Shown here in pieces: positions 1-51,236 of a stretch of DNA of 51,236 bases. Every line of letters starts with the position of its first letter. The first letter of the stretch is position 1. Source of the stretch: Methanosarcinales archaeon (GTDB lineage Archaea; Halobacteriota; Syntropharchaeia; Alkanophagales; Methanospirareceae); the NCBI GenBank assembly GCA_030611585.1, contig JAUWPM010000003.1:1-51236 (forward strand). The letters run 5' to 3'. A program made the translations under genes and the position numbers. The notes beneath the pieces are model-generated. The model was not told the origin of the DNA. It ran no database searches and saw nothing but the letters and a program-made list of their open reading frames with translations.

Positions 1-549
1 TCCATCCGGAACGTGCCTTATCGCCTCTGGTTCTATAATGTACAAGCCGGTATTCGCAAGGTTGGAGAAACACTCATCCGGAGCGGGCTTCTCTTTGAAG
101 TTTATTATCCTACCCGTGGATTCTATCTCCGCGATCCCATATAAAGACGGATTAGGCACGGGTAGAAGTGCAATGGTCACTGAACCTTCATGCGCTTTGT
201 GAAACGTCATCAGCTTCCCTATGTCTATCTCCGTAATGTTATCGCCCTGTATAATTACCATTGTATCGGCTATTCCAGCGTTTTTTACCGACCCCGCGGT
301 TCCTAATGGCGAAGGCTCCTCAGGATATGAAAGCTTCAAATTCTTTCTGCTGCTGAGATAATTCATCGTTTGCTCTCTCAGGTAGTTCGTGGTGATAACA
401 ATCTCTTTCAAGCCATAACCAGCCAGATAATCCAATATATAATCTATTACCGGTCTATTCACCAGCGGAATCATAGCCTTCGGCGTGCTAAGCGTAAGCG
501 GTCTGAGCCGTGTTCCATAGCCGCCCGCAAGAATCACTGCTTTTGCCAT
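1..549 (-). CDS. Sugar-phosphate nucleotidyltransferase, N-terminal part (runs off window)
   Basis: This reading frame is absent from the ORF track because it leaves the window at base 1; 183 codons are visible from the ATG at 549. The N-terminus reads MAKAVILAGGYGTRLRPLT, the G-x-G-T-R-x-R-P-L-T pyrophosphorylase signature, followed by TPKAMIPLVNRP and a QGDNIT segment typical of nucleotide-sugar pyrophosphorylases (glucose-1-P or mannose-1-P nucleotidyltransferases). Such enzymes join NTP and sugar-1-phosphate to give NDP-sugar. It is a paralogue of the complete enzyme at 22835-24265, with very similar motif order. Sugar and nucleotide specificity cannot be read here, and any C-terminal hexapeptide-repeat domain lies outside. 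It is divergent from pantoate kinase, with a TATA-like TTTTTAAAAG about 20-25 bases upstream of the ATG, so it is probably leaderless. Confidence 0.9.
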   Translation of the reverse strand, partial: MAKAVILAGGYGTRLRPLTLSTPKAMIPLVNRPVIDYILDYLAGYGLKEIVITTNYLREQTMNYLSSRKNLKLSYPEEPSPLGTAGSVKNAGIADTMVIIQGDNITEIDIGKLMTFHKAHEGSVTIALLPVPNPSLYGIAEIESTGRIINFKEKPAPDECFSNLANTGLYIIEPEAIRHVPDG

Positions 550-560
550 CTTTAACGTTA

Positions 561-589
561 CTTTCTTTTAAAAAGGAAGCTTTATAAAA
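561..589. promoter_or_regulatory. Divergent TATA-box promoters for nucleotidyltransferase and pantoate kinase
   Basis: The rightward TATA-like TTTATAAAA (581-589) lies 26 bases before the ATG at 615, implying an almost leaderless transcript. The leftward TTTTTAAAAG (561-577 region) lies about 20 bases upstream of the ATG at 549. No Shine-Dalgarno sequence is needed for either in this reading. Confidence 0.5.
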
Positions 590-614
590 CCGTAGATAGG
601 GATAGAAACATATA

Positions 615-1493
615 ATGAATAAAAAGTTTGTAAATGCCTATTCACCTTCGCATATAACTGGCTTCTTCGAGATATGCGATAATAAAAATCCACTGTATAA
701 AGGCTCTCGTGGCTGCGGCATCGTGTTAGAAGCAGGCTGTGTAACTGAAGTTTCTATCGGGCATGATCTTCCGGTAAATGCGCAAATAGAAATAAACGGC
801 AGAGCGGAAGAGGCGAATACCACTAAGTACGTTGTTGAGCATCTGGCAGGTGCATCTGAAGTTGCAGTCATGGTCGTGGTATCAACGAACTTCGAAGTGC
901 CGGTCGGCTGTGGGTTTGGTGCAAGCGGCGCCGGTGCGCTCAGTACTGCCCACGCCTTAAACGAACTTTTGTCGCTCAATATGACGGTAAACGAGGTAGC
1001 GCAAATCGCACACTGCGCCGAAGTGGAAAACAGCACGGGCTTAGGTGACGTAATCGCGGAGACGTGCGGTGGTATAGTGATAAGAAAGAAGCCAGGGCCT
1101 CCAGGAATAGGCGTAATTGATCGGATACCACATAGAAACGAGCGAATAAGTTACGTGGCGCTTGGTAAAAAATCGACAAAATCGGTGTTAACGGAAGGCG
1201 GTGACGAGCTGAAACGGCGAATAAACGAAGCGGGTAGGGCAGCGATGAAAGCGTTGATGCGGAAGCCCACGGTGGAAACATTCATGCGTGCGTCACGTGA
1301 ATTCTCGTTACGAATCGAACTGATAAGCGATACCTGCAAGGATGCGATAGAGGCGGTGGATGCCGAAGGGAAAGTCGCCAGTGTGGCAATGTTAGGAGAA
1401 ACGGTTTTTGTCATCGGCGATAGTGAAGCATTGAGCGAGTTCGGAGAAGTAAAAGAAAGTAGAATCTCTAATGCGGGAGTGAGAGTTATTTGA
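615..1493 (+). CDS. Pantoate kinase (archaeal GHMP kinase)
   Basis: A 292-residue GHMP-superfamily kinase of the COG1829 type. Archaeal pantoate kinase phosphorylates pantoate to 4-phosphopantoate, which phosphopantothenate synthetase then joins to beta-alanine; this is the archaeal route to coenzyme A. The N-terminal NAYSPSHITGFF segment and the glycine-rich ATP-binding motif PVGCGFGASGAGALS (about residues 96-110) are diagnostic; the AEVENSTGLGDV segment also matches. Length is normal for the family. A phosphopantothenate synthetase gene, often nearby in other archaea, is not in this window. It is transcribed alone from the TATA box at 581-589. Identification as pantoate kinase rather than another GHMP kinase rests on overall recognition, not on a substrate residue. 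Confidence 0.85.
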   Translation: MNKKFVNAYSPSHITGFFEICDNKNPLYKGSRGCGIVLEAGCVTEVSIGHDLPVNAQIEINGRAEEANTTKYVVEHLAGASEVAVMVVVSTNFEVPVGCGFGASGAGALSTAHALNELLSLNMTVNEVAQIAHCAEVENSTGLGDVIAETCGGIVIRKKPGPPGIGVIDRIPHRNERISYVALGKKSTKSVLTEGGDELKRRINEAGRAAMKALMRKPTVETFMRASREFSLRIELISDTCKDAIEAVDAEGKVASVAMLGETVFVIGDSEALSEFGEVKESRISNAGVRVI

Positions 1494-1524
1494 AGACGTT
1501 TGTGCTAAGATTTCTCTGTTTCTG

Positions 1525-1711
1525 TAACCACGAGATTACACAGATTTTCACAAGAAAACAGAAAATAAGTTATAGACACAGATTAACGCTCGTGGGCTCC
1601 GCCCACGTTCCCGAAAACCCTGAAAGGGTTTAATTAACACAGATGATAAGAATCAACAAACACGGTTAAACGAAAATAAATCTGCGTAAATCAGTGTAAA
1701 TCTGTGTCTTA
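1525..1711. repeat. MITE-like hairpin element, copy 1
   Basis: Noncoding stretch after pantoate kinase. It has an ACACAGATTTTCAC motif at its left end and the near-inverted GTGTAAATCTGTGT at its right end. Between them lie two perfect stems with three-base loops, GTGGGC-TCC-GCCCAC and AACCCT-GAA-AGGGTT, joined by a CCCGAA linker. The same pair of hairpins in the same order occurs in the element at 40062-40323. I find no open reading frame inside. It could be a miniature mobile element or a structured RNA/terminator. Confidence 0.55.
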
Positions 1712-1759
1712 AATAGAAGGAAGCTATGCTTTATATACAACGAGAAACTGTGTGGATAC

Positions 1760-1781
1760 GTCTTGTGGAATCTCGTGGTTC
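1760..1781 (-). repeat. Dispersed short repeat (CCACGAGATT... family)
   Basis: Reverse complement reads AACCACGAGATTCCACAAGA, a short copy of the CCAC(A/G)AGATT-(A/C)CACA family also seen at 1525, 2083, 25231 and 40125. It lies just downstream of the zinc-ribbon gene. Confidence 0.4.
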
Positions 1782-1783
1782 TT

Positions 1784-2008
1784 TTACTTTTCCTTCTTCA
1801 CGTCCAGGACTCTTCCCTTATCATCCAACACGAATTCCAGTAGAATCCGGTCTGTTTTGTATGCTTTTGGGTTCCAAGTCCGTCCACACGACCCGCATTC
1901 AACGTCACTGCCTAATTCCACGATGTACCAGCTTGCATCCGCGTATGACGTTCCACAATAAGGGCAAATGCTAACTGCGACATCCAAAAAGGCTTTCTTT
2001 TGCTCCAT
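1784..2008 (-). CDS. Small zinc-ribbon protein
   Basis: A 74-residue protein with two Cys pairs, CPYC at about residues 15-18 and CGSC at about 38-41, the spacing of a treble-clef or zinc-ribbon fold; a tryptophan sits shortly after each pair. The C-terminal third is charged and could form a beta-hairpin. I do not recognise a named family. It lies downstream of the ScpB-like gene on the same strand with a 116-base gap holding a dispersed repeat, so cotranscription is uncertain. The opposite-strand ORFs here (1726, 1752) look like shadows: they lack motifs, whereas this frame has clear metal-ligand pairs. Confidence 0.65.
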   Translation of the reverse strand: MEQKKAFLDVAVSICPYCGTSYADASWYIVELGSDVECGSCGRTWNPKAYKTDRILLEFVLDDKGRVLDVKKEK

Positions 2009-2082
2009 GTGTTAAAATATTTGATTTCTGACTTTAAATATTTCGTACTTTTAGGTTTGCCAAAAATTTGTTCTTCTTTTAA

Positions 2083-2112
2083 TCTTGTGGACATCTGTGT
2101 AATCTTGTGGTT
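2083..2112 (-). repeat. Dispersed short repeat
   Basis: Reverse complement reads AACCACAAGATTACACAGAT followed by GTCCACAAG, a good copy of the intergenic repeat found at 1525 and 40125. It sits between the zinc-ribbon gene and the ScpB-like gene. Confidence 0.5.
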
Positions 2113-2124
2113 TGCTAAACTATT

Positions 2125-2709
2125 TCACGACGCCAGAATCAAATCCAGCAGAGCTTTCCTATCCACTTCCGCTCGCGTCCGCCAGCCGATATACAATACC
2201 TTATCCGCTTCACCCACATAGCCCTGCTTGATGTACCGATCGAGAGCGAAGAATATTCGCTGTTTGGGGAATTTCGCACTTAAAAACGTCTCGACCGCTT
2301 TCCGCGTCGCTTTGCCCTGCTTCGAGATGATATAAGCCAACGTAGCGGAGAGCATGGCAACGTTGTCTATCCGTTCACCCGAAGCCTTCTCAATCACCGG
2401 GCTTTTGAGCACAATCATAAACCGGTCGCGCTCTGCTCTCTTATCTCCTTTTCCTTTGTCTTCCCCTTCCCCTTCTCCTCCTTCTCCCGCTTCGCTTATT
2501 CGTTTGACTTCCATGCCAAGCTTATCGAGCGCGGAATTTAAAACCCCGATTACTTCCATATAGTCATCGCCCAATGCCTTTTTAAGCTCCCAACCTTTAA
2601 CGCCCGGGATTCTATGCTGCCTGAAGAATAATAACTGAGCTGCCTTCTTCACCTTCCGTTCGGTTCTTGCCCTTAATTCCTCTTCTGTTTCCCCTTCCAT
2701 CTTAACCAA
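2125..2709 (-). CDS. ScpB/KITE-like tandem winged-helix protein (candidate)
   Basis: This 194-residue protein has two predicted winged-helix halves (about 15-70 and 115-185) separated by a low-complexity acidic GEGGEGEGED linker. ScpB, MukE and eukaryotic Nse1/Nse3 (MAGE domain) share that tandem-wHTH KITE layout. The first half ends in a strand pair around RFMIVLKSP; the second ends with KQGYVGE...YIGWRTRAEVD, which by eye resembles the end of MAGE/Nse3 domains. Length matches ScpB (about 190). It overlaps the kleisin-like gene by 37 bases, so the two are surely cotranscribed. Function as a partner that binds the kleisin is inferred; no SMC ATPase is adjacent. A generic tandem-wHTH regulator is the alternative. 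Confidence 0.6.
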   Translation of the reverse strand: MVKMEGETEEELRARTERKVKKAAQLLFFRQHRIPGVKGWELKKALGDDYMEVIGVLNSALDKLGMEVKRISEAGEGGEGEGEDKGKGDKRAERDRFMIVLKSPVIEKASGERIDNVAMLSATLAYIISKQGKATRKAVETFLSAKFPKQRIFFALDRYIKQGYVGEADKVLYIGWRTRAEVDRKALLDLILAS

Positions 2710-3494
2710 TCCTCATAGCTTAACGAAACCGGAATAGACCTGCCCTGAGTGTGATCTGCTTTGGCATTGACGTTGGTGTTACTCGGAGAAATAAACACTT
2801 CTTCTTCTAAGGGATTTATATCGAGTTCCGCTTTGCCTTCGTTTACTAGATAACTCGTCAGATACGCTTTTTTTATACTCGTTTCGAACGCATCGCCATA
2901 AATAAAATCATGATATTCGATTCTGCCACGCGCCTCAAGGTCGTTTAAAACCGCTTTTATCGAGTAGTCGAATTCCGTTTTAGATAAGATATTCAACTCA
3001 ATTAAATCCTCAATGCCGAATGTCGATTCGATCGCAGACGGAAATGGAAACTCGTCATTCCGCGCACCGAGAGGTAGGAGAGCGTTCCAATAAGCCAGTC
3101 CCTCTTTCAACCTCTGTGGAGTAATTCGATCCATCGCTATGATTGGATGCCAGGAGTTAAAGAATGCCGTTGCTAACTGCTGGGGCTCCAGCATTTTGAG
3201 TTTGAGTTCCAGTAACACTGGATCTATATAGAACGACGAGGAGCGGTCTTTTATCCATTTACCCTGCAATTCGATTATCTTTGCCAATTCGGCGATCGCC
3301 TCTGCGTCTAAAAGCAGGTCGTCTAACGATTTCCACTTCTTAGTTTTATGATACCGCTTCAGCGTTTCCAGAAACTTCTTGACGTCCAGGTCGAACGGGT
3401 CAGTCCCTTCCGTTTGTATCGTTTTACAAAAATTTAGCAGTCGGAATAGCTCGTCGAATTTCATTTGCTTACCTGGATTTTTGTAATTCCCCAT
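2673..3494 (-). CDS. ScpA/kleisin-like protein (candidate)
   Basis: Reads as a divergent ScpA. The N-terminal TDPFDLDVKKFLETLKRY followed by a helical AEAIAELAKIIELQGKW segment matches the layout of ScpA's SMC-neck-binding helices. The C-terminal AYLTSYLVNEGKAELD followed by EEEVFI resembles the terminal winged helix that contacts the SMC head. ScpA proteins are typically 230-290 residues. The track start is 3542, but the AT-rich TATA-like stretch on this strand lies at about 3520-3545, so that ATG would fall at or before the transcription start. I choose the internal ATG at 3494 (273 residues), which follows GAGGTGG; the ATG at 3464 is also possible. It overlaps the downstream ScpB-like gene. 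No smc gene is next door. Confidence 0.6.
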   Translation of the reverse strand: MGNYKNPGKQMKFDELFRLLNFCKTIQTEGTDPFDLDVKKFLETLKRYHKTKKWKSLDDLLLDAEAIAELAKIIELQGKWIKDRSSSFYIDPVLLELKLKMLEPQQLATAFFNSWHPIIAMDRITPQRLKEGLAYWNALLPLGARNDEFPFPSAIESTFGIEDLIELNILSKTEFDYSIKAVLNDLEARGRIEYHDFIYGDAFETSIKKAYLTSYLVNEGKAELDINPLEEEVFISPSNTNVNAKADHTQGRSIPVSLSYEDWLRWKGKQKRN

Positions 3495-3620
3495 CGTTGT
3501 TAACGTCCACCTCTCGCAGATATAATTTAATTTCAACTTCATCCTTAAATAAATCTAAAAATCATCCCTTTCCATCGCCCATATTGAAGTAGGACTGAAA
3601 ATTGGACTATTGACCGGAAG

Positions 3621-3629
3621 TTTTAAATA
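3621..3629 (+). promoter_or_regulatory. TATA box of the DUF11 surface protein
   Basis: TTTTAAATA about 28-36 bases before the ATG at 3657. AGGGGATG then lies 5-6 bases before the second ATG (3663), so translation may begin there instead. Confidence 0.5.
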
Positions 3630-3656
3630 CTAACCACTCCTAACCAAAAGTAGGGG

Positions 3657-6600
3657 ATGAAAATGTTTGTAGATATGAAGAATAATAATAAAGGGGAGGG
3701 TATTGGAGGTGTTCGTATAAAAAATAAGAAGTTGATTGTGATGGCAGTTGCTGTTCTGACCCTGTTAGTGGTGTTTATAGGTATGGCACTACAGCCTGCG
3801 GCAGCGCAAACGTGGCCTACCTCGTGGACGTGGATAGATTCCGATCCAAATGAGAATGGTTGGCAAGATGATTTCCGGGATGTGAAAAATGCTTACTATA
3901 ATTATGACGAAGAATATCTCTATCTTCGAATGTGTTGTTATGCTAATGCGACATTAACATCCCCTAACCAAGAAGGCCGATTTAAATGGTTCATAGATTT
4001 AGATCACAATGCTCATAAACAAGGTGGAAATATAATAGAGGGGGAATATCTTCTTTTTGTTGAAGATGCAAATAACAATGGCACTGGTGAGGTCTATCTT
4101 TTGAATGATACTGACGGTGATGGTTATTTCGATGATGACTGGGGCCAATCTACAGGCGGCCTATATAAAAACGAAACTATTACTAATGTTAGTATAGCAG
4201 ACTATAGAATAACTGGCAAGTGTGTCGATTTATATGTGCGTCTGGCCAACATAACTAATCCCTCTAATTTATCCCTCATCTGGGTAACAGATCAAGAGAA
4301 TCCTAACCTCGATCAAGCACCCACTACTGATCACCCTGACTCAACGCCAATAGGTCCCTTATGCATACATTGTGCACCCGTTTTTAGTTTAGCGAAGTAT
4401 GATTGGCCGGATCCCGTTAAAGCTGGCGAGAATCTTACGTATACCATTATCTATGAGAATACAGGCAACATGAACGCCACGAATGTTACCGTAACGGAGG
4501 TATTTGACAACAATGTAACCTTTCTCAATGCAACGCCTGCACCTGATACTGGAACAAATGACACATGGACAATCCCAAATCTCCCCGTTGATGGTAAACA
4601 TTATATCAACATCACGGTCAGGGTGAATGGCACGGTCGCCAATGGTACCATCCTAACGAATTATGTGAATATTACATGCGATCAGGGCGTCGAAAATAAT
4701 CATACTGTATATACAGAAGTGGTAGGCGAGCCCGTATTGAGTATTACCAAGTACGCTTGGCCTGACCCTGTTGCGCCATGTGGAAATCTTACTTATACCA
4801 TTCTATTCGGAAATACCGGCGATGTTAATGCTGCCAACACAACACTGAATGATACGCTTCCATCACAGGTAACCTTTATTTCTGCTTCGCCTGAGCCCAC
4901 CAATACGTCTAACGATAACCACACGTTATCTTGGGATATTGGTAATCTTCCACGAAATGACACTCGTACTATCACGATCAACGTGACGGTTAATTGTCCA
5001 CTTCCCTGTGGATCTAACCTTACGAATTTTGTCAATCTCTCCGCTGATAATGCAGAGACGGTGAATCATACTGAGGTGACAATAGTACGCTCTGTTCCAA
5101 GGCTGGAAATAGTAAAATTTGATAGCCCAGATCCGGTAGAAGCAGGAGCACAGCTAACCTATACAATTTATGTCAACAATACCGGATGTGCAAATGCTAC
5201 CAATGTGACGGTTACTGAACTATATGATGCCAACGTCACCTTTGTAAATGCAACGCCATATCCTGATTCTGGAAACAATATATGGAATCTTTCGACTCTC
5301 AATGTCAGCGAAAGTAAAACAATCACAATCACCGTGAATGTCACATCTCCGCTTCCAAATGGCACAATTTTGGTGAACTTTGCGAATGTAACCTGTGACC
5401 AGGGTGTGAAAGATCAAATCTATCAGGATACCACAGTAATATCTGCACCCTATTGTAGTTTAGCAAAATATGACTTCCCAGATCCCGTTAAAGCCGGCGC
5501 GAATCTTACGTATACCATTATCTGTGAGAATACGGGCAACATGAACGCCACGAATGGTGTCATAACGGAGGAATACGATGCCAATGTCACCTTTCTCAAT
5601 GCAACGCCTGCACCTGATACTGGAACAAATAACACCACATGGACAATCCTCAATGCTCCACCAGGCGTTAAGCATTATATCAACATCACGGTCAGGGTGA
5701 ATGAGACGGTCGCCAATGGTACCATCCTCACTAATTATGTAAACGTCACATCCGACCAGGACTTTGAACATAATCATACTATTTATACTGAAGTTGTGGG
5801 TGCGCCCGCATTGAGTATTACCAAGTACGCTTGGCCAAACCCTGTTTCACCACGTGGCAATCTTACCTACACCCTTTATTACGCAAATTTCGGCGGGGAT
5901 AATGCTACCAACACAACACTGAATGATACGCTTCCACCACAGGTAACCTTTATTTCTGCCTCTCCTGTGCCCACCAACACGTCTAACGATAACCACACGT
6001 TATTCTGGGATATTGGTGATCTTCCACGAAATGACACTCGTACTATCACTATCAATGTGTCAGTTAATTGTCCACTTCCCGATGGAACTATCCTTGTAAA
6101 TAACGTCAGTCTCTCCGCTGATGAGGTAGAGACGGTTAATGATACTGCGAAAACAACAGTAGACTCTACTCCAAGGCTGGAGATAGTAAAACTTGATAGT
6201 CCCGATCCTGTACAAGTAGGAGGACAGCTAAACTATACGATATATGTCAATAATACGGGCTGCGCAAATGCGACAAATGTAACGGTTACTGATGTAGTAG
6301 CTATGGCTAATGTCACTTTTGTAAATTCTGATCCTTCCCCAAATATTTCGGGGAACAATACATGGACATGGACGAATTCAAGCATTGCACCGGGAGAAAG
6401 CTGGCAGATAACACTAACGGTTCAGGTTGATACTCTTCCGCTTGATGGGATTTTATTTGACTTTGTGAATGTAACCTGCGATCAGAATGTGAAAGCTGAC
6501 AAATGGGTGCTTACAAACGTGACATCCCCCAACATTGTCGATCCGAAAATTGCTGTCGATCAAAACGGTCCTCCGTTAGAGCCTGGGGACATCATCTGTT

Positions 6601-7097
6601 ATACCGCATGGGTAAACAACACGGGAAACGCAAATTCAACCGATAATCCAGGTAACGAATTCGAGGATCCCATACCAGAGAACACTACCTACAATAATGG
6701 TTCTTTGCAGATAAACGATGTAAATGAGACCGATGATATTGGTGATGGTATTGGCTACGACGCGGACAATAATACGATTATTTGGAATGGCAATATTACT
6801 GCTGGTGGCTCAATCAAAATTGGGTTTTGCGTTACTGTGGATACAAACGTGACTACAGGGATGGTGATTTCGAATCAAGGAATTGTTTATTACGATAGAA
6901 ATGGAAATGGGACAAACGATGCAGAAGAACCGACCGATGATCCGGGAACTGAAGTAGTAAATGACCCCACCGATTTAGTACTCGATTTTGCTCCGTCACT
7001 GCCGGTTCCAACCATGACACCAGTTGGGATGATAGCACTTGTAGGATTGCTTTCCGCGGTCGCTGCACTGAGTATAGGAATAAGGAAGAAAGGATAA
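3657..7097 (+). CDS. Secreted DUF11-repeat surface protein with VPXXXP-type C-terminal sorting signal
   Basis: A 1146-residue exported protein. A hydrophobic signal segment (about residues 27-46, ending QPAAAQ) is followed by an N-terminal beta-rich domain with Asp/Asn-rich stretches such as DTDGDG that look calcium-binding. Then come about seven DUF11-type domains, each opening with a K(Y/F)D-x-PDPV-x-AG motif. The order of types is A-B-C-A-B-C plus a final divergent one; the two ABC blocks are 1071 bases apart. N-x-S/T sequons are extremely dense, suggesting heavy N-glycosylation. The C-terminus has VPTMTP, a transmembrane helix and RKKG, the layout of the VPXXXP-CTERM archaeosortase signals, so membrane processing or anchoring is expected. 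It is probably an S-layer-associated or adhesin-like protein. Start may be 3663. Monocistronic, with a T-rich terminator after it. Confidence 0.9.
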   Translation: MKMFVDMKNNNKGEGIGGVRIKNKKLIVMAVAVLTLLVVFIGMALQPAAAQTWPTSWTWIDSDPNENGWQDDFRDVKNAYYNYDEEYLYLRMCCYANATLTSPNQEGRFKWFIDLDHNAHKQGGNIIEGEYLLFVEDANNNGTGEVYLLNDTDGDGYFDDDWGQSTGGLYKNETITNVSIADYRITGKCVDLYVRLANITNPSNLSLIWVTDQENPNLDQAPTTDHPDSTPIGPLCIHCAPVFSLAKYDWPDPVKAGENLTYTIIYENTGNMNATNVTVTEVFDNNVTFLNATPAPDTGTNDTWTIPNLPVDGKHYINITVRVNGTVANGTILTNYVNITCDQGVENNHTVYTEVVGEPVLSITKYAWPDPVAPCGNLTYTILFGNTGDVNAANTTLNDTLPSQVTFISASPEPTNTSNDNHTLSWDIGNLPRNDTRTITINVTVNCPLPCGSNLTNFVNLSADNAETVNHTEVTIVRSVPRLEIVKFDSPDPVEAGAQLTYTIYVNNTGCANATNVTVTELYDANVTFVNATPYPDSGNNIWNLSTLNVSESKTITITVNVTSPLPNGTILVNFANVTCDQGVKDQIYQDTTVISAPYCSLAKYDFPDPVKAGANLTYTIICENTGNMNATNGVITEEYDANVTFLNATPAPDTGTNNTTWTILNAPPGVKHYINITVRVNETVANGTILTNYVNVTSDQDFEHNHTIYTEVVGAPALSITKYAWPNPVSPRGNLTYTLYYANFGGDNATNTTLNDTLPPQVTFISASPVPTNTSNDNHTLFWDIGDLPRNDTRTITINVSVNCPLPDGTILVNNVSLSADEVETVNDTAKTTVDSTPRLEIVKLDSPDPVQVGGQLNYTIYVNNTGCANATNVTVTDVVAMANVTFVNSDPSPNISGNNTWTWTNSSIAPGESWQITLTVQVDTLPLDGILFDFVNVTCDQNVKADKWVLTNVTSPNIVDPKIAVDQNGPPLEPGDIICYTAWVNNTGNANSTDNPGNEFEDPIPENTTYNNGSLQINDVNETDDIGDGIGYDADNNTIIWNGNITAGGSIKIGFCVTVDTNVTTGMVISNQGIVYYDRNGNGTNDAEEPTDDPGTEVVNDPTDLVLDFAPSLPVPTMTPVGMIALVGLLSAVAALSIGIRKKG
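4386..6530 (+). repeat. Tandem duplication of a three-domain (ABC) block inside the DUF11 gene
   Basis: AGTTTAGC at 4386 and AGTTTAGC at 5457 begin two copies of about 1071 bases (357 codons). Nucleotide identity is high at several places, for example CCCGTTAAAGC and AACATGAACGCCACGAATG in both copies. Other parts have diverged, which suggests old duplication with partial gene conversion. Confidence 0.75.
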
Positions 7098-7110
7098 ACT
7101 ATTTCAGCCC

Positions 7111-7125
7111 CTTTTTTCTTTTTTT
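7111..7125 (+). terminator. T-tract terminator after the DUF11 gene
   Basis: Interrupted run of T (TTTTTTCTTTTTTT) 13 bases after the stop codon, without a hairpin. Poly-T tracts terminate archaeal RNA polymerase. Confidence 0.5.
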
Positions 7126-7179
7126 CAACAGGTACACCGTTAGGTTTTGAAAGAGATGCAGTAATCTCAACGGTGAAAA

Positions 7180-7515
7180 TTGAGAAAAGAGGGGATTTCT
7201 ATTTCACCTCGCGCTGATATGCGCTACGCCGATTGCTTTTTTGCCCTTTACTACTGGTTATGGGACAATCTCCAGTGGAAATGGTCCCGAAAGGCTTATA
7301 TGCTCATGCTGCTCGTATGTAGAGATAACGGATCCCCACTCGAAGACCGTGGGTCTTTAAAAATGATGCAGGTGAATAATCGAACTGACGGAGAGGACGC
7401 AGCACTAAAAATACCCTATTGCGCTTTAACACTAAAGGAAGCGTTATACTTGCTTACCAATTATTACGAGGGCTACTTCGATGCGGGTAAACAGTCGGTG
7501 GTATTAACCGGGTAG
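7180..7515 (+). CDS. Hypothetical protein, doubtful
   Basis: A 111-residue open frame with a Trp/Tyr-rich N-terminus (YYWLWDNLQWKW) and a C-terminus of soluble composition (LTLKEALYLLTNYYEGY). I recognise no family. The middle CRDNGSPLEDRGSL covers a CCCAC/GTGGG inverted repeat, which hints that part of it may be noncoding. There is no strong ribosome-binding site or TATA box. It may be a lineage-specific gene, a remnant, or chance. Confidence 0.3.
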   Translation: MRKEGISISPRADMRYADCFFALYYWLWDNLQWKWSRKAYMLMLLVCRDNGSPLEDRGSLKMMQVNNRTDGEDAALKIPYCALTLKEALYLLTNYYEGYFDAGKQSVVLTG

Positions 7516-7870
7516 AAGGATTAGAAGGGCTGGAATAAGCGAATACGAAAAGCTGCTTCTCAACAATCACTCGCATAAAAGGGAGTGCTTTTTGATTTAT
7601 TATAGAAAAGCTTATAGATTACCAATATCTTCTTTAAAAATGATACAATGCGAGAAATGAGAGCTTTGACATGGCTAAGCAAAATTTCAGCTTTTGGGGT
7701 TAAAATGAGTCTTTGGTTGTTAGGGCAGGAAGACATGGCGAACAGGAGCTGGGTGCCCTGGAGCATATTTGTAAAGGATTGAGTTTTCAGGGGATTAAAA
7801 TGCACCAGGATACCTCAAGCGGCGCTAAAAGGGATGAGGATAGTAGTATTGGATTGGAGGCATTGATACG
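7516..7870. other. 355-base gap with short open frames, no recognisable gene
   Basis: A TTATTATAG/GCTTATAG AT-rich segment near 7597-7620 could hold a promoter. Two short rightward frames exist: about 44 residues from 7650 in one frame, and an open stretch containing RHGEQELGALEHICKGL that runs up to 7873 in another. Neither has a recognisable motif. They could be remnants of a decayed gene upstream of the small membrane protein. Confidence 0.35.
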
Positions 7871-8116
7871 ATGAATATAGTAAAGTGGGCTGGTGTTGCG
7901 GTATTTCTCATTGGACTGCTGGTTATGGTGGCTTATAGCATGTACCCGCTTTTTTACCAACAGGCGGAGGAATCTACGATACTGTTTGGAATGAAAGTAA
8001 GCATGGTGCTGATGGGTATCGGTTCAGCTATTTTAATAATAACAATGAGCATTGAACGATACAAAGACTGGAAAAAGATGAAAGAGGAGATAGATGAGAA
8101 GGAGTTGAGACCATGA
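7871..8116 (+). CDS. Small two-helix membrane protein
   Basis: 81 residues with two hydrophobic helices (about 6-26 and 38-58) and a charged, basic-then-acidic tail KDWKKMKEEIDEKE. I do not recognise a family. GGATTGGAGG lies 10-15 bases upstream of the ATG as ribosome-binding site. Its stop overlaps the start of the YbjQ-like gene (ATGA), so the two are translationally coupled and the proteins may act together at the membrane. Confidence 0.75.
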   Translation: MNIVKWAGVAVFLIGLLVMVAYSMYPLFYQQAEESTILFGMKVSMVLMGIGSAILIITMSIERYKDWKKMKEEIDEKELRP

Positions 8117-8433
8117 GCGTAATGGTGGTAAATACTGATTTCGTCCCGGGTAAGGAGATAGTAGAGGTTTTAGGTCTGGCGAAAGGGAATGTGATTCAGG
8201 CGAAACATCTCGGAAAGGATATAGCGGCGGGTTTTCGAACGATTGTCGGTGGTGAGATAAAAGAGTACACGGAGATGATGAGCGAGGCGCGCGAGATCGC
8301 ATTGAAAAGAATGGTGGAGAAGGCCGAGGAGATGGGCGCTGATGCGGTCGTGAATCTTCGGTTTATGACCTCTATGGTGATGAGTGGCGCAGCGGAGATA
8401 CTTGCGTACGGCACTGCGGTGAAGTTGAAGTGA
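8113..8433 (+). CDS. YbjQ/UPF0145 family protein, copy 1
   Basis: 106 residues matching the UPF0145 (YbjQ) family. It opens with the VNTDFVPGKEIVEVLG segment, continues with GNVIQAKHLGKDI and EYTEMMSEAREIALKRM, and closes with GADAVVNLRFMTS and AYGTAVKL. The family forms small beta-rich pentameric assemblies; the biochemical role is unknown, and a heavy-metal-binding annotation is often attached. Full length. It overlaps the preceding membrane-protein gene by 4 bases and is followed after 95 bases by a paralogue with an insertion. Confidence 0.85.
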   Translation: MSVMVVNTDFVPGKEIVEVLGLAKGNVIQAKHLGKDIAAGFRTIVGGEIKEYTEMMSEAREIALKRMVEKAEEMGADAVVNLRFMTSMVMSGAAEILAYGTAVKLK

Positions 8434-8528
8434 ATTCGCCTTATGCAACTGCTTTTGGTTGGGAGTGCGTATAGTAAATAAAGACGGAAGAGAACGAAAT
8501 AGGAGATCTCTGAGGCGGCTTTGAGACC

Positions 8529-8915
8529 ATGAGCATAATAGTGGTAAATACGGATTTCGTCCCGGGTAAGGAGATAGCGGCGGTTTTAGGGCTTGTGAAA
8601 GTTTTTTATAAGTATCGCATGGCTGTCACTGACTGTGGTAGGCTTATAGTAGATCTTTTAGGACCCGTGGAAGTAGAGGTCATTCAGGCGAAAGAGTACG
8701 ATGAGAATATGACGGCGGGATTTCAGCAAATTGCCAGCGATGAGATGCACCCGGACGCGATATTCGAAGGTAAGATAATCGCACTGGGAAGGCTGAAAAA
8801 AAAGGCTGAGGAACTGGGTGCTGATGCAATCATAAATGCGCGATTTATGACCGCTAGGATAACGAGCGGAATCTCAGAGATGCTCGCATACGGCACCGCG
8901 GTGAAGTTAAAGTGA
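8529..8915 (+). CDS. YbjQ/UPF0145 family protein, copy 2 with internal insertion
   Basis: 128 residues, paralogous to the preceding gene: the first 20 residues and the last 35 are nearly the same. Between GLVK and EVIQAK it carries about 20-24 extra residues (KVFYKYRMAVTDCGRLIVDL...), longer than the family's usual length, and it stays in frame. The insertion falls in the loop after the first strand-helix unit, so the fold may tolerate it. It starts in the context GGCGGCTTTGAGACCATGAGC, which copies the CCATGAGC of paralogue 1, consistent with a tandem duplication. Confidence 0.8.
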   Translation: MSIIVVNTDFVPGKEIAAVLGLVKVFYKYRMAVTDCGRLIVDLLGPVEVEVIQAKEYDENMTAGFQQIASDEMHPDAIFEGKIIALGRLKKKAEELGADAIINARFMTARITSGISEMLAYGTAVKLK

Positions 8916-8920
8916 AATCA

Positions 8921-8962
8921 GACAAAAAATAAAAGAAGGGGGATATTTAATTAAAATCCCCC
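8921..8962 (-). terminator. Hairpin terminator of the Yip1-family gene
   Basis: On the minus strand GGGGGATTTT...ATATCCCCC forms a stem overlapping the stop codon, followed by TTCTTTTATTTTTTG. The T-tract lies only on this side, so it serves the leftward gene. Confidence 0.6.
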
Positions 8963-9577
8963 GAATCCTGGTCCCATACTCGGTCCTGGGAACATCTGTC
9001 CCGGCATCATTGCAATAAACGCAGCAACTAGTATCCCGATAATGATTGCAGGTATGACTATTGCAATAATCACCGCGAGAGCTGCTTTCCCGGTAGTGAG
9101 GTCGTGAAGTTGTCTCACACCGATGATTTCCACGATAAGCGCCCATATCCCTGCAATGAAACCTACGATTGGAATCCACCCCAAGATAAGGCTCGGTGTC
9201 ATTCCGTAAATCACTGCTTTTATCGTCTGCCCCATGCCGTTTCTACCGCCAACGAGATATACCCAGATGTGAAGCCAGACTCCACCAATGAAGATACCGA
9301 TTATTCCACCAATGAGTGCAGCGATAAAAACGCCTACTGCGGCCAAAGGTCCCGCTACTGCTCCAAATGGCATCTGTGGTACACCAAACATCCCAAACAT
9401 TCCCGCGATCATCGAAAACGCCACGGCGGCTATGATTGCAGAAAGCACAGCATATATCGCCAGAATGACGACGAAATACTTGAACGCATCGCCAAGCGAG
9501 TCTTCCCTGGAGGCGTCGAAGGTATCCGAAGGACTGAACAGGAACCCCTTTATTCTTTCCACTATGCTCAAGACCAT
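8951..9577 (-). CDS. Yip1-family integral membrane protein
   Basis: 208 residues with about five hydrophobic helices. It starts with the soluble SIVERIKGFLFSPSDTFDASRED segment typical of prokaryotic Yip1-domain proteins and contains the conserved GGRNGMGQTIKAVIYGMTPSLILGWIP stretch between helices. The C-terminus is Met/Pro/Gly-rich. The function of prokaryotic Yip1 proteins is unknown; the eukaryotic ones act in vesicle trafficking. Monocistronic by spacing: convergent to the YbjQ genes, and 80 bases from the endonuclease gene upstream in the same direction. Confidence 0.8.
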   Translation of the reverse strand: MVLSIVERIKGFLFSPSDTFDASREDSLGDAFKYFVVILAIYAVLSAIIAAVAFSMIAGMFGMFGVPQMPFGAVAGPLAAVGVFIAALIGGIIGIFIGGVWLHIWVYLVGGRNGMGQTIKAVIYGMTPSLILGWIPIVGFIAGIWALIVEIIGVRQLHDLTTGKAALAVIIAIVIPAIIIGILVAAFIAMMPGQMFPGPSMGPGFGGF

Positions 9578-9657
9578 TTTGCGTCACTGCAACCAAATAG
9601 GGATTTAGCCCTATAAAAACTTTTCCATAAAGTGGGCATTATTTGTGGACTCTTGCC

Positions 9658-10749
9658 TCACAGCTTCATCCTTCCTATATCCACGTATCTAATTATATAA
9701 CTCTCTTCCCCTACTTTCTCCGTAAACGAAAATATCATTCGCTTCTTCACGCCGTGCGCCAACCGTACCGCCCGTGCTAACTCGGGCATCGAAAACACAT
9801 GCTCTTCGGGCAGCGCATGAATCAAATTCAGGGAATGTCTCTGGTTTGTTGCCTTGTACACTCTGAAATGCGAACCGAATTTAAAACCGGTTTTTAGTAT
9901 CAGCCCCTTTTCCCTTAGATCCTCGTAAACCGCGTATTTAGCCATGAACTCGCTTTCTATGTGGGCGGCATGCTCGATGAACTGCTCGAAACTCAAACTC
10001 AGTTCCAGCAGCCCTTTCTTTAACAAATATGCCGCTTCAACCAGCGAAAGCAGCAACCTATTCTCATTCGTTAACTTGCCATAAAAATCGTTTTCGTAGA
10101 GGTTCACAGCTAAATCCGTATCCCATAAAGTTACCCTGTCCCCCAGCAAAGATGCTTTACCCTTTCCGCTCACTTCACTCTTCCTTTTTCTATCTTCTCG
10201 CTCCTCTCGCTTCTCAATCACGTCGTCAAACTTTGCTTCCTTGACGTCGTAGTACGTGACGTCGCTTTCATCATCCACGACTGCAATAACGGGCTCCTTT
10301 CTCATGTTATGAGCTAAAACAAGGATAGCCTCCATGTCCTTCACCGATAAAAATTCTCGCTCTGATAATATGCGGATGAAGTACCGAGCAGTCTTCGCTC
10401 CCGGCTTGGTTCCACGCGGATAGAGCCAAAAATCAACTTTACCGGGCTGCACCACATAGCCGCGCTCCTTCAAATCTTTGTACACGATGTATCTCGCCCC
10501 GAAGTTCGGATAGATGCCCAACGCATGCTTAAAGAAATCTTCAAGTGTCAACTCCGATCCTTTTCCCTTTGTTATTACTATCTTCCCAGCCTCAAGCAAA
10601 AAAGCAGCCTCTTCCAGTGATAGCTCTAATTTGTACTCCCGTTCCCCTTTTACACCTTTACCCTTTTTCCTTCCGTAACCCCGAAACTCAAAAGTATCTG
10701 CTTCTGACCCTGCTACTATGACATTTTCGCCTGACAGTACTCCGTGCAT
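9658..10749 (-). CDS. endA: tRNA-splicing endonuclease, duplicated (alpha2) form
   Basis: Cuts intron-containing pre-tRNAs at bulge-helix-bulge motifs. The protein has two homologous halves: FGARYIVYKDLKERGYVVQPG in the first and MAKYAVYEDLREKGLILKTG in the second. This is the double-length architecture that works as a homodimer. The C-terminal half keeps the catalytic layout: Tyr in FGSHFRVY, His in RHSLNLIH, Lys in AHGVKKRM. The N-terminal half is degenerate there, as expected. The track ORF begins at 10896, but its first 49 residues are hydrophobic and non-homologous and would overlap the alaS promoter and start. The ATG at 10749 (MHGVLSGENVIV) gives 363 residues, the usual length. Divergent from alaS. 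Confidence 0.9.
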   Translation of the reverse strand: MHGVLSGENVIVAGSEADTFEFRGYGRKKGKGVKGEREYKLELSLEEAAFLLEAGKIVITKGKGSELTLEDFFKHALGIYPNFGARYIVYKDLKERGYVVQPGKVDFWLYPRGTKPGAKTARYFIRILSEREFLSVKDMEAILVLAHNMRKEPVIAVVDDESDVTYYDVKEAKFDDVIEKREEREDRKRKSEVSGKGKASLLGDRVTLWDTDLAVNLYENDFYGKLTNENRLLLSLVEAAYLLKKGLLELSLSFEQFIEHAAHIESEFMAKYAVYEDLREKGLILKTGFKFGSHFRVYKATNQRHSLNLIHALPEEHVFSMPELARAVRLAHGVKKRMIFSFTEKVGEESYIIRYVDIGRMKL

Positions 10750-10836
10750 CTTTATTGTGATAAACGATTTCTCAATAAGAAAGAAAACAATAAGCTTTTT
10801 AAGTCTCTCTTCTCCATGTGCATAGAATAAAATAAA

Positions 10837-13632
10837 ATGAATAATGGGGAGTACGACATAGAATACTTCAAGGAAAATGGATTCGTAAGGAAGCAATGCG
10901 AGAAGTGTGGCACGTACTTCTGGACTCGTGATAAAGATATAAAGACATGCGGGGACGCCCCGTGTGAGATTTATTCGTTTATCGGCTCGCCCATCTTCAA
11001 AGAGCGAAGTCCCGATGAGGTGAGGGAATCATTCCTGTCTTTCTTTGAAGATCGTTCGCACACGAGACTGGGAAGGTATCCGGTCGTGGCACGATGGCGA
11101 GATGACATATACCTCACAATCGCATCTATTGCGGATTTTCAACCTTTTGTAACGTCAGGCAAAGTCCCTCCACCTGCGAATCCGCTCGTCATTTCGCAAC
11201 CCTGCATACGGCTTGAAGACCTCGAATCCATAGGGAAAAGCGGTCGTCATTTAACCATTTTCGAGATGATGGGTCATCATGCCTTCAATAAACGAGGCGA
11301 GGAGGAGATATACTGGAAGAATGATACCGTGAGGTATTGCGATGATTTTCTGCGACAACTTGGTGTGGACATGGAGAGTGTAACATATAAGGAAGCTCCG
11401 TGGGTAGGCGGCGGAAATGCGGGACCGTGCCTCGAAGTAATCACCGGCGGGTTAGAGCTTGCTACACTCGTTTTCATGGACCTCGAACTATCTCCTCGTG
11501 GTGACATAAACATGGAGGGGCGGCGATATCGGAAAATGGACACGTACGTCGTGGACACGGGATACGGCTTGGAACGTTTTGTATGGGCTTCTAAGGGTAC
11601 TCCAACGGTGTATGACGCGATGTTCCCCGCCGTAATAAAGGAATTGGTAAACGCCGCGGGAATTGAACATCCGATAGAGACGCATCCAGAGATAATTATG
11701 AAGCATGCAAGTTTGTCCGGCTCTCTGAAAAGGGTAGAAATAGCGAAAAGATTGGGTATTTCGCTGGAAACTCTCACAAGCATATTGGAGCCGATAGAAA
11801 CCATCTATGCGGTTGCAGACCATACAAAATGCCTGGCGTTTATGCTCGCGGATGGTATCGTACCTTCAAATGCAAAAGAGGGCTATCTGGCAAGATTGGT
11901 CTTGAGAAGAGCTTTTAGGATGTTGAAATCCTTAGGAATAGAAACACCGTTAGAGGAATTAGTGCTCATGCAGATAAAAACGCTCAGAAATTCTTTCCCA
12001 GAACTGCAGAAATCTGTGGATAGAATCGTTGAAATCGTCTCGCTCGAGAAGCGGAGATACGATGAGACGCTTTTAAAAGGCGAACGAATAATACGGCAGC
12101 TTGCAAAGGAATATGAAGGTAAAGCTGAGCAAAAAGTGCCGCCCGATCTACTCATTAATTTATACGATACTCACGGGCTACCACCGGAATTTGTGAAAGA
12201 CGTGGTATCTAACATGACAGACATGAAAGCAGGCAGTGAAGTGAAAGTAGAGGTTCCGGAGAACTTTTATACGTTAGTTGCACGTATGCACAGCGAGGAG
12301 CGAAAGGAAGAGGTGGAACCTTTCGTAGAGAGCATGAGAGAGAAGACGAAGTCAATTCCGGCGACGATAAAGTCGTATTACGAAGAGCCATCTGCGGTAG
12401 AGTTCGAAGCCACCGTTTTGGATGGAGTTGATGATTTTGTCATATTAGATAAGACGCTCTTTTTCCCGGAAGGCGGTGGTCAACCTGCGGATACCGGCTT
12501 CTTGACTTTCGTGCGGAACGGTGAGACGGGTGCAAAGAGCGTAAAGGTAGTGAACGTGCAGGAAGTTGACGGTGTTATTCTTCATAAAATAGAGAACGGG
12601 GAGATAAGTATAAGCAAGGGTGCAGCGGTATCTGGTCACATAGATCCAAAGCGGCGAATCGCGCACACAAAGCACCACACCGCAACGCATATAGTGGTCT
12701 GTGCAGCGCGGAAAGTACTGGGCGACCACGTCTGGCAGGCAGGAGCGCAGAAAGGAGAAAAGAGAGCGAGAATTGACATCGCACATTTTAAACGAATTTC
12801 TAACGCTGAACGAAGGGAGATAGAAATGCTTGCAAACCAGATGGTCATGGAGAACCTGGAGATAAGGACGAGCTTTGTGGATCGGAATGAGGCGGAGCAG
12901 AAATACGGTTCCCGTATTTATCAGGGTGGCGTGCCCATCGGTAAGGAGATAAGAATAGTGCGAATCGGCGAGGATCTGGATGTGCAGGCATGTGCCGGAA
13001 CGCATCTCTCAAGGACTGGTGAGTGCGGTCCGATAAAAATATTGCGCACTGAGCGGATACAAGATGGTATCGAGCGATTAGAGTACGCAGCAGGCGAAGC
13101 TGCGGTCGAAGCGATCCAAGCGCAGGAGGAACTGATAAGGAAATCGGCGGCCGTAGTAAAAGTACCATCCGAGAAGCTTCCTACGGTGGTTGAACGATTC
13201 TTTGAGGAGTGGAAACAGTTGAGGAAGGAGAACGAGCGATTACGCGGTGAGATCGCGGAACAGGAACTCGAGCGTTTGAGGGGGCAAGCACAAGATATAA
13301 GCGGTGTAAAGGTTATTGCGGCGGTATTGCCCGATGCGGATACGAAAGCGATGCTGAAAATCGCATCGCTGCTCTCGAATGAGAACTTCGTAACGATATT
13401 AATAGGACGGGAAGAAAAAAGTGCATCTGCCGTTGCATCCATACCAGCTTATCTCACGGATGAGATACATGCTGGCATAGTAATCAAGCGTGTTTGTGAA
13501 GTGCTCGGAGGAAGTGGGGGCGGTAAAGCTGAACTGGCACAGGGCGGTGGTAATAGGAGAGATAAAGTGCATGAAGCCCGTGATGTGGCTTTGAAATATA
13601 TAGAAGTGGCATTACTACAAAGGAAAAAATAG
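10837..13632 (+). CDS. alaS: Alanyl-tRNA synthetase (archaeal type)
   Basis: 931 residues. The archaeal N-terminal extension has a Cys cluster (CEKCGTYFW, CGDAPC). The catalytic domain contains the SHTRLGRYPVVARW and WVGGGNAGPCLEV segments. The editing domain has HHTATH (His614, His618) and CAGTH (about 719-723), the four metal-binding residues that clear mischarged Ser/Gly, all intact. A C-terminal coiled coil (EEWKQLRKENERLRGEI) and the glycine-rich C-Ala domain (LGGSGGGKAELAQGGG) complete it. Full length. A weak TATA-like CTTTTTAAG sits about 35-40 bases before the ATG. Divergent from endA, so two tRNA-maturation genes share one regulatory gap. Confidence 0.97.
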   Translation: MNNGEYDIEYFKENGFVRKQCEKCGTYFWTRDKDIKTCGDAPCEIYSFIGSPIFKERSPDEVRESFLSFFEDRSHTRLGRYPVVARWRDDIYLTIASIADFQPFVTSGKVPPPANPLVISQPCIRLEDLESIGKSGRHLTIFEMMGHHAFNKRGEEEIYWKNDTVRYCDDFLRQLGVDMESVTYKEAPWVGGGNAGPCLEVITGGLELATLVFMDLELSPRGDINMEGRRYRKMDTYVVDTGYGLERFVWASKGTPTVYDAMFPAVIKELVNAAGIEHPIETHPEIIMKHASLSGSLKRVEIAKRLGISLETLTSILEPIETIYAVADHTKCLAFMLADGIVPSNAKEGYLARLVLRRAFRMLKSLGIETPLEELVLMQIKTLRNSFPELQKSVDRIVEIVSLEKRRYDETLLKGERIIRQLAKEYEGKAEQKVPPDLLINLYDTHGLPPEFVKDVVSNMTDMKAGSEVKVEVPENFYTLVARMHSEERKEEVEPFVESMREKTKSIPATIKSYYEEPSAVEFEATVLDGVDDFVILDKTLFFPEGGGQPADTGFLTFVRNGETGAKSVKVVNVQEVDGVILHKIENGEISISKGAAVSGHIDPKRRIAHTKHHTATHIVVCAARKVLGDHVWQAGAQKGEKRARIDIAHFKRISNAERREIEMLANQMVMENLEIRTSFVDRNEAEQKYGSRIYQGGVPIGKEIRIVRIGEDLDVQACAGTHLSRTGECGPIKILRTERIQDGIERLEYAAGEAAVEAIQAQEELIRKSAAVVKVPSEKLPTVVERFFEEWKQLRKENERLRGEIAEQELERLRGQAQDISGVKVIAAVLPDADTKAMLKIASLLSNENFVTILIGREEKSASAVASIPAYLTDEIHAGIVIKRVCEVLGGSGGGKAELAQGGGNRRDKVHEARDVALKYIEVALLQRKK

Positions 13633-13692
13633 AATTATAACTGATATTATAATACAAAAGAGAACATTAAGCGAAAGAGGTGCTATATCTGC

Positions 13693-14355
13693 GTGTATCT
13701 GATAATAGTGGGGTTGGGCGGAATAGGAAGAAATCTGGTGAATATCGCGGCAAAGGACAAGAATGACGTGGTAGTCATAGATGAGAATGAGAAGCGATGC
13801 AAAGAGATAGCAGAACAATACGACGTCTTAACGATCGTCGGAGACGCAACGCAGAAATCAATCTTAGAGGAAGCGAATGCACAGAGAGCAAATGTGCTCA
13901 TCGCTACCACTTCTGACGACGGGGATAATTTGATGATGGCACTAACGGCAAAGGAGTTAGGTACGAAAAATACCATTGCCATCGTGAATCAGGAAGAACA
14001 CGTGGAGATGTTCAAGAACGCGAATGTATTTATGCTTGAGAATCCCGACATGACCGTTGCACGGCATCTCTATCTCACGGCGAAACGACCGAAGATAAAA
14101 GATTTTATTACGATTGGTAAAGGAAAAGCGGAGATATTTGAGTTGATCGTCTCTGATAATTCGCGTGCCGCTGGGAAAGAGCTGTCGCAATTGAATATAA
14201 AAAAGGGGGTAGTGGTGGCGATAGAGCGGAATAGTGATATAATTATGCCAACAGGCGATGCAGTCATTAAAGCAGGCGATCTCGTAACGATATTCGCGAA
14301 GACGAAGGAAGTGGATGCGATAAGCTCCATTTTCACACGTGAGAAGGTTTTTTGA
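13693..14355 (+). CDS. trkA: TrkA-type potassium uptake regulatory subunit (RCK)
   Basis: 220 residues: an N-terminal Rossmann RCK-N domain beginning YLIIVGLGGIGRNLV (GxGxxG) with the acidic end of strand 2 in VVVIDEN, which favours NAD(H) or ATP binding, then an RCK-C domain (about 135-215) ending GDAVIKAGDLVTIFA. It gates the TrkH channel, whose gene lies convergently just downstream at 14728-16182. Start is GTG, preceded by GAGGTG about 10 bases upstream. A single RCK unit means it would form tetrameric or octameric rings, unlike E. coli TrkA with two units. Confidence 0.92.
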   Translation: MYLIIVGLGGIGRNLVNIAAKDKNDVVVIDENEKRCKEIAEQYDVLTIVGDATQKSILEEANAQRANVLIATTSDDGDNLMMALTAKELGTKNTIAIVNQEEHVEMFKNANVFMLENPDMTVARHLYLTAKRPKIKDFITIGKGKAEIFELIVSDNSRAAGKELSQLNIKKGVVVAIERNSDIIMPTGDAVIKAGDLVTIFAKTKEVDAISSIFTREKVF

Positions 14356-14448
14356 TTGCTGGATTAAAGGTAATAGAGATTTGAATAAGATTAAAAGTCC
14401 TTGTGATTTCAGATTTGACATTGAAGGAATTGGAGGGGGCACCACCGA

Positions 14449-14604
14449 ATGTCAGGAACTTGGTTGAGGAAAGATAAAAAATTTGATGCTGTGAGGATGA
14501 TGAGAGAAATCAGGGACAAATTGAGCGAGATATACACCAAAGACCCAGAGGCTGAGAAAAGAGACTTGGAAGCTATAAGGAAAAAATATGGGATAAAGGG
14601 CTAA
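14449..14604 (+). CDS. Small antitoxin-like protein (51 aa), below track cutoff
   Basis: ATG at 14449 gives 51 residues: a KKFDAVRMMREIRDKLSEIY helix followed by an acidic, charged C-terminal helix. A strong ribosome-binding site (TTGGAGGGGG) lies 8-12 bases upstream, the best reason to call it real. The KFDAV-MMR-IRD pattern is common in small antitoxins paired with PIN or RelE-type toxins in archaea and cyanobacteria. No toxin frame follows: the next ORF (MRKRTSDTFRTLDKT...) stops after about 22 codons. It could be an orphan antitoxin left from a decayed pair. Confidence 0.6.
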   Translation: MSGTWLRKDKKFDAVRMMREIRDKLSEIYTKDPEAEKRDLEAIRKKYGIKG

Positions 14605-14727
14605 AAATGAGAAAGCGCACTTCCGATACGTTCAGAACGTTAGACAAAACCTCGCTTTTGATGCCTATGGCATAGGATATACACAGTAAAGAGATTGATA
14701 AGATGCTTTCTCAACCTATGCACCGCT

Positions 14728-16182
14728 TCACCCCTTCCAAAACGCGGGCGTCAACAGAACTAAAACGGTAAAGAGTTCTAACCTTCCTATCCACATACAA
14801 AGAGACAATATGATTTTGCCTATGATAGGAACGGATGCGTAATCTATTGCTACAAGACCAAAGCCTGGACCAACATTCCCCAGTGTCGCAGCCACGGAAG
14901 AGGTAGCACTAAGTATATCAAACCCTAACGCAGTCATTGCAATCGAACACACGGCAAATATCAAAAAATAAGAGAAAATAAATGCGGTAATCCCCTGTAT
15001 AATGTCGTCAGAAATGGGCGTTTTTCCACTCTTCAGCACAAAAACGGCATGGGGATACAGGATTTTGCGAATTCGTAGTCCAATGTATTTTAGCAGGAGG
15101 TATATCCTGATGACTTTTATGCTGCCTCCCGTAGAGCCACCGCATCCGCCAATGAACATCAGGCTCAGCAATATGATCTGGGATAAATGAGGCCAGGCAT
15201 CAAAATTCGCGGTTGTGAACCCCGTAGTGGTCATGATAGAAACAGCTTGAAACCCCCCGTAGCGGAATGCTTCCTGTATGGATGCGAATTTATGAACGTA
15301 TAAATCGGCGGTTATTATAAGAGCAGCCGTTAAGAGAAGTAAGCAGTAGACCTGAAATTCCTTGTTTGCTAATATCTTCTGGGGTTTCCTTAGCAACGAA
15401 TAATGCAAGACGAAGTTCATCCCTGCGAGGAACATGAATACCGCTATGATTAACTCTGCTATTGGATTATGGTATCCCGCGATGTTCTCAGGATGCGGTG
15501 AAAAGCCTCCGGTAGGCATCGTGCTGAACGTGTTGCAAAGAGCGTCAAACGGAGCCATTTTCGCCACGTAAAAGAGTGCCAGAACTTCTGCAACCGTCAA
15601 AACAAGGTACATTGACCACAGCATTCTCGCGGTCATCTGGACTCGTGGTCTAATCCGTTCAGCCATCGGTCCCGGGAACTCGCGGTCAAATAACTGGCTG
15701 CCCGCAATGCCGAACGTGGGAAGAATAGCAATGAAAAGCAGAATGACGCCCATACCTCCAATCCACTGCGTGAAACACCGCCATAAAAGTATGCTGCGAT
15801 CAACATCCTGCAAATTCAGCATCACCGTGGAACCCGTGGTGGTGAAGCCGGACATAGACTCGAAGAAGGCATCAATTGGACTTAACGTCGCTGAGAATAC
15901 GTACGGCAGAGCACCGAAAAACGCAACCGCGAGCCAGCCTAAGGCAACAATGGCAAAACCTTCTCGCCTCTTTATTATTCCCGGCGTACCTATCTTCCGT
16001 TCTAAAATCACGCCGAAGAGGACGGTTATCGCAAGCGGGATCAGCCAGGTTTTTATAATGAATGGGGTAAGGTGTACTGGTCTCTCGCCGTACCAAATCG
16101 CCACTCCTAACGGAACGATCATTAGAATACCAAGATACTTTACGATGCTTCCGATGCTACCGCAAACGATCTTTTGATCCAT
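14728..16182 (-). CDS. trkH: TrkH/KtrB-type potassium channel subunit
   Basis: 484 residues, mostly hydrophobic, with the four-fold M1-P-M2 repeat of the SKT family. The four selectivity-filter segments are visible: GFTTTGSTV, STMPTGGFS, SIMTTTGFTT and TLGNVGPGFG. Each has the key glycine. It transports potassium with a cation gradient, under control of the TrkA-like RCK protein encoded convergently at 13693-14355. Both genes end toward each other with the small antitoxin-like ORF between. Full length for TrkH (about 480). Confidence 0.95.
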   Translation of the reverse strand: MDQKIVCGSIGSIVKYLGILMIVPLGVAIWYGERPVHLTPFIIKTWLIPLAITVLFGVILERKIGTPGIIKRREGFAIVALGWLAVAFFGALPYVFSATLSPIDAFFESMSGFTTTGSTVMLNLQDVDRSILLWRCFTQWIGGMGVILLFIAILPTFGIAGSQLFDREFPGPMAERIRPRVQMTARMLWSMYLVLTVAEVLALFYVAKMAPFDALCNTFSTMPTGGFSPHPENIAGYHNPIAELIIAVFMFLAGMNFVLHYSLLRKPQKILANKEFQVYCLLLLTAALIITADLYVHKFASIQEAFRYGGFQAVSIMTTTGFTTANFDAWPHLSQIILLSLMFIGGCGGSTGGSIKVIRIYLLLKYIGLRIRKILYPHAVFVLKSGKTPISDDIIQGITAFIFSYFLIFAVCSIAMTALGFDILSATSSVAATLGNVGPGFGLVAIDYASVPIIGKIILSLCMWIGRLELFTVLVLLTPAFWKG

Positions 16183-16264
16183 ACACTTTTTCCCTTTTTA
16201 CAAAAAAGAAAACCTGTACTAAAACTAAACCCTTTTAGAAATTATAGCGCTTTCGGGAAAAAAG

Positions 16265-16300
16265 ACTTTCTTTGGTCACGCTTTCTTTACCAAAGAAAAG
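16265..16300 (-). terminator. Hairpin and T-tract after SRP RNA
   Basis: CTTTCTTTGGT...ACCAAAGAAAAG forms an 11-bp stem immediately 3' of the SRP RNA on the minus strand; GAAAGTCTTTTTTCCC follows. This looks like an intrinsic terminator for the RNA gene. Confidence 0.6.
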
Positions 16301-16304
16301 GTTT

Positions 16305-16620
16305 GTGCGGGCACGCTCTCGGTCGGCGCCTTCGCCGTCAACCAGGCCCTCAAGGTCTTTCTCCGCATCGCTATCCTCCGAGCGCCAGCGTTCACAGTGA
16401 GTCTGCTCCCTTCCGGGCCTAAACCGGTATCTGTGACAAAGGCATGGCAACAGGCCCTCCAGCCAGCCACCATACCACCGTCAACCCCGCAGGGCGATGC
16501 TTCTTCGTCCAACCTTGAGCTGAAATTGACAGCTATGACGTCTTCCTCAAGCTTCGCCTCTCGCATATCGGCGATTTCGAGTTACAAAGGACGCCTAACC
16601 CTCCAGGCTAGCCCGCACAG
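16305..16620 (-). ncRNA. Archaeal SRP (7S) RNA
   Basis: About 316 nt on the minus strand. The 5' end TGTGCGGGCTAGCC pairs with the 3' end GCCCGCACA (helix 1 closing an archaeal 7S RNA). Near the 5' end the small-domain pattern GTCCTTTGTAACTCGAAATC and GCCGATATGCG matches archaeal 7S RNAs. The S-domain carries CCCGGAAGGGAGCAGAC, the universally conserved SRP54-binding helix 8 loop. It is the RNA scaffold of the signal recognition particle (SRP19, SRP54). ORFs overlapping it in the track (16174, 16235, 16276, 16397) are artefacts. Ends are placed from the terminal helix and are accurate to a few bases. Confidence 0.93.
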
Positions 16621-16638
16621 ATGAATATAAGTGTTGGA

Positions 16639-16649
16639 TATAAATAAAA
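16639..16649 (-). promoter_or_regulatory. TATA box of SRP RNA gene
   Basis: TTTATTTATA on the minus strand, 20-30 bases upstream of the inferred RNA 5' end, the spacing expected for an archaeal TATA box. Confidence 0.65.
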
Positions 16650-16656
16650 CCTTTGT

Positions 16657-16680
16657 TCATAACCCCCGGATTACACAGTT
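16657..16680 (+). repeat. Dispersed short repeat, diverged copy
   Basis: AACCCCCGGATTACACAG resembles the AACCAC(A/G)AGATTACACAG repeat of this window. It lies between the SRP RNA promoter and repeat C copy 1. Confidence 0.35.
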
Positions 16681-16697
16681 TTTAACGAGAAGATAAA

Positions 16698-16746
16698 GAT
16701 ACAAGATGCAAGTCAAACCTGTATCTTGCATCCTGCATCCTGTATC
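16698..16746. repeat. GATGCAAGATACAGG-type repeat, copy 1
   Basis: GATACAAGATGCAAG is followed by CTGTATCTTGCATCCTGCAT, an imperfect inverted repeat at the 3' side of the glycosyltransferase gene. A related copy lies at 25162-25220. Confidence 0.55.
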
Positions 16747-16756
16747 GGCAGTTATA

Positions 16757-18031
16757 TCACGAATACAAATATTTCCACATCTCACCTTTATCTGTTTCTA
16801 TCCTTATGTTAATATCCTTCCATCGCGCCGGCATAGCAGTAGGAACCCGAAATGAAGCTAAGATCTTTGTATAAACATCGATAGTAGCCTTTGAAATTTT
16901 ATCCCCGTTTAATGAACGAACTTTTTGGAACCCTTTTTCTACCATTTCCTCGAGTTCAACTCTTCGTTTATCATCGTCTTCGACAAAAAGAATTTTTATA
17001 ATGCCTTCTGCAAGACTTTCAGAGTTGTTAGGCGGCACTTTTACGCCTTCACCAGCGCTTATGAGTTCAGAAAGCCCGCCAACATCTGATGCTACCACCG
17101 GAGTTTTAGCCGCCATCGCCTCTAAAACGACGATTCCAAATGGCTCATATAAGGAGGGCACAACAACCACATCTACTGCTTTTAATAAACTTCTGACGGT
17201 GTAATCATCTAAATATCCAGTAAAAACAACGTGGCTTGACACACCGAGATAAGCAGCATCTTTCTTCAATTGCTCCCTCATCGATCCTTCTCCTACAATC
17301 ACGAGTTTTACATCACATTTTACACTTGAACATGAGGTCACAATTCCTGGCATTGCTCCTATCAAAACGTTCACACCTTTTTGATAAACGAGTCTCCCGA
17401 GAAATAATATCATCTTTGAACTTTTCGAACCACAAATTTTTTCTTTTATTGCCGCTCTATCAACAGGGAAATCGAATTTCGATGCATCTACCCCGTTTGG
17501 GATTACAGAAATTTTTCCTGTAACACCAAACAAGCCTTGTATCTCTCTCTTCATGCTCTCGCTGCACACAATCACATGGTCTGACAATCCTATAAGCCGT
17601 TCCTCCAACTCATGGATTCTCATCTGATATTCCCCCTTTATTCCTTGTGACCTTCCGAATTCAGTGCTGTGTATCGTTGAGACTAAGGGCTTTCTGTATC
17701 TAAATGCCAGGTCTATTGCAGCATTACCGACCATCCAGTCATGCGCGTGTATTATCTCTATAGAAGCGTCATGGGATTCGATGATCATAGCTCCGATTTT
17801 CTTCATCTCATCATTCATGCGAACTATAAAATCGGGCTTAGAGGCATCAACTGCAACCCGATGTACATAAACACCCTCGTTTTCCTTGTAAGGAAAAGAC
17901 CCTAAAGTAACCACGTGCACCTCCTGTCCTTTTCTCCTCAATGCCTTTGACAGCTCATAGACGTGCTCTGCAATTCCCCCTATCTTATATGGGGGATATT
18001 CCCATGAGAGCGTCAATATCCGATTTTGCAC
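16757..18031 (-). CDS. GT4-family glycosyltransferase (glycogen-synthase-like)
   Basis: 424 residues with a GT-B fold. The N-terminal LSWEYPPYKIGGIAEHVYEL carries the GG loop that binds the nucleotide-sugar phosphates. HAHDWM and HSTEFGR follow. The C-terminal half opens with ILFLGRLVYQKGV and contains EPFGIVVLEAMA, the E-x7-E retaining motif. This subgroup includes archaeal glycogen synthase-like enzymes using ADP- or UDP-glucose. Start is GTG at 18031. It is one of three related GT4 genes in the window (also 21307 and 28585). The cluster suggests alpha-glucan synthesis, but acceptor and donor are not evident from sequence. Confidence 0.85.
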   Translation of the reverse strand: MQNRILTLSWEYPPYKIGGIAEHVYELSKALRRKGQEVHVVTLGSFPYKENEGVYVHRVAVDASKPDFIVRMNDEMKKIGAMIIESHDASIEIIHAHDWMVGNAAIDLAFRYRKPLVSTIHSTEFGRSQGIKGEYQMRIHELEERLIGLSDHVIVCSESMKREIQGLFGVTGKISVIPNGVDASKFDFPVDRAAIKEKICGSKSSKMILFLGRLVYQKGVNVLIGAMPGIVTSCSSVKCDVKLVIVGEGSMREQLKKDAAYLGVSSHVVFTGYLDDYTVRSLLKAVDVVVVPSLYEPFGIVVLEAMAAKTPVVASDVGGLSELISAGEGVKVPPNNSESLAEGIIKILFVEDDDKRRVELEEMVEKGFQKVRSLNGDKISKATIDVYTKILASFRVPTAMPARWKDINIRIETDKGEMWKYLYS

Positions 18032-18051
18032 TTGCTATTTCTCCGGTTCTC

Positions 18052-18255
18052 TCACTTTAATCTAACGAAAACACCCCTGCTCTTTTTTACAAACTCCAGC
18101 TTATCCTCCTTTGCAAGCCATCCAAGACCCATGTACGCGGTGCTTTGCGAGGCTTTTATCTCTGAGACCACCCCGGATATGCTTAACTCACCTCTTTCTT
18201 TCAACAAATGCCATATCTCCCCTGCAACGTTTCCTATTTCTTCTATCATGTCCAT
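18052..18255 (-). CDS. Small winged-helix protein (DUF2582-like)
   Basis: 67 residues. Pattern GEIWHLLKERGELSISGVV, then QSTAYMGLGWLAKEDKLEF fits the winged helix-turn-helix DUF2582 family (conserved ALGWLaREdK). A short DNA-binding or protein-interaction domain. The track start is a TTG at 18261; I choose the ATG at 18255, preceded by GAAGGTGAT at good spacing. It lies 20 bases upstream of the GT4 gene on the same strand and is probably cotranscribed. Confidence 0.8.
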   Translation of the reverse strand: MDMIEEIGNVAGEIWHLLKERGELSISGVVSEIKASQSTAYMGLGWLAKEDKLEFVKKSRGVFVRLK

Positions 18256-18317
18256 AACCAATCACCTTCTTCTTTTTCCATCTCTAAAAAAATATCCCCC
18301 TCATATTTATGATTCTT

Positions 18318-19136
18318 TCACATTGGTCGAGTTCTTTTAAAAGGTAAGCGAAGCTCTTTCCCCGTGCCATATCGAAAATCGCGGAACCAGAAAATCCCGG
18401 AGGCGAAGCTGGTCATTGATTGTTGCTTCCTCCAGTAAGTAGTGTGCCTGAATTTCCTCAAGATATCTTCTAATCTCTTTCTTTGCTCTACTATTGAAAT
18501 TCCCTTCTTGCCTTCGCCTTTAACCTCACCTTCAACCTCGTGATAGAACTGTCCCATTCTCTCAAATATATCTTTTAGCTCCTTATCGTCTACGTAATAA
18601 CTCACGAGTTCACTCAATTCATCATACACTTCTTTCAGTCTTCCTTTGTAGCGCTCTGCGTCTTTTCTCGCTAAGAATATTTCGCACTCGCTAAAATACC
18701 TCTCAAGCCTGTCAAGCGTCCAACCACTTGCTAAAATACGCATCCTTGGATAGAATCTTCTTACATACTCTGGCTTCCGTGTCAATATGTTTCTAACACT
18801 TACAATACCGATGGGCACGCCGTTTTCAACCACTGGCAGCCTTTTTATTCGCTTCTTTGCTGCGAGCTCACATGCTTCATCTATCGATGTTTCTGGCTCC
18901 ATAGACACCAGAGGGAAAGACATTATCTCTTTTGCTTTTACCTCGCTTGCCCTTTTGTTCTTCAATAAAACTTTCAATGCTATATCTCGCTCAGTAATAA
19001 TTCCCGCTGGTTTGCCTTCTGAGGTTATAACTACACTGCCTATTTCCAGATCTGCCATATCTTTCACTATTTTTGTGGCTAAAGTGTCTTCATCTTCAGT
19101 AATGATTGGACGGCTCATTATCTCACGGACTTTCAT
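18318..19136 (-). CDS. CBS-domain pair protein with C-terminal helical domain
   Basis: 272 residues. Residues 1-120 form two CBS motifs (a Bateman module): MKVREIMSRPIITEDEDT, GIITERDIALKVL, VKAKEIMSFPLVSMEPET and GIVSVRNILTR. Such modules bind adenine nucleotides and sense energy state. The remaining 150 residues are helical and charged (RLERYFSECEIFLARKDAERYKGRLKEVY) with no catalytic motif that I recognise. It may be a regulator of the neighbouring carbohydrate genes. SD-like GGTGAAAAGAGAG precedes the ATG. Confidence 0.85.
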   Translation of the reverse strand: MKVREIMSRPIITEDEDTLATKIVKDMADLEIGSVVITSEGKPAGIITERDIALKVLLKNKRASEVKAKEIMSFPLVSMEPETSIDEACELAAKKRIKRLPVVENGVPIGIVSVRNILTRKPEYVRRFYPRMRILASGWTLDRLERYFSECEIFLARKDAERYKGRLKEVYDELSELVSYYVDDKELKDIFERMGQFYHEVEGEVKGEGKKGISIVEQRKRLEDILRKFRHTTYWRKQQSMTSFASGIFWFRDFRYGTGKELRLPFKRTRPM

Positions 19137-19162
19137 CTCTCTCTTTTCACCATGCCTGATGG

Positions 19163-19204
19163 TTAAAAAATAAAAAAGGGGAAAATAAAAAGCAATCCCC
19201 TTTT
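19163..19204 (-). terminator. Hairpin terminator after the GYD-like gene
   Basis: Minus strand AAAAGGGG...CCCCTTTTTTATTTTTTAACC, starting at the stop codon of the 81-aa gene. It separates that gene from the CBS gene. Confidence 0.6.
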
Positions 19205-19448
19205 ACATCTCTCTTGCAAGCGCAACCCAAGTTTCGGTTGTTGAGACCTCCCTGCTTTGGTGAAGGAAATCTTCAATCACTTTTGCGTCTTCAGCCTCAT
19301 AAATCCATATCGCATCATACCTGCCCAGCGTATGATACACTTGCAAGAACTTGACGCCTTTAGGTGGCTCCCGAAGTATCTTGTCACCGAATTTTCTCGC
19401 TTCCTCCACCATACCCGGATTGACTCGCACGCACGTTATGAACAACAT
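19203..19448 (-). CDS. Small GYD/ferredoxin-like fold protein
   Basis: 81 residues: LFITCVRVNPGMVEEARKFG, then VYHTLGRYDAIWIYEAEDAKVIEDFL, then STTETWVALAREM. The TLGxYD motif and beta-alpha-beta layout fit the GYD domain family or a stand-alone Lrp-type sensing (RAM) domain, both dimeric alpha-beta barrel folds. Function unknown. GAGGTGAT sits about 8-15 bases before the ATG. It is followed by its own terminator. Confidence 0.75.
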   Translation of the reverse strand: MLFITCVRVNPGMVEEARKFGDKILREPPKGVKFLQVYHTLGRYDAIWIYEAEDAKVIEDFLHQSREVSTTETWVALAREM

Positions 19449-19550
19449 CTTTTTCTATCACCTCTTTCTCTTTAACGATTTGGTTAATAAATAACTTTTG
19501 ATTTTGCTGGATGAGTTACCGTATAGATTTTCAGTCGTGCTTGTGGGCGC

Positions 19551-19925
19551 TCAAAATAGATATTTCTTCACATGCACTGACTCGGCAAATACAGCTCCTA
19601 AATCCACTGTTCCGACCACGTCCACAACGCCTAAAGCAGCGATAACTTCTCCTTTACTGTTCCGAATAGGAGCAACAACAACCGGTAATCGTGCATATTT
19701 ACCAGTAGTAGGTATTGTCTGAATCACGCGATTCTCCTTCAGCACCTGTTCTAATATCGGACCGGTGTATTCAAAATCAACAATTCCGCCTTTTTCCACA
19801 CTAACGCCCTTTTTATTCTTGCCCCGCATTGTCACTGGTATTACAAGCAAATCATTCACTGCTTTTGCTATCGGTGCGATTTCTTCTGCCGTTGAATCCT
19901 CACTTATTACTATATTCTCTTCCAT
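19551..19925 (-). CDS. DUF2111 family protein
   Basis: 124 residues. It matches the archaeal DUF2111 family, found mainly in methanogens and relatives: ENIVISEDSTAEEIAPIAKAVNDLL, then GPILEQVLKENRVIQTIPTTGKYA and APIRNSKGEVIAALGVVD. The C-terminal half has the look of a PAS/GAF-like or DUF1805-like sensory fold, which is inference. GGGGG lies 7-12 bases upstream of the ATG. Supports placing the organism among methanogen-related archaea. Confidence 0.8.
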   Translation of the reverse strand: MEENIVISEDSTAEEIAPIAKAVNDLLVIPVTMRGKNKKGVSVEKGGIVDFEYTGPILEQVLKENRVIQTIPTTGKYARLPVVVAPIRNSKGEVIAALGVVDVVGTVDLGAVFAESVHVKKYLF

Positions 19926-20008
19926 TTTTTATACCCCCTACTCTTCTTTAAATAGCAATAGATATAAATTTTTTGGTTTGCAATCAGGTAAAATTCATTC
20001 TCTTCTTA

Positions 20009-21310
20009 CTACAGAGACCATGTTGCAGGAAGAGCCTTCCTTTCCTCATACCTAGCTACTGGACTGCCTATAAAACTGCTCACCTCGCGCCTCCTTAACA
20101 CTTCTATCCCCGGCAGACTCTTACCTGATAGATATCTCAATAACGCGCCTCCTGACAGGCTTACATAACCATTTGCATTCAAGGTCTCCCGCCTGTCAAT
20201 GCCTTTCATATCCATTACAGTGGATGTATGACCGCCACCGATGAGAGAAAAAGCCTTGGAGAACGAAACAGCCTTCAGAAGTTCTGTTGTCCCTTTTATG
20301 AATATTTCTTTCTCACATATTCCCGCAGGTCCCTTCATTATCACCGTGCCAGCATTCCTTATTATCTCTCTATACTTTCTACACGTTCCCTCACCTATAT
20401 CGCATATTTGCTGTCCGGGCTTTACGAAGTCCGCATCAATTTCCTTTCTCATCCCCCCTTCTTCCACCGCCACATCCTCAGGGTACTTTATTCTATCACC
20501 TCTCATTTCCATGATTTTCTTCGCTCTCTTTACACTTCCCATGAGGTCTTTATCCCTCTTCTCCTCCTTACTCATTGCAGTCACACCACTTGCATACAGG
20601 ACGATATTTCCAATGACGCCTGTGGTGAGTATAACATCCGCCGTTCCTGCACTCAATGCGAATTCCATCACGTCAAGCGCATCCTTTGGTTTTGAACCAC
20701 CAAGCACATAGACACGAGGTCTTTCAGCATGGAGAGTGGACATTTCCAATGCCATCAATTCCTTCTCCATCAGACTACCCATGCCTGATTTCAACGCCTT
20801 CGCAAAACCCACTATGGATGCATGCGATCTGTGAGCCACCGAGAACGCATCATTTATGAAGTAGTCAACCAGAGGGGAAAGTTTCCTCACGAACGGCGAC
20901 CTCGAATGCTTCTCCGGTGTCCCTTTAAGCGTCTCCTCCGGAATCATCCTCACATTCTCAAGTAATAGTGCTTCACCGTCCTCCAGGTTTTTTATTGCTC
21001 CTATCGCAACTTCCCCCATTACATCTTTCACATACTCGATGGTAACAAAGCGTCTTAGCAATCTCGCATGCTGTTCCAAAGGGAGGAAATCGGGTTTCCC
21101 CACACGACCCTGATGAGCGAGGGCAACAACTCTCGCCTTTCTATCTAAAAGTTCCTCTATTGTTCCTGCGTGCCCCTCTATTCTCCCATTCATCACCACT
21201 TTTCCATTAATAACTGCTGAATTCACATCTATCCTCAAAAGTACCGTCTTACCTTCAATATCAAAATCGTCTATTGTAAAGAAATCCTTCAGCTCATATC
21301 CCTTTTTCAC
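20009..21310 (-). CDS. pgk: Phosphoglycerate kinase
   Basis: Interconverts 1,3-bisphosphoglycerate + ADP and 3-phosphoglycerate + ATP in glycolysis/gluconeogenesis. The N-terminal domain has TVLLRIDVNSAV (PGK signature), ALAHQGRVGKPD and INDAFSVAHRSHAS. The C-terminal domain has YVLGGSKPKDALDV and the glycine-rich nucleotide loop SLIGGGHTSTVMD. 433 residues, slightly long but typical for euryarchaeal PGK. Start is GTG at 21310, overlapping the upstream glycosyltransferase stop (GTGA), so it is translationally coupled into the sugar-nucleotide operon; this is unusual company for pgk. Confidence 0.96.
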   Translation of the reverse strand: MKKGYELKDFFTIDDFDIEGKTVLLRIDVNSAVINGKVVMNGRIEGHAGTIEELLDRKARVVALAHQGRVGKPDFLPLEQHARLLRRFVTIEYVKDVMGEVAIGAIKNLEDGEALLLENVRMIPEETLKGTPEKHSRSPFVRKLSPLVDYFINDAFSVAHRSHASIVGFAKALKSGMGSLMEKELMALEMSTLHAERPRVYVLGGSKPKDALDVMEFALSAGTADVILTTGVIGNIVLYASGVTAMSKEEKRDKDLMGSVKRAKKIMEMRGDRIKYPEDVAVEEGGMRKEIDADFVKPGQQICDIGEGTCRKYREIIRNAGTVIMKGPAGICEKEIFIKGTTELLKAVSFSKAFSLIGGGHTSTVMDMKGIDRRETLNANGYVSLSGGALLRYLSGKSLPGIEVLRRREVSSFIGSPVARYEERKALPATWSL

Positions 21311-22476
21311 ACCCCCTTCACCCCCAATATCTCCTCATACACACCCATCGTCATTCTTGCGATATTATCCCACGAAAATCCTTCTGCGGTCTTCCTTCCG
21401 TTTGAGCCCATCCACTTTGCCTTCTCGAAATTGCTAAACAGGCTCTTTATTCCCCATGCGATTGAATTCGGGTTGTCATACACCTTCAGCCCATTTACAT
21501 CATGCCATACAAAATCGAAACCGTTGTGCGTTACTATGATTGGCTTTTCAGCAGCCCACGCTTCCAGTGCAACTATTCCAAAAGGCTCATTCCTCGAAGG
21601 TATGCATACCAGATCGCATGCCTTGTAAAAATTCACGAGGTCGCCATCCGGGACATAGCCCAAAAAGTGGCAGGCGTGCTGAACGCCGAGTTCCCAGGCT
21701 CTATGCTCTAAACCGCTTCTCATATAACCGTCACCGACGAAAAAGAACTTCGCATTAGAAAACTCGTCCAAAACCGAAGGAATTGCCTCTAATAGCAAAT
21801 CCGCGCCCTTTTGGACGACCACCCGCCCCACAAACAAACAGATGGGGTCCCAAACGCCAACGTCATGCGGCTTCTTCACGCTCCACGGGTCAACAAACCC
21901 GCTAAACTTCTGTACCGAAACTCCATTCGGTATCATCGCTATTTTCCAGTCTTCGAAGTTGTATATCCACTTAGCTTCCTTTTTTATCGTTTCTGATGCG
22001 GCTATTAGTTTATCAGCGACAAATCCGCCGTACCATTCTAAGTTTCTTATGTCTTTTGATTTCCCATCGTGAAAAACATTCCCGCATCTCCCGTATTCGG
22101 TTGAGTGAAGCGTAAAAACGGTTTTCTTCGCTCTTGCATTCTTTATCTCCGCGAGTGCATTTGCAGTCATCCAATCATGCCCATGAACGATATCAAAATT
22201 ACCTGATACGTTCTCAGTCTGGAAGAAATGGTAAACGAAAGAATGGCACATATTGTTCATCTCAACTATAAAATCGGGATTCGAGTCGAATGGGCAGCGA
22301 TGATAATGCACCCTGTCTATCACCTCGTAGTCTCGCGGTCCATTTCCCATCCTTGTGAACACGTGCACTTCATTCCCTGCTCTTTGAAGAGCAGCAGCGA
22401 GTTCTGTAACGTGTGGTGCAACACCCCCAACCGCAATCGAATGCAAGGATTCCCAACTGAAGAATGCTATTCTCAT
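21307..22476 (-). CDS. GT4-family glycosyltransferase (glycogen-synthase-like), second copy
   Basis: 389 residues, GT-B fold. FFSWESLHSIAVGGVAPHVTEL holds the donor-phosphate loop; HGHDWM and HSTEYGRCG follow; CLFVGRVVVQKGADLL opens the second domain; EPFGIVALEAWA is the E-x7-E motif. It shares the HDWM and HSTE(F/Y)GR blocks with the other two GT4 proteins here, so all three belong to one subfamily. SD AGGAGGAG lies about 8 bases before the ATG. Upstream are the DUF5752-like gene and the nucleotidyltransferase that could supply its donor; pgk is downstream with overlapping codons. Confidence 0.87.
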   Translation of the reverse strand: MRIAFFSWESLHSIAVGGVAPHVTELAAALQRAGNEVHVFTRMGNGPRDYEVIDRVHYHRCPFDSNPDFIVEMNNMCHSFVYHFFQTENVSGNFDIVHGHDWMTANALAEIKNARAKKTVFTLHSTEYGRCGNVFHDGKSKDIRNLEWYGGFVADKLIAASETIKKEAKWIYNFEDWKIAMIPNGVSVQKFSGFVDPWSVKKPHDVGVWDPICLFVGRVVVQKGADLLLEAIPSVLDEFSNAKFFFVGDGYMRSGLEHRAWELGVQHACHFLGYVPDGDLVNFYKACDLVCIPSRNEPFGIVALEAWAAEKPIIVTHNGFDFVWHDVNGLKVYDNPNSIAWGIKSLFSNFEKAKWMGSNGRKTAEGFSWDNIARMTMGVYEEILGVKGV

Positions 22477-22490
22477 TTTCTCTCCTCCTC

Positions 22491-22844
22491 CTATTTCCTT
22501 CCACTGAAAAGCTCTTGCAATTCTTCATGTCGCTCGATGATGATCTCCTTGAATTCATCCGGTGTTTCTCTAATTCTCGCAGCAGTTTCTTTGTCACCGA
22601 GATATTCTATCCATGATGCAAGCCAGGGAGCCTCCTCCTCGTTGAACACATCAAGGTTGTCTCTCAACGCTGACAAGTTCGTTATCGCAATAGTCATGTC
22701 ACCGCCGCTGCCTCTATTCAGGTAATATGGATTCTTTCCAACGGGGTCGAATAAAGAAGTTGCGAGTCTGGACAGTTTCGTCTTCTTCCTTGTTATTTTT
22801 GCTATAGTCTGCTTTCTCTTCTTTTCTTCTCCGTTCACTGACAT
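22491..22844 (-). CDS. Small protein with partial DUF5752-like region
   Basis: 117 residues. The N-terminus is very basic (EEKKRKQTIAKITRKKTKLSRLA). The remainder contains ALRDNLDVFNEEEAPWLASWIEYLGDKETAARI, whose W-I-x3-LGDxExAxxI pattern resembles the C-terminal domain of the adjacent nucleotidyltransferase (FAAWIRDVIRDEELASEV). I infer a stand-alone relative of that DUF5752-like domain. It overlaps the upstream gene by 10 bases and precedes the GT4 gene by 14, inside one operon. Function unknown. Confidence 0.7.
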   Translation of the reverse strand: MSVNGEEKKRKQTIAKITRKKTKLSRLATSLFDPVGKNPYYLNRGSGGDMTIAITNLSALRDNLDVFNEEEAPWLASWIEYLGDKETAARIRETPDEFKEIIIERHEELQELFSGRK

Positions 22845-24265
22845 AAAGCATCCACCTTCACTCCCGATTTCAATTCACTTATGCACTCCTGTATCGTGTC
22901 ACTCAATCTGCTCGACTCCCACCACTGTATGCCTGCAACTTCGGATGCAAGTTCCTCGTCCCTGATCACATCTCGTATCCATGCAGCGAAATCGTTGTAG
23001 CCATCCCTGAGATGAAATTCTACCGACCTCCTGTCCACGTTCTTCAACATACCAACAAACATTTCCAGGCTGCGTGCGACTAAGCCGGTATGAACGATTT
23101 TCCCTCCCTTGCGCATGTTAAAGTAAAACGCTTCTTCATCCGAAACGGTGCGTAATAAATTCCCGTTCTCATCTCTCTTCCTTTCTTTTCCAGTCCCGTC
23201 TCCACAGGCATCGAATTTAACGAATCTTTTTATGTCGCTATCCACGGTTGAGCGGTGTGGAATGTAAACGCAGGGCCATATATTCCCTTTAAGAACTTCA
23301 ACGTCATTTCCAAGTTCACAGTTAGCACCGATGATTGACTCCCTTATGCAGGCATTCTCTCCTGTTATGGTGTGTTCACCAACGAAACACTGCTTGAGGT
23401 TAGAGTTCTTACCGATGTAAACATCGTCAAATAAAACGGAATTATGTCCTATCGAACAATTCTCTTCCAAGACTACACTATCGCCTATCACTGCAGGTCC
23501 TGTTATTCCGGAACTGTTAATCTCCACATTTTCTCCTATAACCACATCTCTCTTCGCCTTCTTCAACATCCATTCCATCGCTTTCATATACCCCTCAGGC
23601 TGACCCACATCCGCCCAGAAACTGGCGGCATCTATCTCGTATCCGAACATCTTGCCTTTCGCCTTCACATGAAGCAGGTGAAAGAGGTCCTTTGCAAAGT
23701 CGAAATACGCACCTTCGGGCACAAATTTTAGCACCTTTTGGTCTATCACGTATATCCCGGTGCTTGCCAGATTGCTGAAGCATTTCTCCTTATCAGGTTT
23801 CTCGTGGAATCTACCAATGCACCCATCGCCTTCAAGTTGCGCAATACCATAGTTCCACGGGTCTTCGACATGCGTTAAAGCGATTGTTACCAATCCCCCG
23901 GCTTCGTAGTGAAAATCTATTAATCCACGCAGGTCCATATCTGTGATGTTATCGCACTGTATCACCACGAAAGGTTCCTCTTCCAGGTCTAACCCCGCAT
24001 TTTTTACCGATCCAGCAGTTCCGAGCGGGTATGGCTCTGTTGGATATGTCAGGCGCACATCTTCTCTGTACCCGAAGTGCTCCATAATCATCTCCCGAAG
24101 GAACGTCGTAGTTACTACGATGTCGTTCAATCCGTACGAGACCAGATAGTCAATCACATGCTCCATTACCGGTTTGTTCACCAGCGGGATCATCGGCTTC
24201 GGCTTCGTGAACGTTAGCGGACGAAGCCTTGTTCCAAACCCACCAGCCAGAATTATCGCTTTCAT
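22835..24265 (-). CDS. Nucleotide-sugar pyrophosphorylase with left-handed beta-helix and DUF5752-like C-terminus
   Basis: 476 residues in three parts. Residues 1-230: nucleotidyltransferase with MKAIILAGGFGTRLRPLTFTKPKPMIP and IQCDNITDMD (catalytic metal Asp). Residues about 240-345: hexapeptide repeats (VVIGENVEINSSGITGPAVIG). Residues about 365-476: a DUF5752-like domain (EAFYFNMRKGGKIVHTGLVARSLEM, RSVEFHLRDGYNDFAAWI). The fusion is uncommon for this enzyme class. It probably makes GDP-mannose or an NDP-glucose for the downstream GT4 enzyme. The strong SD GGAGGTGA precedes the ATG. First gene of the operon running to pgk; divergent from the RHH regulator. Confidence 0.87.
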   Translation of the reverse strand: MKAIILAGGFGTRLRPLTFTKPKPMIPLVNKPVMEHVIDYLVSYGLNDIVVTTTFLREMIMEHFGYREDVRLTYPTEPYPLGTAGSVKNAGLDLEEEPFVVIQCDNITDMDLRGLIDFHYEAGGLVTIALTHVEDPWNYGIAQLEGDGCIGRFHEKPDKEKCFSNLASTGIYVIDQKVLKFVPEGAYFDFAKDLFHLLHVKAKGKMFGYEIDAASFWADVGQPEGYMKAMEWMLKKAKRDVVIGENVEINSSGITGPAVIGDSVVLEENCSIGHNSVLFDDVYIGKNSNLKQCFVGEHTITGENACIRESIIGANCELGNDVEVLKGNIWPCVYIPHRSTVDSDIKRFVKFDACGDGTGKERKRDENGNLLRTVSDEEAFYFNMRKGGKIVHTGLVARSLEMFVGMLKNVDRRSVEFHLRDGYNDFAAWIRDVIRDEELASEVAGIQWWESSRLSDTIQECISELKSGVKVDALCQ

Positions 24266-24403
24266 TTAATTTTCTTCACCTCCTCTTTTTACTTCGGTTC
24301 TACTTTTTGGATAGAGGTAGGTCATAGCACGCATAAAAAGGGATTTGAGAGCCTTTGTGAATAATTCGAGTTTTTTTGGTACTCAGTAGGAAAAAATGCC
24401 AAA

Positions 24404-24429
24404 TTATATACATTTATGACCACCTAGGT
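24404..24429 (+). promoter_or_regulatory. TATA box and ACCTAGGT palindrome upstream of RHH gene
   Basis: TTATATA (24404-24410) is about 30 bases before the ATG at 24441. A perfect 8-base palindrome, ACCTAGGT (24422-24429), sits between it and the start codon, well placed for an autoregulatory operator. RHH dimers bind short palindromes of this kind. Confidence 0.45.
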
Positions 24430-24440
24430 ATGTGTGAGAT

Positions 24441-25154
24441 ATGATGATACGAAAGAACATCTCGTTGTATGAGGAAGATATGAAGAAAATAGAGAGATTA
24501 ATGGAGAAACACGAAGGCAATCTCAGCGCAGCGATGCGAGAAATCATTGATTTCGTTGATTTCATGTTGCGGAAGTTCGGTAGTCTTGAGGAGGCGAAGA
24601 AAATAGAACGGAGAACAAAAGGCGTGTGTCTCCCATGTGGGATGCTGAACTGGTTTCTTACTTATACAAACGAAAGCCTTCCGGATGAAGATGTGGCTGG
24701 GAGTATAGAGGAAATTTGTGCCATCAAATCAGTATCTGACCTTTCAGAGGTTGCAGATATGGGGCTCCCGGTGGACATCGAAGTAGATGCCGATGATGAC
24801 CGAAATCCTTCGGCGGTAACGATTCGTTTAACCGGTGAAAGAACGCATAGGGAGTTCGTAGCGAAAATTTGCGCTTGTTTCCTCGCAGAAAACAAGGGAT
24901 TGGCAGTGGATGATGTTTTCCGGCATACTGCTTTCACCACCGTGAAACTGAAGCGAGAAGGGGAAGGCGAAAGGGGAAGCGAGGGCGAAGGTGATTATAA
25001 AAAGGTGCGCGATAGTTTGATAAAACACTTCGGCGAGCGGCATGTAATGATGCAGGAGATATTGGATAAACCAAAATTCTGGAATGAAATGATAAATGCC
25101 ACGGCTGAGTGGAGTGATGTACAGAGGTATAAGTATCCGAGGATTTACAGGTAA
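24441..25154 (+). CDS. Ribbon-helix-helix regulator with C-terminal domain of unknown function
   Basis: 237 residues. The first 45 (MMIRKNISLYEEDMKKIERL, then GNLSAAMREIIDFV) fit a CopG/Arc-type ribbon-helix-helix domain: a short strand with polar residues and two helices. The C-terminal 170 residues contain CLPCGMLNWFLTY, a predicted alpha-beta domain (VDIEVDADDDRNPSAVTIRLTGERTHREFVAKICACF) and a Gly/Glu-rich linker; I do not recognise it. The start is probably leaderless (TATA 30 bases upstream). Divergent from the nucleotidyltransferase operon, so it may regulate that operon. Confidence 0.75.
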   Translation: MMIRKNISLYEEDMKKIERLMEKHEGNLSAAMREIIDFVDFMLRKFGSLEEAKKIERRTKGVCLPCGMLNWFLTYTNESLPDEDVAGSIEEICAIKSVSDLSEVADMGLPVDIEVDADDDRNPSAVTIRLTGERTHREFVAKICACFLAENKGLAVDDVFRHTAFTTVKLKREGEGERGSEGEGDYKKVRDSLIKHFGERHVMMQEILDKPKFWNEMINATAEWSDVQRYKYPRIYR

Positions 25155-25161
25155 AATTGTG

Positions 25162-25220
25162 AAGATGCAAGATACAGGATGCAAGACGCATCCACAAACT
25201 TGCATCCTGCATCATGAATC
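25162..25220. repeat. GATGCAAGATACAGG-type repeat, copy 2
   Basis: GATGCAAGATACAGGATGCA and, 18 bases later, CTTGCATCCTGCATCATG form an imperfect inverted repeat sharing CTTGCATCCTGCATC with copy 1 at 16698-16746. Confidence 0.55.
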
Positions 25221-25230
25221 ATAGCATCAT

Positions 25231-25252
25231 TTTCTTGTGAAATCTCGTGGTT
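25231..25252 (-). repeat. Dispersed short repeat
   Basis: Reverse complement reads AACCACGAGATTTCACAAGA, the same family as 1760, 2083 and 40125. It lies in inverted orientation relative to the diverged copy at 16657. Confidence 0.4.
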
Positions 25253-25299
25253 TTTCATGTGGTCAATTTGCACTCTGCATTTTGCAATTAATCAGTTAG

Positions 25300-25659
25300 T
25301 CATACCATGCTCCTGATAGCAGCCTTTACCTTCTCTCTCTGTGGCTTAAGTAATTCAAAATCAACGCCTTTATCCACAGCCACGAGGAATATAAGCTCTC
25401 CACTTTTCTCCGTTAATACCACACCACCGTCAGCCTTCGCTATTAGCTCTTCTATCTCGCCCTTTTTAAGCAGTCGCGTGCATTTCTCCGCCGTTCTTGT
25501 CATCATCGCTACCACTGTTGAGAATGGTGATACCATCTCTGGAATATGCTTGTTACAAAATGCTACCATTACCCCCTCTCTTGTGACCACCGCCGAGGCA
25601 TTCACGCCTTCTGTTTCTACCAAATCCTTTAGCGCAAGCTCAAGTTCTGACCCGTTCAC
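25300..25659 (-). CDS. Roadblock/LC7-domain protein
   Basis: 119 residues covering a single roadblock/LC7 domain: LKDLVETEGVNASAVVTREG, a central FSTVVAMMTRTAEKCTRLL helix, and ADGGVVLTEKSGELIFLVAV. Prokaryotic roadblock proteins (MglB type) dimerise and often act with small GTPases; no GTPase is encoded nearby. It overlaps the upstream membrane-protein gene by 4 bases, so the two are coupled and the roadblock protein may be recruited to the membrane by it. Confidence 0.88.
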   Translation of the reverse strand: MNGSELELALKDLVETEGVNASAVVTREGVMVAFCNKHIPEMVSPFSTVVAMMTRTAEKCTRLLKKGEIEELIAKADGGVVLTEKSGELIFLVAVDKGVDFELLKPQREKVKAAIRSMV

Positions 25660-25973
25660 TTGTCTCCTTTTTCATCCCATAATTTTACCGCAGCTACTGC
25701 CAATACGTATATTCCAATCACTAATGTGACCTTACTAATCACAAAAAACACCCCATCCTTGGGAACGCGCTCTTCATATAACCCCGCGTATGTGCAATAT
25801 GCCCGGCACAAAGAGCCAATGGCCATAAATGCACCCGAAGCTGCTATTATATCCCATCCTAATTTGAATATGGCGAAACGGAATTTCCTTTGCGCGTAGA
25901 TTGCCACTGCTAATATGAGAATACCTGCGACAAAATTGACCAATTCCACTACGGTTGCGCTGTCTATCATCAT
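25656..25973 (-). CDS. Small three-helix membrane protein
   Basis: About 105 residues with three hydrophobic helices (VVELVNFVAGILILAVAIYA, WDIIAASGAFMAIGSL, VISKVTLVIGIYVLAVAAV) and a charged C-terminus. The track ORF starts at 26087, which would overlap the tfb start and add a non-homologous N-terminus; I choose the ATG at 25973 (MMIDSATVVELV). I recognise no family. Translationally coupled to the roadblock protein. Confidence 0.75.
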   Translation of the reverse strand: MMIDSATVVELVNFVAGILILAVAIYAQRKFRFAIFKLGWDIIAASGAFMAIGSLCRAYCTYAGLYEERVPKDGVFFVISKVTLVIGIYVLAVAAVKLWDEKGDK

Positions 25974-26040
25974 CTCATGAACCAAATTTATTTTTTCCTT
26001 TTTAAAGAAAGATTTTATGCAATAAGAACTACATATAATT

Positions 26041-26961
26041 ATGGACGAGAGAATACGAAAATGTCCGGAATGCGGGTCCAAAAACATAATAACGGATCCT
26101 AAGCACGCAGAGCTTTACTGCGCCGATTGTGGTGTAGTAATAGCAGAGAGTATCGTGGACCTCGGACCCGAATGGCGTGCGTATGACGCAGAACAAGCAT
26201 CTAAAAAAGTGAGAACAGGTCCACCGATGAGCTACAGAATCCATAATAAAGGGCTGAGTACTCCTATGCCAAAATTGCCTATGCGAACGAAAAGATTGCG
26301 AGGGATAATAAGTATGGATAGTAGTGAAAAGACCCTTGCCCTCGCACTTGGTGAGATAGATAGGATGGCATCTGCACTCAAGCTGCCGAATGACATCAGG
26401 GAGGCGACTTCGGTGTTATACCGAAAAGCGGTGAAGCAGAATTTGATTAAAGGGCGGAGTATAGAAGAATTGGTCTCGGCGATGCTGTACGTTACTTGCA
26501 GGCAGTTTGGAGTGCCACGAACACTGAAAGAGATTGCAAAAGTATCAAGAATGCCTTTGAAGAAAATAAGGAGAGCATATCTTTTTCTCTTAAAGAAGTT
26601 GGAGATAAAGCTTGCACCCGCAGACCCTGCGCTTTACGTACCTCGGTTTTGCTCCGAGCTGGGATTGAGTGATGCAATAAGGGAAAGAGCGATAGAGATA
26701 ATACATAAGGATAAGGGAACGGGAGCAGCGAAGGGGTGGTCACCGACGGGAACAGCCGCTGCGGCAATCTACATTGTTGCGAATTTAAGTGGCACTGGTG
26801 AGTATCGGGATGAGAAGGAAATAGCCAAAGTCGCAGGTACAACTCCGATTACACTTCGGAACAGGTATAAGGAATTGGAGAAGAGGTTAAAGTTAAATAC
26901 TGTCCCCCCATATCCTTGTCAAGAAAAAAGGAAGAAATCTTTTGTAATGGCGATTATTTAA
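26041..26961 (+). CDS. tfb: Transcription initiation factor TFB
   Basis: 306 residues. N-terminal zinc ribbon (CPECGSKNIITDPKHAELYCADCG), the B-reader/linker around PEWRAYDAEQ, then two cyclin folds (about 110-195 and 205-295) with SRMPLKKIRRAYLFLLKKL in the first and VAGTTPITLRNRYKELEKRL, the BRE-recognition helix, in the second. TFB bridges TBP-TATA and RNA polymerase. The RTGPPMSYRIHNKGLST segment matches the conserved RTG-P-hinge. Slightly short at the C-terminus compared with the common 330-residue form. A T/A-rich TATA-like element is about 35 bases upstream. Confidence 0.96.
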   Translation: MDERIRKCPECGSKNIITDPKHAELYCADCGVVIAESIVDLGPEWRAYDAEQASKKVRTGPPMSYRIHNKGLSTPMPKLPMRTKRLRGIISMDSSEKTLALALGEIDRMASALKLPNDIREATSVLYRKAVKQNLIKGRSIEELVSAMLYVTCRQFGVPRTLKEIAKVSRMPLKKIRRAYLFLLKKLEIKLAPADPALYVPRFCSELGLSDAIRERAIEIIHKDKGTGAAKGWSPTGTAAAAIYIVANLSGTGEYRDEKEIAKVAGTTPITLRNRYKELEKRLKLNTVPPYPCQEKRKKSFVMAII

Positions 26962-26967
26962 AGGCAA

Positions 26968-28464
26968 TCACTTACAAACGCACTCATATAACCTATCCCG
27001 TAACACATCCGCATCGTATTTCTGCTTCTCCAGGCTCAACCTTAAATTCCCTACTTCTTCCGCAATCTCTTCTTCTCCCACGCTCTCTCTTATCCATCGC
27101 TCAAAATCGCCTCTTCCTATGTATTCCTTTATAGCCTCTTCTGCTTCCTCTTCCGGCATTCTCTTTATATAGTTACACAATCCCTTCAAACTCCGTACCT
27201 TTTCCTCATTCCGAAATACGAAAGGGTAATCTGCTTCTTTTATCTTCGCTCTTAAGCGGACATCGAAATCGTGAATGACGGATAAGAAGGTGACAAAAGC
27301 ATCGTAAGGCTTTTCAAAATGGGAGAAGTAACTATGTACGTCACCCGATGCGCCGCCTACCGTGAACATATAATAAAGATGATCACTTATGCCAAGGTAT
27401 CGCCATATTTTTAGCAGTTCTTCATTCTCTGACTCCTTTACATAAGGTTCAAGCCATCTCAGATAGTCATAACATGCCCACTGCATTGTGTTACCGATGA
27501 AGCACGAAGTGTCTTTCTCTATATCAGCCCACGATGTCGTCTCTAAATTCCTCACGTCTATCACTCCTATCGGCTCATACTTCTCTATTATCTCCGAAGG
27601 GGTTGAAAATTCCATCTCGCAGTTCAATACCTGCTGAGGAAGGTCACGGAGAAACTCAAATATCCCGGTATCTTCCCAGTGATGCTCCCCAAACGTTTCA
27701 TAATCCAAAAAGAGGTTTATACATTGTCCCGGTGTTGCATTGAGCCATGAAGCATATTTAGAAGCACTCAAAGGATACTCTTTCCAGCTCTTTAGAGAAA
27801 ATCTAAATCCTACATCATCTGTTAGCGGATAATCTCTGAGAAGCACTTTCAGATTCTTGCAGCCCACCGGCATATAAACGTAGTTTGGTGACTTCCCGTT
27901 CAATACCCTCTCCACGCCTTCGGCTAAAATCCCTCGATAGCCCATCTCCTCTGCGAGTCTCGCTATTCGGTTGTTATACAGCAGTTCGGTATTTTCAAAA
28001 AAGACAGGTTCGTATCCGATTAAATCACGCATTAATTCTCGATGCATTCTGACCTGCTCGATAAATTCGCCTTCTTCCTCATAGAGACCCACCAGCGAAT
28101 GATAATATGTCTGGTCTATGAACTCCACTTTTCTACTCGACGCAAGCTGTCTGAAATCATCCAGTATATCCTTACCATAACCATATCTCTCGCATTGCTC
28201 CACAAACACGCCGGAGACGCTGTATGCGACTTTAAAATCGCGGTATTCGTCTATCAGCCTTAAAATCATTTCATTCGTGGGGCGATAGCATTTTCTCGCA
28301 ACCTTTTCAAATACTTCCCGGTCTTTATCCGCGAAGAAGTAATAATCGAAAAGGTCTTCTACCTTCGCGCTCCTCTTGAACATTTGCTTATTCCAGAAGA
28401 AGTCTTTTCTCAGCCTGAACGGTTGATGAACCTCAAAAGCAAGGCAGATACTCTTCTTTGTCAT
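26968..28464 (-). CDS. GH57 alpha-amylase-type glycoside hydrolase
   Basis: 498 residues. GH57 motifs in order: EVHQPFR (His13, Gln14), FFENTELLYNN with probable nucleophile Glu160, and FLDYETFGEHH with probable acid/base Asp254. The family includes alpha-amylase, 4-alpha-glucanotransferase and branching enzymes; this one, with the DYETFGEH block, resembles archaeal GH57 alpha-amylases annotated near glycogen genes. No signal peptide, so it is cytosolic. The stop lies 6 bases from the convergent tfb stop. It sits downstream of a GT4 glycosyltransferase with 120 bases between. Confidence 0.88.
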   Translation of the reverse strand: MTKKSICLAFEVHQPFRLRKDFFWNKQMFKRSAKVEDLFDYYFFADKDREVFEKVARKCYRPTNEMILRLIDEYRDFKVAYSVSGVFVEQCERYGYGKDILDDFRQLASSRKVEFIDQTYYHSLVGLYEEEGEFIEQVRMHRELMRDLIGYEPVFFENTELLYNNRIARLAEEMGYRGILAEGVERVLNGKSPNYVYMPVGCKNLKVLLRDYPLTDDVGFRFSLKSWKEYPLSASKYASWLNATPGQCINLFLDYETFGEHHWEDTGIFEFLRDLPQQVLNCEMEFSTPSEIIEKYEPIGVIDVRNLETTSWADIEKDTSCFIGNTMQWACYDYLRWLEPYVKESENEELLKIWRYLGISDHLYYMFTVGGASGDVHSYFSHFEKPYDAFVTFLSVIHDFDVRLRAKIKEADYPFVFRNEEKVRSLKGLCNYIKRMPEEEAEEAIKEYIGRGDFERWIRESVGEEEIAEEVGNLRLSLEKQKYDADVLRDRLYECVCK

Positions 28465-28480
28465 TTGCTTTACGCCTTCT

Positions 28481-28502
28481 ATTTATTTATTTACTTACTT
28501 AC
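28481..28502. repeat. Tetranucleotide repeat in the GH57 upstream region
   Basis: (ATTT)3 followed by (ACTT)2-3, on the minus strand (GTAA)n(ATAA)n, 17 bases upstream of the GH57 start codon. It may be part of its AT-rich promoter; slippage could vary spacing. Confidence 0.5.
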
Positions 28503-28584
28503 ATGATATAGTAAATAAAATTTCAGCTCAGCCACAGCGTTGAGTTTTTTGAAGATCTCAGAAGGCGTTAGAAATGCTGCAGAC

Positions 28585-29847
28585 TCATTCCTTCCTGTTC
28601 CCCACTTCCCTTATCACTTCCTCGTATATTCCAATTGTGTATTCCGCGATTTTATCCCAGGTGAAATACTTTTTCACACGTCTTCTACCTCTTTTTCCCA
28701 TTTCTCTTGCGGCGTCCATATCCCCCAGCAGAGAATTTATCCCCCATGCTATATCCGCGGAATTGTTGCCATCAACGTGAACGCCTGTCTGATCATGTCC
28801 TAAAGGAATAACAAAATCGCGGAATCCACTGATGCCTCCGGCGCCAACCACAGCAGGCTTCTCCATTGCCATCGCTTCCAGTGCAATAATGCCAAAAGGC
28901 TCGTACACGGAAGGGGCGACAAATATATCGCAGGCACTATAATGCAATATCCTTTCCTCTTCAGATACGAACTCAAATCTTGTCTTCACTTTATCCCCCA
29001 TGCCCAATCTATTTATCAGGTCGGAAACCGTTCGCTCTAACTCTCCTTTTCCAAGAATCACCAGTTTAGCCTCAGGATGCTTGCTTATAATAGTAGGCAT
29101 TGCTTTCACCAGATTTATTACGCCTTTTACACCTGTTAATCTGCCCACGAACAGAATCATCTTCTCTTCCGGTCCTATCCCATACTCATCGCGCAATTCT
29201 TGCACCTCCTCTCGATTTAGTCTGTTCTGGTCATACTTATCCAGATAGACGCCATTCCAACAGACTCTTATCTTCGCGGTGTCGAAGCCATGCCTTATCA
29301 GGTCCTCTTCCATCGGATAACTTACCGTTATTATCCTGTCTGCGGCATTGGCTGCGGTTTCCTCAATATGTGTCACCGTCTTTGAACCGCCATCGAGTGA
29401 ACGACCCCATTCGGTGGAATGGAGATGAAAAACAAAGGGCAAACCTGTCTCCTGCTTTACCATTATCCCCGCCATCGCACTCAGCCAGTCATGTGCACAG
29501 ATTATATCGAAGTTATAGCCTTCCTTCTTTATGAGTTCGTTCACGAGCTTCGCAGCACTCAGCACATTGTAAACAAGTATATCATTGAAGAATTTTATTC
29601 CTGTGCTCCATCTTTTCAGGTCTTCCGTCAGGAACAACGGAAGTATATTGCTGCCGTCTACGAGCATCGGTCTATTAACGTCAATGCCTTTTGATCTCTC
29701 TCTCGTTTTTAGCGTTCCGTCGTTCATCGTAAATACAGATATGTCATGCCCTAATTCCTGTATCGCCGGGCAAATATTCTCTGCGTAAGTTCCCAAGCCG
29801 CCGATTATTCTCGGGGGATATTCCCAAACGAAATAACCTATTCTCAT
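28585..29847 (-). CDS. GT4-family glycosyltransferase (glycogen-synthase-like), third copy
   Basis: 420 residues, GT-B fold. YFVWEYPPRIIGGLGTYAEN carries the donor loop; CAHDWLSAMAG and HSTEWGRS follow; ILFVGRLTGVKGV opens domain 2; EPFGIIALEAMA is the E-x7-E motif. This one has an extra segment around PLFLTEDLKRWSTGIKFFND, as in archaeal glycogen synthases of the GT4/GT5-like group. It is followed by the GH57 enzyme. The ATG is preceded by an extended TATATATATATA box 23-35 bases upstream. Confidence 0.88.
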   Translation of the reverse strand: MRIGYFVWEYPPRIIGGLGTYAENICPAIQELGHDISVFTMNDGTLKTRERSKGIDVNRPMLVDGSNILPLFLTEDLKRWSTGIKFFNDILVYNVLSAAKLVNELIKKEGYNFDIICAHDWLSAMAGIMVKQETGLPFVFHLHSTEWGRSLDGGSKTVTHIEETAANAADRIITVSYPMEEDLIRHGFDTAKIRVCWNGVYLDKYDQNRLNREEVQELRDEYGIGPEEKMILFVGRLTGVKGVINLVKAMPTIISKHPEAKLVILGKGELERTVSDLINRLGMGDKVKTRFEFVSEEERILHYSACDIFVAPSVYEPFGIIALEAMAMEKPAVVGAGGISGFRDFVIPLGHDQTGVHVDGNNSADIAWGINSLLGDMDAAREMGKRGRRRVKKYFTWDKIAEYTIGIYEEVIREVGNRKE

Positions 29848-29869
29848 GTTTATCAGTTTTGCCTTTTGG

Positions 29870-29921
29870 ATATATATATATACGTTTTATCTTGCCTCGC
29901 ATCCACAGAATGATTTATATT
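29870..29921. promoter_or_regulatory. Divergent TATA boxes for GT4 and GalT-like genes
   Basis: TATATATATATA (29871-29882) fits the leftward GT4 gene starting at 29847. TGATTTATAT (29911-29920) lies 25-35 bases before the ATG at 29946 and rules out the longer track start at 29859, which is upstream of this TATA box. Confidence 0.6.
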
Positions 29922-29945
29922 CCAATCATTAAAAGAGAAAGCAAA

Positions 29946-30974
29946 ATGAAATACGAAATAACAGAACTCGACAAGCTCGTTGAGCAACTTTCAAGCGATG
30001 TCAGGGAGTTGTTCAAACGCTTTTATTCGTTTGATATTTCCACAGGCACTTTGAAGGTTCCGGAAGAGATGGAGGACTGGGTGAAAAAGCGGTTTGGCTC
30101 TGTTGAGCGAGTCGAAAATCAGCGAATAGTGTCTATAAAGAACAAGTTTACCGGTGAACACAGCCTATTTAACAAGTTAAGGCTTGATAGACCAGTGGAC
30201 GCGAAATCAGCGATTGCGTTGGAAGAGCTGAAAGGGAAGGGGGAATGTCTTTTTTGCAATCCCGAAAAGCAAACACCCACAGACGTTTTTGGCAGAGTGA
30301 AGGGAAAGAATTGTATCACGGCAAGCAATATAGCAAAGTATGATTCTTTCCACAGCTTGATAATTTTCAATGAACATAACCCTTTGACGATAAAGGGTGA
30401 ATGGATAGAGGATTACTTAAGAACCGCCGAGCGCTGGTTTGAAGAGGTATGCAAATCAGAGGAGAAGGAACTGCAGAAGTTTTTCATGTGGAACTGTCTC
30501 TGGAGGAGTGGAGCTTCGATTATTCACGGTCATATACAATTGACTGCTTCGCGGATGAGGTATGGTAAATTGGAAGTTTTAGAAAAAGCTATGGCGGAGT
30601 ATGAAAAAGAATTCAAATCTGATTATATTGATGATTTATATAATGTTCATAAGACTTTGGGGCTTGCAAAAGAGAATAAAGGAGAACGAATATTGTTTTA
30701 TTTGACGCCGATAAAAGAGAAAGAGATTATTGTTGTCAGCAAGGCGAGAAGAAGCGATGGAATGGCGGATACGATTTATGAATTATTGAAGAGTTATCTC
30801 GATATGGGTGTGCAGTCTTTCAATCTCGCTATCTTTCAGTTGGGGAATTATCATATCGCCAGGCTTGTGGATAGAGGTTCTTTAACTGATAAAAATTCAG
30901 ATATAGGAGCCATGGAACTTTATGCAGCTTCTGTTATCTCTTCGGATCCTTTCAAGTTAGCACAGGCTATTTAA
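29946..30974 (+). CDS. GalT-like nucleotidyltransferase (HIT superfamily)
   Basis: 342 residues from the ATG at 29946 (MKYEITELDKLV); the track start at 29859 adds 29 residues upstream of the TATA box. CLFC (101-104) is a half zinc site, FHSLIIFNEHNPLTI corresponds to the GalT core, and HGHIQL (194-199) is the H-x-H-x-Q active site in which the second His is uridylylated. GalT exchanges UMP between UDP-glucose and galactose-1-P; members of this archaeal subgroup may instead be sugar-1-phosphate adenylyl- or uridylyltransferases or phosphorylases. Context (glucan genes on both sides) suggests sugar-1-phosphate handling. Confidence 0.82.
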   Translation: MKYEITELDKLVEQLSSDVRELFKRFYSFDISTGTLKVPEEMEDWVKKRFGSVERVENQRIVSIKNKFTGEHSLFNKLRLDRPVDAKSAIALEELKGKGECLFCNPEKQTPTDVFGRVKGKNCITASNIAKYDSFHSLIIFNEHNPLTIKGEWIEDYLRTAERWFEEVCKSEEKELQKFFMWNCLWRSGASIIHGHIQLTASRMRYGKLEVLEKAMAEYEKEFKSDYIDDLYNVHKTLGLAKENKGERILFYLTPIKEKEIIVVSKARRSDGMADTIYELLKSYLDMGVQSFNLAIFQLGNYHIARLVDRGSLTDKNSDIGAMELYAASVISSDPFKLAQAI

Positions 30975-30983
30975 TCGAACTTT

Positions 30984-31241
30984 TCAAGGTGAACGCCCAA
31001 CGCCCGCATTGCAGAAAACCATTATTTTATACCTGTCTATATGGTCTCTAATCCATTCTACTGCTTCTTTCATCTGTTCTGAAGGTATGGGTTGCATATC
31101 AACGATGGGAACTTTTTGATAAAGGCGGTTTGTTTCAATATCCTTCTCCTTCGCCACATTTAATAGCGCTGTGATCTCAGAAGGTGGTTTTAACGCATCT
31201 TCATGACTACCAATAGCCAGGTTGTGTAGGATGAATTTCAT
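30984..31241 (-). pseudogene. Dual-specificity-phosphatase-like fragment truncated after its P-loop
   Basis: 85 residues from the ATG at 31241, whose ATGA overlaps the stop of the upstream debranching-enzyme gene (the track start at 31271 is less likely). FILHNLAIGSHEDAL starts a DUSP-type fold and VFCNAGVGRSP is the C-x5-R phosphatase loop. Immediately after it comes TGA, so the roughly 50 C-terminal residues (the helices that pack on the P-loop) are missing. No continuation exists in the other frames before the convergent galT-like stop 10 bases away. Archaeal and plant relatives act on phosphorylated glucans, so a phosphoglucan role would fit, but this copy is probably inactive. A sequencing error is less likely because no downstream homology remains. 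Confidence 0.65.
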
Positions 31242-33319
31242 ATTCCTGCCTCCAAAAAAGGGTCCACCCACTGCGACCAGAACTGAACCGGGTTCTTAAC
31301 CGGCGTCATTTCTCCATTATCCGGGCTGAACAGCTCGCTATTGTAAAACACAAAGCCTTCGTTCATTTGATGCTCTAAATTACTCCTCAGTAACCCTTCC
31401 ACCGTTTCTTTTTCAATTTCTCCCGCGGCTCGCAGAATTCTTATCAGATAAGGCGTATCTCTCGGCCAGACCACCGCCTCATGGTATTCCTCATCGCCGT
31501 AATATATCCTTTTCGGGGACTTCTTTACCAATATCCCAAATGGTAAGCCATTCTTTTCCACCAGCAAATTCTTCTTCACTCCTTTGATGAAATCCTTCAA
31601 CTCGTGGTGAGAAAAGACATTTTCATCCAGCAGCAAAGAGAATGCGATTACAGCGGGTGAACCGAGCGTCTTATCCTTTTTACCATCCATCGTTACGATA
31701 TTGTATAAAATATTCTCTTCAGCATCCCAGAATACTTTTTTGAAGTTTCTAATCGCTTTTTCTAATAATGTGGAGAACCCCTCCTCCTTGTTCTTCTTTT
31801 CAGGGTTAAAAGAAGACATGTTTACACATGACCTCAGCATTTTTATCCACTGCGCATTTATCTCAGGCAAGAAATACTTCGGCTTGTTCAGCTCGTCTTC
31901 GTCTCGTGCATCACACCAGGAATCAGGGATTCTTACCGAAACTTTCACTTTTTTCCCTTTTGTTTCCACGTCTCGCTTCGTATCGGTCCACGAATGCCAG
32001 GGAACAACCGATAACAAACCGTTTTCGCGCAGAACCGGCGCGCCATTTATTTTATTCAAATCATTTCTCAAAAAACGAGAGATGGTGAACTCAGCCCTTT
32101 CTAAAATCGCGTCTGTAAAACCTTCGTCCTTTTTACGCTTGAAAAACTCACCCGCGGCGATAAATGCCAGCATGGTTGCATCTGCATTGTTATAATCTAA
32201 TTCCTCGCCCTTCCTCTCCGGGAATCTATTTGGTATCCTTCCGTACTCATCCTGAAAATCGAAGGAGCGTAGTATTATTTCCTGTATCCTTTCGGCATGC
32301 CCAATGCGAAGTAAAGTCTCGATGTTGTTTATAATCCCTTCAAACATGTCTCTGAACCAGGGTGTTCGAAACCAGAAATCTCCGGCTTCATAGAAGAATT
32401 TTTTGTCAACATACATTCCAAATTTGGAAAGCCCGAGTGCTCTGAACGCAATTTCTTGTTTAGTCCCCCGAATTAATTCGGGGGTCTCAATTCCGAGCGA
32501 TTTCACTATTTCTTCCGCTCTCTTTTCTTCTTCACTCTCATCTTTCAACCAATTTTTCCCTTTTTCATTCAGCCACTCGAGTTGTGCTTCTGAATTGCCG
32601 CACGATATCACGAGCAGAGCTGTTGATGTATTCTCCATGGGAATCTCCAGCTCACCTACCGATACGGGATTCCTCATTTCTCCTTTGAAAACCACACCGC
32701 TCTCTGTTTCTTCTCTGAATCCCAAGCCGAGTTTATACCACCATTCAATTTTCTTCTTCTGTGTTCTAACATCGCATTCGTTTACCGTTCTAATCGAGAT
32801 GCATTTCTCATCTCTCCAGATAAGCATACCATCGTTTAGAGTCTTGCAAGAGTGTCTTTTAGGGGCGGACCCTTCGTACATGTGCCTTATATCAACTATC
32901 GGCTCGATTACAACTGAAGATGCGTTACTTTCAAGCGAAACGCAAGCAGTGATGCCGTTTTGCATTGCTCCACTATTCATCAAATAGTAACTGGTCGTGA
33001 GTTTTAAGCGCTCTGCTTCATTTTCGTAATAGTAATTCATCCTCCATGGCGAAACGTTTACGTTCTTTGCAGAAAGCTCAACATATTCTCCCTCCTTCTT
33101 AACGCCCACTGCTATCCCGTCAAGGAAATGGAAATTCTCTCCTTCTATCAACACGGATAAACCTTCATAGGGGTAATCTCGGTTAGGTATAATTTTGTTT
33201 CCAAGAGGAACAGAGAAAACCGACTGAGACCACGAAGCCCGGGGTCTTTTTATAATGGCATGCCGAGTTCGTGCAGGATTTTGGCTCTCTACCGGAAGGA
33301 GATCAATGCTTAAGTTCAT
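31238..33319 (-). CDS. Glycogen debranching enzyme-type amylo-alpha-1,6-glucosidase
   Basis: 693 residues. The N-terminal beta-sandwich (1-270) is followed by an (alpha/alpha)6 catalytic barrel. Motifs: FWFRTPWFRDMFEGI (the W-x-RD-x-F block of the GDE/GH133 family), EYGRIPNRFP, NNADATMLAF, and EYHEAVVWPRDTPYLIRI. It would hydrolyse alpha-1,6 branches of glycogen-like polymers. It overlaps the GH15-type gene by 17 bases and the phosphatase fragment by 4, so it is the centre of an operon from GH57 (35784) downward. No signal peptide. Confidence 0.88.
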   Translation of the reverse strand: MNLSIDLLPVESQNPARTRHAIIKRPRASWSQSVFSVPLGNKIIPNRDYPYEGLSVLIEGENFHFLDGIAVGVKKEGEYVELSAKNVNVSPWRMNYYYENEAERLKLTTSYYLMNSGAMQNGITACVSLESNASSVVIEPIVDIRHMYEGSAPKRHSCKTLNDGMLIWRDEKCISIRTVNECDVRTQKKKIEWWYKLGLGFREETESGVVFKGEMRNPVSVGELEIPMENTSTALLVISCGNSEAQLEWLNEKGKNWLKDESEEEKRAEEIVKSLGIETPELIRGTKQEIAFRALGLSKFGMYVDKKFFYEAGDFWFRTPWFRDMFEGIINNIETLLRIGHAERIQEIILRSFDFQDEYGRIPNRFPERKGEELDYNNADATMLAFIAAGEFFKRKKDEGFTDAILERAEFTISRFLRNDLNKINGAPVLRENGLLSVVPWHSWTDTKRDVETKGKKVKVSVRIPDSWCDARDEDELNKPKYFLPEINAQWIKMLRSCVNMSSFNPEKKNKEEGFSTLLEKAIRNFKKVFWDAEENILYNIVTMDGKKDKTLGSPAVIAFSLLLDENVFSHHELKDFIKGVKKNLLVEKNGLPFGILVKKSPKRIYYGDEEYHEAVVWPRDTPYLIRILRAAGEIEKETVEGLLRSNLEHQMNEGFVFYNSELFSPDNGEMTPVKNPVQFWSQWVDPFLEAGI

Positions 33320-34427
33320 GCTTTACAAAAAGCTTTCCTTTTTCTAAATAATAGTTCGAGATAGCATACATAGCATGAGCCCAAACGAGCGGACAAACGG
33401 ATTTTTGCAACTCGTTTTCAAATATCTGCTCAGGAATGTACGGGCTCTCTAGTCGGTTCAAAACCCATTCGTGGTATCTCCCTGCCTTTTCCTGTTCCCC
33501 TCTCATTGAGTAATAAATAGCCATCCAGAAATTTAGCAGAGGCCATGCACCCGCCCCCTTGCGTCTCAACTTGCCATCTTGCGTCCACCCGTCATAAAAA
33601 TCTTTCTCGTATCGACGAACACCACCATATTCTACTATCTTCTTTTCCATTGCGTTTACCGTATTCACCATTCGCTGCTCGTCTGATTTGCATACTTCAA
33701 ACGGATATACCAACCCAAGTAAGGAAGCATCAACAGTATAGTCACTTATCTTACCAAATGTCCTCAAGAAATACCCTCTTTTCGTATCATAACCTTTAAT
33801 AATCATCGCTTCCATTTCTTTTGCACATCTCAGCCATCTCTTATTTTCGCTCCGGTTTTTTATTTCTACCATCGCGTCTGCGCATCTAAGCCCTCTCACA
33901 CAAGCAGCCAGGGAATATAGATGATTATCTTCAAGGTCGGGAAACGTGCATCGCTCTTCCCAAAGGTCGTATGTTTGCACGGCAAAATGATCCCTATGCC
34001 AAAATTTACAGATTCCATCCGCAGCTTTCACTATTAATTCTTTGAACTCAATAGCATCCTCTATTCTTTGTTGATAGGAGTAGTGGTGCCAGACAGCCCA
34101 TAATAATGTTCCCGTTTGGTCTGGCTGGAATTGTACGCCAGCTTTCGCTCCGTTTGTATGATACCTCTGATAGAAAACACCATCCCGGTCAAACCCTTCA
34201 GCCCTTGCCAAACACCACTGGAAAAAACTAGTCTGGATTTTAATGTCCAGGATGTCAGCCGCTACACAGGCAAATGAGGCATCTCTCACCCAGACGTAGC
34301 GATAAGGCGAAACATCTTTAGGATAATATCTCTTATCTGTATTAGCAGCAACTATCGTGCCGTTTTCCACCGCAGCATCTTTAATTATTCTTTTCGTGCT
34401 TTCTATTAAGTCTTCTTTTTTGATCAT
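33303..34427 (-). CDS. GH15 glucoamylase-type glycoside hydrolase
   Basis: 374 residues, a catalytic (alpha/alpha)6 barrel without the N-terminal domain of longer bacterial forms. PYRYVWVRDASFA (RD-x-F block), QPDQTGTLLWAVWHHY, TYDLWEERCTF with the general acid Glu157/158, and SPYIPEQIFENE with the catalytic-base Glu are present. It removes glucose from non-reducing ends or acts on short oligosaccharides; the trehalase-like GH15 subgroup is an alternative. It overlaps the downstream debranching gene. Start codon ATG at 34427 lacks a clear SD. Confidence 0.87.
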   Translation of the reverse strand: MIKKEDLIESTKRIIKDAAVENGTIVAANTDKRYYPKDVSPYRYVWVRDASFACVAADILDIKIQTSFFQWCLARAEGFDRDGVFYQRYHTNGAKAGVQFQPDQTGTLLWAVWHHYSYQQRIEDAIEFKELIVKAADGICKFWHRDHFAVQTYDLWEERCTFPDLEDNHLYSLAACVRGLRCADAMVEIKNRSENKRWLRCAKEMEAMIIKGYDTKRGYFLRTFGKISDYTVDASLLGLVYPFEVCKSDEQRMVNTVNAMEKKIVEYGGVRRYEKDFYDGWTQDGKLRRKGAGAWPLLNFWMAIYYSMRGEQEKAGRYHEWVLNRLESPYIPEQIFENELQKSVCPLVWAHAMYAISNYYLEKGKLFVKHELKH

Positions 34428-34465
34428 TTTCGCTTGATGGGACTAAAACGTGAATTGAAAACATT

Positions 34466-34597
34466 TTAGAATAACCTCCTCTGTTCAGCAATGAGCGGGT
34501 TTTTTTCATCAGACCAAATATCCCTCAGATTTGGTGTATGCCCATAATAGTCATAATATTTCATAATATCATCTGCTGATCTAAAATGATTTTTCAC
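34466..34597 (-). CDS. Micro-ORF coupled to GH57 stop (43 aa)
   Basis: Not in the track. GTG at 34597 overlaps the TGA of the GH57 gene (GTGA), and 43 codons follow with credible soluble composition (MKYYDYYGHTPNLRDIW, IAEQRRLF). It fills most of the gap between the GH57 and GH15 genes. The last codons AGGAGG would double as the ribosome-binding site for the next gene. No family recognised. It could be a real small subunit or leader, or the remnant of a longer one. Confidence 0.45.
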   Translation of the reverse strand: MKNHFRSADDIMKYYDYYGHTPNLRDIWSDEKNPLIAEQRRLF

Positions 34598-35784
34598 CCA
34601 TTGTTGTTACCTTTATTTTCTTTAATATTAATCCTTTTCATTAACCTCTTAGCTTCTTTCGTATCCTCATACACTCTACGAACCCAAGAGTCTCCCCAGA
34701 AGAAGTTACAACTAGTTTCCGCTCTCAATATTCGCTCCTCTATGTTATCCTGCAAATCTTCTCCCAGCTTCCGAGATTTTTTCAACTCATGGAATCTTTT
34801 GCTGACACTCCAAATCTCTTCTAAACCTTTCTTTTGTGTCTCTGAGCCCTGCCATTGGCTGAAATCATATCCACTCGTGTTGGCTACGTTCCATGCACCA
34901 GTTTGAACATGGACACAGCTTTCCGGCGGATTTTCTTTTATATACTCGCTTATCGTAATGGGCTTTATGTCAGTCGTACCACTTCTCACTTTCTCCATGT
35001 AAGGAGCGAAGAAATACCCCCAGAAACCTGATTCCTCATGCATCTGCCTGAACCACCCGCCATTCTCGCCGTCAGACCATGTTGTAACAAGGCAATTTCC
35101 TTCGCATTTCTCTGTTTTATGCATGACCTCTTTCTCAAACCATTCGGGATTAAATCCACTCTCCTGGGCGTTACTGATGTCCCTGTCCCGGGGAATTACG
35201 ATTATCTCTGAGCCTTCATATGCCGCTATATGGGGTTTGTAGGTTATCTCCTCTCTCTTCAAATCACCTTTAAGTGGTTTGACGTGAACGCTGTCAACAA
35301 CCACGTAATCGAAACCTGTCTTCTGAAGCACAGGAATCATCTCCATAGAAAAGCCCATCTCCGGGGGCCAGAAGCCTTTCGCATGAAATCCGAGTTTTTT
35401 CGCTTGCTGCTTCCATCTTTTTATCTGTGGCTCCCAATCTTCCATAGGAATCAAAGGGAAAAGAGGATGATAGTAGCCCATTCCAAGGAATTCTATTCCT
35501 TTCACCCCTGGATATTCAAACAACATCCTTCTCAGGTCAATCGTCTTGGAAAACGCTTTTACGAGGTTTTCATTCATAAGCTGATCCAGTAATATCCCGG
35601 AAAATCCGAGATGCACCTTTGCAATACCCTCATACCGTTTCACATACCTCAACGGACGTTCATAGCATAACATGATCTGCTTCGCTTCCCATTCGTTTTC
35701 CCTGAGCAGTGATTCAATATTCCCTGGAGGCTGGTGCATGTGCAAGCCTAAGGCATGATATATATTTGCGTGCATAATCATCAT
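34594..35784 (-). CDS. Short GH57 glycoside hydrolase
   Basis: 396 residues, the compact GH57 form. HMHQPP (about 15-20) is the first motif, FWPPEMGFS carries the probable nucleophile Glu142, and TTWSDGENGGW the acid/base Asp238. The family acts on alpha-1,4-glucans (alpha-amylase, amylopullulanase, 4-alpha-glucanotransferase). The track start includes MMI before MHANIYHALGLH; the ATG at codon 4 is equally likely. First gene of the operon GH57 - micro-ORF - GH15 - debranching enzyme - phosphatase fragment, a complete set for mobilising a glycogen-like store. Confidence 0.88.
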   Translation of the reverse strand: MMIMHANIYHALGLHMHQPPGNIESLLRENEWEAKQIMLCYERPLRYVKRYEGIAKVHLGFSGILLDQLMNENLVKAFSKTIDLRRMLFEYPGVKGIEFLGMGYYHPLFPLIPMEDWEPQIKRWKQQAKKLGFHAKGFWPPEMGFSMEMIPVLQKTGFDYVVVDSVHVKPLKGDLKREEITYKPHIAAYEGSEIIVIPRDRDISNAQESGFNPEWFEKEVMHKTEKCEGNCLVTTWSDGENGGWFRQMHEESGFWGYFFAPYMEKVRSGTTDIKPITISEYIKENPPESCVHVQTGAWNVANTSGYDFSQWQGSETQKKGLEEIWSVSKRFHELKKSRKLGEDLQDNIEERILRAETSCNFFWGDSWVRRVYEDTKEAKRLMKRINIKENKGNNNG

Positions 35785-36279
35785 ATGTACAATAGAATCG
35801 AATTAAGTTTTTTTTGCTGCGGACTCATACCCAGGAGCAGTAGCCATGACTGCCCCATTTTATCATCCATTATCGCCATTTCTCATCGTCACCTCGCTTT
35901 TATAACCTAAGAATAGTTGTACGTGCTGCAATAAAAGCTTTTCGGTTTTATTTCGTTTGGAATCGAAACTCATAAATTTTTAGGATGTGTTTTCACAATT
36001 CGTGCTAGATATGGCTATAAAGTGCTGAAGTGGTGAGAAGAAGAATTGCTTTTTATATCTGTGCACGAAATATTATCTGTCGCTGGGTAATGGTTGGACA
36101 GCCTCTTGACAAAGGAAAATGCTGCTGGAAGCAAAAGATGCCGAAGAGTTGGCGAGAAGGGGTGCGAGGGTGTGGTAATGAGATGAGGATAAAAAAAATT
36201 GGAGCTATCCCTCCTTTTTTACCATTGAAAATAGATTTCTTTTAATCTGTCAAACAAAGGCTTACCCTCAATTCCGCCT
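35785..36279. other. About 495-base gap without a supported gene
   Basis: AT-rich. The first 40 bases serve as the GH57 promoter region. The 71-aa frame at 36030-36245 is unconvincing (basic, no motif). A short window reading MLLEAKDAEELARRGARVW (36117-36176) looks like a piece of a longer protein in a different frame, so the stretch may hold gene debris belonging with the helicase remnant that follows. Confidence 0.4.
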
Positions 36280-36690
36280 TCAAACTTTCAATATCTGACT
36301 TCGTTTGATCTGCTCGGTTTTATCCAGAATACGCTCGTCTTCGCCTATCGTTCTGTGAATCTCATTTATCCTGCTTTGGATTCGTTCTTTCAAATGCAAA
36401 TGCTTTTCAAGTTTCTTCTATAGTAAGAAATTATGAACATAGACGGTATCGGCTAAAGCGCCTATTCTGTCCAATCGTCCAATTCGCTGGATCAATCGCA
36501 CGGGATTCCAGTGCAGATCGTAATTGATAACGATAAAAGCATCTTGAAGATTTCCAACAGTTCTTCTAAAGGCAAAAATACTACTTTCAAGCCTTTTAAA
36601 GACTGAAACTTTCATCAAGCCCGCAAATTTTTGCCTATCTGTGCTAACTCATTGTACGGCTTTTTGCTCTTAAAGTCATCATTAATTTAT
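36280..36690 (-). pseudogene. SNF2/RapA-type helicase C-terminal remnant
   Basis: Three pieces of one protein can be read in order. (1) [18 protein letters not shown], ending in a stop near 36620. (2) After a frameshift, [17 protein letters not shown] joined directly to [20 protein letters not shown], then [10 protein letters not shown], which is helicase motif V-VI; the normal spacing between these blocks is much larger, so an internal deletion is inferred. (3) After an in-frame TAG, KKLEKHLHLKERIQSRINEI, then GEDERILDKTE, ending at TGA 36280-36282. Frameshift, nonsense codon and deletion together make this a pseudogene. Such helicases occur in defence islands, for example DISARM-like systems. 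Confidence 0.75.
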
Positions 36691-36695
36691 CCCCC

Positions 36696-36727
36696 TGACG
36701 ATAATCTGACGATAATCTGACGATTCG
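36696..36727. repeat. Tandem 11-base repeat TGACGATAATC
   Basis: Two exact copies (36696-36706, 36707-36717) and a third partial TGACGATTCG, located at the 3' end of the Fic gene. It may mark the junction of the deletion that removed the helicase gene. Confidence 0.7.
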
Positions 36728-36732
36728 TTACT

Positions 36733-37770
36733 TTACGAGAGTTCATAATATATCGCCCGCCCCTTACCTATCCTTTTCACCAATGTATTTTCCAACAGTG
36801 GTTTGAGATCGCGGTTTGCCGTGTCTCTACTAATATCGAACATTTTCTGTATCTCGCCGATAGTAATTCTTGGATTGGTCTGAAGATACTTGAGAATCTT
36901 CATCTGCCTATCGTTCAGGTATATTTGTCCTCTTTGCTCTTTGATACGGCGATCTACACTCAGGTCTAAGATAGCTTGTTTAACCCGTCCCATACTTACT
37001 GCAACGCCTTCGGTAAAGTACTCCAGCCATTGTGTGATATTTATTGTTTGCGGGTCAACGGTTTGCAGCGCTGCGTAGTATCTGCCGCGGTCTTCATTAT
37101 AATAATCGTCCAACGCGAAGAAGCGTTTCGTGTCAAAACCTCTAAGGTATAGAATCAAGGTTGCCAGTGCCCGTGCAGTTCTCCCGTTACCATCTACAAA
37201 GGGATGTATCCGAACGAATTCGTAGTGCGCAATCCCGCTTGCTAAAGCGGGATATGATTCTTTTGCTTCTTTACCGTTTAGCCATGCAAAAAAGCCATTC
37301 ATTAATGAAGGAACTTGCGATGCGTCTGGAGGTTGAAAGGTAACCCTTCCCAGACCGTTAACCACAGCAACCTGCACGGTTCGATAGTGCCCGGCTTCAG
37401 AATCCGGAAGAATCCCGTGGGTATTGAGCCGGTGTATTTCGAGGATTATTTCCTCAGTAATCTTATCAACACCTTTTTCTCCTAAGTTATCTATGTATTC
37501 CAGAACCTTCACGTAGCCGAGGACTTCTTTTTTGTCTTTCTCCCATGCCGCTATATCTTCGCCCTTAAGCAGTCTATTAACCTCGTCCATTGTGAGCTTA
37601 TTTCCTTCGATACTCGTGGAATGGTGAGCCATCTTGAGAATTGCTTCTTTTCTCAATTTTACTTCCCACTTAGGGAGAAGCGGCGCGTTAAGTATGACCT
37701 CACGAGAAGCGGAGATCTCTGCTATGTGATTGATGATTCTGTTCGTAATGGTAAAATTTGGACGGTACAT
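36733..37770 (-). CDS. Fic-domain AMP-transferase with autoinhibitory helix and winged helix
   Basis: 345 residues. The N-terminal region has the inhibitory motif STSIEGN (51-57; S-x3-E-G), which blocks the active site in class II Fic proteins. The Fic core has HPFVDGNGRTAR (189-200), the complete HPFx[D/E]GNGRxxR catalytic loop. The C-terminal 70 residues (LKYLQTNPRITIGEIQKMFDISRDTANRDLKPLLE) form a winged helix, common in this Fic subgroup and probably for DNA binding. All catalytic residues are intact, unlike its decayed neighbours. Preceded by a frameshifted small ORF that ends 1 base before its ATG. Confidence 0.93.
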   Translation of the reverse strand: MYRPNFTITNRIINHIAEISASREVILNAPLLPKWEVKLRKEAILKMAHHSTSIEGNKLTMDEVNRLLKGEDIAAWEKDKKEVLGYVKVLEYIDNLGEKGVDKITEEIILEIHRLNTHGILPDSEAGHYRTVQVAVVNGLGRVTFQPPDASQVPSLMNGFFAWLNGKEAKESYPALASGIAHYEFVRIHPFVDGNGRTARALATLILYLRGFDTKRFFALDDYYNEDRGRYYAALQTVDPQTINITQWLEYFTEGVAVSMGRVKQAILDLSVDRRIKEQRGQIYLNDRQMKILKYLQTNPRITIGEIQKMFDISRDTANRDLKPLLENTLVKRIGKGRAIYYELS

Positions 37771-37771
37771 G

Positions 37772-37949
37772 TTAGATACTCCTTGCTTTTTCTAAACTAT
37801 CCATAAAGCGACTATACTCAAATAACATTGTGTTTTTTCCCTTTCCCCGAGCCTTCTATCTCAATAGCTAAAAGACACTCTGGATTATTGTAAACTACAC
37901 CAAATCTCAACCAATCTTCATTTTTCCCATTTCTCAGTCCATTATACAT
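37772..37949 (-). pseudogene. Frameshifted small ORF upstream of fic
   Basis: From ATG 37949 the frame reads MYNGLRNGKNEDWLRFGVVY, then LAIEIEGSGKGKK, and stops at TGA 37818. In the next frame, after the GGGGAAAGGGAAAAAA tract, the sequence continues as NTMLFEYSRFMDSLEKARSI and ends 1 base before the fic ATG. A one-base change in the homopolymer would restore about 59 residues. It could be a small fic partner (antitoxin) or the tail of a decayed gene. Too short for the ORF track. Confidence 0.45.
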
Positions 37950-38023
37950 TATACATTATGCCTCTCGTCCAGTCCTCATCCTCTTTTTCATCTCACACCA
38001 CTACCCAAATCAACGACTAAAAA

Positions 38024-38773
38024 CTACGACACTTGAGGCGAAACGGAACGTTTCCGATTGATAATGCTCGCCGCGATTATACCTACCTCATAGAAGATCA
38101 CCAGCGGAAACCCGACAACGATCTGGCTCACGACGTCCGGCGGTGTAACGATCGCCGCGAGGGCGAACATTATCACGATTATGTATCGCCGGTACTCCTT
38201 CAGAGCGCTTATTTGGACGATTCCCGATTGAACGGCAAGAACGATAAAGATAGGAACTTCAAACGCAACCCCCAGTATGAGCGTTAGTATTATGACGAAC
38301 GATATAAATTCGTATATGGAGTACGTGGCGGAAACTCCCACTTCTAATGACATACTGTAGAGATATTTCAGGACAAAAGGCAGCATGAGGAAGTAAGAGT
38401 AGCACATACCGAGGACGAATAGAGAAACCGCGGAACCCAGCAATAGAATGAGGTGTGATTTCTTCAGGGGATTCGTTATTCCAAACCGTACCTTCAAGGT
38501 CTTATACACATAATGGCATACAAGCGGGAGCGCAAGTATTACGCCTATGACCATAGCTAACTTTACTTTTAGCATGATCACCTCCACAGGCGAGAGATAG
38601 ATGAGCGTTGCACCTTCGGGGAGAAGGTCCTGTTTTATCCTAGATAACACGGGATCTAAAAGTTGAAATGAAACCAAAAAACCAGCAAGTATAATCACGA
38701 TAATGGGTATGAGCTTTTTCTTTAGCGCCTCCGTTATATATCCCAACTCCTCGAAAATAGCCGCCATCTTCAA
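38024..38773 (-). CDS. tatC: TatC-family protein 1 (lacks N-terminal receptor motifs)
   Basis: 249 residues, six hydrophobic helices, TatC family. It keeps GVAFEVPIF with Glu172 (E. coli Glu170 position), YSYFLMLPFVLKYL and TPPDVVSQ with Asp213 (E. coli Asp211 position). It lacks the N-terminal HLxELRxR (only ELGYITEALKKK) and the first-cytoplasmic-loop F-x2-PxLYxxER motif (KTLKVRFGITNPLKK), both of which bind the twin-arginine signal. The start codon is only 18 bases from that of the divergent tatC, so the transcripts or starts must overlap; the ATG at 38767 is an alternative. Confidence 0.9.
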   Translation of the reverse strand: MKMAAIFEELGYITEALKKKLIPIIVIILAGFLVSFQLLDPVLSRIKQDLLPEGATLIYLSPVEVIMLKVKLAMVIGVILALPLVCHYVYKTLKVRFGITNPLKKSHLILLLGSAVSLFVLGMCYSYFLMLPFVLKYLYSMSLEVGVSATYSIYEFISFVIILTLILGVAFEVPIFIVLAVQSGIVQISALKEYRRYIIVIMFALAAIVTPPDVVSQIVVGFPLVIFYEVGIIAASIINRKRSVSPQVS

Positions 38774-38791
38774 TTACCACTAAAATTATTT

Positions 38792-39610
38792 ATGAATATA
38801 GAGGAGATAAAAGCTAAAGTTGAAACTGAAGTGAACGAGAAAGCAAACGAGAAAATGCCGAGAACGGACGATGCAGCCCTGAGCGTAGATGGCCCGATAA
38901 GGGATGAAGAGATTCCGATATTAGAGCATCTTGTTGAACTCCGGAAGAGGGCTATCGTTGTCTTAATCCCGTTCGGTATTGCCGCGCTGGCAATGTTCCC
39001 TTTTTCAAACATTTTCCTTCGCTACTTATTATTCCATAATCTCTTCCCTGAAGAAATGGCTATGTTTGTTTATAATCCGCTGGAATGGATGAGTGTGAGG
39101 CTTTTATTCTGCTTCGTATTCGCTCTTTCTGTTACGATACCATTAATAATATATGAGACTTTCGCTTTCATACGACCCGGGTTGTACCCCTCAGAGCGCA
39201 AATTTTTCCTGATGGTTGTCATACCTTCGATCTGCTGCTATGGCGTCGGTACGGTCTTCGCCTATTACTTCGTCCTTCCTATGATCTTCCGTTATCTCAT
39301 CGGCTATTCCGGAGAGGTAGCACAGGTTGCACTTTCTGCAAAACGGATCTTTTCTATCATCCTTTACACCGGTGTTGGATTCGGGCTGATTTTTCAAATC
39401 CCCTTCGTAATGACCTTAGCGGTGAAGCTGAAAATAGTCACGCATTCGTGGCTCAGGGATAAGAGAGTGATAATCTACGGGCTGATAATAGGCATTGCTT
39501 TCTTCGTCATCGCGGACCCCACGGGCATTTCAATGATCATGGCGTTGATGGCAATAGCACTATTCGAACTTGGACTGTTGCTAACGCGATATATCGGGCG
39601 TAAACGATAA
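38792..39610 (+). CDS. tatC: TatC-family protein 2 (lacks C-terminal motifs)
   Basis: 272 residues, TatC family, with a charged N-terminal extension of about 40 residues. It has the signal-peptide receptor motifs EHLVELRKR (45-53; Glu49) and FIRPGLYPSER (126-136; Glu136), equivalent to E. coli Glu15 and Glu103. In helix 4 the conserved FExP is FQIP (Gln202), and the usual TPPDxxSQ is ADPTGISM. This is the mirror image of the losses in the divergent TatC at 38024. The two probably form one working receptor-channel unit. Upstream of tatA in the same direction. Start could lie further in, for example ATG 38855. Confidence 0.9.
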   Translation: MNIEEIKAKVETEVNEKANEKMPRTDDAALSVDGPIRDEEIPILEHLVELRKRAIVVLIPFGIAALAMFPFSNIFLRYLLFHNLFPEEMAMFVYNPLEWMSVRLLFCFVFALSVTIPLIIYETFAFIRPGLYPSERKFFLMVVIPSICCYGVGTVFAYYFVLPMIFRYLIGYSGEVAQVALSAKRIFSIILYTGVGFGLIFQIPFVMTLAVKLKIVTHSWLRDKRVIIYGLIIGIAFFVIADPTGISMIMALMAIALFELGLLLTRYIGRKR

Positions 39611-39611
39611 T

Positions 39612-39622
39612 CTTTATATATA
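39612..39622 (+). promoter_or_regulatory. TATA box of tatA
   Basis: CTTTATATATA, 35-45 bases before the tatA ATG and right after the tatC stop. GGAGAAGAAAGAG then provides the ribosome-binding site. tatA can therefore be expressed independently and in excess over tatC. Confidence 0.6.
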
Positions 39623-39656
39623 CCCGCGCTTATTTTATAGATAGGAGAAGAAAGAG

Positions 39657-40022
39657 ATGTTTTTTGGAATGATGTTTTTTGGAATGCCCGGCGGAGGCGA
39701 ATTGATAGTAATAGGGATATTGATAATAGTCCTGTTATTCGGCGCAGCGAAGGTGCCACAGCTTGCAAGGTCATTTGGGCAGGCAATGGGGGAGTTCAAA
39801 AAGGCGAAACGCGAATCGGAACTGAACCTCAAAAATCTTGAGGATTCCATAACGGGCGACGAGAAAGGAGCGATACCGAAGACGACGGCAAGCGTGGAGA
39901 CGAAGACCGAAAACGTCAACATAAAAGAAGTAGCCGCGTATATGGGCATAGATACCGCGGGGAAGACCGAAGAGGAGTTAAAAGCGGAAGTGCAGGCAAA
40001 GATGAAATCCTCTACTAAGTAG
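39657..40022 (+). CDS. tatA: TatA-type twin-arginine translocase subunit
   Basis: 121 residues. The transmembrane helix (ELIVIGILIIVLLFGAAKVPQLA, about 15-38) is followed by the hinge FG and amphipathic helix ARSFGQAMGEFKKAKRESE. This is the family signature, with FG-x2-K-x-P-x-L. The C-terminal tail is polar, Lys/Glu-rich and ends in a second predicted helix (NIKEVAAYMGIDTAGKTEEEL) of unknown role. It polymerises to form the conduit for folded proteins recruited by TatC. Confidence 0.92.
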   Translation: MFFGMMFFGMPGGGELIVIGILIIVLLFGAAKVPQLARSFGQAMGEFKKAKRESELNLKNLEDSITGDEKGAIPKTTASVETKTENVNIKEVAAYMGIDTAGKTEEELKAEVQAKMKSSTK

Positions 40023-40061
40023 GAAAAGGAATTGATTGATCAAATTCCCTGGATTTATCTA

Positions 40062-40323
40062 TTACCGCCGAGAGCGCAGAGACAACAGGGTTTTTAGACG
40101 GTTTTAATCATTGGTACGTGTTTATAACCACAAGATTACACGGATTTTCACACAACTTTTTTACCTTCGGTAAAAACCGTGACTAAAAACATTCTCCTTT
40201 TTTCTTTTAGCACTGTGGGGCTCTGCCCCACGACCCCGAAAACCCTGTAAGGGTTTAGTTTTCTTTTTGTGAAAAAGAAAAAGTGTTGTGATGCTTCTGC
40301 GTGCTCCGCGTACTCTGCGGTAA
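40062..40323. repeat. MITE-like hairpin element, copy 2, with imperfect terminal inverted repeats
   Basis: The left end TTACCGCCGAGAGCGCAGAG and the reverse complement of the right end (TTACCGCAGAGTACGCGGAG) match at 16 of 20 positions. Inside are a CCACAAGATTACAC dispersed repeat (40129-40142) and four perfect stems with three-base loops: TTTTTACC-TTC-GGTAAAAA, GTGGGGC-TCT-GCCCCAC, AACCCT-GTA-AGGGTT and CTTTTT-GTG-AAAAAG. The middle two, in the same order, occur in the element at 1525-1711. It fills most of the 528-base gap before the beta-RFAP synthase gene; no ORF inside. The last 110 bases hold the promoter. Confidence 0.6.
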
Positions 40324-40436
40324 AACTGTGGTAACTATCTGAAAATTTAGTGATTCCGCCGGGAAATTAGACCGTGCCACGGTATTCAGTGAATCAGCCG
40401 CTTATTTCACGATACTTTTAAAAATATTCCAAAAGG

Positions 40437-40446
40437 TTTATATATG
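40437..40446 (+). promoter_or_regulatory. TATA box of beta-RFAP synthase operon
   Basis: TTTATATATG preceded by purine-rich CCAAAAGG (BRE-like). The inferred transcript starts near 40470, giving a leader of about 80 bases, longer than most in this window. Confidence 0.6.
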
Positions 40447-40550
40447 TGCAAAGAGCACCCTTTTAGAGGATGGGAAATAGCGGGTTAAGTAAGAGAAGAG
40501 AAAGAATCGTATGTGTGAGTCAAGGTTAAAGATAAGGAGATAATGAAAGA

Positions 40551-41537
40551 ATGACTACCGGTGGTGGAATTGGAAGGGTCGTTGTTGCACCTGCGCACTT
40601 ACACGCGGGTAACATGGACTTAACCGGAGACCTTGGACGGCTCTACGGCACTGCGGGTTTCACTATTGATTACCCCCGAACGGTTATAGAAGCAGTTAAA
40701 TCGGACAAGATCACTGTTAGGGGAGAAGACAGAGAGAACGCAGAGAGATATGCGAGTGCGTTCATGGAGCGATTCAAGGTCGGGGGTGGGATCGAGATAA
40801 ACGTCAAGGAAACCATTCCGGAGCATCTCGGCATGGGATCTCAGACCGCACTCGCGTTATCTATCGGCAGTGCGATTTCAGAACTTTATAACCGCTCTAT
40901 TGCTGTGGAAGAGATGGCTATTGCGCTTGGAAGGTCAGACATCGTTGCGCTTGGTTTTAACTCGTTCCAAACCGGAGGGTTCATCGTTGACGGCGGATAC
41001 AAAATAGAAGACAAATGCAGGCGGGTTCCACCCTGCATATTCAGGTATCCGATACCGGAGGACTGGCTATTCGTCGTTTGCATACCGAAAAAGCCGATAC
41101 CAGCGATACTGAAGATAAAAGAGCACGAGGAAGAGATACTTAACAATCTGAAGCCAATGCCGGAGCAGACGTCCGACCGTCTCTCAAGAATAATGCTCAT
41201 GCAGGTTATGCCCTCTATTATGGAGCACGACATAAAGACCTTCGGTAAATACATAACGGCGTTCAACAGCCGCCTTGGCGGTTTCTGGGAAGAGTTCCAG
41301 GAAGGCAACACTTACTGCGACCCCATCGTGGAGGCGGGAGTGAAAATACTGTTAGAGAACGGAGCTTATGGCGCGTGCCAAACCTGCTGGGGTCCAACGT
41401 TCTACGGGCTCGTGGACGACGGGGACACCGCGCGAAAGCTCGTTGCGAAACTTGAGGATCTTTTAGATAGCGAAGGCGGAGGGGAAGTATTTTATACCCC
41501 AGGCAACAATCAAGGAGCGAGAATAATAAAATGGTAA
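40551..41537 (+). CDS. mptG: Beta-ribofuranosylaminobenzene 5'-phosphate (beta-RFAP) synthase
   Basis: 328 residues, GHMP-kinase fold but not a kinase. It condenses 4-hydroxybenzoate (or p-aminobenzoate) with PRPP, releasing CO2 and PPi, the first committed step of methanopterin synthesis. VVAPAHLHAGNMDLTGDLGRLYG is the N-terminal family signature, ETIPEHLGMGSQTALALSIG the glycine-rich loop, and YGACQTCWGPTFYGLVDD the C-terminal block. Normal length. Its stop overlaps the start of the first DUF1464 gene (7 bases). A tetrahydromethanopterin-dependent C1 metabolism is implied. Confidence 0.9.
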   Translation: MTTGGGIGRVVVAPAHLHAGNMDLTGDLGRLYGTAGFTIDYPRTVIEAVKSDKITVRGEDRENAERYASAFMERFKVGGGIEINVKETIPEHLGMGSQTALALSIGSAISELYNRSIAVEEMAIALGRSDIVALGFNSFQTGGFIVDGGYKIEDKCRRVPPCIFRYPIPEDWLFVVCIPKKPIPAILKIKEHEEEILNNLKPMPEQTSDRLSRIMLMQVMPSIMEHDIKTFGKYITAFNSRLGGFWEEFQEGNTYCDPIVEAGVKILLENGAYGACQTCWGPTFYGLVDDGDTARKLVAKLEDLLDSEGGGEVFYTPGNNQGARIIKW

Positions 41538-42682
41538 CCGCAATAGGAATAGACCCCGGAACGAAGAGCATGGACGTTTTCGGCTTTGATGACGAGACCG
41601 AGGAGGTGATTATGGACCTCGCAATACCCCGGATTGAGGTAACGAAGAATCCTGCGATCGTGCTGGATGCGATACGTGAATTAGGCATGGAGATAGACGT
41701 AATCGTCGGTCCAAGCGGCTACGGGCTGCCAATGGTAAAAGCTTCGGAAGCTGCGGATGCAGAGATCAATGCGGCAACGTTCATAACGAAAGCCGACATT
41801 GCGAGAAGGCTGAACATCGTCGGGTTACGGGAGTTGATGTTCCTAATGAAGAAGTCGAACCTAAACGTCTGGTTTCCGCCTGGAGTCATCCATCTACCGA
41901 CCGTTCCAGAATACCGGAAGATAAACAAAATAGACCTGGGGACCGCAGACAAGGTCTTCACCGCAGTTTCCGGGATAAAGGATCAAGCGGAGAAATACGG
42001 GATCGAGTACTCAGGAACGTCGTTCATCGTGCTTGAGATTGGCTTCGGCTACACGGCTGCGATGGGAATAGAAAATGGTAAGATAGTTGACGGCGTCGGC
42101 GGAACCATGGGCGGAGTCGGGTACATGGGCATGGGTGCGGTAGACGGAGAACTCGCATACGCCCTGGCGAATACTGTAACGGACTTTTCAAAGATGATGC
42201 TCTTCGATGGCGGTGCAGCCGCTATTTCACAGATAAACCCACAGAAGACTTCTATTGAGGAATTCGTTAGCCGTGCACGGCGGCAAGACTCAGAGCAGCA
42301 TGTGAAGCTTGCTTATTTCGCTATGCTGGAATCAATAATCAAGGATACGTATCTGATGCTTTCTTCCGTCAGGAAGCCAAAGGAGATATTGCTTAGCGGT
42401 CGGTTCACGAGGATCGAGCCCTTCGTTCAGGACGTAACCGCAGTACTGCGGGATCATCTCCAGGGGCTCGGAATCCAAGCAGGAATAAGAACCCTGACAA
42501 GGACTGGCGGTGAGGTAAAAGAAGCTGCGGAGGGTGCGGCACTCATTGCAAATGGGATAGCAGGCGGGAAATACGAGAACCTGATCGAAACTATGGAGCT
42601 GCGGAAAAGCTCAGGCGGGGTGTTCAGCCACGTCTACATGAATAAGGAAGTACGGGGACGAATGGAGGAGACCTTTAGCTGA
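41531..42682 (+). CDS. DUF1464 family protein (ASKHA-fold, predicted kinase), copy 1
   Basis: 383 residues. AIGIDPGTKSMDVFGFDDET is the phosphate-1 motif of actin-like (ASKHA) ATPases, and the family (COG2441) has been annotated as predicted butyrate kinase-like. IVGPSGYGLP, FPPGVIHLPTVPEYRKINKIDLGTADK, and VGGTMGGVGYMGMGAVDGELAY (adenine/phosphate loops) are conserved with copy 2. Substrate unknown. It overlaps the beta-RFAP synthase gene, so a role linked to methanopterin or another C1 cofactor is a reasonable guess. Confidence 0.85.
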   Translation: MVTAIGIDPGTKSMDVFGFDDETEEVIMDLAIPRIEVTKNPAIVLDAIRELGMEIDVIVGPSGYGLPMVKASEAADAEINAATFITKADIARRLNIVGLRELMFLMKKSNLNVWFPPGVIHLPTVPEYRKINKIDLGTADKVFTAVSGIKDQAEKYGIEYSGTSFIVLEIGFGYTAAMGIENGKIVDGVGGTMGGVGYMGMGAVDGELAYALANTVTDFSKMMLFDGGAAAISQINPQKTSIEEFVSRARRQDSEQHVKLAYFAMLESIIKDTYLMLSSVRKPKEILLSGRFTRIEPFVQDVTAVLRDHLQGLGIQAGIRTLTRTGGEVKEAAEGAALIANGIAGGKYENLIETMELRKSSGGVFSHVYMNKEVRGRMEETFS

Positions 42683-42702
42683 TAAAGGGGTATTCAAAAA
42701 TT

Positions 42703-43839
42703 ATGACACGAGCGGCAGGTGTTGATCCGGGCACGAAGAGCATGGACATCTGTGCGATTGAAGATGGCAAGGTGTACTATGAGAATCCACTTGATAATAT
42801 CGAATTAGCAAAAGAGCCGGAAAGGATAAACGATGCGTTACGAGAAGCGTTACCCGTGGATCTCATTACCGGACCTTCGGGTTATGGCGTGGAGCCAACG
42901 CGAATAGAGGAGATTCCGGAACGCATCTTCGAGGATTGGTATTACAATTATATCTTGCTGACAACGAAGGCGGAGATACAGAAAGGGATCGCGGACGGCG
43001 TATTTGGCGCGATACTGTACAAGAACATGACGGATTTCTCGGTCTGGATGAGACGGGAGAAGTTCCCGGTTACGTTCATCCCCGGAGTGATCGAACTGCC
43101 GACCGTGCCGTACTACCGGAAGATAAACAAGCTGGATATGGGTACTGCGGACAAGTTAGCCGTGACTGCTCTTGGGGTTCACGACCAGGCGAGACGGTTA
43201 GGGATTCCGTATTCGGACGTGTCATTCATACTCGTGGAAGTTGGCTTTGGCTACAATGCGGTTATGGGCGTAGAAGGCGGCAGAATCGTGGACGGCATTG
43301 GGGGTACGAACTTCCCGGGTATCGGGTTTTTAACCGCTTCGGCGTTGGATGGCGAATTGGTGCAGCTCGTCCGTAACTGGGAGCGAAAGGACGTATTCGA
43401 GGGTGGCGTGGTGTCCGTTACCGGCGAAATGGATCCGGAGGCGTTTGTAAACCGGAAAGACGCTAAAAACGAGATTGCATTTGACGCAATGATGGATGGC
43501 ATAAAGAAAGCGGTTGCGTCAATGAAGGTATCGGTAAATAATCCACGCGAAATTCTACTCTCTGGTAGGTGGGCGAAGCAGAACGAGATAAAGAAGGAGC
43601 TGATAACGCGGCTTTCACATCACGCGGACGTGCGTGCAGTAGGGTTCTTAGAGGGTGCGGCAAAGACGAAGGAGACTGCGCAGGGCTATGCCGTCATCGC
43701 GGACGGGTTGGCTGGCGGCGAATTCAAGCAGTTGATCGAGTGGATGAAGATAAACGAAGCTCAGGGGACTGCTCTGGATTATGTTTATCATCCAAAGTTT
43801 GAGGGCGTGCCGGAGAGGTTTGTGGGGTTTAAAGGGTAA
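42703..43839 (+). CDS. DUF1464 family protein (ASKHA-fold, predicted kinase), copy 2
   Basis: 378 residues, tandem paralogue of the preceding gene: GVDPGTKSMDICAIEDGKVY, ITGPSGYGVEP, FIPGVIELPTVPYYRKINKLDMGTADK, IGGTNFPGIGFLTASALDGELVQL. Both keep the phosphate-1 motif, so neither is an obvious dead subunit. They may work as a heterodimer or on related substrates. Gap to copy 1 is 20 bases. Last gene of the three-gene operon; the CRISPR operon starts about 140 bases later with its own TATA box. Confidence 0.85.
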   Translation: MTRAAGVDPGTKSMDICAIEDGKVYYENPLDNIELAKEPERINDALREALPVDLITGPSGYGVEPTRIEEIPERIFEDWYYNYILLTTKAEIQKGIADGVFGAILYKNMTDFSVWMRREKFPVTFIPGVIELPTVPYYRKINKLDMGTADKLAVTALGVHDQARRLGIPYSDVSFILVEVGFGYNAVMGVEGGRIVDGIGGTNFPGIGFLTASALDGELVQLVRNWERKDVFEGGVVSVTGEMDPEAFVNRKDAKNEIAFDAMMDGIKKAVASMKVSVNNPREILLSGRWAKQNEIKKELITRLSHHADVRAVGFLEGAAKTKETAQGYAVIADGLAGGEFKQLIEWMKINEAQGTALDYVYHPKFEGVPERFVGFKG

Positions 43840-43968
43840 AGTAAGGGTGGAGTGTCGTGGTATCTTAAAAAAGCGGAGCACGGTAGTTGGTTTGGTGGAG
43901 TGGGAAGAGGCGCATCAGAGCAATTTCAAATGATTTCTTTTTGTCCCAAAGCTCTCAAAAGCGATAAA

Positions 43969-43977
43969 CTTATATAG
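43969..43977 (+). promoter_or_regulatory. TATA box of the type III-A CRISPR-Cas operon
   Basis: CTTATATAG, about 33 bases before the ATG at 44010. The track's ATG at 43983 is only 6 bases from this box and would lie upstream of the transcription start, so 44010 is the better start for cas10. Confidence 0.6.
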
Positions 43978-44009
43978 TAGGAATGATCTTATGTAATGCT
44001 ACATTCCAA

Positions 44010-46442
44010 ATGGATGAGAAGATAATCCAACTTTCCGCTTTGTTACATGATATAGGTAAGTTCTGGCAGGGTGTGGGTGAAAAAGGGAAACACTCAGAAT
44101 TAAGTAGCATGTTTATTCAGGAGTACGTGCCAGAGCAGTGGCACGGGGCTGCTGGGATCGTCGCGAAGCATCATGATCCAGAAGCACGCAAGTCCGGGGA
44201 GTATAAACCTTTAAAGACGATTGTATGTGCAGATTGGCTCTCATCGGGTGAGCGGCGAGGGTTAGTAGAGGATGAAGATAAAGGCGAGCGGAAAGCGACA
44301 CCGCTGATGTCTATTTTTTCGGAGATTAACATTGGTAAAGGCACGCCTGGTCCCGCGCAGTATTATCCCATACATAAGTTGGAATTGGATAAGGAAGTTA
44401 TATTTCCCAAACCGTTAGAAGGTAAGAAAGGAGAAGATCGTTTAAAGGGGGATTATACCGGATTATGGACGGATTTCGTGAAAGAAGTGGAAAGCATAAA
44501 GGTGATAACAGATTTTGATGCGTATTTCAATACGCTTTACTATCTATTGCAGAAATATACGTGGTGTGTGCCTTCTGCGGTCTGGAAAGATGTTCCGGAT
44601 GTTTCCTTGTTTGATCATTTGAAGACGACATGTGCGATTGCAGCGTGTTTGTGCAATGCCGAGGAGCATTACCTCAACAACGTGATAAGTGGTATAGAAA
44701 AAAGTTGGAGAAAAGAAGATTTAAATGAGGAAGAGGAAAGCGCCTTAAATGATGGTAAATTCCTGCTTATAGGTGGGGATATTTCTGGCGTCCAGAATTT
44801 TATTTATGCCGTAACCTCAAAAGGAGCCGCGAAAGGTTTACGTGGCAGGTCGTTTTACCTTGAGTTGCTTACAGAAAGCACTGCCAAGTATATCTTACGT
44901 GAATTGAATTTGCCAATTGCAAATCTACTCTATTGCGGTGGTGGACATTTTTACATCCTCGCACCCAGCGTTGTAGAGAGCGATTTAGAAGGTTTAAGGA
45001 AAAGAATTGCTGAAGATTTGTTAGAGGTTCACAGTGTAGAACTATATTTAGTGCTTGATTGGCTTCTGTTATCTGCTAATGTATTTCAAAAGAGGCAGTT
45101 TGGCGATGCATGGACGGGTATAGGCAAGAAAATAGCGAAAATGAAGAAGAGGAAATTTGCAGAGATTCTGGAGAGGCATGATAGAATTTTTGGACCCATG
45201 GGCGAAGGGGGAACAAAAGAGACTTGTGATATCTGCGGTAGTGAGGAAGAAGTAATTGAGGAAGAAGATGGAAGGAGAATATGTACCTTTTGTAAAAGTT
45301 TAGAGAGTCTTGCGAAAGAGATTGGAAAGGCAAGTTATTGGATTGAAACATGGAAAACTGATATAAAAATAAGTGAAAAAGAAAAAGGTAGTTGGAAAGA
45401 AGCTATTTCTAAATTTGGTGTTGAATATGCGTTTGTGGAAAAGATGGATAATGATTTGAAGACAAGAGAAGCTGACCACATATCAGTGTATAAGCTAAAT
45501 GATACCCATTTCTCGAATGTTATTCCAGGCTATAAGGATGCGAAATCGCCAATTTCATTTGGATTTAAGTTCTTGACGAAGAATACCCCATATAAAGAAA
45601 TAAAAGATATGGAAGGAAAAGCCCACCCCACAGAGGATATAAAAGATTTTCGCGATTTAGCGAGAGATTCTGAAGGAATAAATACTTGGGCTGTATTAAG
45701 AGCTGACGTAGATAATCTTGGTAAGATATTTGCAGATGGTTTAGGTGAGGATAGAACGATTTCAAGAGTATCAAATCTGAGCGCCATGCTTTCGCTCTTC
45801 TTTATGGGCTGGATGGAGAAGATATGTGAAGATGATAAATATAGGGAGAAAGTGTATGCGATTTACTCTGGAGGGGATGACCTTTTCGTAGTTGGTGCAT
45901 GGGATAGAATGCCAGAAATAGGGAAGAATATTTATGACGATTTCGGGACTTTCACGTGCATGAATCCAAATATAACCTTATCCGTAGGTATAACGATAGC
46001 GCCGTCAGAGAAATATCCGTTGTATCAAGCTGCGGATTTGGCAGGAAAAGCATTGGATAAATCAAAGGATTTGAAAGGAAAAAATGGTGTCACGTTCTTG
46101 AATATGCCAATGAAGTGGGATATATTCAGCGGAGATATTACAGAACTCAAAGAAGATTTGAAGAAGCTTCTTAATGCCAGCGTTTCTCGTGGCTTTTTAC
46201 AAAAGTTGAATGCGATATATGGCGAATATGAAAAACAGAAGGTGGAACATGGAGAAGCTTCAGCAAAGTATGACGACCGATATGGTAGATGGCGATGGTT
46301 ATTGGCGTACGTGATAGCGAGAACAAAAGTTTCAAAAGAGGATAAGCAATTATTGAAAAAAACGGAAGTGCTCATTCGTAAAAATATTGAGTATTTACCT
46401 ATCGCAGTGCGATGGGTAGAATATTTAACGAGAAAGGAATAG
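44010..46442 (+). CDS. csm1: Type III-A CRISPR effector Cas10 (Csm1)
   Basis: 810 residues from the ATG at 44010 (MDEKIIQLSALLHDIGKF). The N-terminal HD nuclease motif has His13-Asp14, plus AKHHDPE. A first, degenerate palm domain starts around LLIGGDISGVQNFIY. A zinc finger follows (CDICGSEEEVIEEEDGRRICTFC, about 405-430). The second palm has YSGGDDLFVVG with intact GGDD (621-624), which synthesises cyclic oligoadenylates. The HD domain cuts ssDNA when target RNA is bound. The C-terminal helical D4 domain ends at VRWVEYLTRKE. Intact active sites imply both DNase and cOA signalling, fitting the CARF-HEPN gene at the end of the operon. Confidence 0.96.
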   Translation: MDEKIIQLSALLHDIGKFWQGVGEKGKHSELSSMFIQEYVPEQWHGAAGIVAKHHDPEARKSGEYKPLKTIVCADWLSSGERRGLVEDEDKGERKATPLMSIFSEINIGKGTPGPAQYYPIHKLELDKEVIFPKPLEGKKGEDRLKGDYTGLWTDFVKEVESIKVITDFDAYFNTLYYLLQKYTWCVPSAVWKDVPDVSLFDHLKTTCAIAACLCNAEEHYLNNVISGIEKSWRKEDLNEEEESALNDGKFLLIGGDISGVQNFIYAVTSKGAAKGLRGRSFYLELLTESTAKYILRELNLPIANLLYCGGGHFYILAPSVVESDLEGLRKRIAEDLLEVHSVELYLVLDWLLLSANVFQKRQFGDAWTGIGKKIAKMKKRKFAEILERHDRIFGPMGEGGTKETCDICGSEEEVIEEEDGRRICTFCKSLESLAKEIGKASYWIETWKTDIKISEKEKGSWKEAISKFGVEYAFVEKMDNDLKTREADHISVYKLNDTHFSNVIPGYKDAKSPISFGFKFLTKNTPYKEIKDMEGKAHPTEDIKDFRDLARDSEGINTWAVLRADVDNLGKIFADGLGEDRTISRVSNLSAMLSLFFMGWMEKICEDDKYREKVYAIYSGGDDLFVVGAWDRMPEIGKNIYDDFGTFTCMNPNITLSVGITIAPSEKYPLYQAADLAGKALDKSKDLKGKNGVTFLNMPMKWDIFSGDITELKEDLKKLLNASVSRGFLQKLNAIYGEYEKQKVEHGEASAKYDDRYGRWRWLLAYVIARTKVSKEDKQLLKKTEVLIRKNIEYLPIAVRWVEYLTRKE

Positions 46443-46443
46443 G

Positions 46444-46827
46444 GTGAGAAAAATGGGTGATGGAATCGTAGAGGAAATAAAAGGGGAATTGCTTTCCATA
46501 CTGGATGGCGATTCCGAAAAATTGGTGAATAACGCGAAGAAATTGGGCAGGCATTTGAGTGGAAGACTCACTACATCTCAGATAAGACGCATTTTCAGTG
46601 AAGTGAAGCAGATGGAAAACTATGACAAGAATAGGTTAAACCTGCTACGACCGAAAATGGCTTATACTGCTGCCCGACACAAGAAGACAGTGCGAGAGAT
46701 AGTAGATTTACAGGAAGTTTTGGATGAGTGTATAAAAAACACGAACAGCGAAGAGCGGTTCAAGAATTTCGGGGATTTTTTCGAGGCAATATTGGCATAT
46801 CACCGTTATTATGGGGGAAAAGAATAG
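46444..46827 (+). CDS. csm2: Csm2, small helical subunit of the Csm complex
   Basis: 127 residues, all-alpha. LGRHLSGRLTTSQIRRIFSEVKQMEN and LLRPKMAYTAARHK match the Csm2 family; several copies line the belly of the complex along the crRNA. The track start is a GTG at 46444, 1 base after the cas10 stop; the ATG at 46453 (MGDGIVEEI) is an alternative. Confidence 0.92.
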   Translation: MRKMGDGIVEEIKGELLSILDGDSEKLVNNAKKLGRHLSGRLTTSQIRRIFSEVKQMENYDKNRLNLLRPKMAYTAARHKKTVREIVDLQEVLDECIKNTNSEERFKNFGDFFEAILAYHRYYGGKE

Positions 46828-46836
46828 GAGGTAAAA

Positions 46837-47664
46837 ATGGTAGAAATAAGTCTGGAAGGAAAGATTGTGATTACAGGAAATATAAGAACAGAAACGGGTT
46901 TAAGTATTGGCGGCGCGACCGTTGGATTAGATATAGGTGGAGTGGATAATCCCGTGATAAAGAATGCAGAAGGTAAACCGTATATACCAGGGTCATCGCT
47001 AAAAGGTAAAATGCGCTCGCTTTTGGAAAAAGCAAATGGATTAGCCACAGATGATAAGCGAATATGGGTAGTGCCAAATGAAATAAGCATACACATGTGT
47101 AATGAGCCGGAGTGCGTGGTCTGCAATATATTTGGAAGGACAACAAGAAAGGAACCTTATTCATCTCCAGGTGGAGGTGCGATAAAAATAGAGAAAGAAA
47201 ACGTTACACCCACTCGTTTAATAGTGAGAGATGCTGTGCTTTCGGAAGATAGCGTAAAAAAGCTGAGGGGGCTGAAGACCGACTTAGAATTTACAGAAGT
47301 GAAGTGGGAGAATGTAATAGATAGAATAACCTCGGCAGCGACTCCAAGACAGATGGAACGGGTTCCAGAAGGAGCAGAATTCAAGTTCGGGATGATATAC
47401 AATGTCTTTACGGAATCAGACAAAAGCAACTTGAGAGAAGTATTCAAAGCACTGGAGCTTCTTGAGCACGATTATCTCGGAGGAAGCGGCTCGAGGGGAT
47501 ATGGCAAGGTGAAATTTGAAGACGTGAACGTATATTGGAATTCAAAGGCTGATTATGAGAACGGAGATGTAGACACCGAGACGAAAACATCAATAAATGG
47601 CGAATACAAAACGCCTGCGAGCATAGTAAAGAATTTTGAAGCGATAAAGGAAAAAATCAAGTAG
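46837..47664 (+). CDS. csm3: Csm3, Cas7-type backbone RAMP with RNase activity
   Basis: 275 residues, RAMP fold. GLSIGGATVGLDIGGVDNPVIKN contains the Asp position that catalyses target-RNA cleavage at 6-nt intervals in characterised Csm3 proteins; YIPGSSLKGKMRSLLEK is the conserved RAMP loop; YLGGSGSRGYGKVKF is the glycine-rich C-terminal loop. CNEPECVVC could bind zinc. Normal length. GGAGG precedes the ATG. Confidence 0.95.
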   Translation: MVEISLEGKIVITGNIRTETGLSIGGATVGLDIGGVDNPVIKNAEGKPYIPGSSLKGKMRSLLEKANGLATDDKRIWVVPNEISIHMCNEPECVVCNIFGRTTRKEPYSSPGGGAIKIEKENVTPTRLIVRDAVLSEDSVKKLRGLKTDLEFTEVKWENVIDRITSAATPRQMERVPEGAEFKFGMIYNVFTESDKSNLREVFKALELLEHDYLGGSGSRGYGKVKFEDVNVYWNSKADYENGDVDTETKTSINGEYKTPASIVKNFEAIKEKIK

Positions 47665-47665
47665 C

Positions 47666-48739
47666 ATGAGAGTATGCAAACTGAAGCCAAAGGCGCATTT
47701 TCATCTTGGCGAGAAGGAGACGATTTTGGAGAAGACATCTGATTACATACATTCTGATACCTTATTCAGCGCTATTTGTAACGCATACAGATTGCTTTAC
47801 GGTAACGAAGAACTTGAGACTATGTTAGAAGGATTTATGCGGCATGAGCCACCATTTTTATTCTCTTCTGCTTTTGTGTACGCAGACGATATATTAGTGC
47901 TCCCTTTACCATTATCCGTAGACTGGGATAAATATATGGATAGAGAAGTAATAGAAGGACTAAATGCAGAGAGAAAAGAGACGGATAAGATAGACAGATT
48001 TGACCTTCTAAAAAGGTTAAAGCGGGTGAAATTTGTTTCCGAGCGTATTTTCCGGGACTTGACAAAGGATGAGCGTAGGATAAAGGAATATATTAACGAT
48101 AGGAACATCATCCAAGGCATCCTTTTTACTGATGAAGAAGTAGAAGGATTAAGAAAGCAATTTGATGTGCGAGAAAATAAGGATATAAAAATTTGGAGAG
48201 AACGAGAAGTCCCAAGGGTTGCAATAGATAGAAAAACAAATTCATCACATATTTATCATTTTGGTGAAGTATCATTTGCAACGGATTGTGGACTTTATTT
48301 CCTGATGGATTCGCGGCTGAAAGAATACGAGAAAAGAGTAGAGGCAACCATAAGAGTGCTTGGAGACGAAGGAATCGGCGGAGACCGAACTTACGGTAAA
48401 GGATTGTTTAAACCGGAATTTGACGAGATAGAAGTGAATATGGAACCAAAGAATCACTTTGTTACGCTTTCGTTATTTTATCCGCAGGAAGAGGAACTAT
48501 CCAAGCTAAAAGGCAGATACTACGAGTTGATAACCAGAGGAGGCTGGATTTACTCGATGGATGCGAAGAATCTGAGGCGTAGAACAGTGAGGATGTTCTC
48601 AGAGGGCTCGGTGTTTAGCACAGAGTCTAACTCGGGATTGTATGGCGGTTTAGCTGACGTTAAGCCTGAGGAATTTGCAGAACATGAGGTTTATAGATAT
48701 GGATATGCGTTTGCAGTACCGATGGAGGTGAGCGAATGA
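47666..48739 (+). CDS. csm4: Csm4, Cas5-type RAMP
   Basis: 357 residues. Family features: KPKAHFHLG at the start, SDTLFSAICNAYRLL, a central segment, and the glycine-rich GIGGDRTYGKGLFKP. Csm4 caps the crRNA 5' tag and bridges to Cas10. One base separates it from csm3, and its stop overlaps the csm5 start (ATGA). Confidence 0.92.
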   Translation: MRVCKLKPKAHFHLGEKETILEKTSDYIHSDTLFSAICNAYRLLYGNEELETMLEGFMRHEPPFLFSSAFVYADDILVLPLPLSVDWDKYMDREVIEGLNAERKETDKIDRFDLLKRLKRVKFVSERIFRDLTKDERRIKEYINDRNIIQGILFTDEEVEGLRKQFDVRENKDIKIWREREVPRVAIDRKTNSSHIYHFGEVSFATDCGLYFLMDSRLKEYEKRVEATIRVLGDEGIGGDRTYGKGLFKPEFDEIEVNMEPKNHFVTLSLFYPQEEELSKLKGRYYELITRGGWIYSMDAKNLRRRTVRMFSEGSVFSTESNSGLYGGLADVKPEEFAEHEVYRYGYAFAVPMEVSE

Positions 48740-50010
48740 GATATGAGTTAGAGGTGATCTCTCCGGTTCACGTAGGTAGTGGCAGGACAATAAGCCCGAT
48801 TGAGTACGTTGTAGAGGACAATTTTTATCGTGTAGATATGGACATGCTTTTTGAGGATGATAGATTTGATGCAGAGGGATTTATCGAAGATGCAAAGGGA
48901 GGAGCATTTTATCTTGGAAGATTCGCACCAGAGCTTGCGATGGAGCATGTTAGATATAGTTTAGATATTTCGAATTCTGTGAAAAATAATCTTTGTAAAT
49001 CGGTTTATCATCCAAGTGGAGAGATAAGAGAATTCATTAAGACCAAAGATTTGCCATATATTCCCGGTAGTTCAATGAAAGGTGCATTAAGAACTGCAAT
49101 GTTATGGAAAGCATTAAAAGATCCGCAAATATTCCAAGAAGCAAAAGATATCATAAGAGAACAGGGTAAAGTAAATCCAAAAAATGCGGGTGAAGGAATA
49201 GAAAAGCTTGTTTTTGGTAGAAATCCAAACTATGATTTACTAAGAGCATTACAAGTTTCTGATAGCCAAATAACAACGATGAATAACCTTGAATTATCAA
49301 AAGTAGTAATATTAAGCGATACAAGAGAGGGATATGGATGGAAGACGTTCCGAGGAAGAAGGTCATTTATAAATACCAATTATGAAGATGCCACACCTAT
49401 TTTTATCGAAGCATTGAAGCCAAGGAGTACATTGACAGGGACATTAAAGATAGATAATTGGCTTTTACGCGAAGAGGAAGAAGAGATAGCAAAAGAGCTG
49501 GAATTTAATGGCAAGCAATACTTGGTAGAAGATATTGCAAAGAATTGTAAAGAATTCGCTAAGGATTTTATTGCGGGAGAATTAGCGTTTTTGGAGCGAT
49601 ATAGAAGTGGTACGTTAAGGAAAGTGGTAGAATTCTATATGACGCTTCGAGAGGAGTTAAATAAGTTATCAGAAAATGAATTATTGCTCCCTATTTCATG
49701 GGGCTCGGGTTGGCATGGCATGACCATTGGGAACTTATTTGATGTAGAAAAGCTACGCAGAAATTTTGATTTGGGAAAGAATATCAAAAGAAGCGTTTGC
49801 AAAAAGTGCAATTCGGAATTAGTAAAAGAGAGGCCAAGTGATAGATTCTATGACTATTGCCCAAACTGCAGAAAGCACATAAGAAGAAATGAACAATATC
49901 AAAAAATAGTGAAAATGATCTGGCCGTTCCCGAAAACACGCCGATTAGTATTTGAAAATGGCAAACCGACATATCCTCTTGGGTGGGTAAAACTAAGCAT
50001 TGGAGATTGA
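48736..50010 (+). CDS. csm5: Csm5, Cas7-type RAMP at the crRNA 3' end
   Basis: 424 residues. LEVISPVHVGSGRTISPIEY is the N-terminal RAMP strand and loop typical of Csm5; YIPGSSMKGALRTAMLWKALKD is the conserved loop shared with Csm3. C-terminal CKKCNSELVKE...YCPNCRKH is a zinc-ribbon-like insertion. It terminates the backbone and helps recruit host nucleases for crRNA 3' trimming. Confidence 0.92.
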   Translation: MRYELEVISPVHVGSGRTISPIEYVVEDNFYRVDMDMLFEDDRFDAEGFIEDAKGGAFYLGRFAPELAMEHVRYSLDISNSVKNNLCKSVYHPSGEIREFIKTKDLPYIPGSSMKGALRTAMLWKALKDPQIFQEAKDIIREQGKVNPKNAGEGIEKLVFGRNPNYDLLRALQVSDSQITTMNNLELSKVVILSDTREGYGWKTFRGRRSFINTNYEDATPIFIEALKPRSTLTGTLKIDNWLLREEEEEIAKELEFNGKQYLVEDIAKNCKEFAKDFIAGELAFLERYRSGTLRKVVEFYMTLREELNKLSENELLLPISWGSGWHGMTIGNLFDVEKLRRNFDLGKNIKRSVCKKCNSELVKERPSDRFYDYCPNCRKHIRRNEQYQKIVKMIWPFPKTRRLVFENGKPTYPLGWVKLSIGD

Positions 50011-50011
50011 G

Positions 50012-51236
50012 ATGAAAAAAGCAATGATTATCTCTGTTGGTGGAACGCCAGAACCAATAATAAAAAGCATTAATACTTACTCCCCGGATATAGCTTATTT
50101 TATGCCATCACAATCGTCTATAACACAGATAGGCGAAATTACAGCGAAAACAAGTATCTCACCATCACAGATCAAAACAAAAATTTTGGACGATCATCAA
50201 AGTCTTGTCAGTGCATTTAAAACTGCATCGGAGATAATAAAAGAGCTAAAGGAAGACTATGAGATCTGGATAGATTACACAGGCGGGACAAAGAGCATGT
50301 CTGCGGGTTTGGTAATTGCAGGGCTTAACGAAGGCTGTAAATTTGTTTATGTCGGTGCGGTTAATGATAGGGGTAGGAATAAAGAAGGATTGGGCATTGT
50401 TAAAGATGGTTTTGAAGACGTTCTACCACAGGCGAATCCGTATGAACTATTTGCGAAACCTGAGATCGGTAGGGCAATTGATTTCTTTAACAGCTATCAG
50501 TTTGCTGCTGCTTTGAGCAATTTCGATTCCGCGCTTGAGAAAATCCAGGATGAGGGAGAAAAGGAAAGATTACGAATATTGCGTGAATTAACCGATGCCT
50601 ACTCGTCATGGGATAAGTTTAAGGTTCTTAAAAGCAAAAAGGCGAGCCTCATTAACATTCTTGATAAGAACATGTCTGACCTGAGAAAAATATACAAAAT
50701 ATCAGGAGAGAAAGAGCCAGATTTTGTCAAACAAATAGAGAAAAACATAGCATTTTTGAAATTGCGATTTGGAGATGTAAGATACGCCATAGTAGACCTC
50801 TTAAACAACGCATCGCGCCGAATAGAAGAGGGGAAATATGACGATGCGGTAGCAAGGCTTTATCGAGCAATTGAACTGATTTCGCAGATTAAATTAGCAG
50901 AAGAAGGCTTGAATGATTTATCCGAGAAGAAATTTACGATGGATGACCTGAAAGGTAGAAAGGTGGATATAAGTAGATATGAAAAATATGCAGATGATAA
51001 AGGGAGATTAAAGCTTGGCTTGGAGAACAAATTTAAATTATTGAAAGATCTGGGCTGGAAAGAAGCAGATACAGTGTATTTGGAGAATAACGAATTAAAA
51101 AACCTTCTCCGGAAGCGTAACAACTCGATCTTAGCACATGGTTTGGAGCCGGTGGACAAGGCTACTGCTGAAGATTTATTTGAGAAGGTGCGGGAGTATG
51201 CTACAATTGTTCTTCCAGAGCTGGACGATCTGATGG
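50012..51236 (+). CDS. Csm6-like CARF-HEPN ribonuclease (TIGR02710-type), C-terminus cut by window
   Basis: Absent from the track because it runs off the window; about 408 codons are visible from the ATG at 50012, 1 base after the csm5 stop. The N-terminus KKAMIISVGGTPEPIIKSIN and IDYTGGTKSMSAGLVIAG (about 86-103) form the CARF nucleotide-sensing domain of the Cas_02710 type. A long helical region follows. RKRNNSILAHG (about residues 367-377) is the HEPN R-x6-H-type RNase motif. It should be activated by cyclic oligoadenylate made by the Cas10 of the same operon, causing non-specific RNA cleavage. Confidence 0.88.
   Translation, partial: MKKAMIISVGGTPEPIIKSINTYSPDIAYFMPSQSSITQIGEITAKTSISPSQIKTKILDDHQSLVSAFKTASEIIKELKEDYEIWIDYTGGTKSMSAGLVIAGLNEGCKFVYVGAVNDRGRNKEGLGIVKDGFEDVLPQANPYELFAKPEIGRAIDFFNSYQFAAALSNFDSALEKIQDEGEKERLRILRELTDAYSSWDKFKVLKSKKASLINILDKNMSDLRKIYKISGEKEPDFVKQIEKNIAFLKLRFGDVRYAIVDLLNNASRRIEEGKYDDAVARLYRAIELISQIKLAEEGLNDLSEKKFTMDDLKGRKVDISRYEKYADDKGRLKLGLENKFKLLKDLGWKEADTVYLENNELKNLLRKRNNSILAHGLEPVDKATAEDLFEKVREYATIVLPELDDLM

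Follow-up and report, generated by a model that had tools for sequence, protein, structure and literature searches.

Two tatC paralogues of Halobacteriota with complementary residue sets as candidate subunits of one Tat translocase core

It is debated whether the core of the Tat translocase has to be asymmetric and at how many of its three TatC sites cargo is loaded: structures from 2026 give the native E. coli core as TatA1B2C3 with one complete signal site (PMC13323110), and another 2026 model has regulation pick one site of three. The window analyzed here, a stretch of 51,236 nucleotides from an archaeon of ANME-1, a group of methane oxidisers, has a divergent pair of tatC genes, and it raises the question of whether these encode two translocases or two different parts of one. 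A sequence-only reading of the locus had proposed the latter, namely an obligate TatC heteromer with a division of labour, in which each protein has lost key residues that the other keeps.

The locus and the residues kept by each TatC

TatC-1 is encoded at 38024..38773 on the reverse strand and TatC-2 at 38792..39610 on the forward strand; by the ORF coordinates, the divergent listed starts are separated by a gap of 18 bp (38774..38791). Both ORFs were found where the sequence-only reading had placed them, and both match PF00902 over its full length, TatC-1 at 150.1 bits and TatC-2 at 145.1 bits (cut-off 25.1; model positions 4-208 and 1-205 of 208 for the two proteins). The best NCBIfam model is TIGR01912 for TatC-1 and TIGR00945, above its cut-off, for TatC-2, and the two proteins fall into separate clades of the TatC tree, referred to here as class A (TatC-1) and class B (TatC-2). 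The listed start of TatC-1 is a TTG, and the ATG two codons further in, at 38767, is the likelier start; the true start of TatC-2 may also lie further in than listed. TatC-1 is a single domain of 249 aa and not a fused double class A protein. Its AF2 model has a confident TatC fold (mean pLDDT 83.5) and matches TatC in PDB 4b4a as the best PDB hit (E 1.2e-8, TM 0.76/0.83), and for TatC-2 the fold was assigned from sequence similarity to TatCs of solved structure (E 1e-20). Downstream of tatC-2 lies tatA (39657..40022, forward strand), the sole TatA/B-type gene of the genome in a PF02416 search, whose product has a Glu at the position matching TatB E8, an equivalence read by eye. No third tatC was found in the genome (90% complete), where TatC-1 and TatC-2 are the sole TatC genes; a complete third copy was one of two observations that the sequence-only reading had named as refuting its proposal.

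The residues of each protein were assigned by alignment of TatC-1, TatC-2 and their relatives to E. coli TatC, the numbering of which is used throughout. In the 2026 E. coli structure, the twin-arginine motif is contacted by H12, E15, F94, Y100 and E103 (PMC13323110). All five are present in TatC-2 (H12, E15, F94 and E103 being H46, E49, F126 and E135 in its own numbering). TatC-1 has none of the five: positions 12, 15, 94 and 103 are occupied by I, A, T and K, respectively, and its TMH2-3 loop is longer and basic. The Glu that directly precedes position 15 in TatC-1 was considered as a displaced receptor residue and rejected as unconserved among class A relatives, and the alignment of class A sequences held no conserved acidic residue in the TMH2-3 loop. 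Thus the second contrary observation, a receptor motif that is conserved but displaced in TatC-1, was not seen in the alignment with relatives.

On the other face, TatC-1 has E at 170 and a P3 loop, TPPDVVSQ, with T208, D211 and Q215, and together with P221 it keeps the residues of the TMH5/P3/TMH6 face, as the sequence-only reading had it for Glu170 and the loop. T208 and Q215 are the residues by which the TatB helix is held in E. coli (PMC13323110), where the polar cluster is required for transport (PMC5201420) and D211A abolishes function (PMC3712464). TatC-2 has Q at 170 and ADPTGISM as its P3 loop, and the claim that it has lost these assembly motifs stands for the substitutions themselves, with two corrections. 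In E. coli, E170A stops transport and leaves the assembled state locked (PMC10092561); however, position 170 has been scored as glutamate/glutamine in a published comparison (PMC6251230), and since the two are there treated as interchangeable, the Q found at this position in 79 of the 80 class B proteins is no clear loss. Q170 also occurs in both haloarchaeal TatCo and TatCt-N, and Glu170 was accordingly dropped from the split. The P3 loop of most class B relatives reads xPDPTxxSQ, so that Q215 is retained and Asp211 is shifted by one residue because of a one-residue insertion, rather than simply lost. Among the main groups compared, loss of Q215 from class B is confined to the window's family and haloarchaea; since class B of the sister family (f5) and of Ca. 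Ethanoperedens retains it, these losses look independent. Given the inconsistency at Glu170 and the displacement of Asp211, the firm split is between the receptor face and the TMH5/P3/TMH6 face.

Distribution, ancestry and gene order of the two classes

The TatC set comprised 80 class B and 105 class A sequences from 82 genomes of the phylum and from named records, and every TatC in it could be assigned to one class or the other save the single, bacterial-like TatC of one genome (G039). Each of H12, E15, F94, Y100 and E103 is present in 75-80 of the 80 class B proteins (H12, E15 and E103 in 80/80, F94 in 79/80). In class A, H12 and E103 are kept in 0/105, F94 in 1/105 and E15 in 6/105, a difference between the classes that lies far beyond chance. 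Compared to these, the 67 mostly bacterial TatCs of a comparison set combine all of H12, E15, F94, E103, E170, D211 and Q215 in one protein, each residue being kept in 65-67 of the 67; since these sequences were drawn by a P3-loop pattern, among the matches listed, the set is biased for D211 and Q215 and unbiased for the receptor face. When the positions conserved in bacteria were counted face by face, class A kept 1/12 on the receptor face and, in its unfused form, 12/13 on the TMH5-6 face; class B kept 11/12 and 4/13, respectively (Fisher p = 2e-5 for the contrast of face and class, with positions taken as independent and haloarchaea left out). Outside the phylum, the matches listed for the single P3-loop pattern were for the most part TatCs of bacteria that carry every motif, a draw from which absence of class A there cannot be concluded. 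As judged from the alignments, the split is phylum-wide, spanning Methanosarcina, Archaeoglobus, ANME-1 and haloarchaea; the complementary pattern noticed in one locus therefore recurs in related genomes, and the earlier observation is correct and broader than first stated.

A maximum-likelihood TatC tree was computed without the motif columns. The class A clade (support 95/94), the class B clade (100/98) and the grouping of the two together (94/93) persisted, which rules out that the topology is driven by the motifs themselves, and A and B grouped apart from both bacterial TatC and the euryarchaeon SM23-78. On this tree, class A and class B are sister clades that trace back to a single early duplication within the Halobacteriota lineage. 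In the phylum of SM23-78, TatC was found in 5 of 148 genomes, one copy in each, and four of these five proteins combine E15, F94, E103, E170, D211 and Q215.

The two classes are kept together. At least two TatC domains were found in 164 of the 166 genomes that have a TatC over the cut-off and are at least 90% complete, the exceptions with one TatC being G182 and G234, and all 65 genomes with at least two TatCs that were compared hold both classes, none having two of one class only. In family f10, matched to Archaeoglobaceae, the tatC genes lie far apart or on separate contigs and both are still kept, and G114, from a family inferred to be Methanosarcinaceae-type (f8), has two complete A/B pairs. 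Linked A and B genes are divergent at 64 of 64 loci (some genomes counted twice), and wherever tatA was found beside a linked pair, it was on the class B side. At the Methanosarcina-type loci of family f8, the class B tatC is followed by two TatA-type genes, and the one that comes first has a TatB-like FGPQKLPELA motif.

The haloarchaeal genes, a comparison with which the sequence-only reading had suggested, show the same split: in the tree, TatCo groups with class B, and the fused TatCt groups with class A in each of its halves. A related genome (G146) likewise encodes a fused protein with two class A halves. TatCt-N keeps the polar cluster (SPPDPFTQ), and in TatCt-C both the polar cluster and the receptor are lost, so that the haloarchaeal set consists of three TatC domains, one with the receptor, one with the TatA face and one with neither. 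TatCt deletion mutants of H. volcanii are described as unobtainable (PMC7305310), which counts in favour of the mixed core proposed below.

A proposed mixed TatC core and its alternatives

We propose that the early duplication in the Halobacteriota lineage gave rise to class A and class B, which would then have lost complementary surfaces. Class B would be the signal receptor, with the end of TMH1 and the TMH2-3 loop binding the twin arginines, and class A would no longer bind signal peptides. The TMH5/P3/TMH6 face of class A, with T208 and Q215 from the polar cluster as well as the essential D211, would instead hold a TatA-type helix between TatC protomers. Together the two would build a mixed complex of TatA and TatC, very probably trimeric like the bacterial one, with a core perhaps of one B and two A and hence a single signal-peptide site. 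In E. coli, TatC acts as an obligate oligomer (PMC5102672), and in the TatC trimer the place between one protomer's TMH5 and its neighbour's TMH1 is taken by TatB or TatA (PMC13323110). We put the probability that TatC-1 and TatC-2 complement each other as subunits of a single Tat translocase core, an obligate heteromer and possibly A2B, at about 0.78. A division of labour between two cooperating TatCs is strongly supported, at the level of sequence, by the phylum-wide split, co-retention when the genes are unlinked, the divergent order, tatA on the B side and purifying selection on both genes (dN/dS 0.11-0.27). Physical heteromerisation and stoichiometry are what we infer from this pattern, and the role of each face would be as in E. 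coli; the literature searched yielded no biochemistry or genetics on the window's TatC proteins. The original proposal of a heteromer is thus supported in part, by the conserved, co-retained and selected pair, and is weaker in its use of Glu170, in a simple loss of Asp211 and in the putative physical complex.

Three other explanations of the pair have to be weighed. The absence of receptor motifs from TatC-1 might mark it as a decaying duplicate heading for loss, and this we find hardly credible: class A ORFs are intact across the phylum, sequence conservation is strong throughout the class, dN/dS for TatC-1 is 0.13-0.27, the fold is confident and the clade is old, which together effectively refute a pseudogene. 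The two proteins might also form separate homomeric translocases with different cargo, like TatCd and TatCy of Bacillus subtilis, given that Bacilli with multiple TatC isoforms use each of them for particular substrates (PMC3827258) and that class B of many relatives retains Q215 and an Asp in the P3 loop. Two independent pathways would show a receptor site and a tatA for each TatC, and class A has neither: it is devoid of any residue known to bind twin arginines, no tatA lies beside it, and the window's genome has a single TatA. With Q215 also lost from class B in the window's family, separate translocases appear very unlikely.

An arrangement that is unlikely, though less so, has a class B homotrimer as the whole core and class A as an accessory TatC-derived subunit outside it, for instance one on which the TatA oligomer docks or one that stands in for TatB. 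It would fit the position of tatA next to class B, the retention of the TatA/B-binding face in class A and the description of archaea as being without TatB (PMC2910488). In bacteria, however, the TatA site is formed by two neighbouring TatC protomers (PMC13323110), and a protein that retains this face is therefore expected within the core; moreover, the polar-cluster Q is lost from class B in the window's family and in haloarchaea. Against the heteromer itself count the Q215 and neighbouring Asp retained by class B in Methanosarcina and others, where B alone might still function, the single-TatC genomes G182 and G234 and the lone bacterial-like TatC of G039, and co-loss in the window's family could be explained by adjacency alone. 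G039 is from the same taxonomic class as the window's host; its TatC scores closest to the bacterial type, keeps F94, E103 and E170, and is possibly a gene transfer or a contaminating contig.

For a mixed core of A and B, the stoichiometry comes solely from the haloarchaeal fusion. With three haloarchaeal TatC domains and a bacterial TatC trimer, one B and two A is the simplest reading, and by this analogy the two A copies would later have been fused into TatCt. The wider claim, that Halobacteriota at large use an obligate A2B trimer with exactly one receptor per core, that the asymmetry is hard-wired in TatC and not in TatA/TatB occupancy, and that haloarchaea later fused two A into TatCt, is tentative, and we would give it slightly less than even odds.

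Relation to known Tat systems

The closest parallel is in haloarchaea, where TatCo and TatCt show the same classes and the same divergent order; the class A protein of the window differs from TatCt in being an unfused single domain, encoded by a gene of its own, that has Glu at 170. For Halobacterium, Brueser and Sanders (2026) proposed an asymmetric complex in which TatC1 (the TatCo of that genus) and the fused double TatC2 (its TatCt) together have one functional binding site (PMC13186574), which agrees with one functional receptor per complex; their proposal covers Halobacterium only and includes neither a residue-level split nor a phylum-wide pair. The bacterial TatBC/TatABC core (E. coli, PDB 9dzz and 9e01; PMC13323110) shares the TatC fold and the receptor and TatA/B-binding residues, which here are divided over two proteins, whereas one bacterial TatC does everything and the asymmetry there comes from TatA1B2 occupancy. 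Bacillus also has two TatC paralogues per cell, but each isoform directs its own substrates (PMC3827258), unlike the present pair, in which one paralogue is without signal-binding residues.

The NCBIfam models TIGR01912 (TatC-Arch) and TIGR00945 (tatC) already separate class A from class B, and both are labelled as equivalogs for plain TatC with no mention of one class being without the receptor. Many archaeal proteins are thus annotated as plain TatC that have no known residues for recognising Tat cargo. TIGR01912, TatC-Arch or 'archaeal TatC' was not found in print in the literature searched, and a search covering few subscription papers returned no description of the pair in unfused form, of how its residues complement each other or of its spread through the phylum. 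With the receptor and the TatA-binding face on different genes, each site can be mutated alone in tractable archaea.

An ANME-1-type tatC pair is also carried by DYFG01000018.1, a record titled Candidatus Nitrosotalea, and the organism name on this record looks wrong. Elsewhere in the window, a full-length Rfam match to the archaeal SRP RNA (203.8 bits) lies at 16305-16618 on the reverse strand, and a glucan-enzyme cluster with an amylo-alpha-1,6-glucosidase (GDE_C), a GH15 and a GH57 protein at 31241-35802, also on the reverse strand. Shortly downstream of tatA, on the forward strand, tandem DUF1464 proteins of unknown function (41531-42682 and 42679-43836) sit beside a GHMP-kinase-type gene. 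They are followed on the same strand by a type III-A CRISPR (csm) operon at 43968-51235, with Cas10/Csm1, two RAMP proteins, Csm4 and, reaching the window end, a HEPN protein of the Csm6 type.
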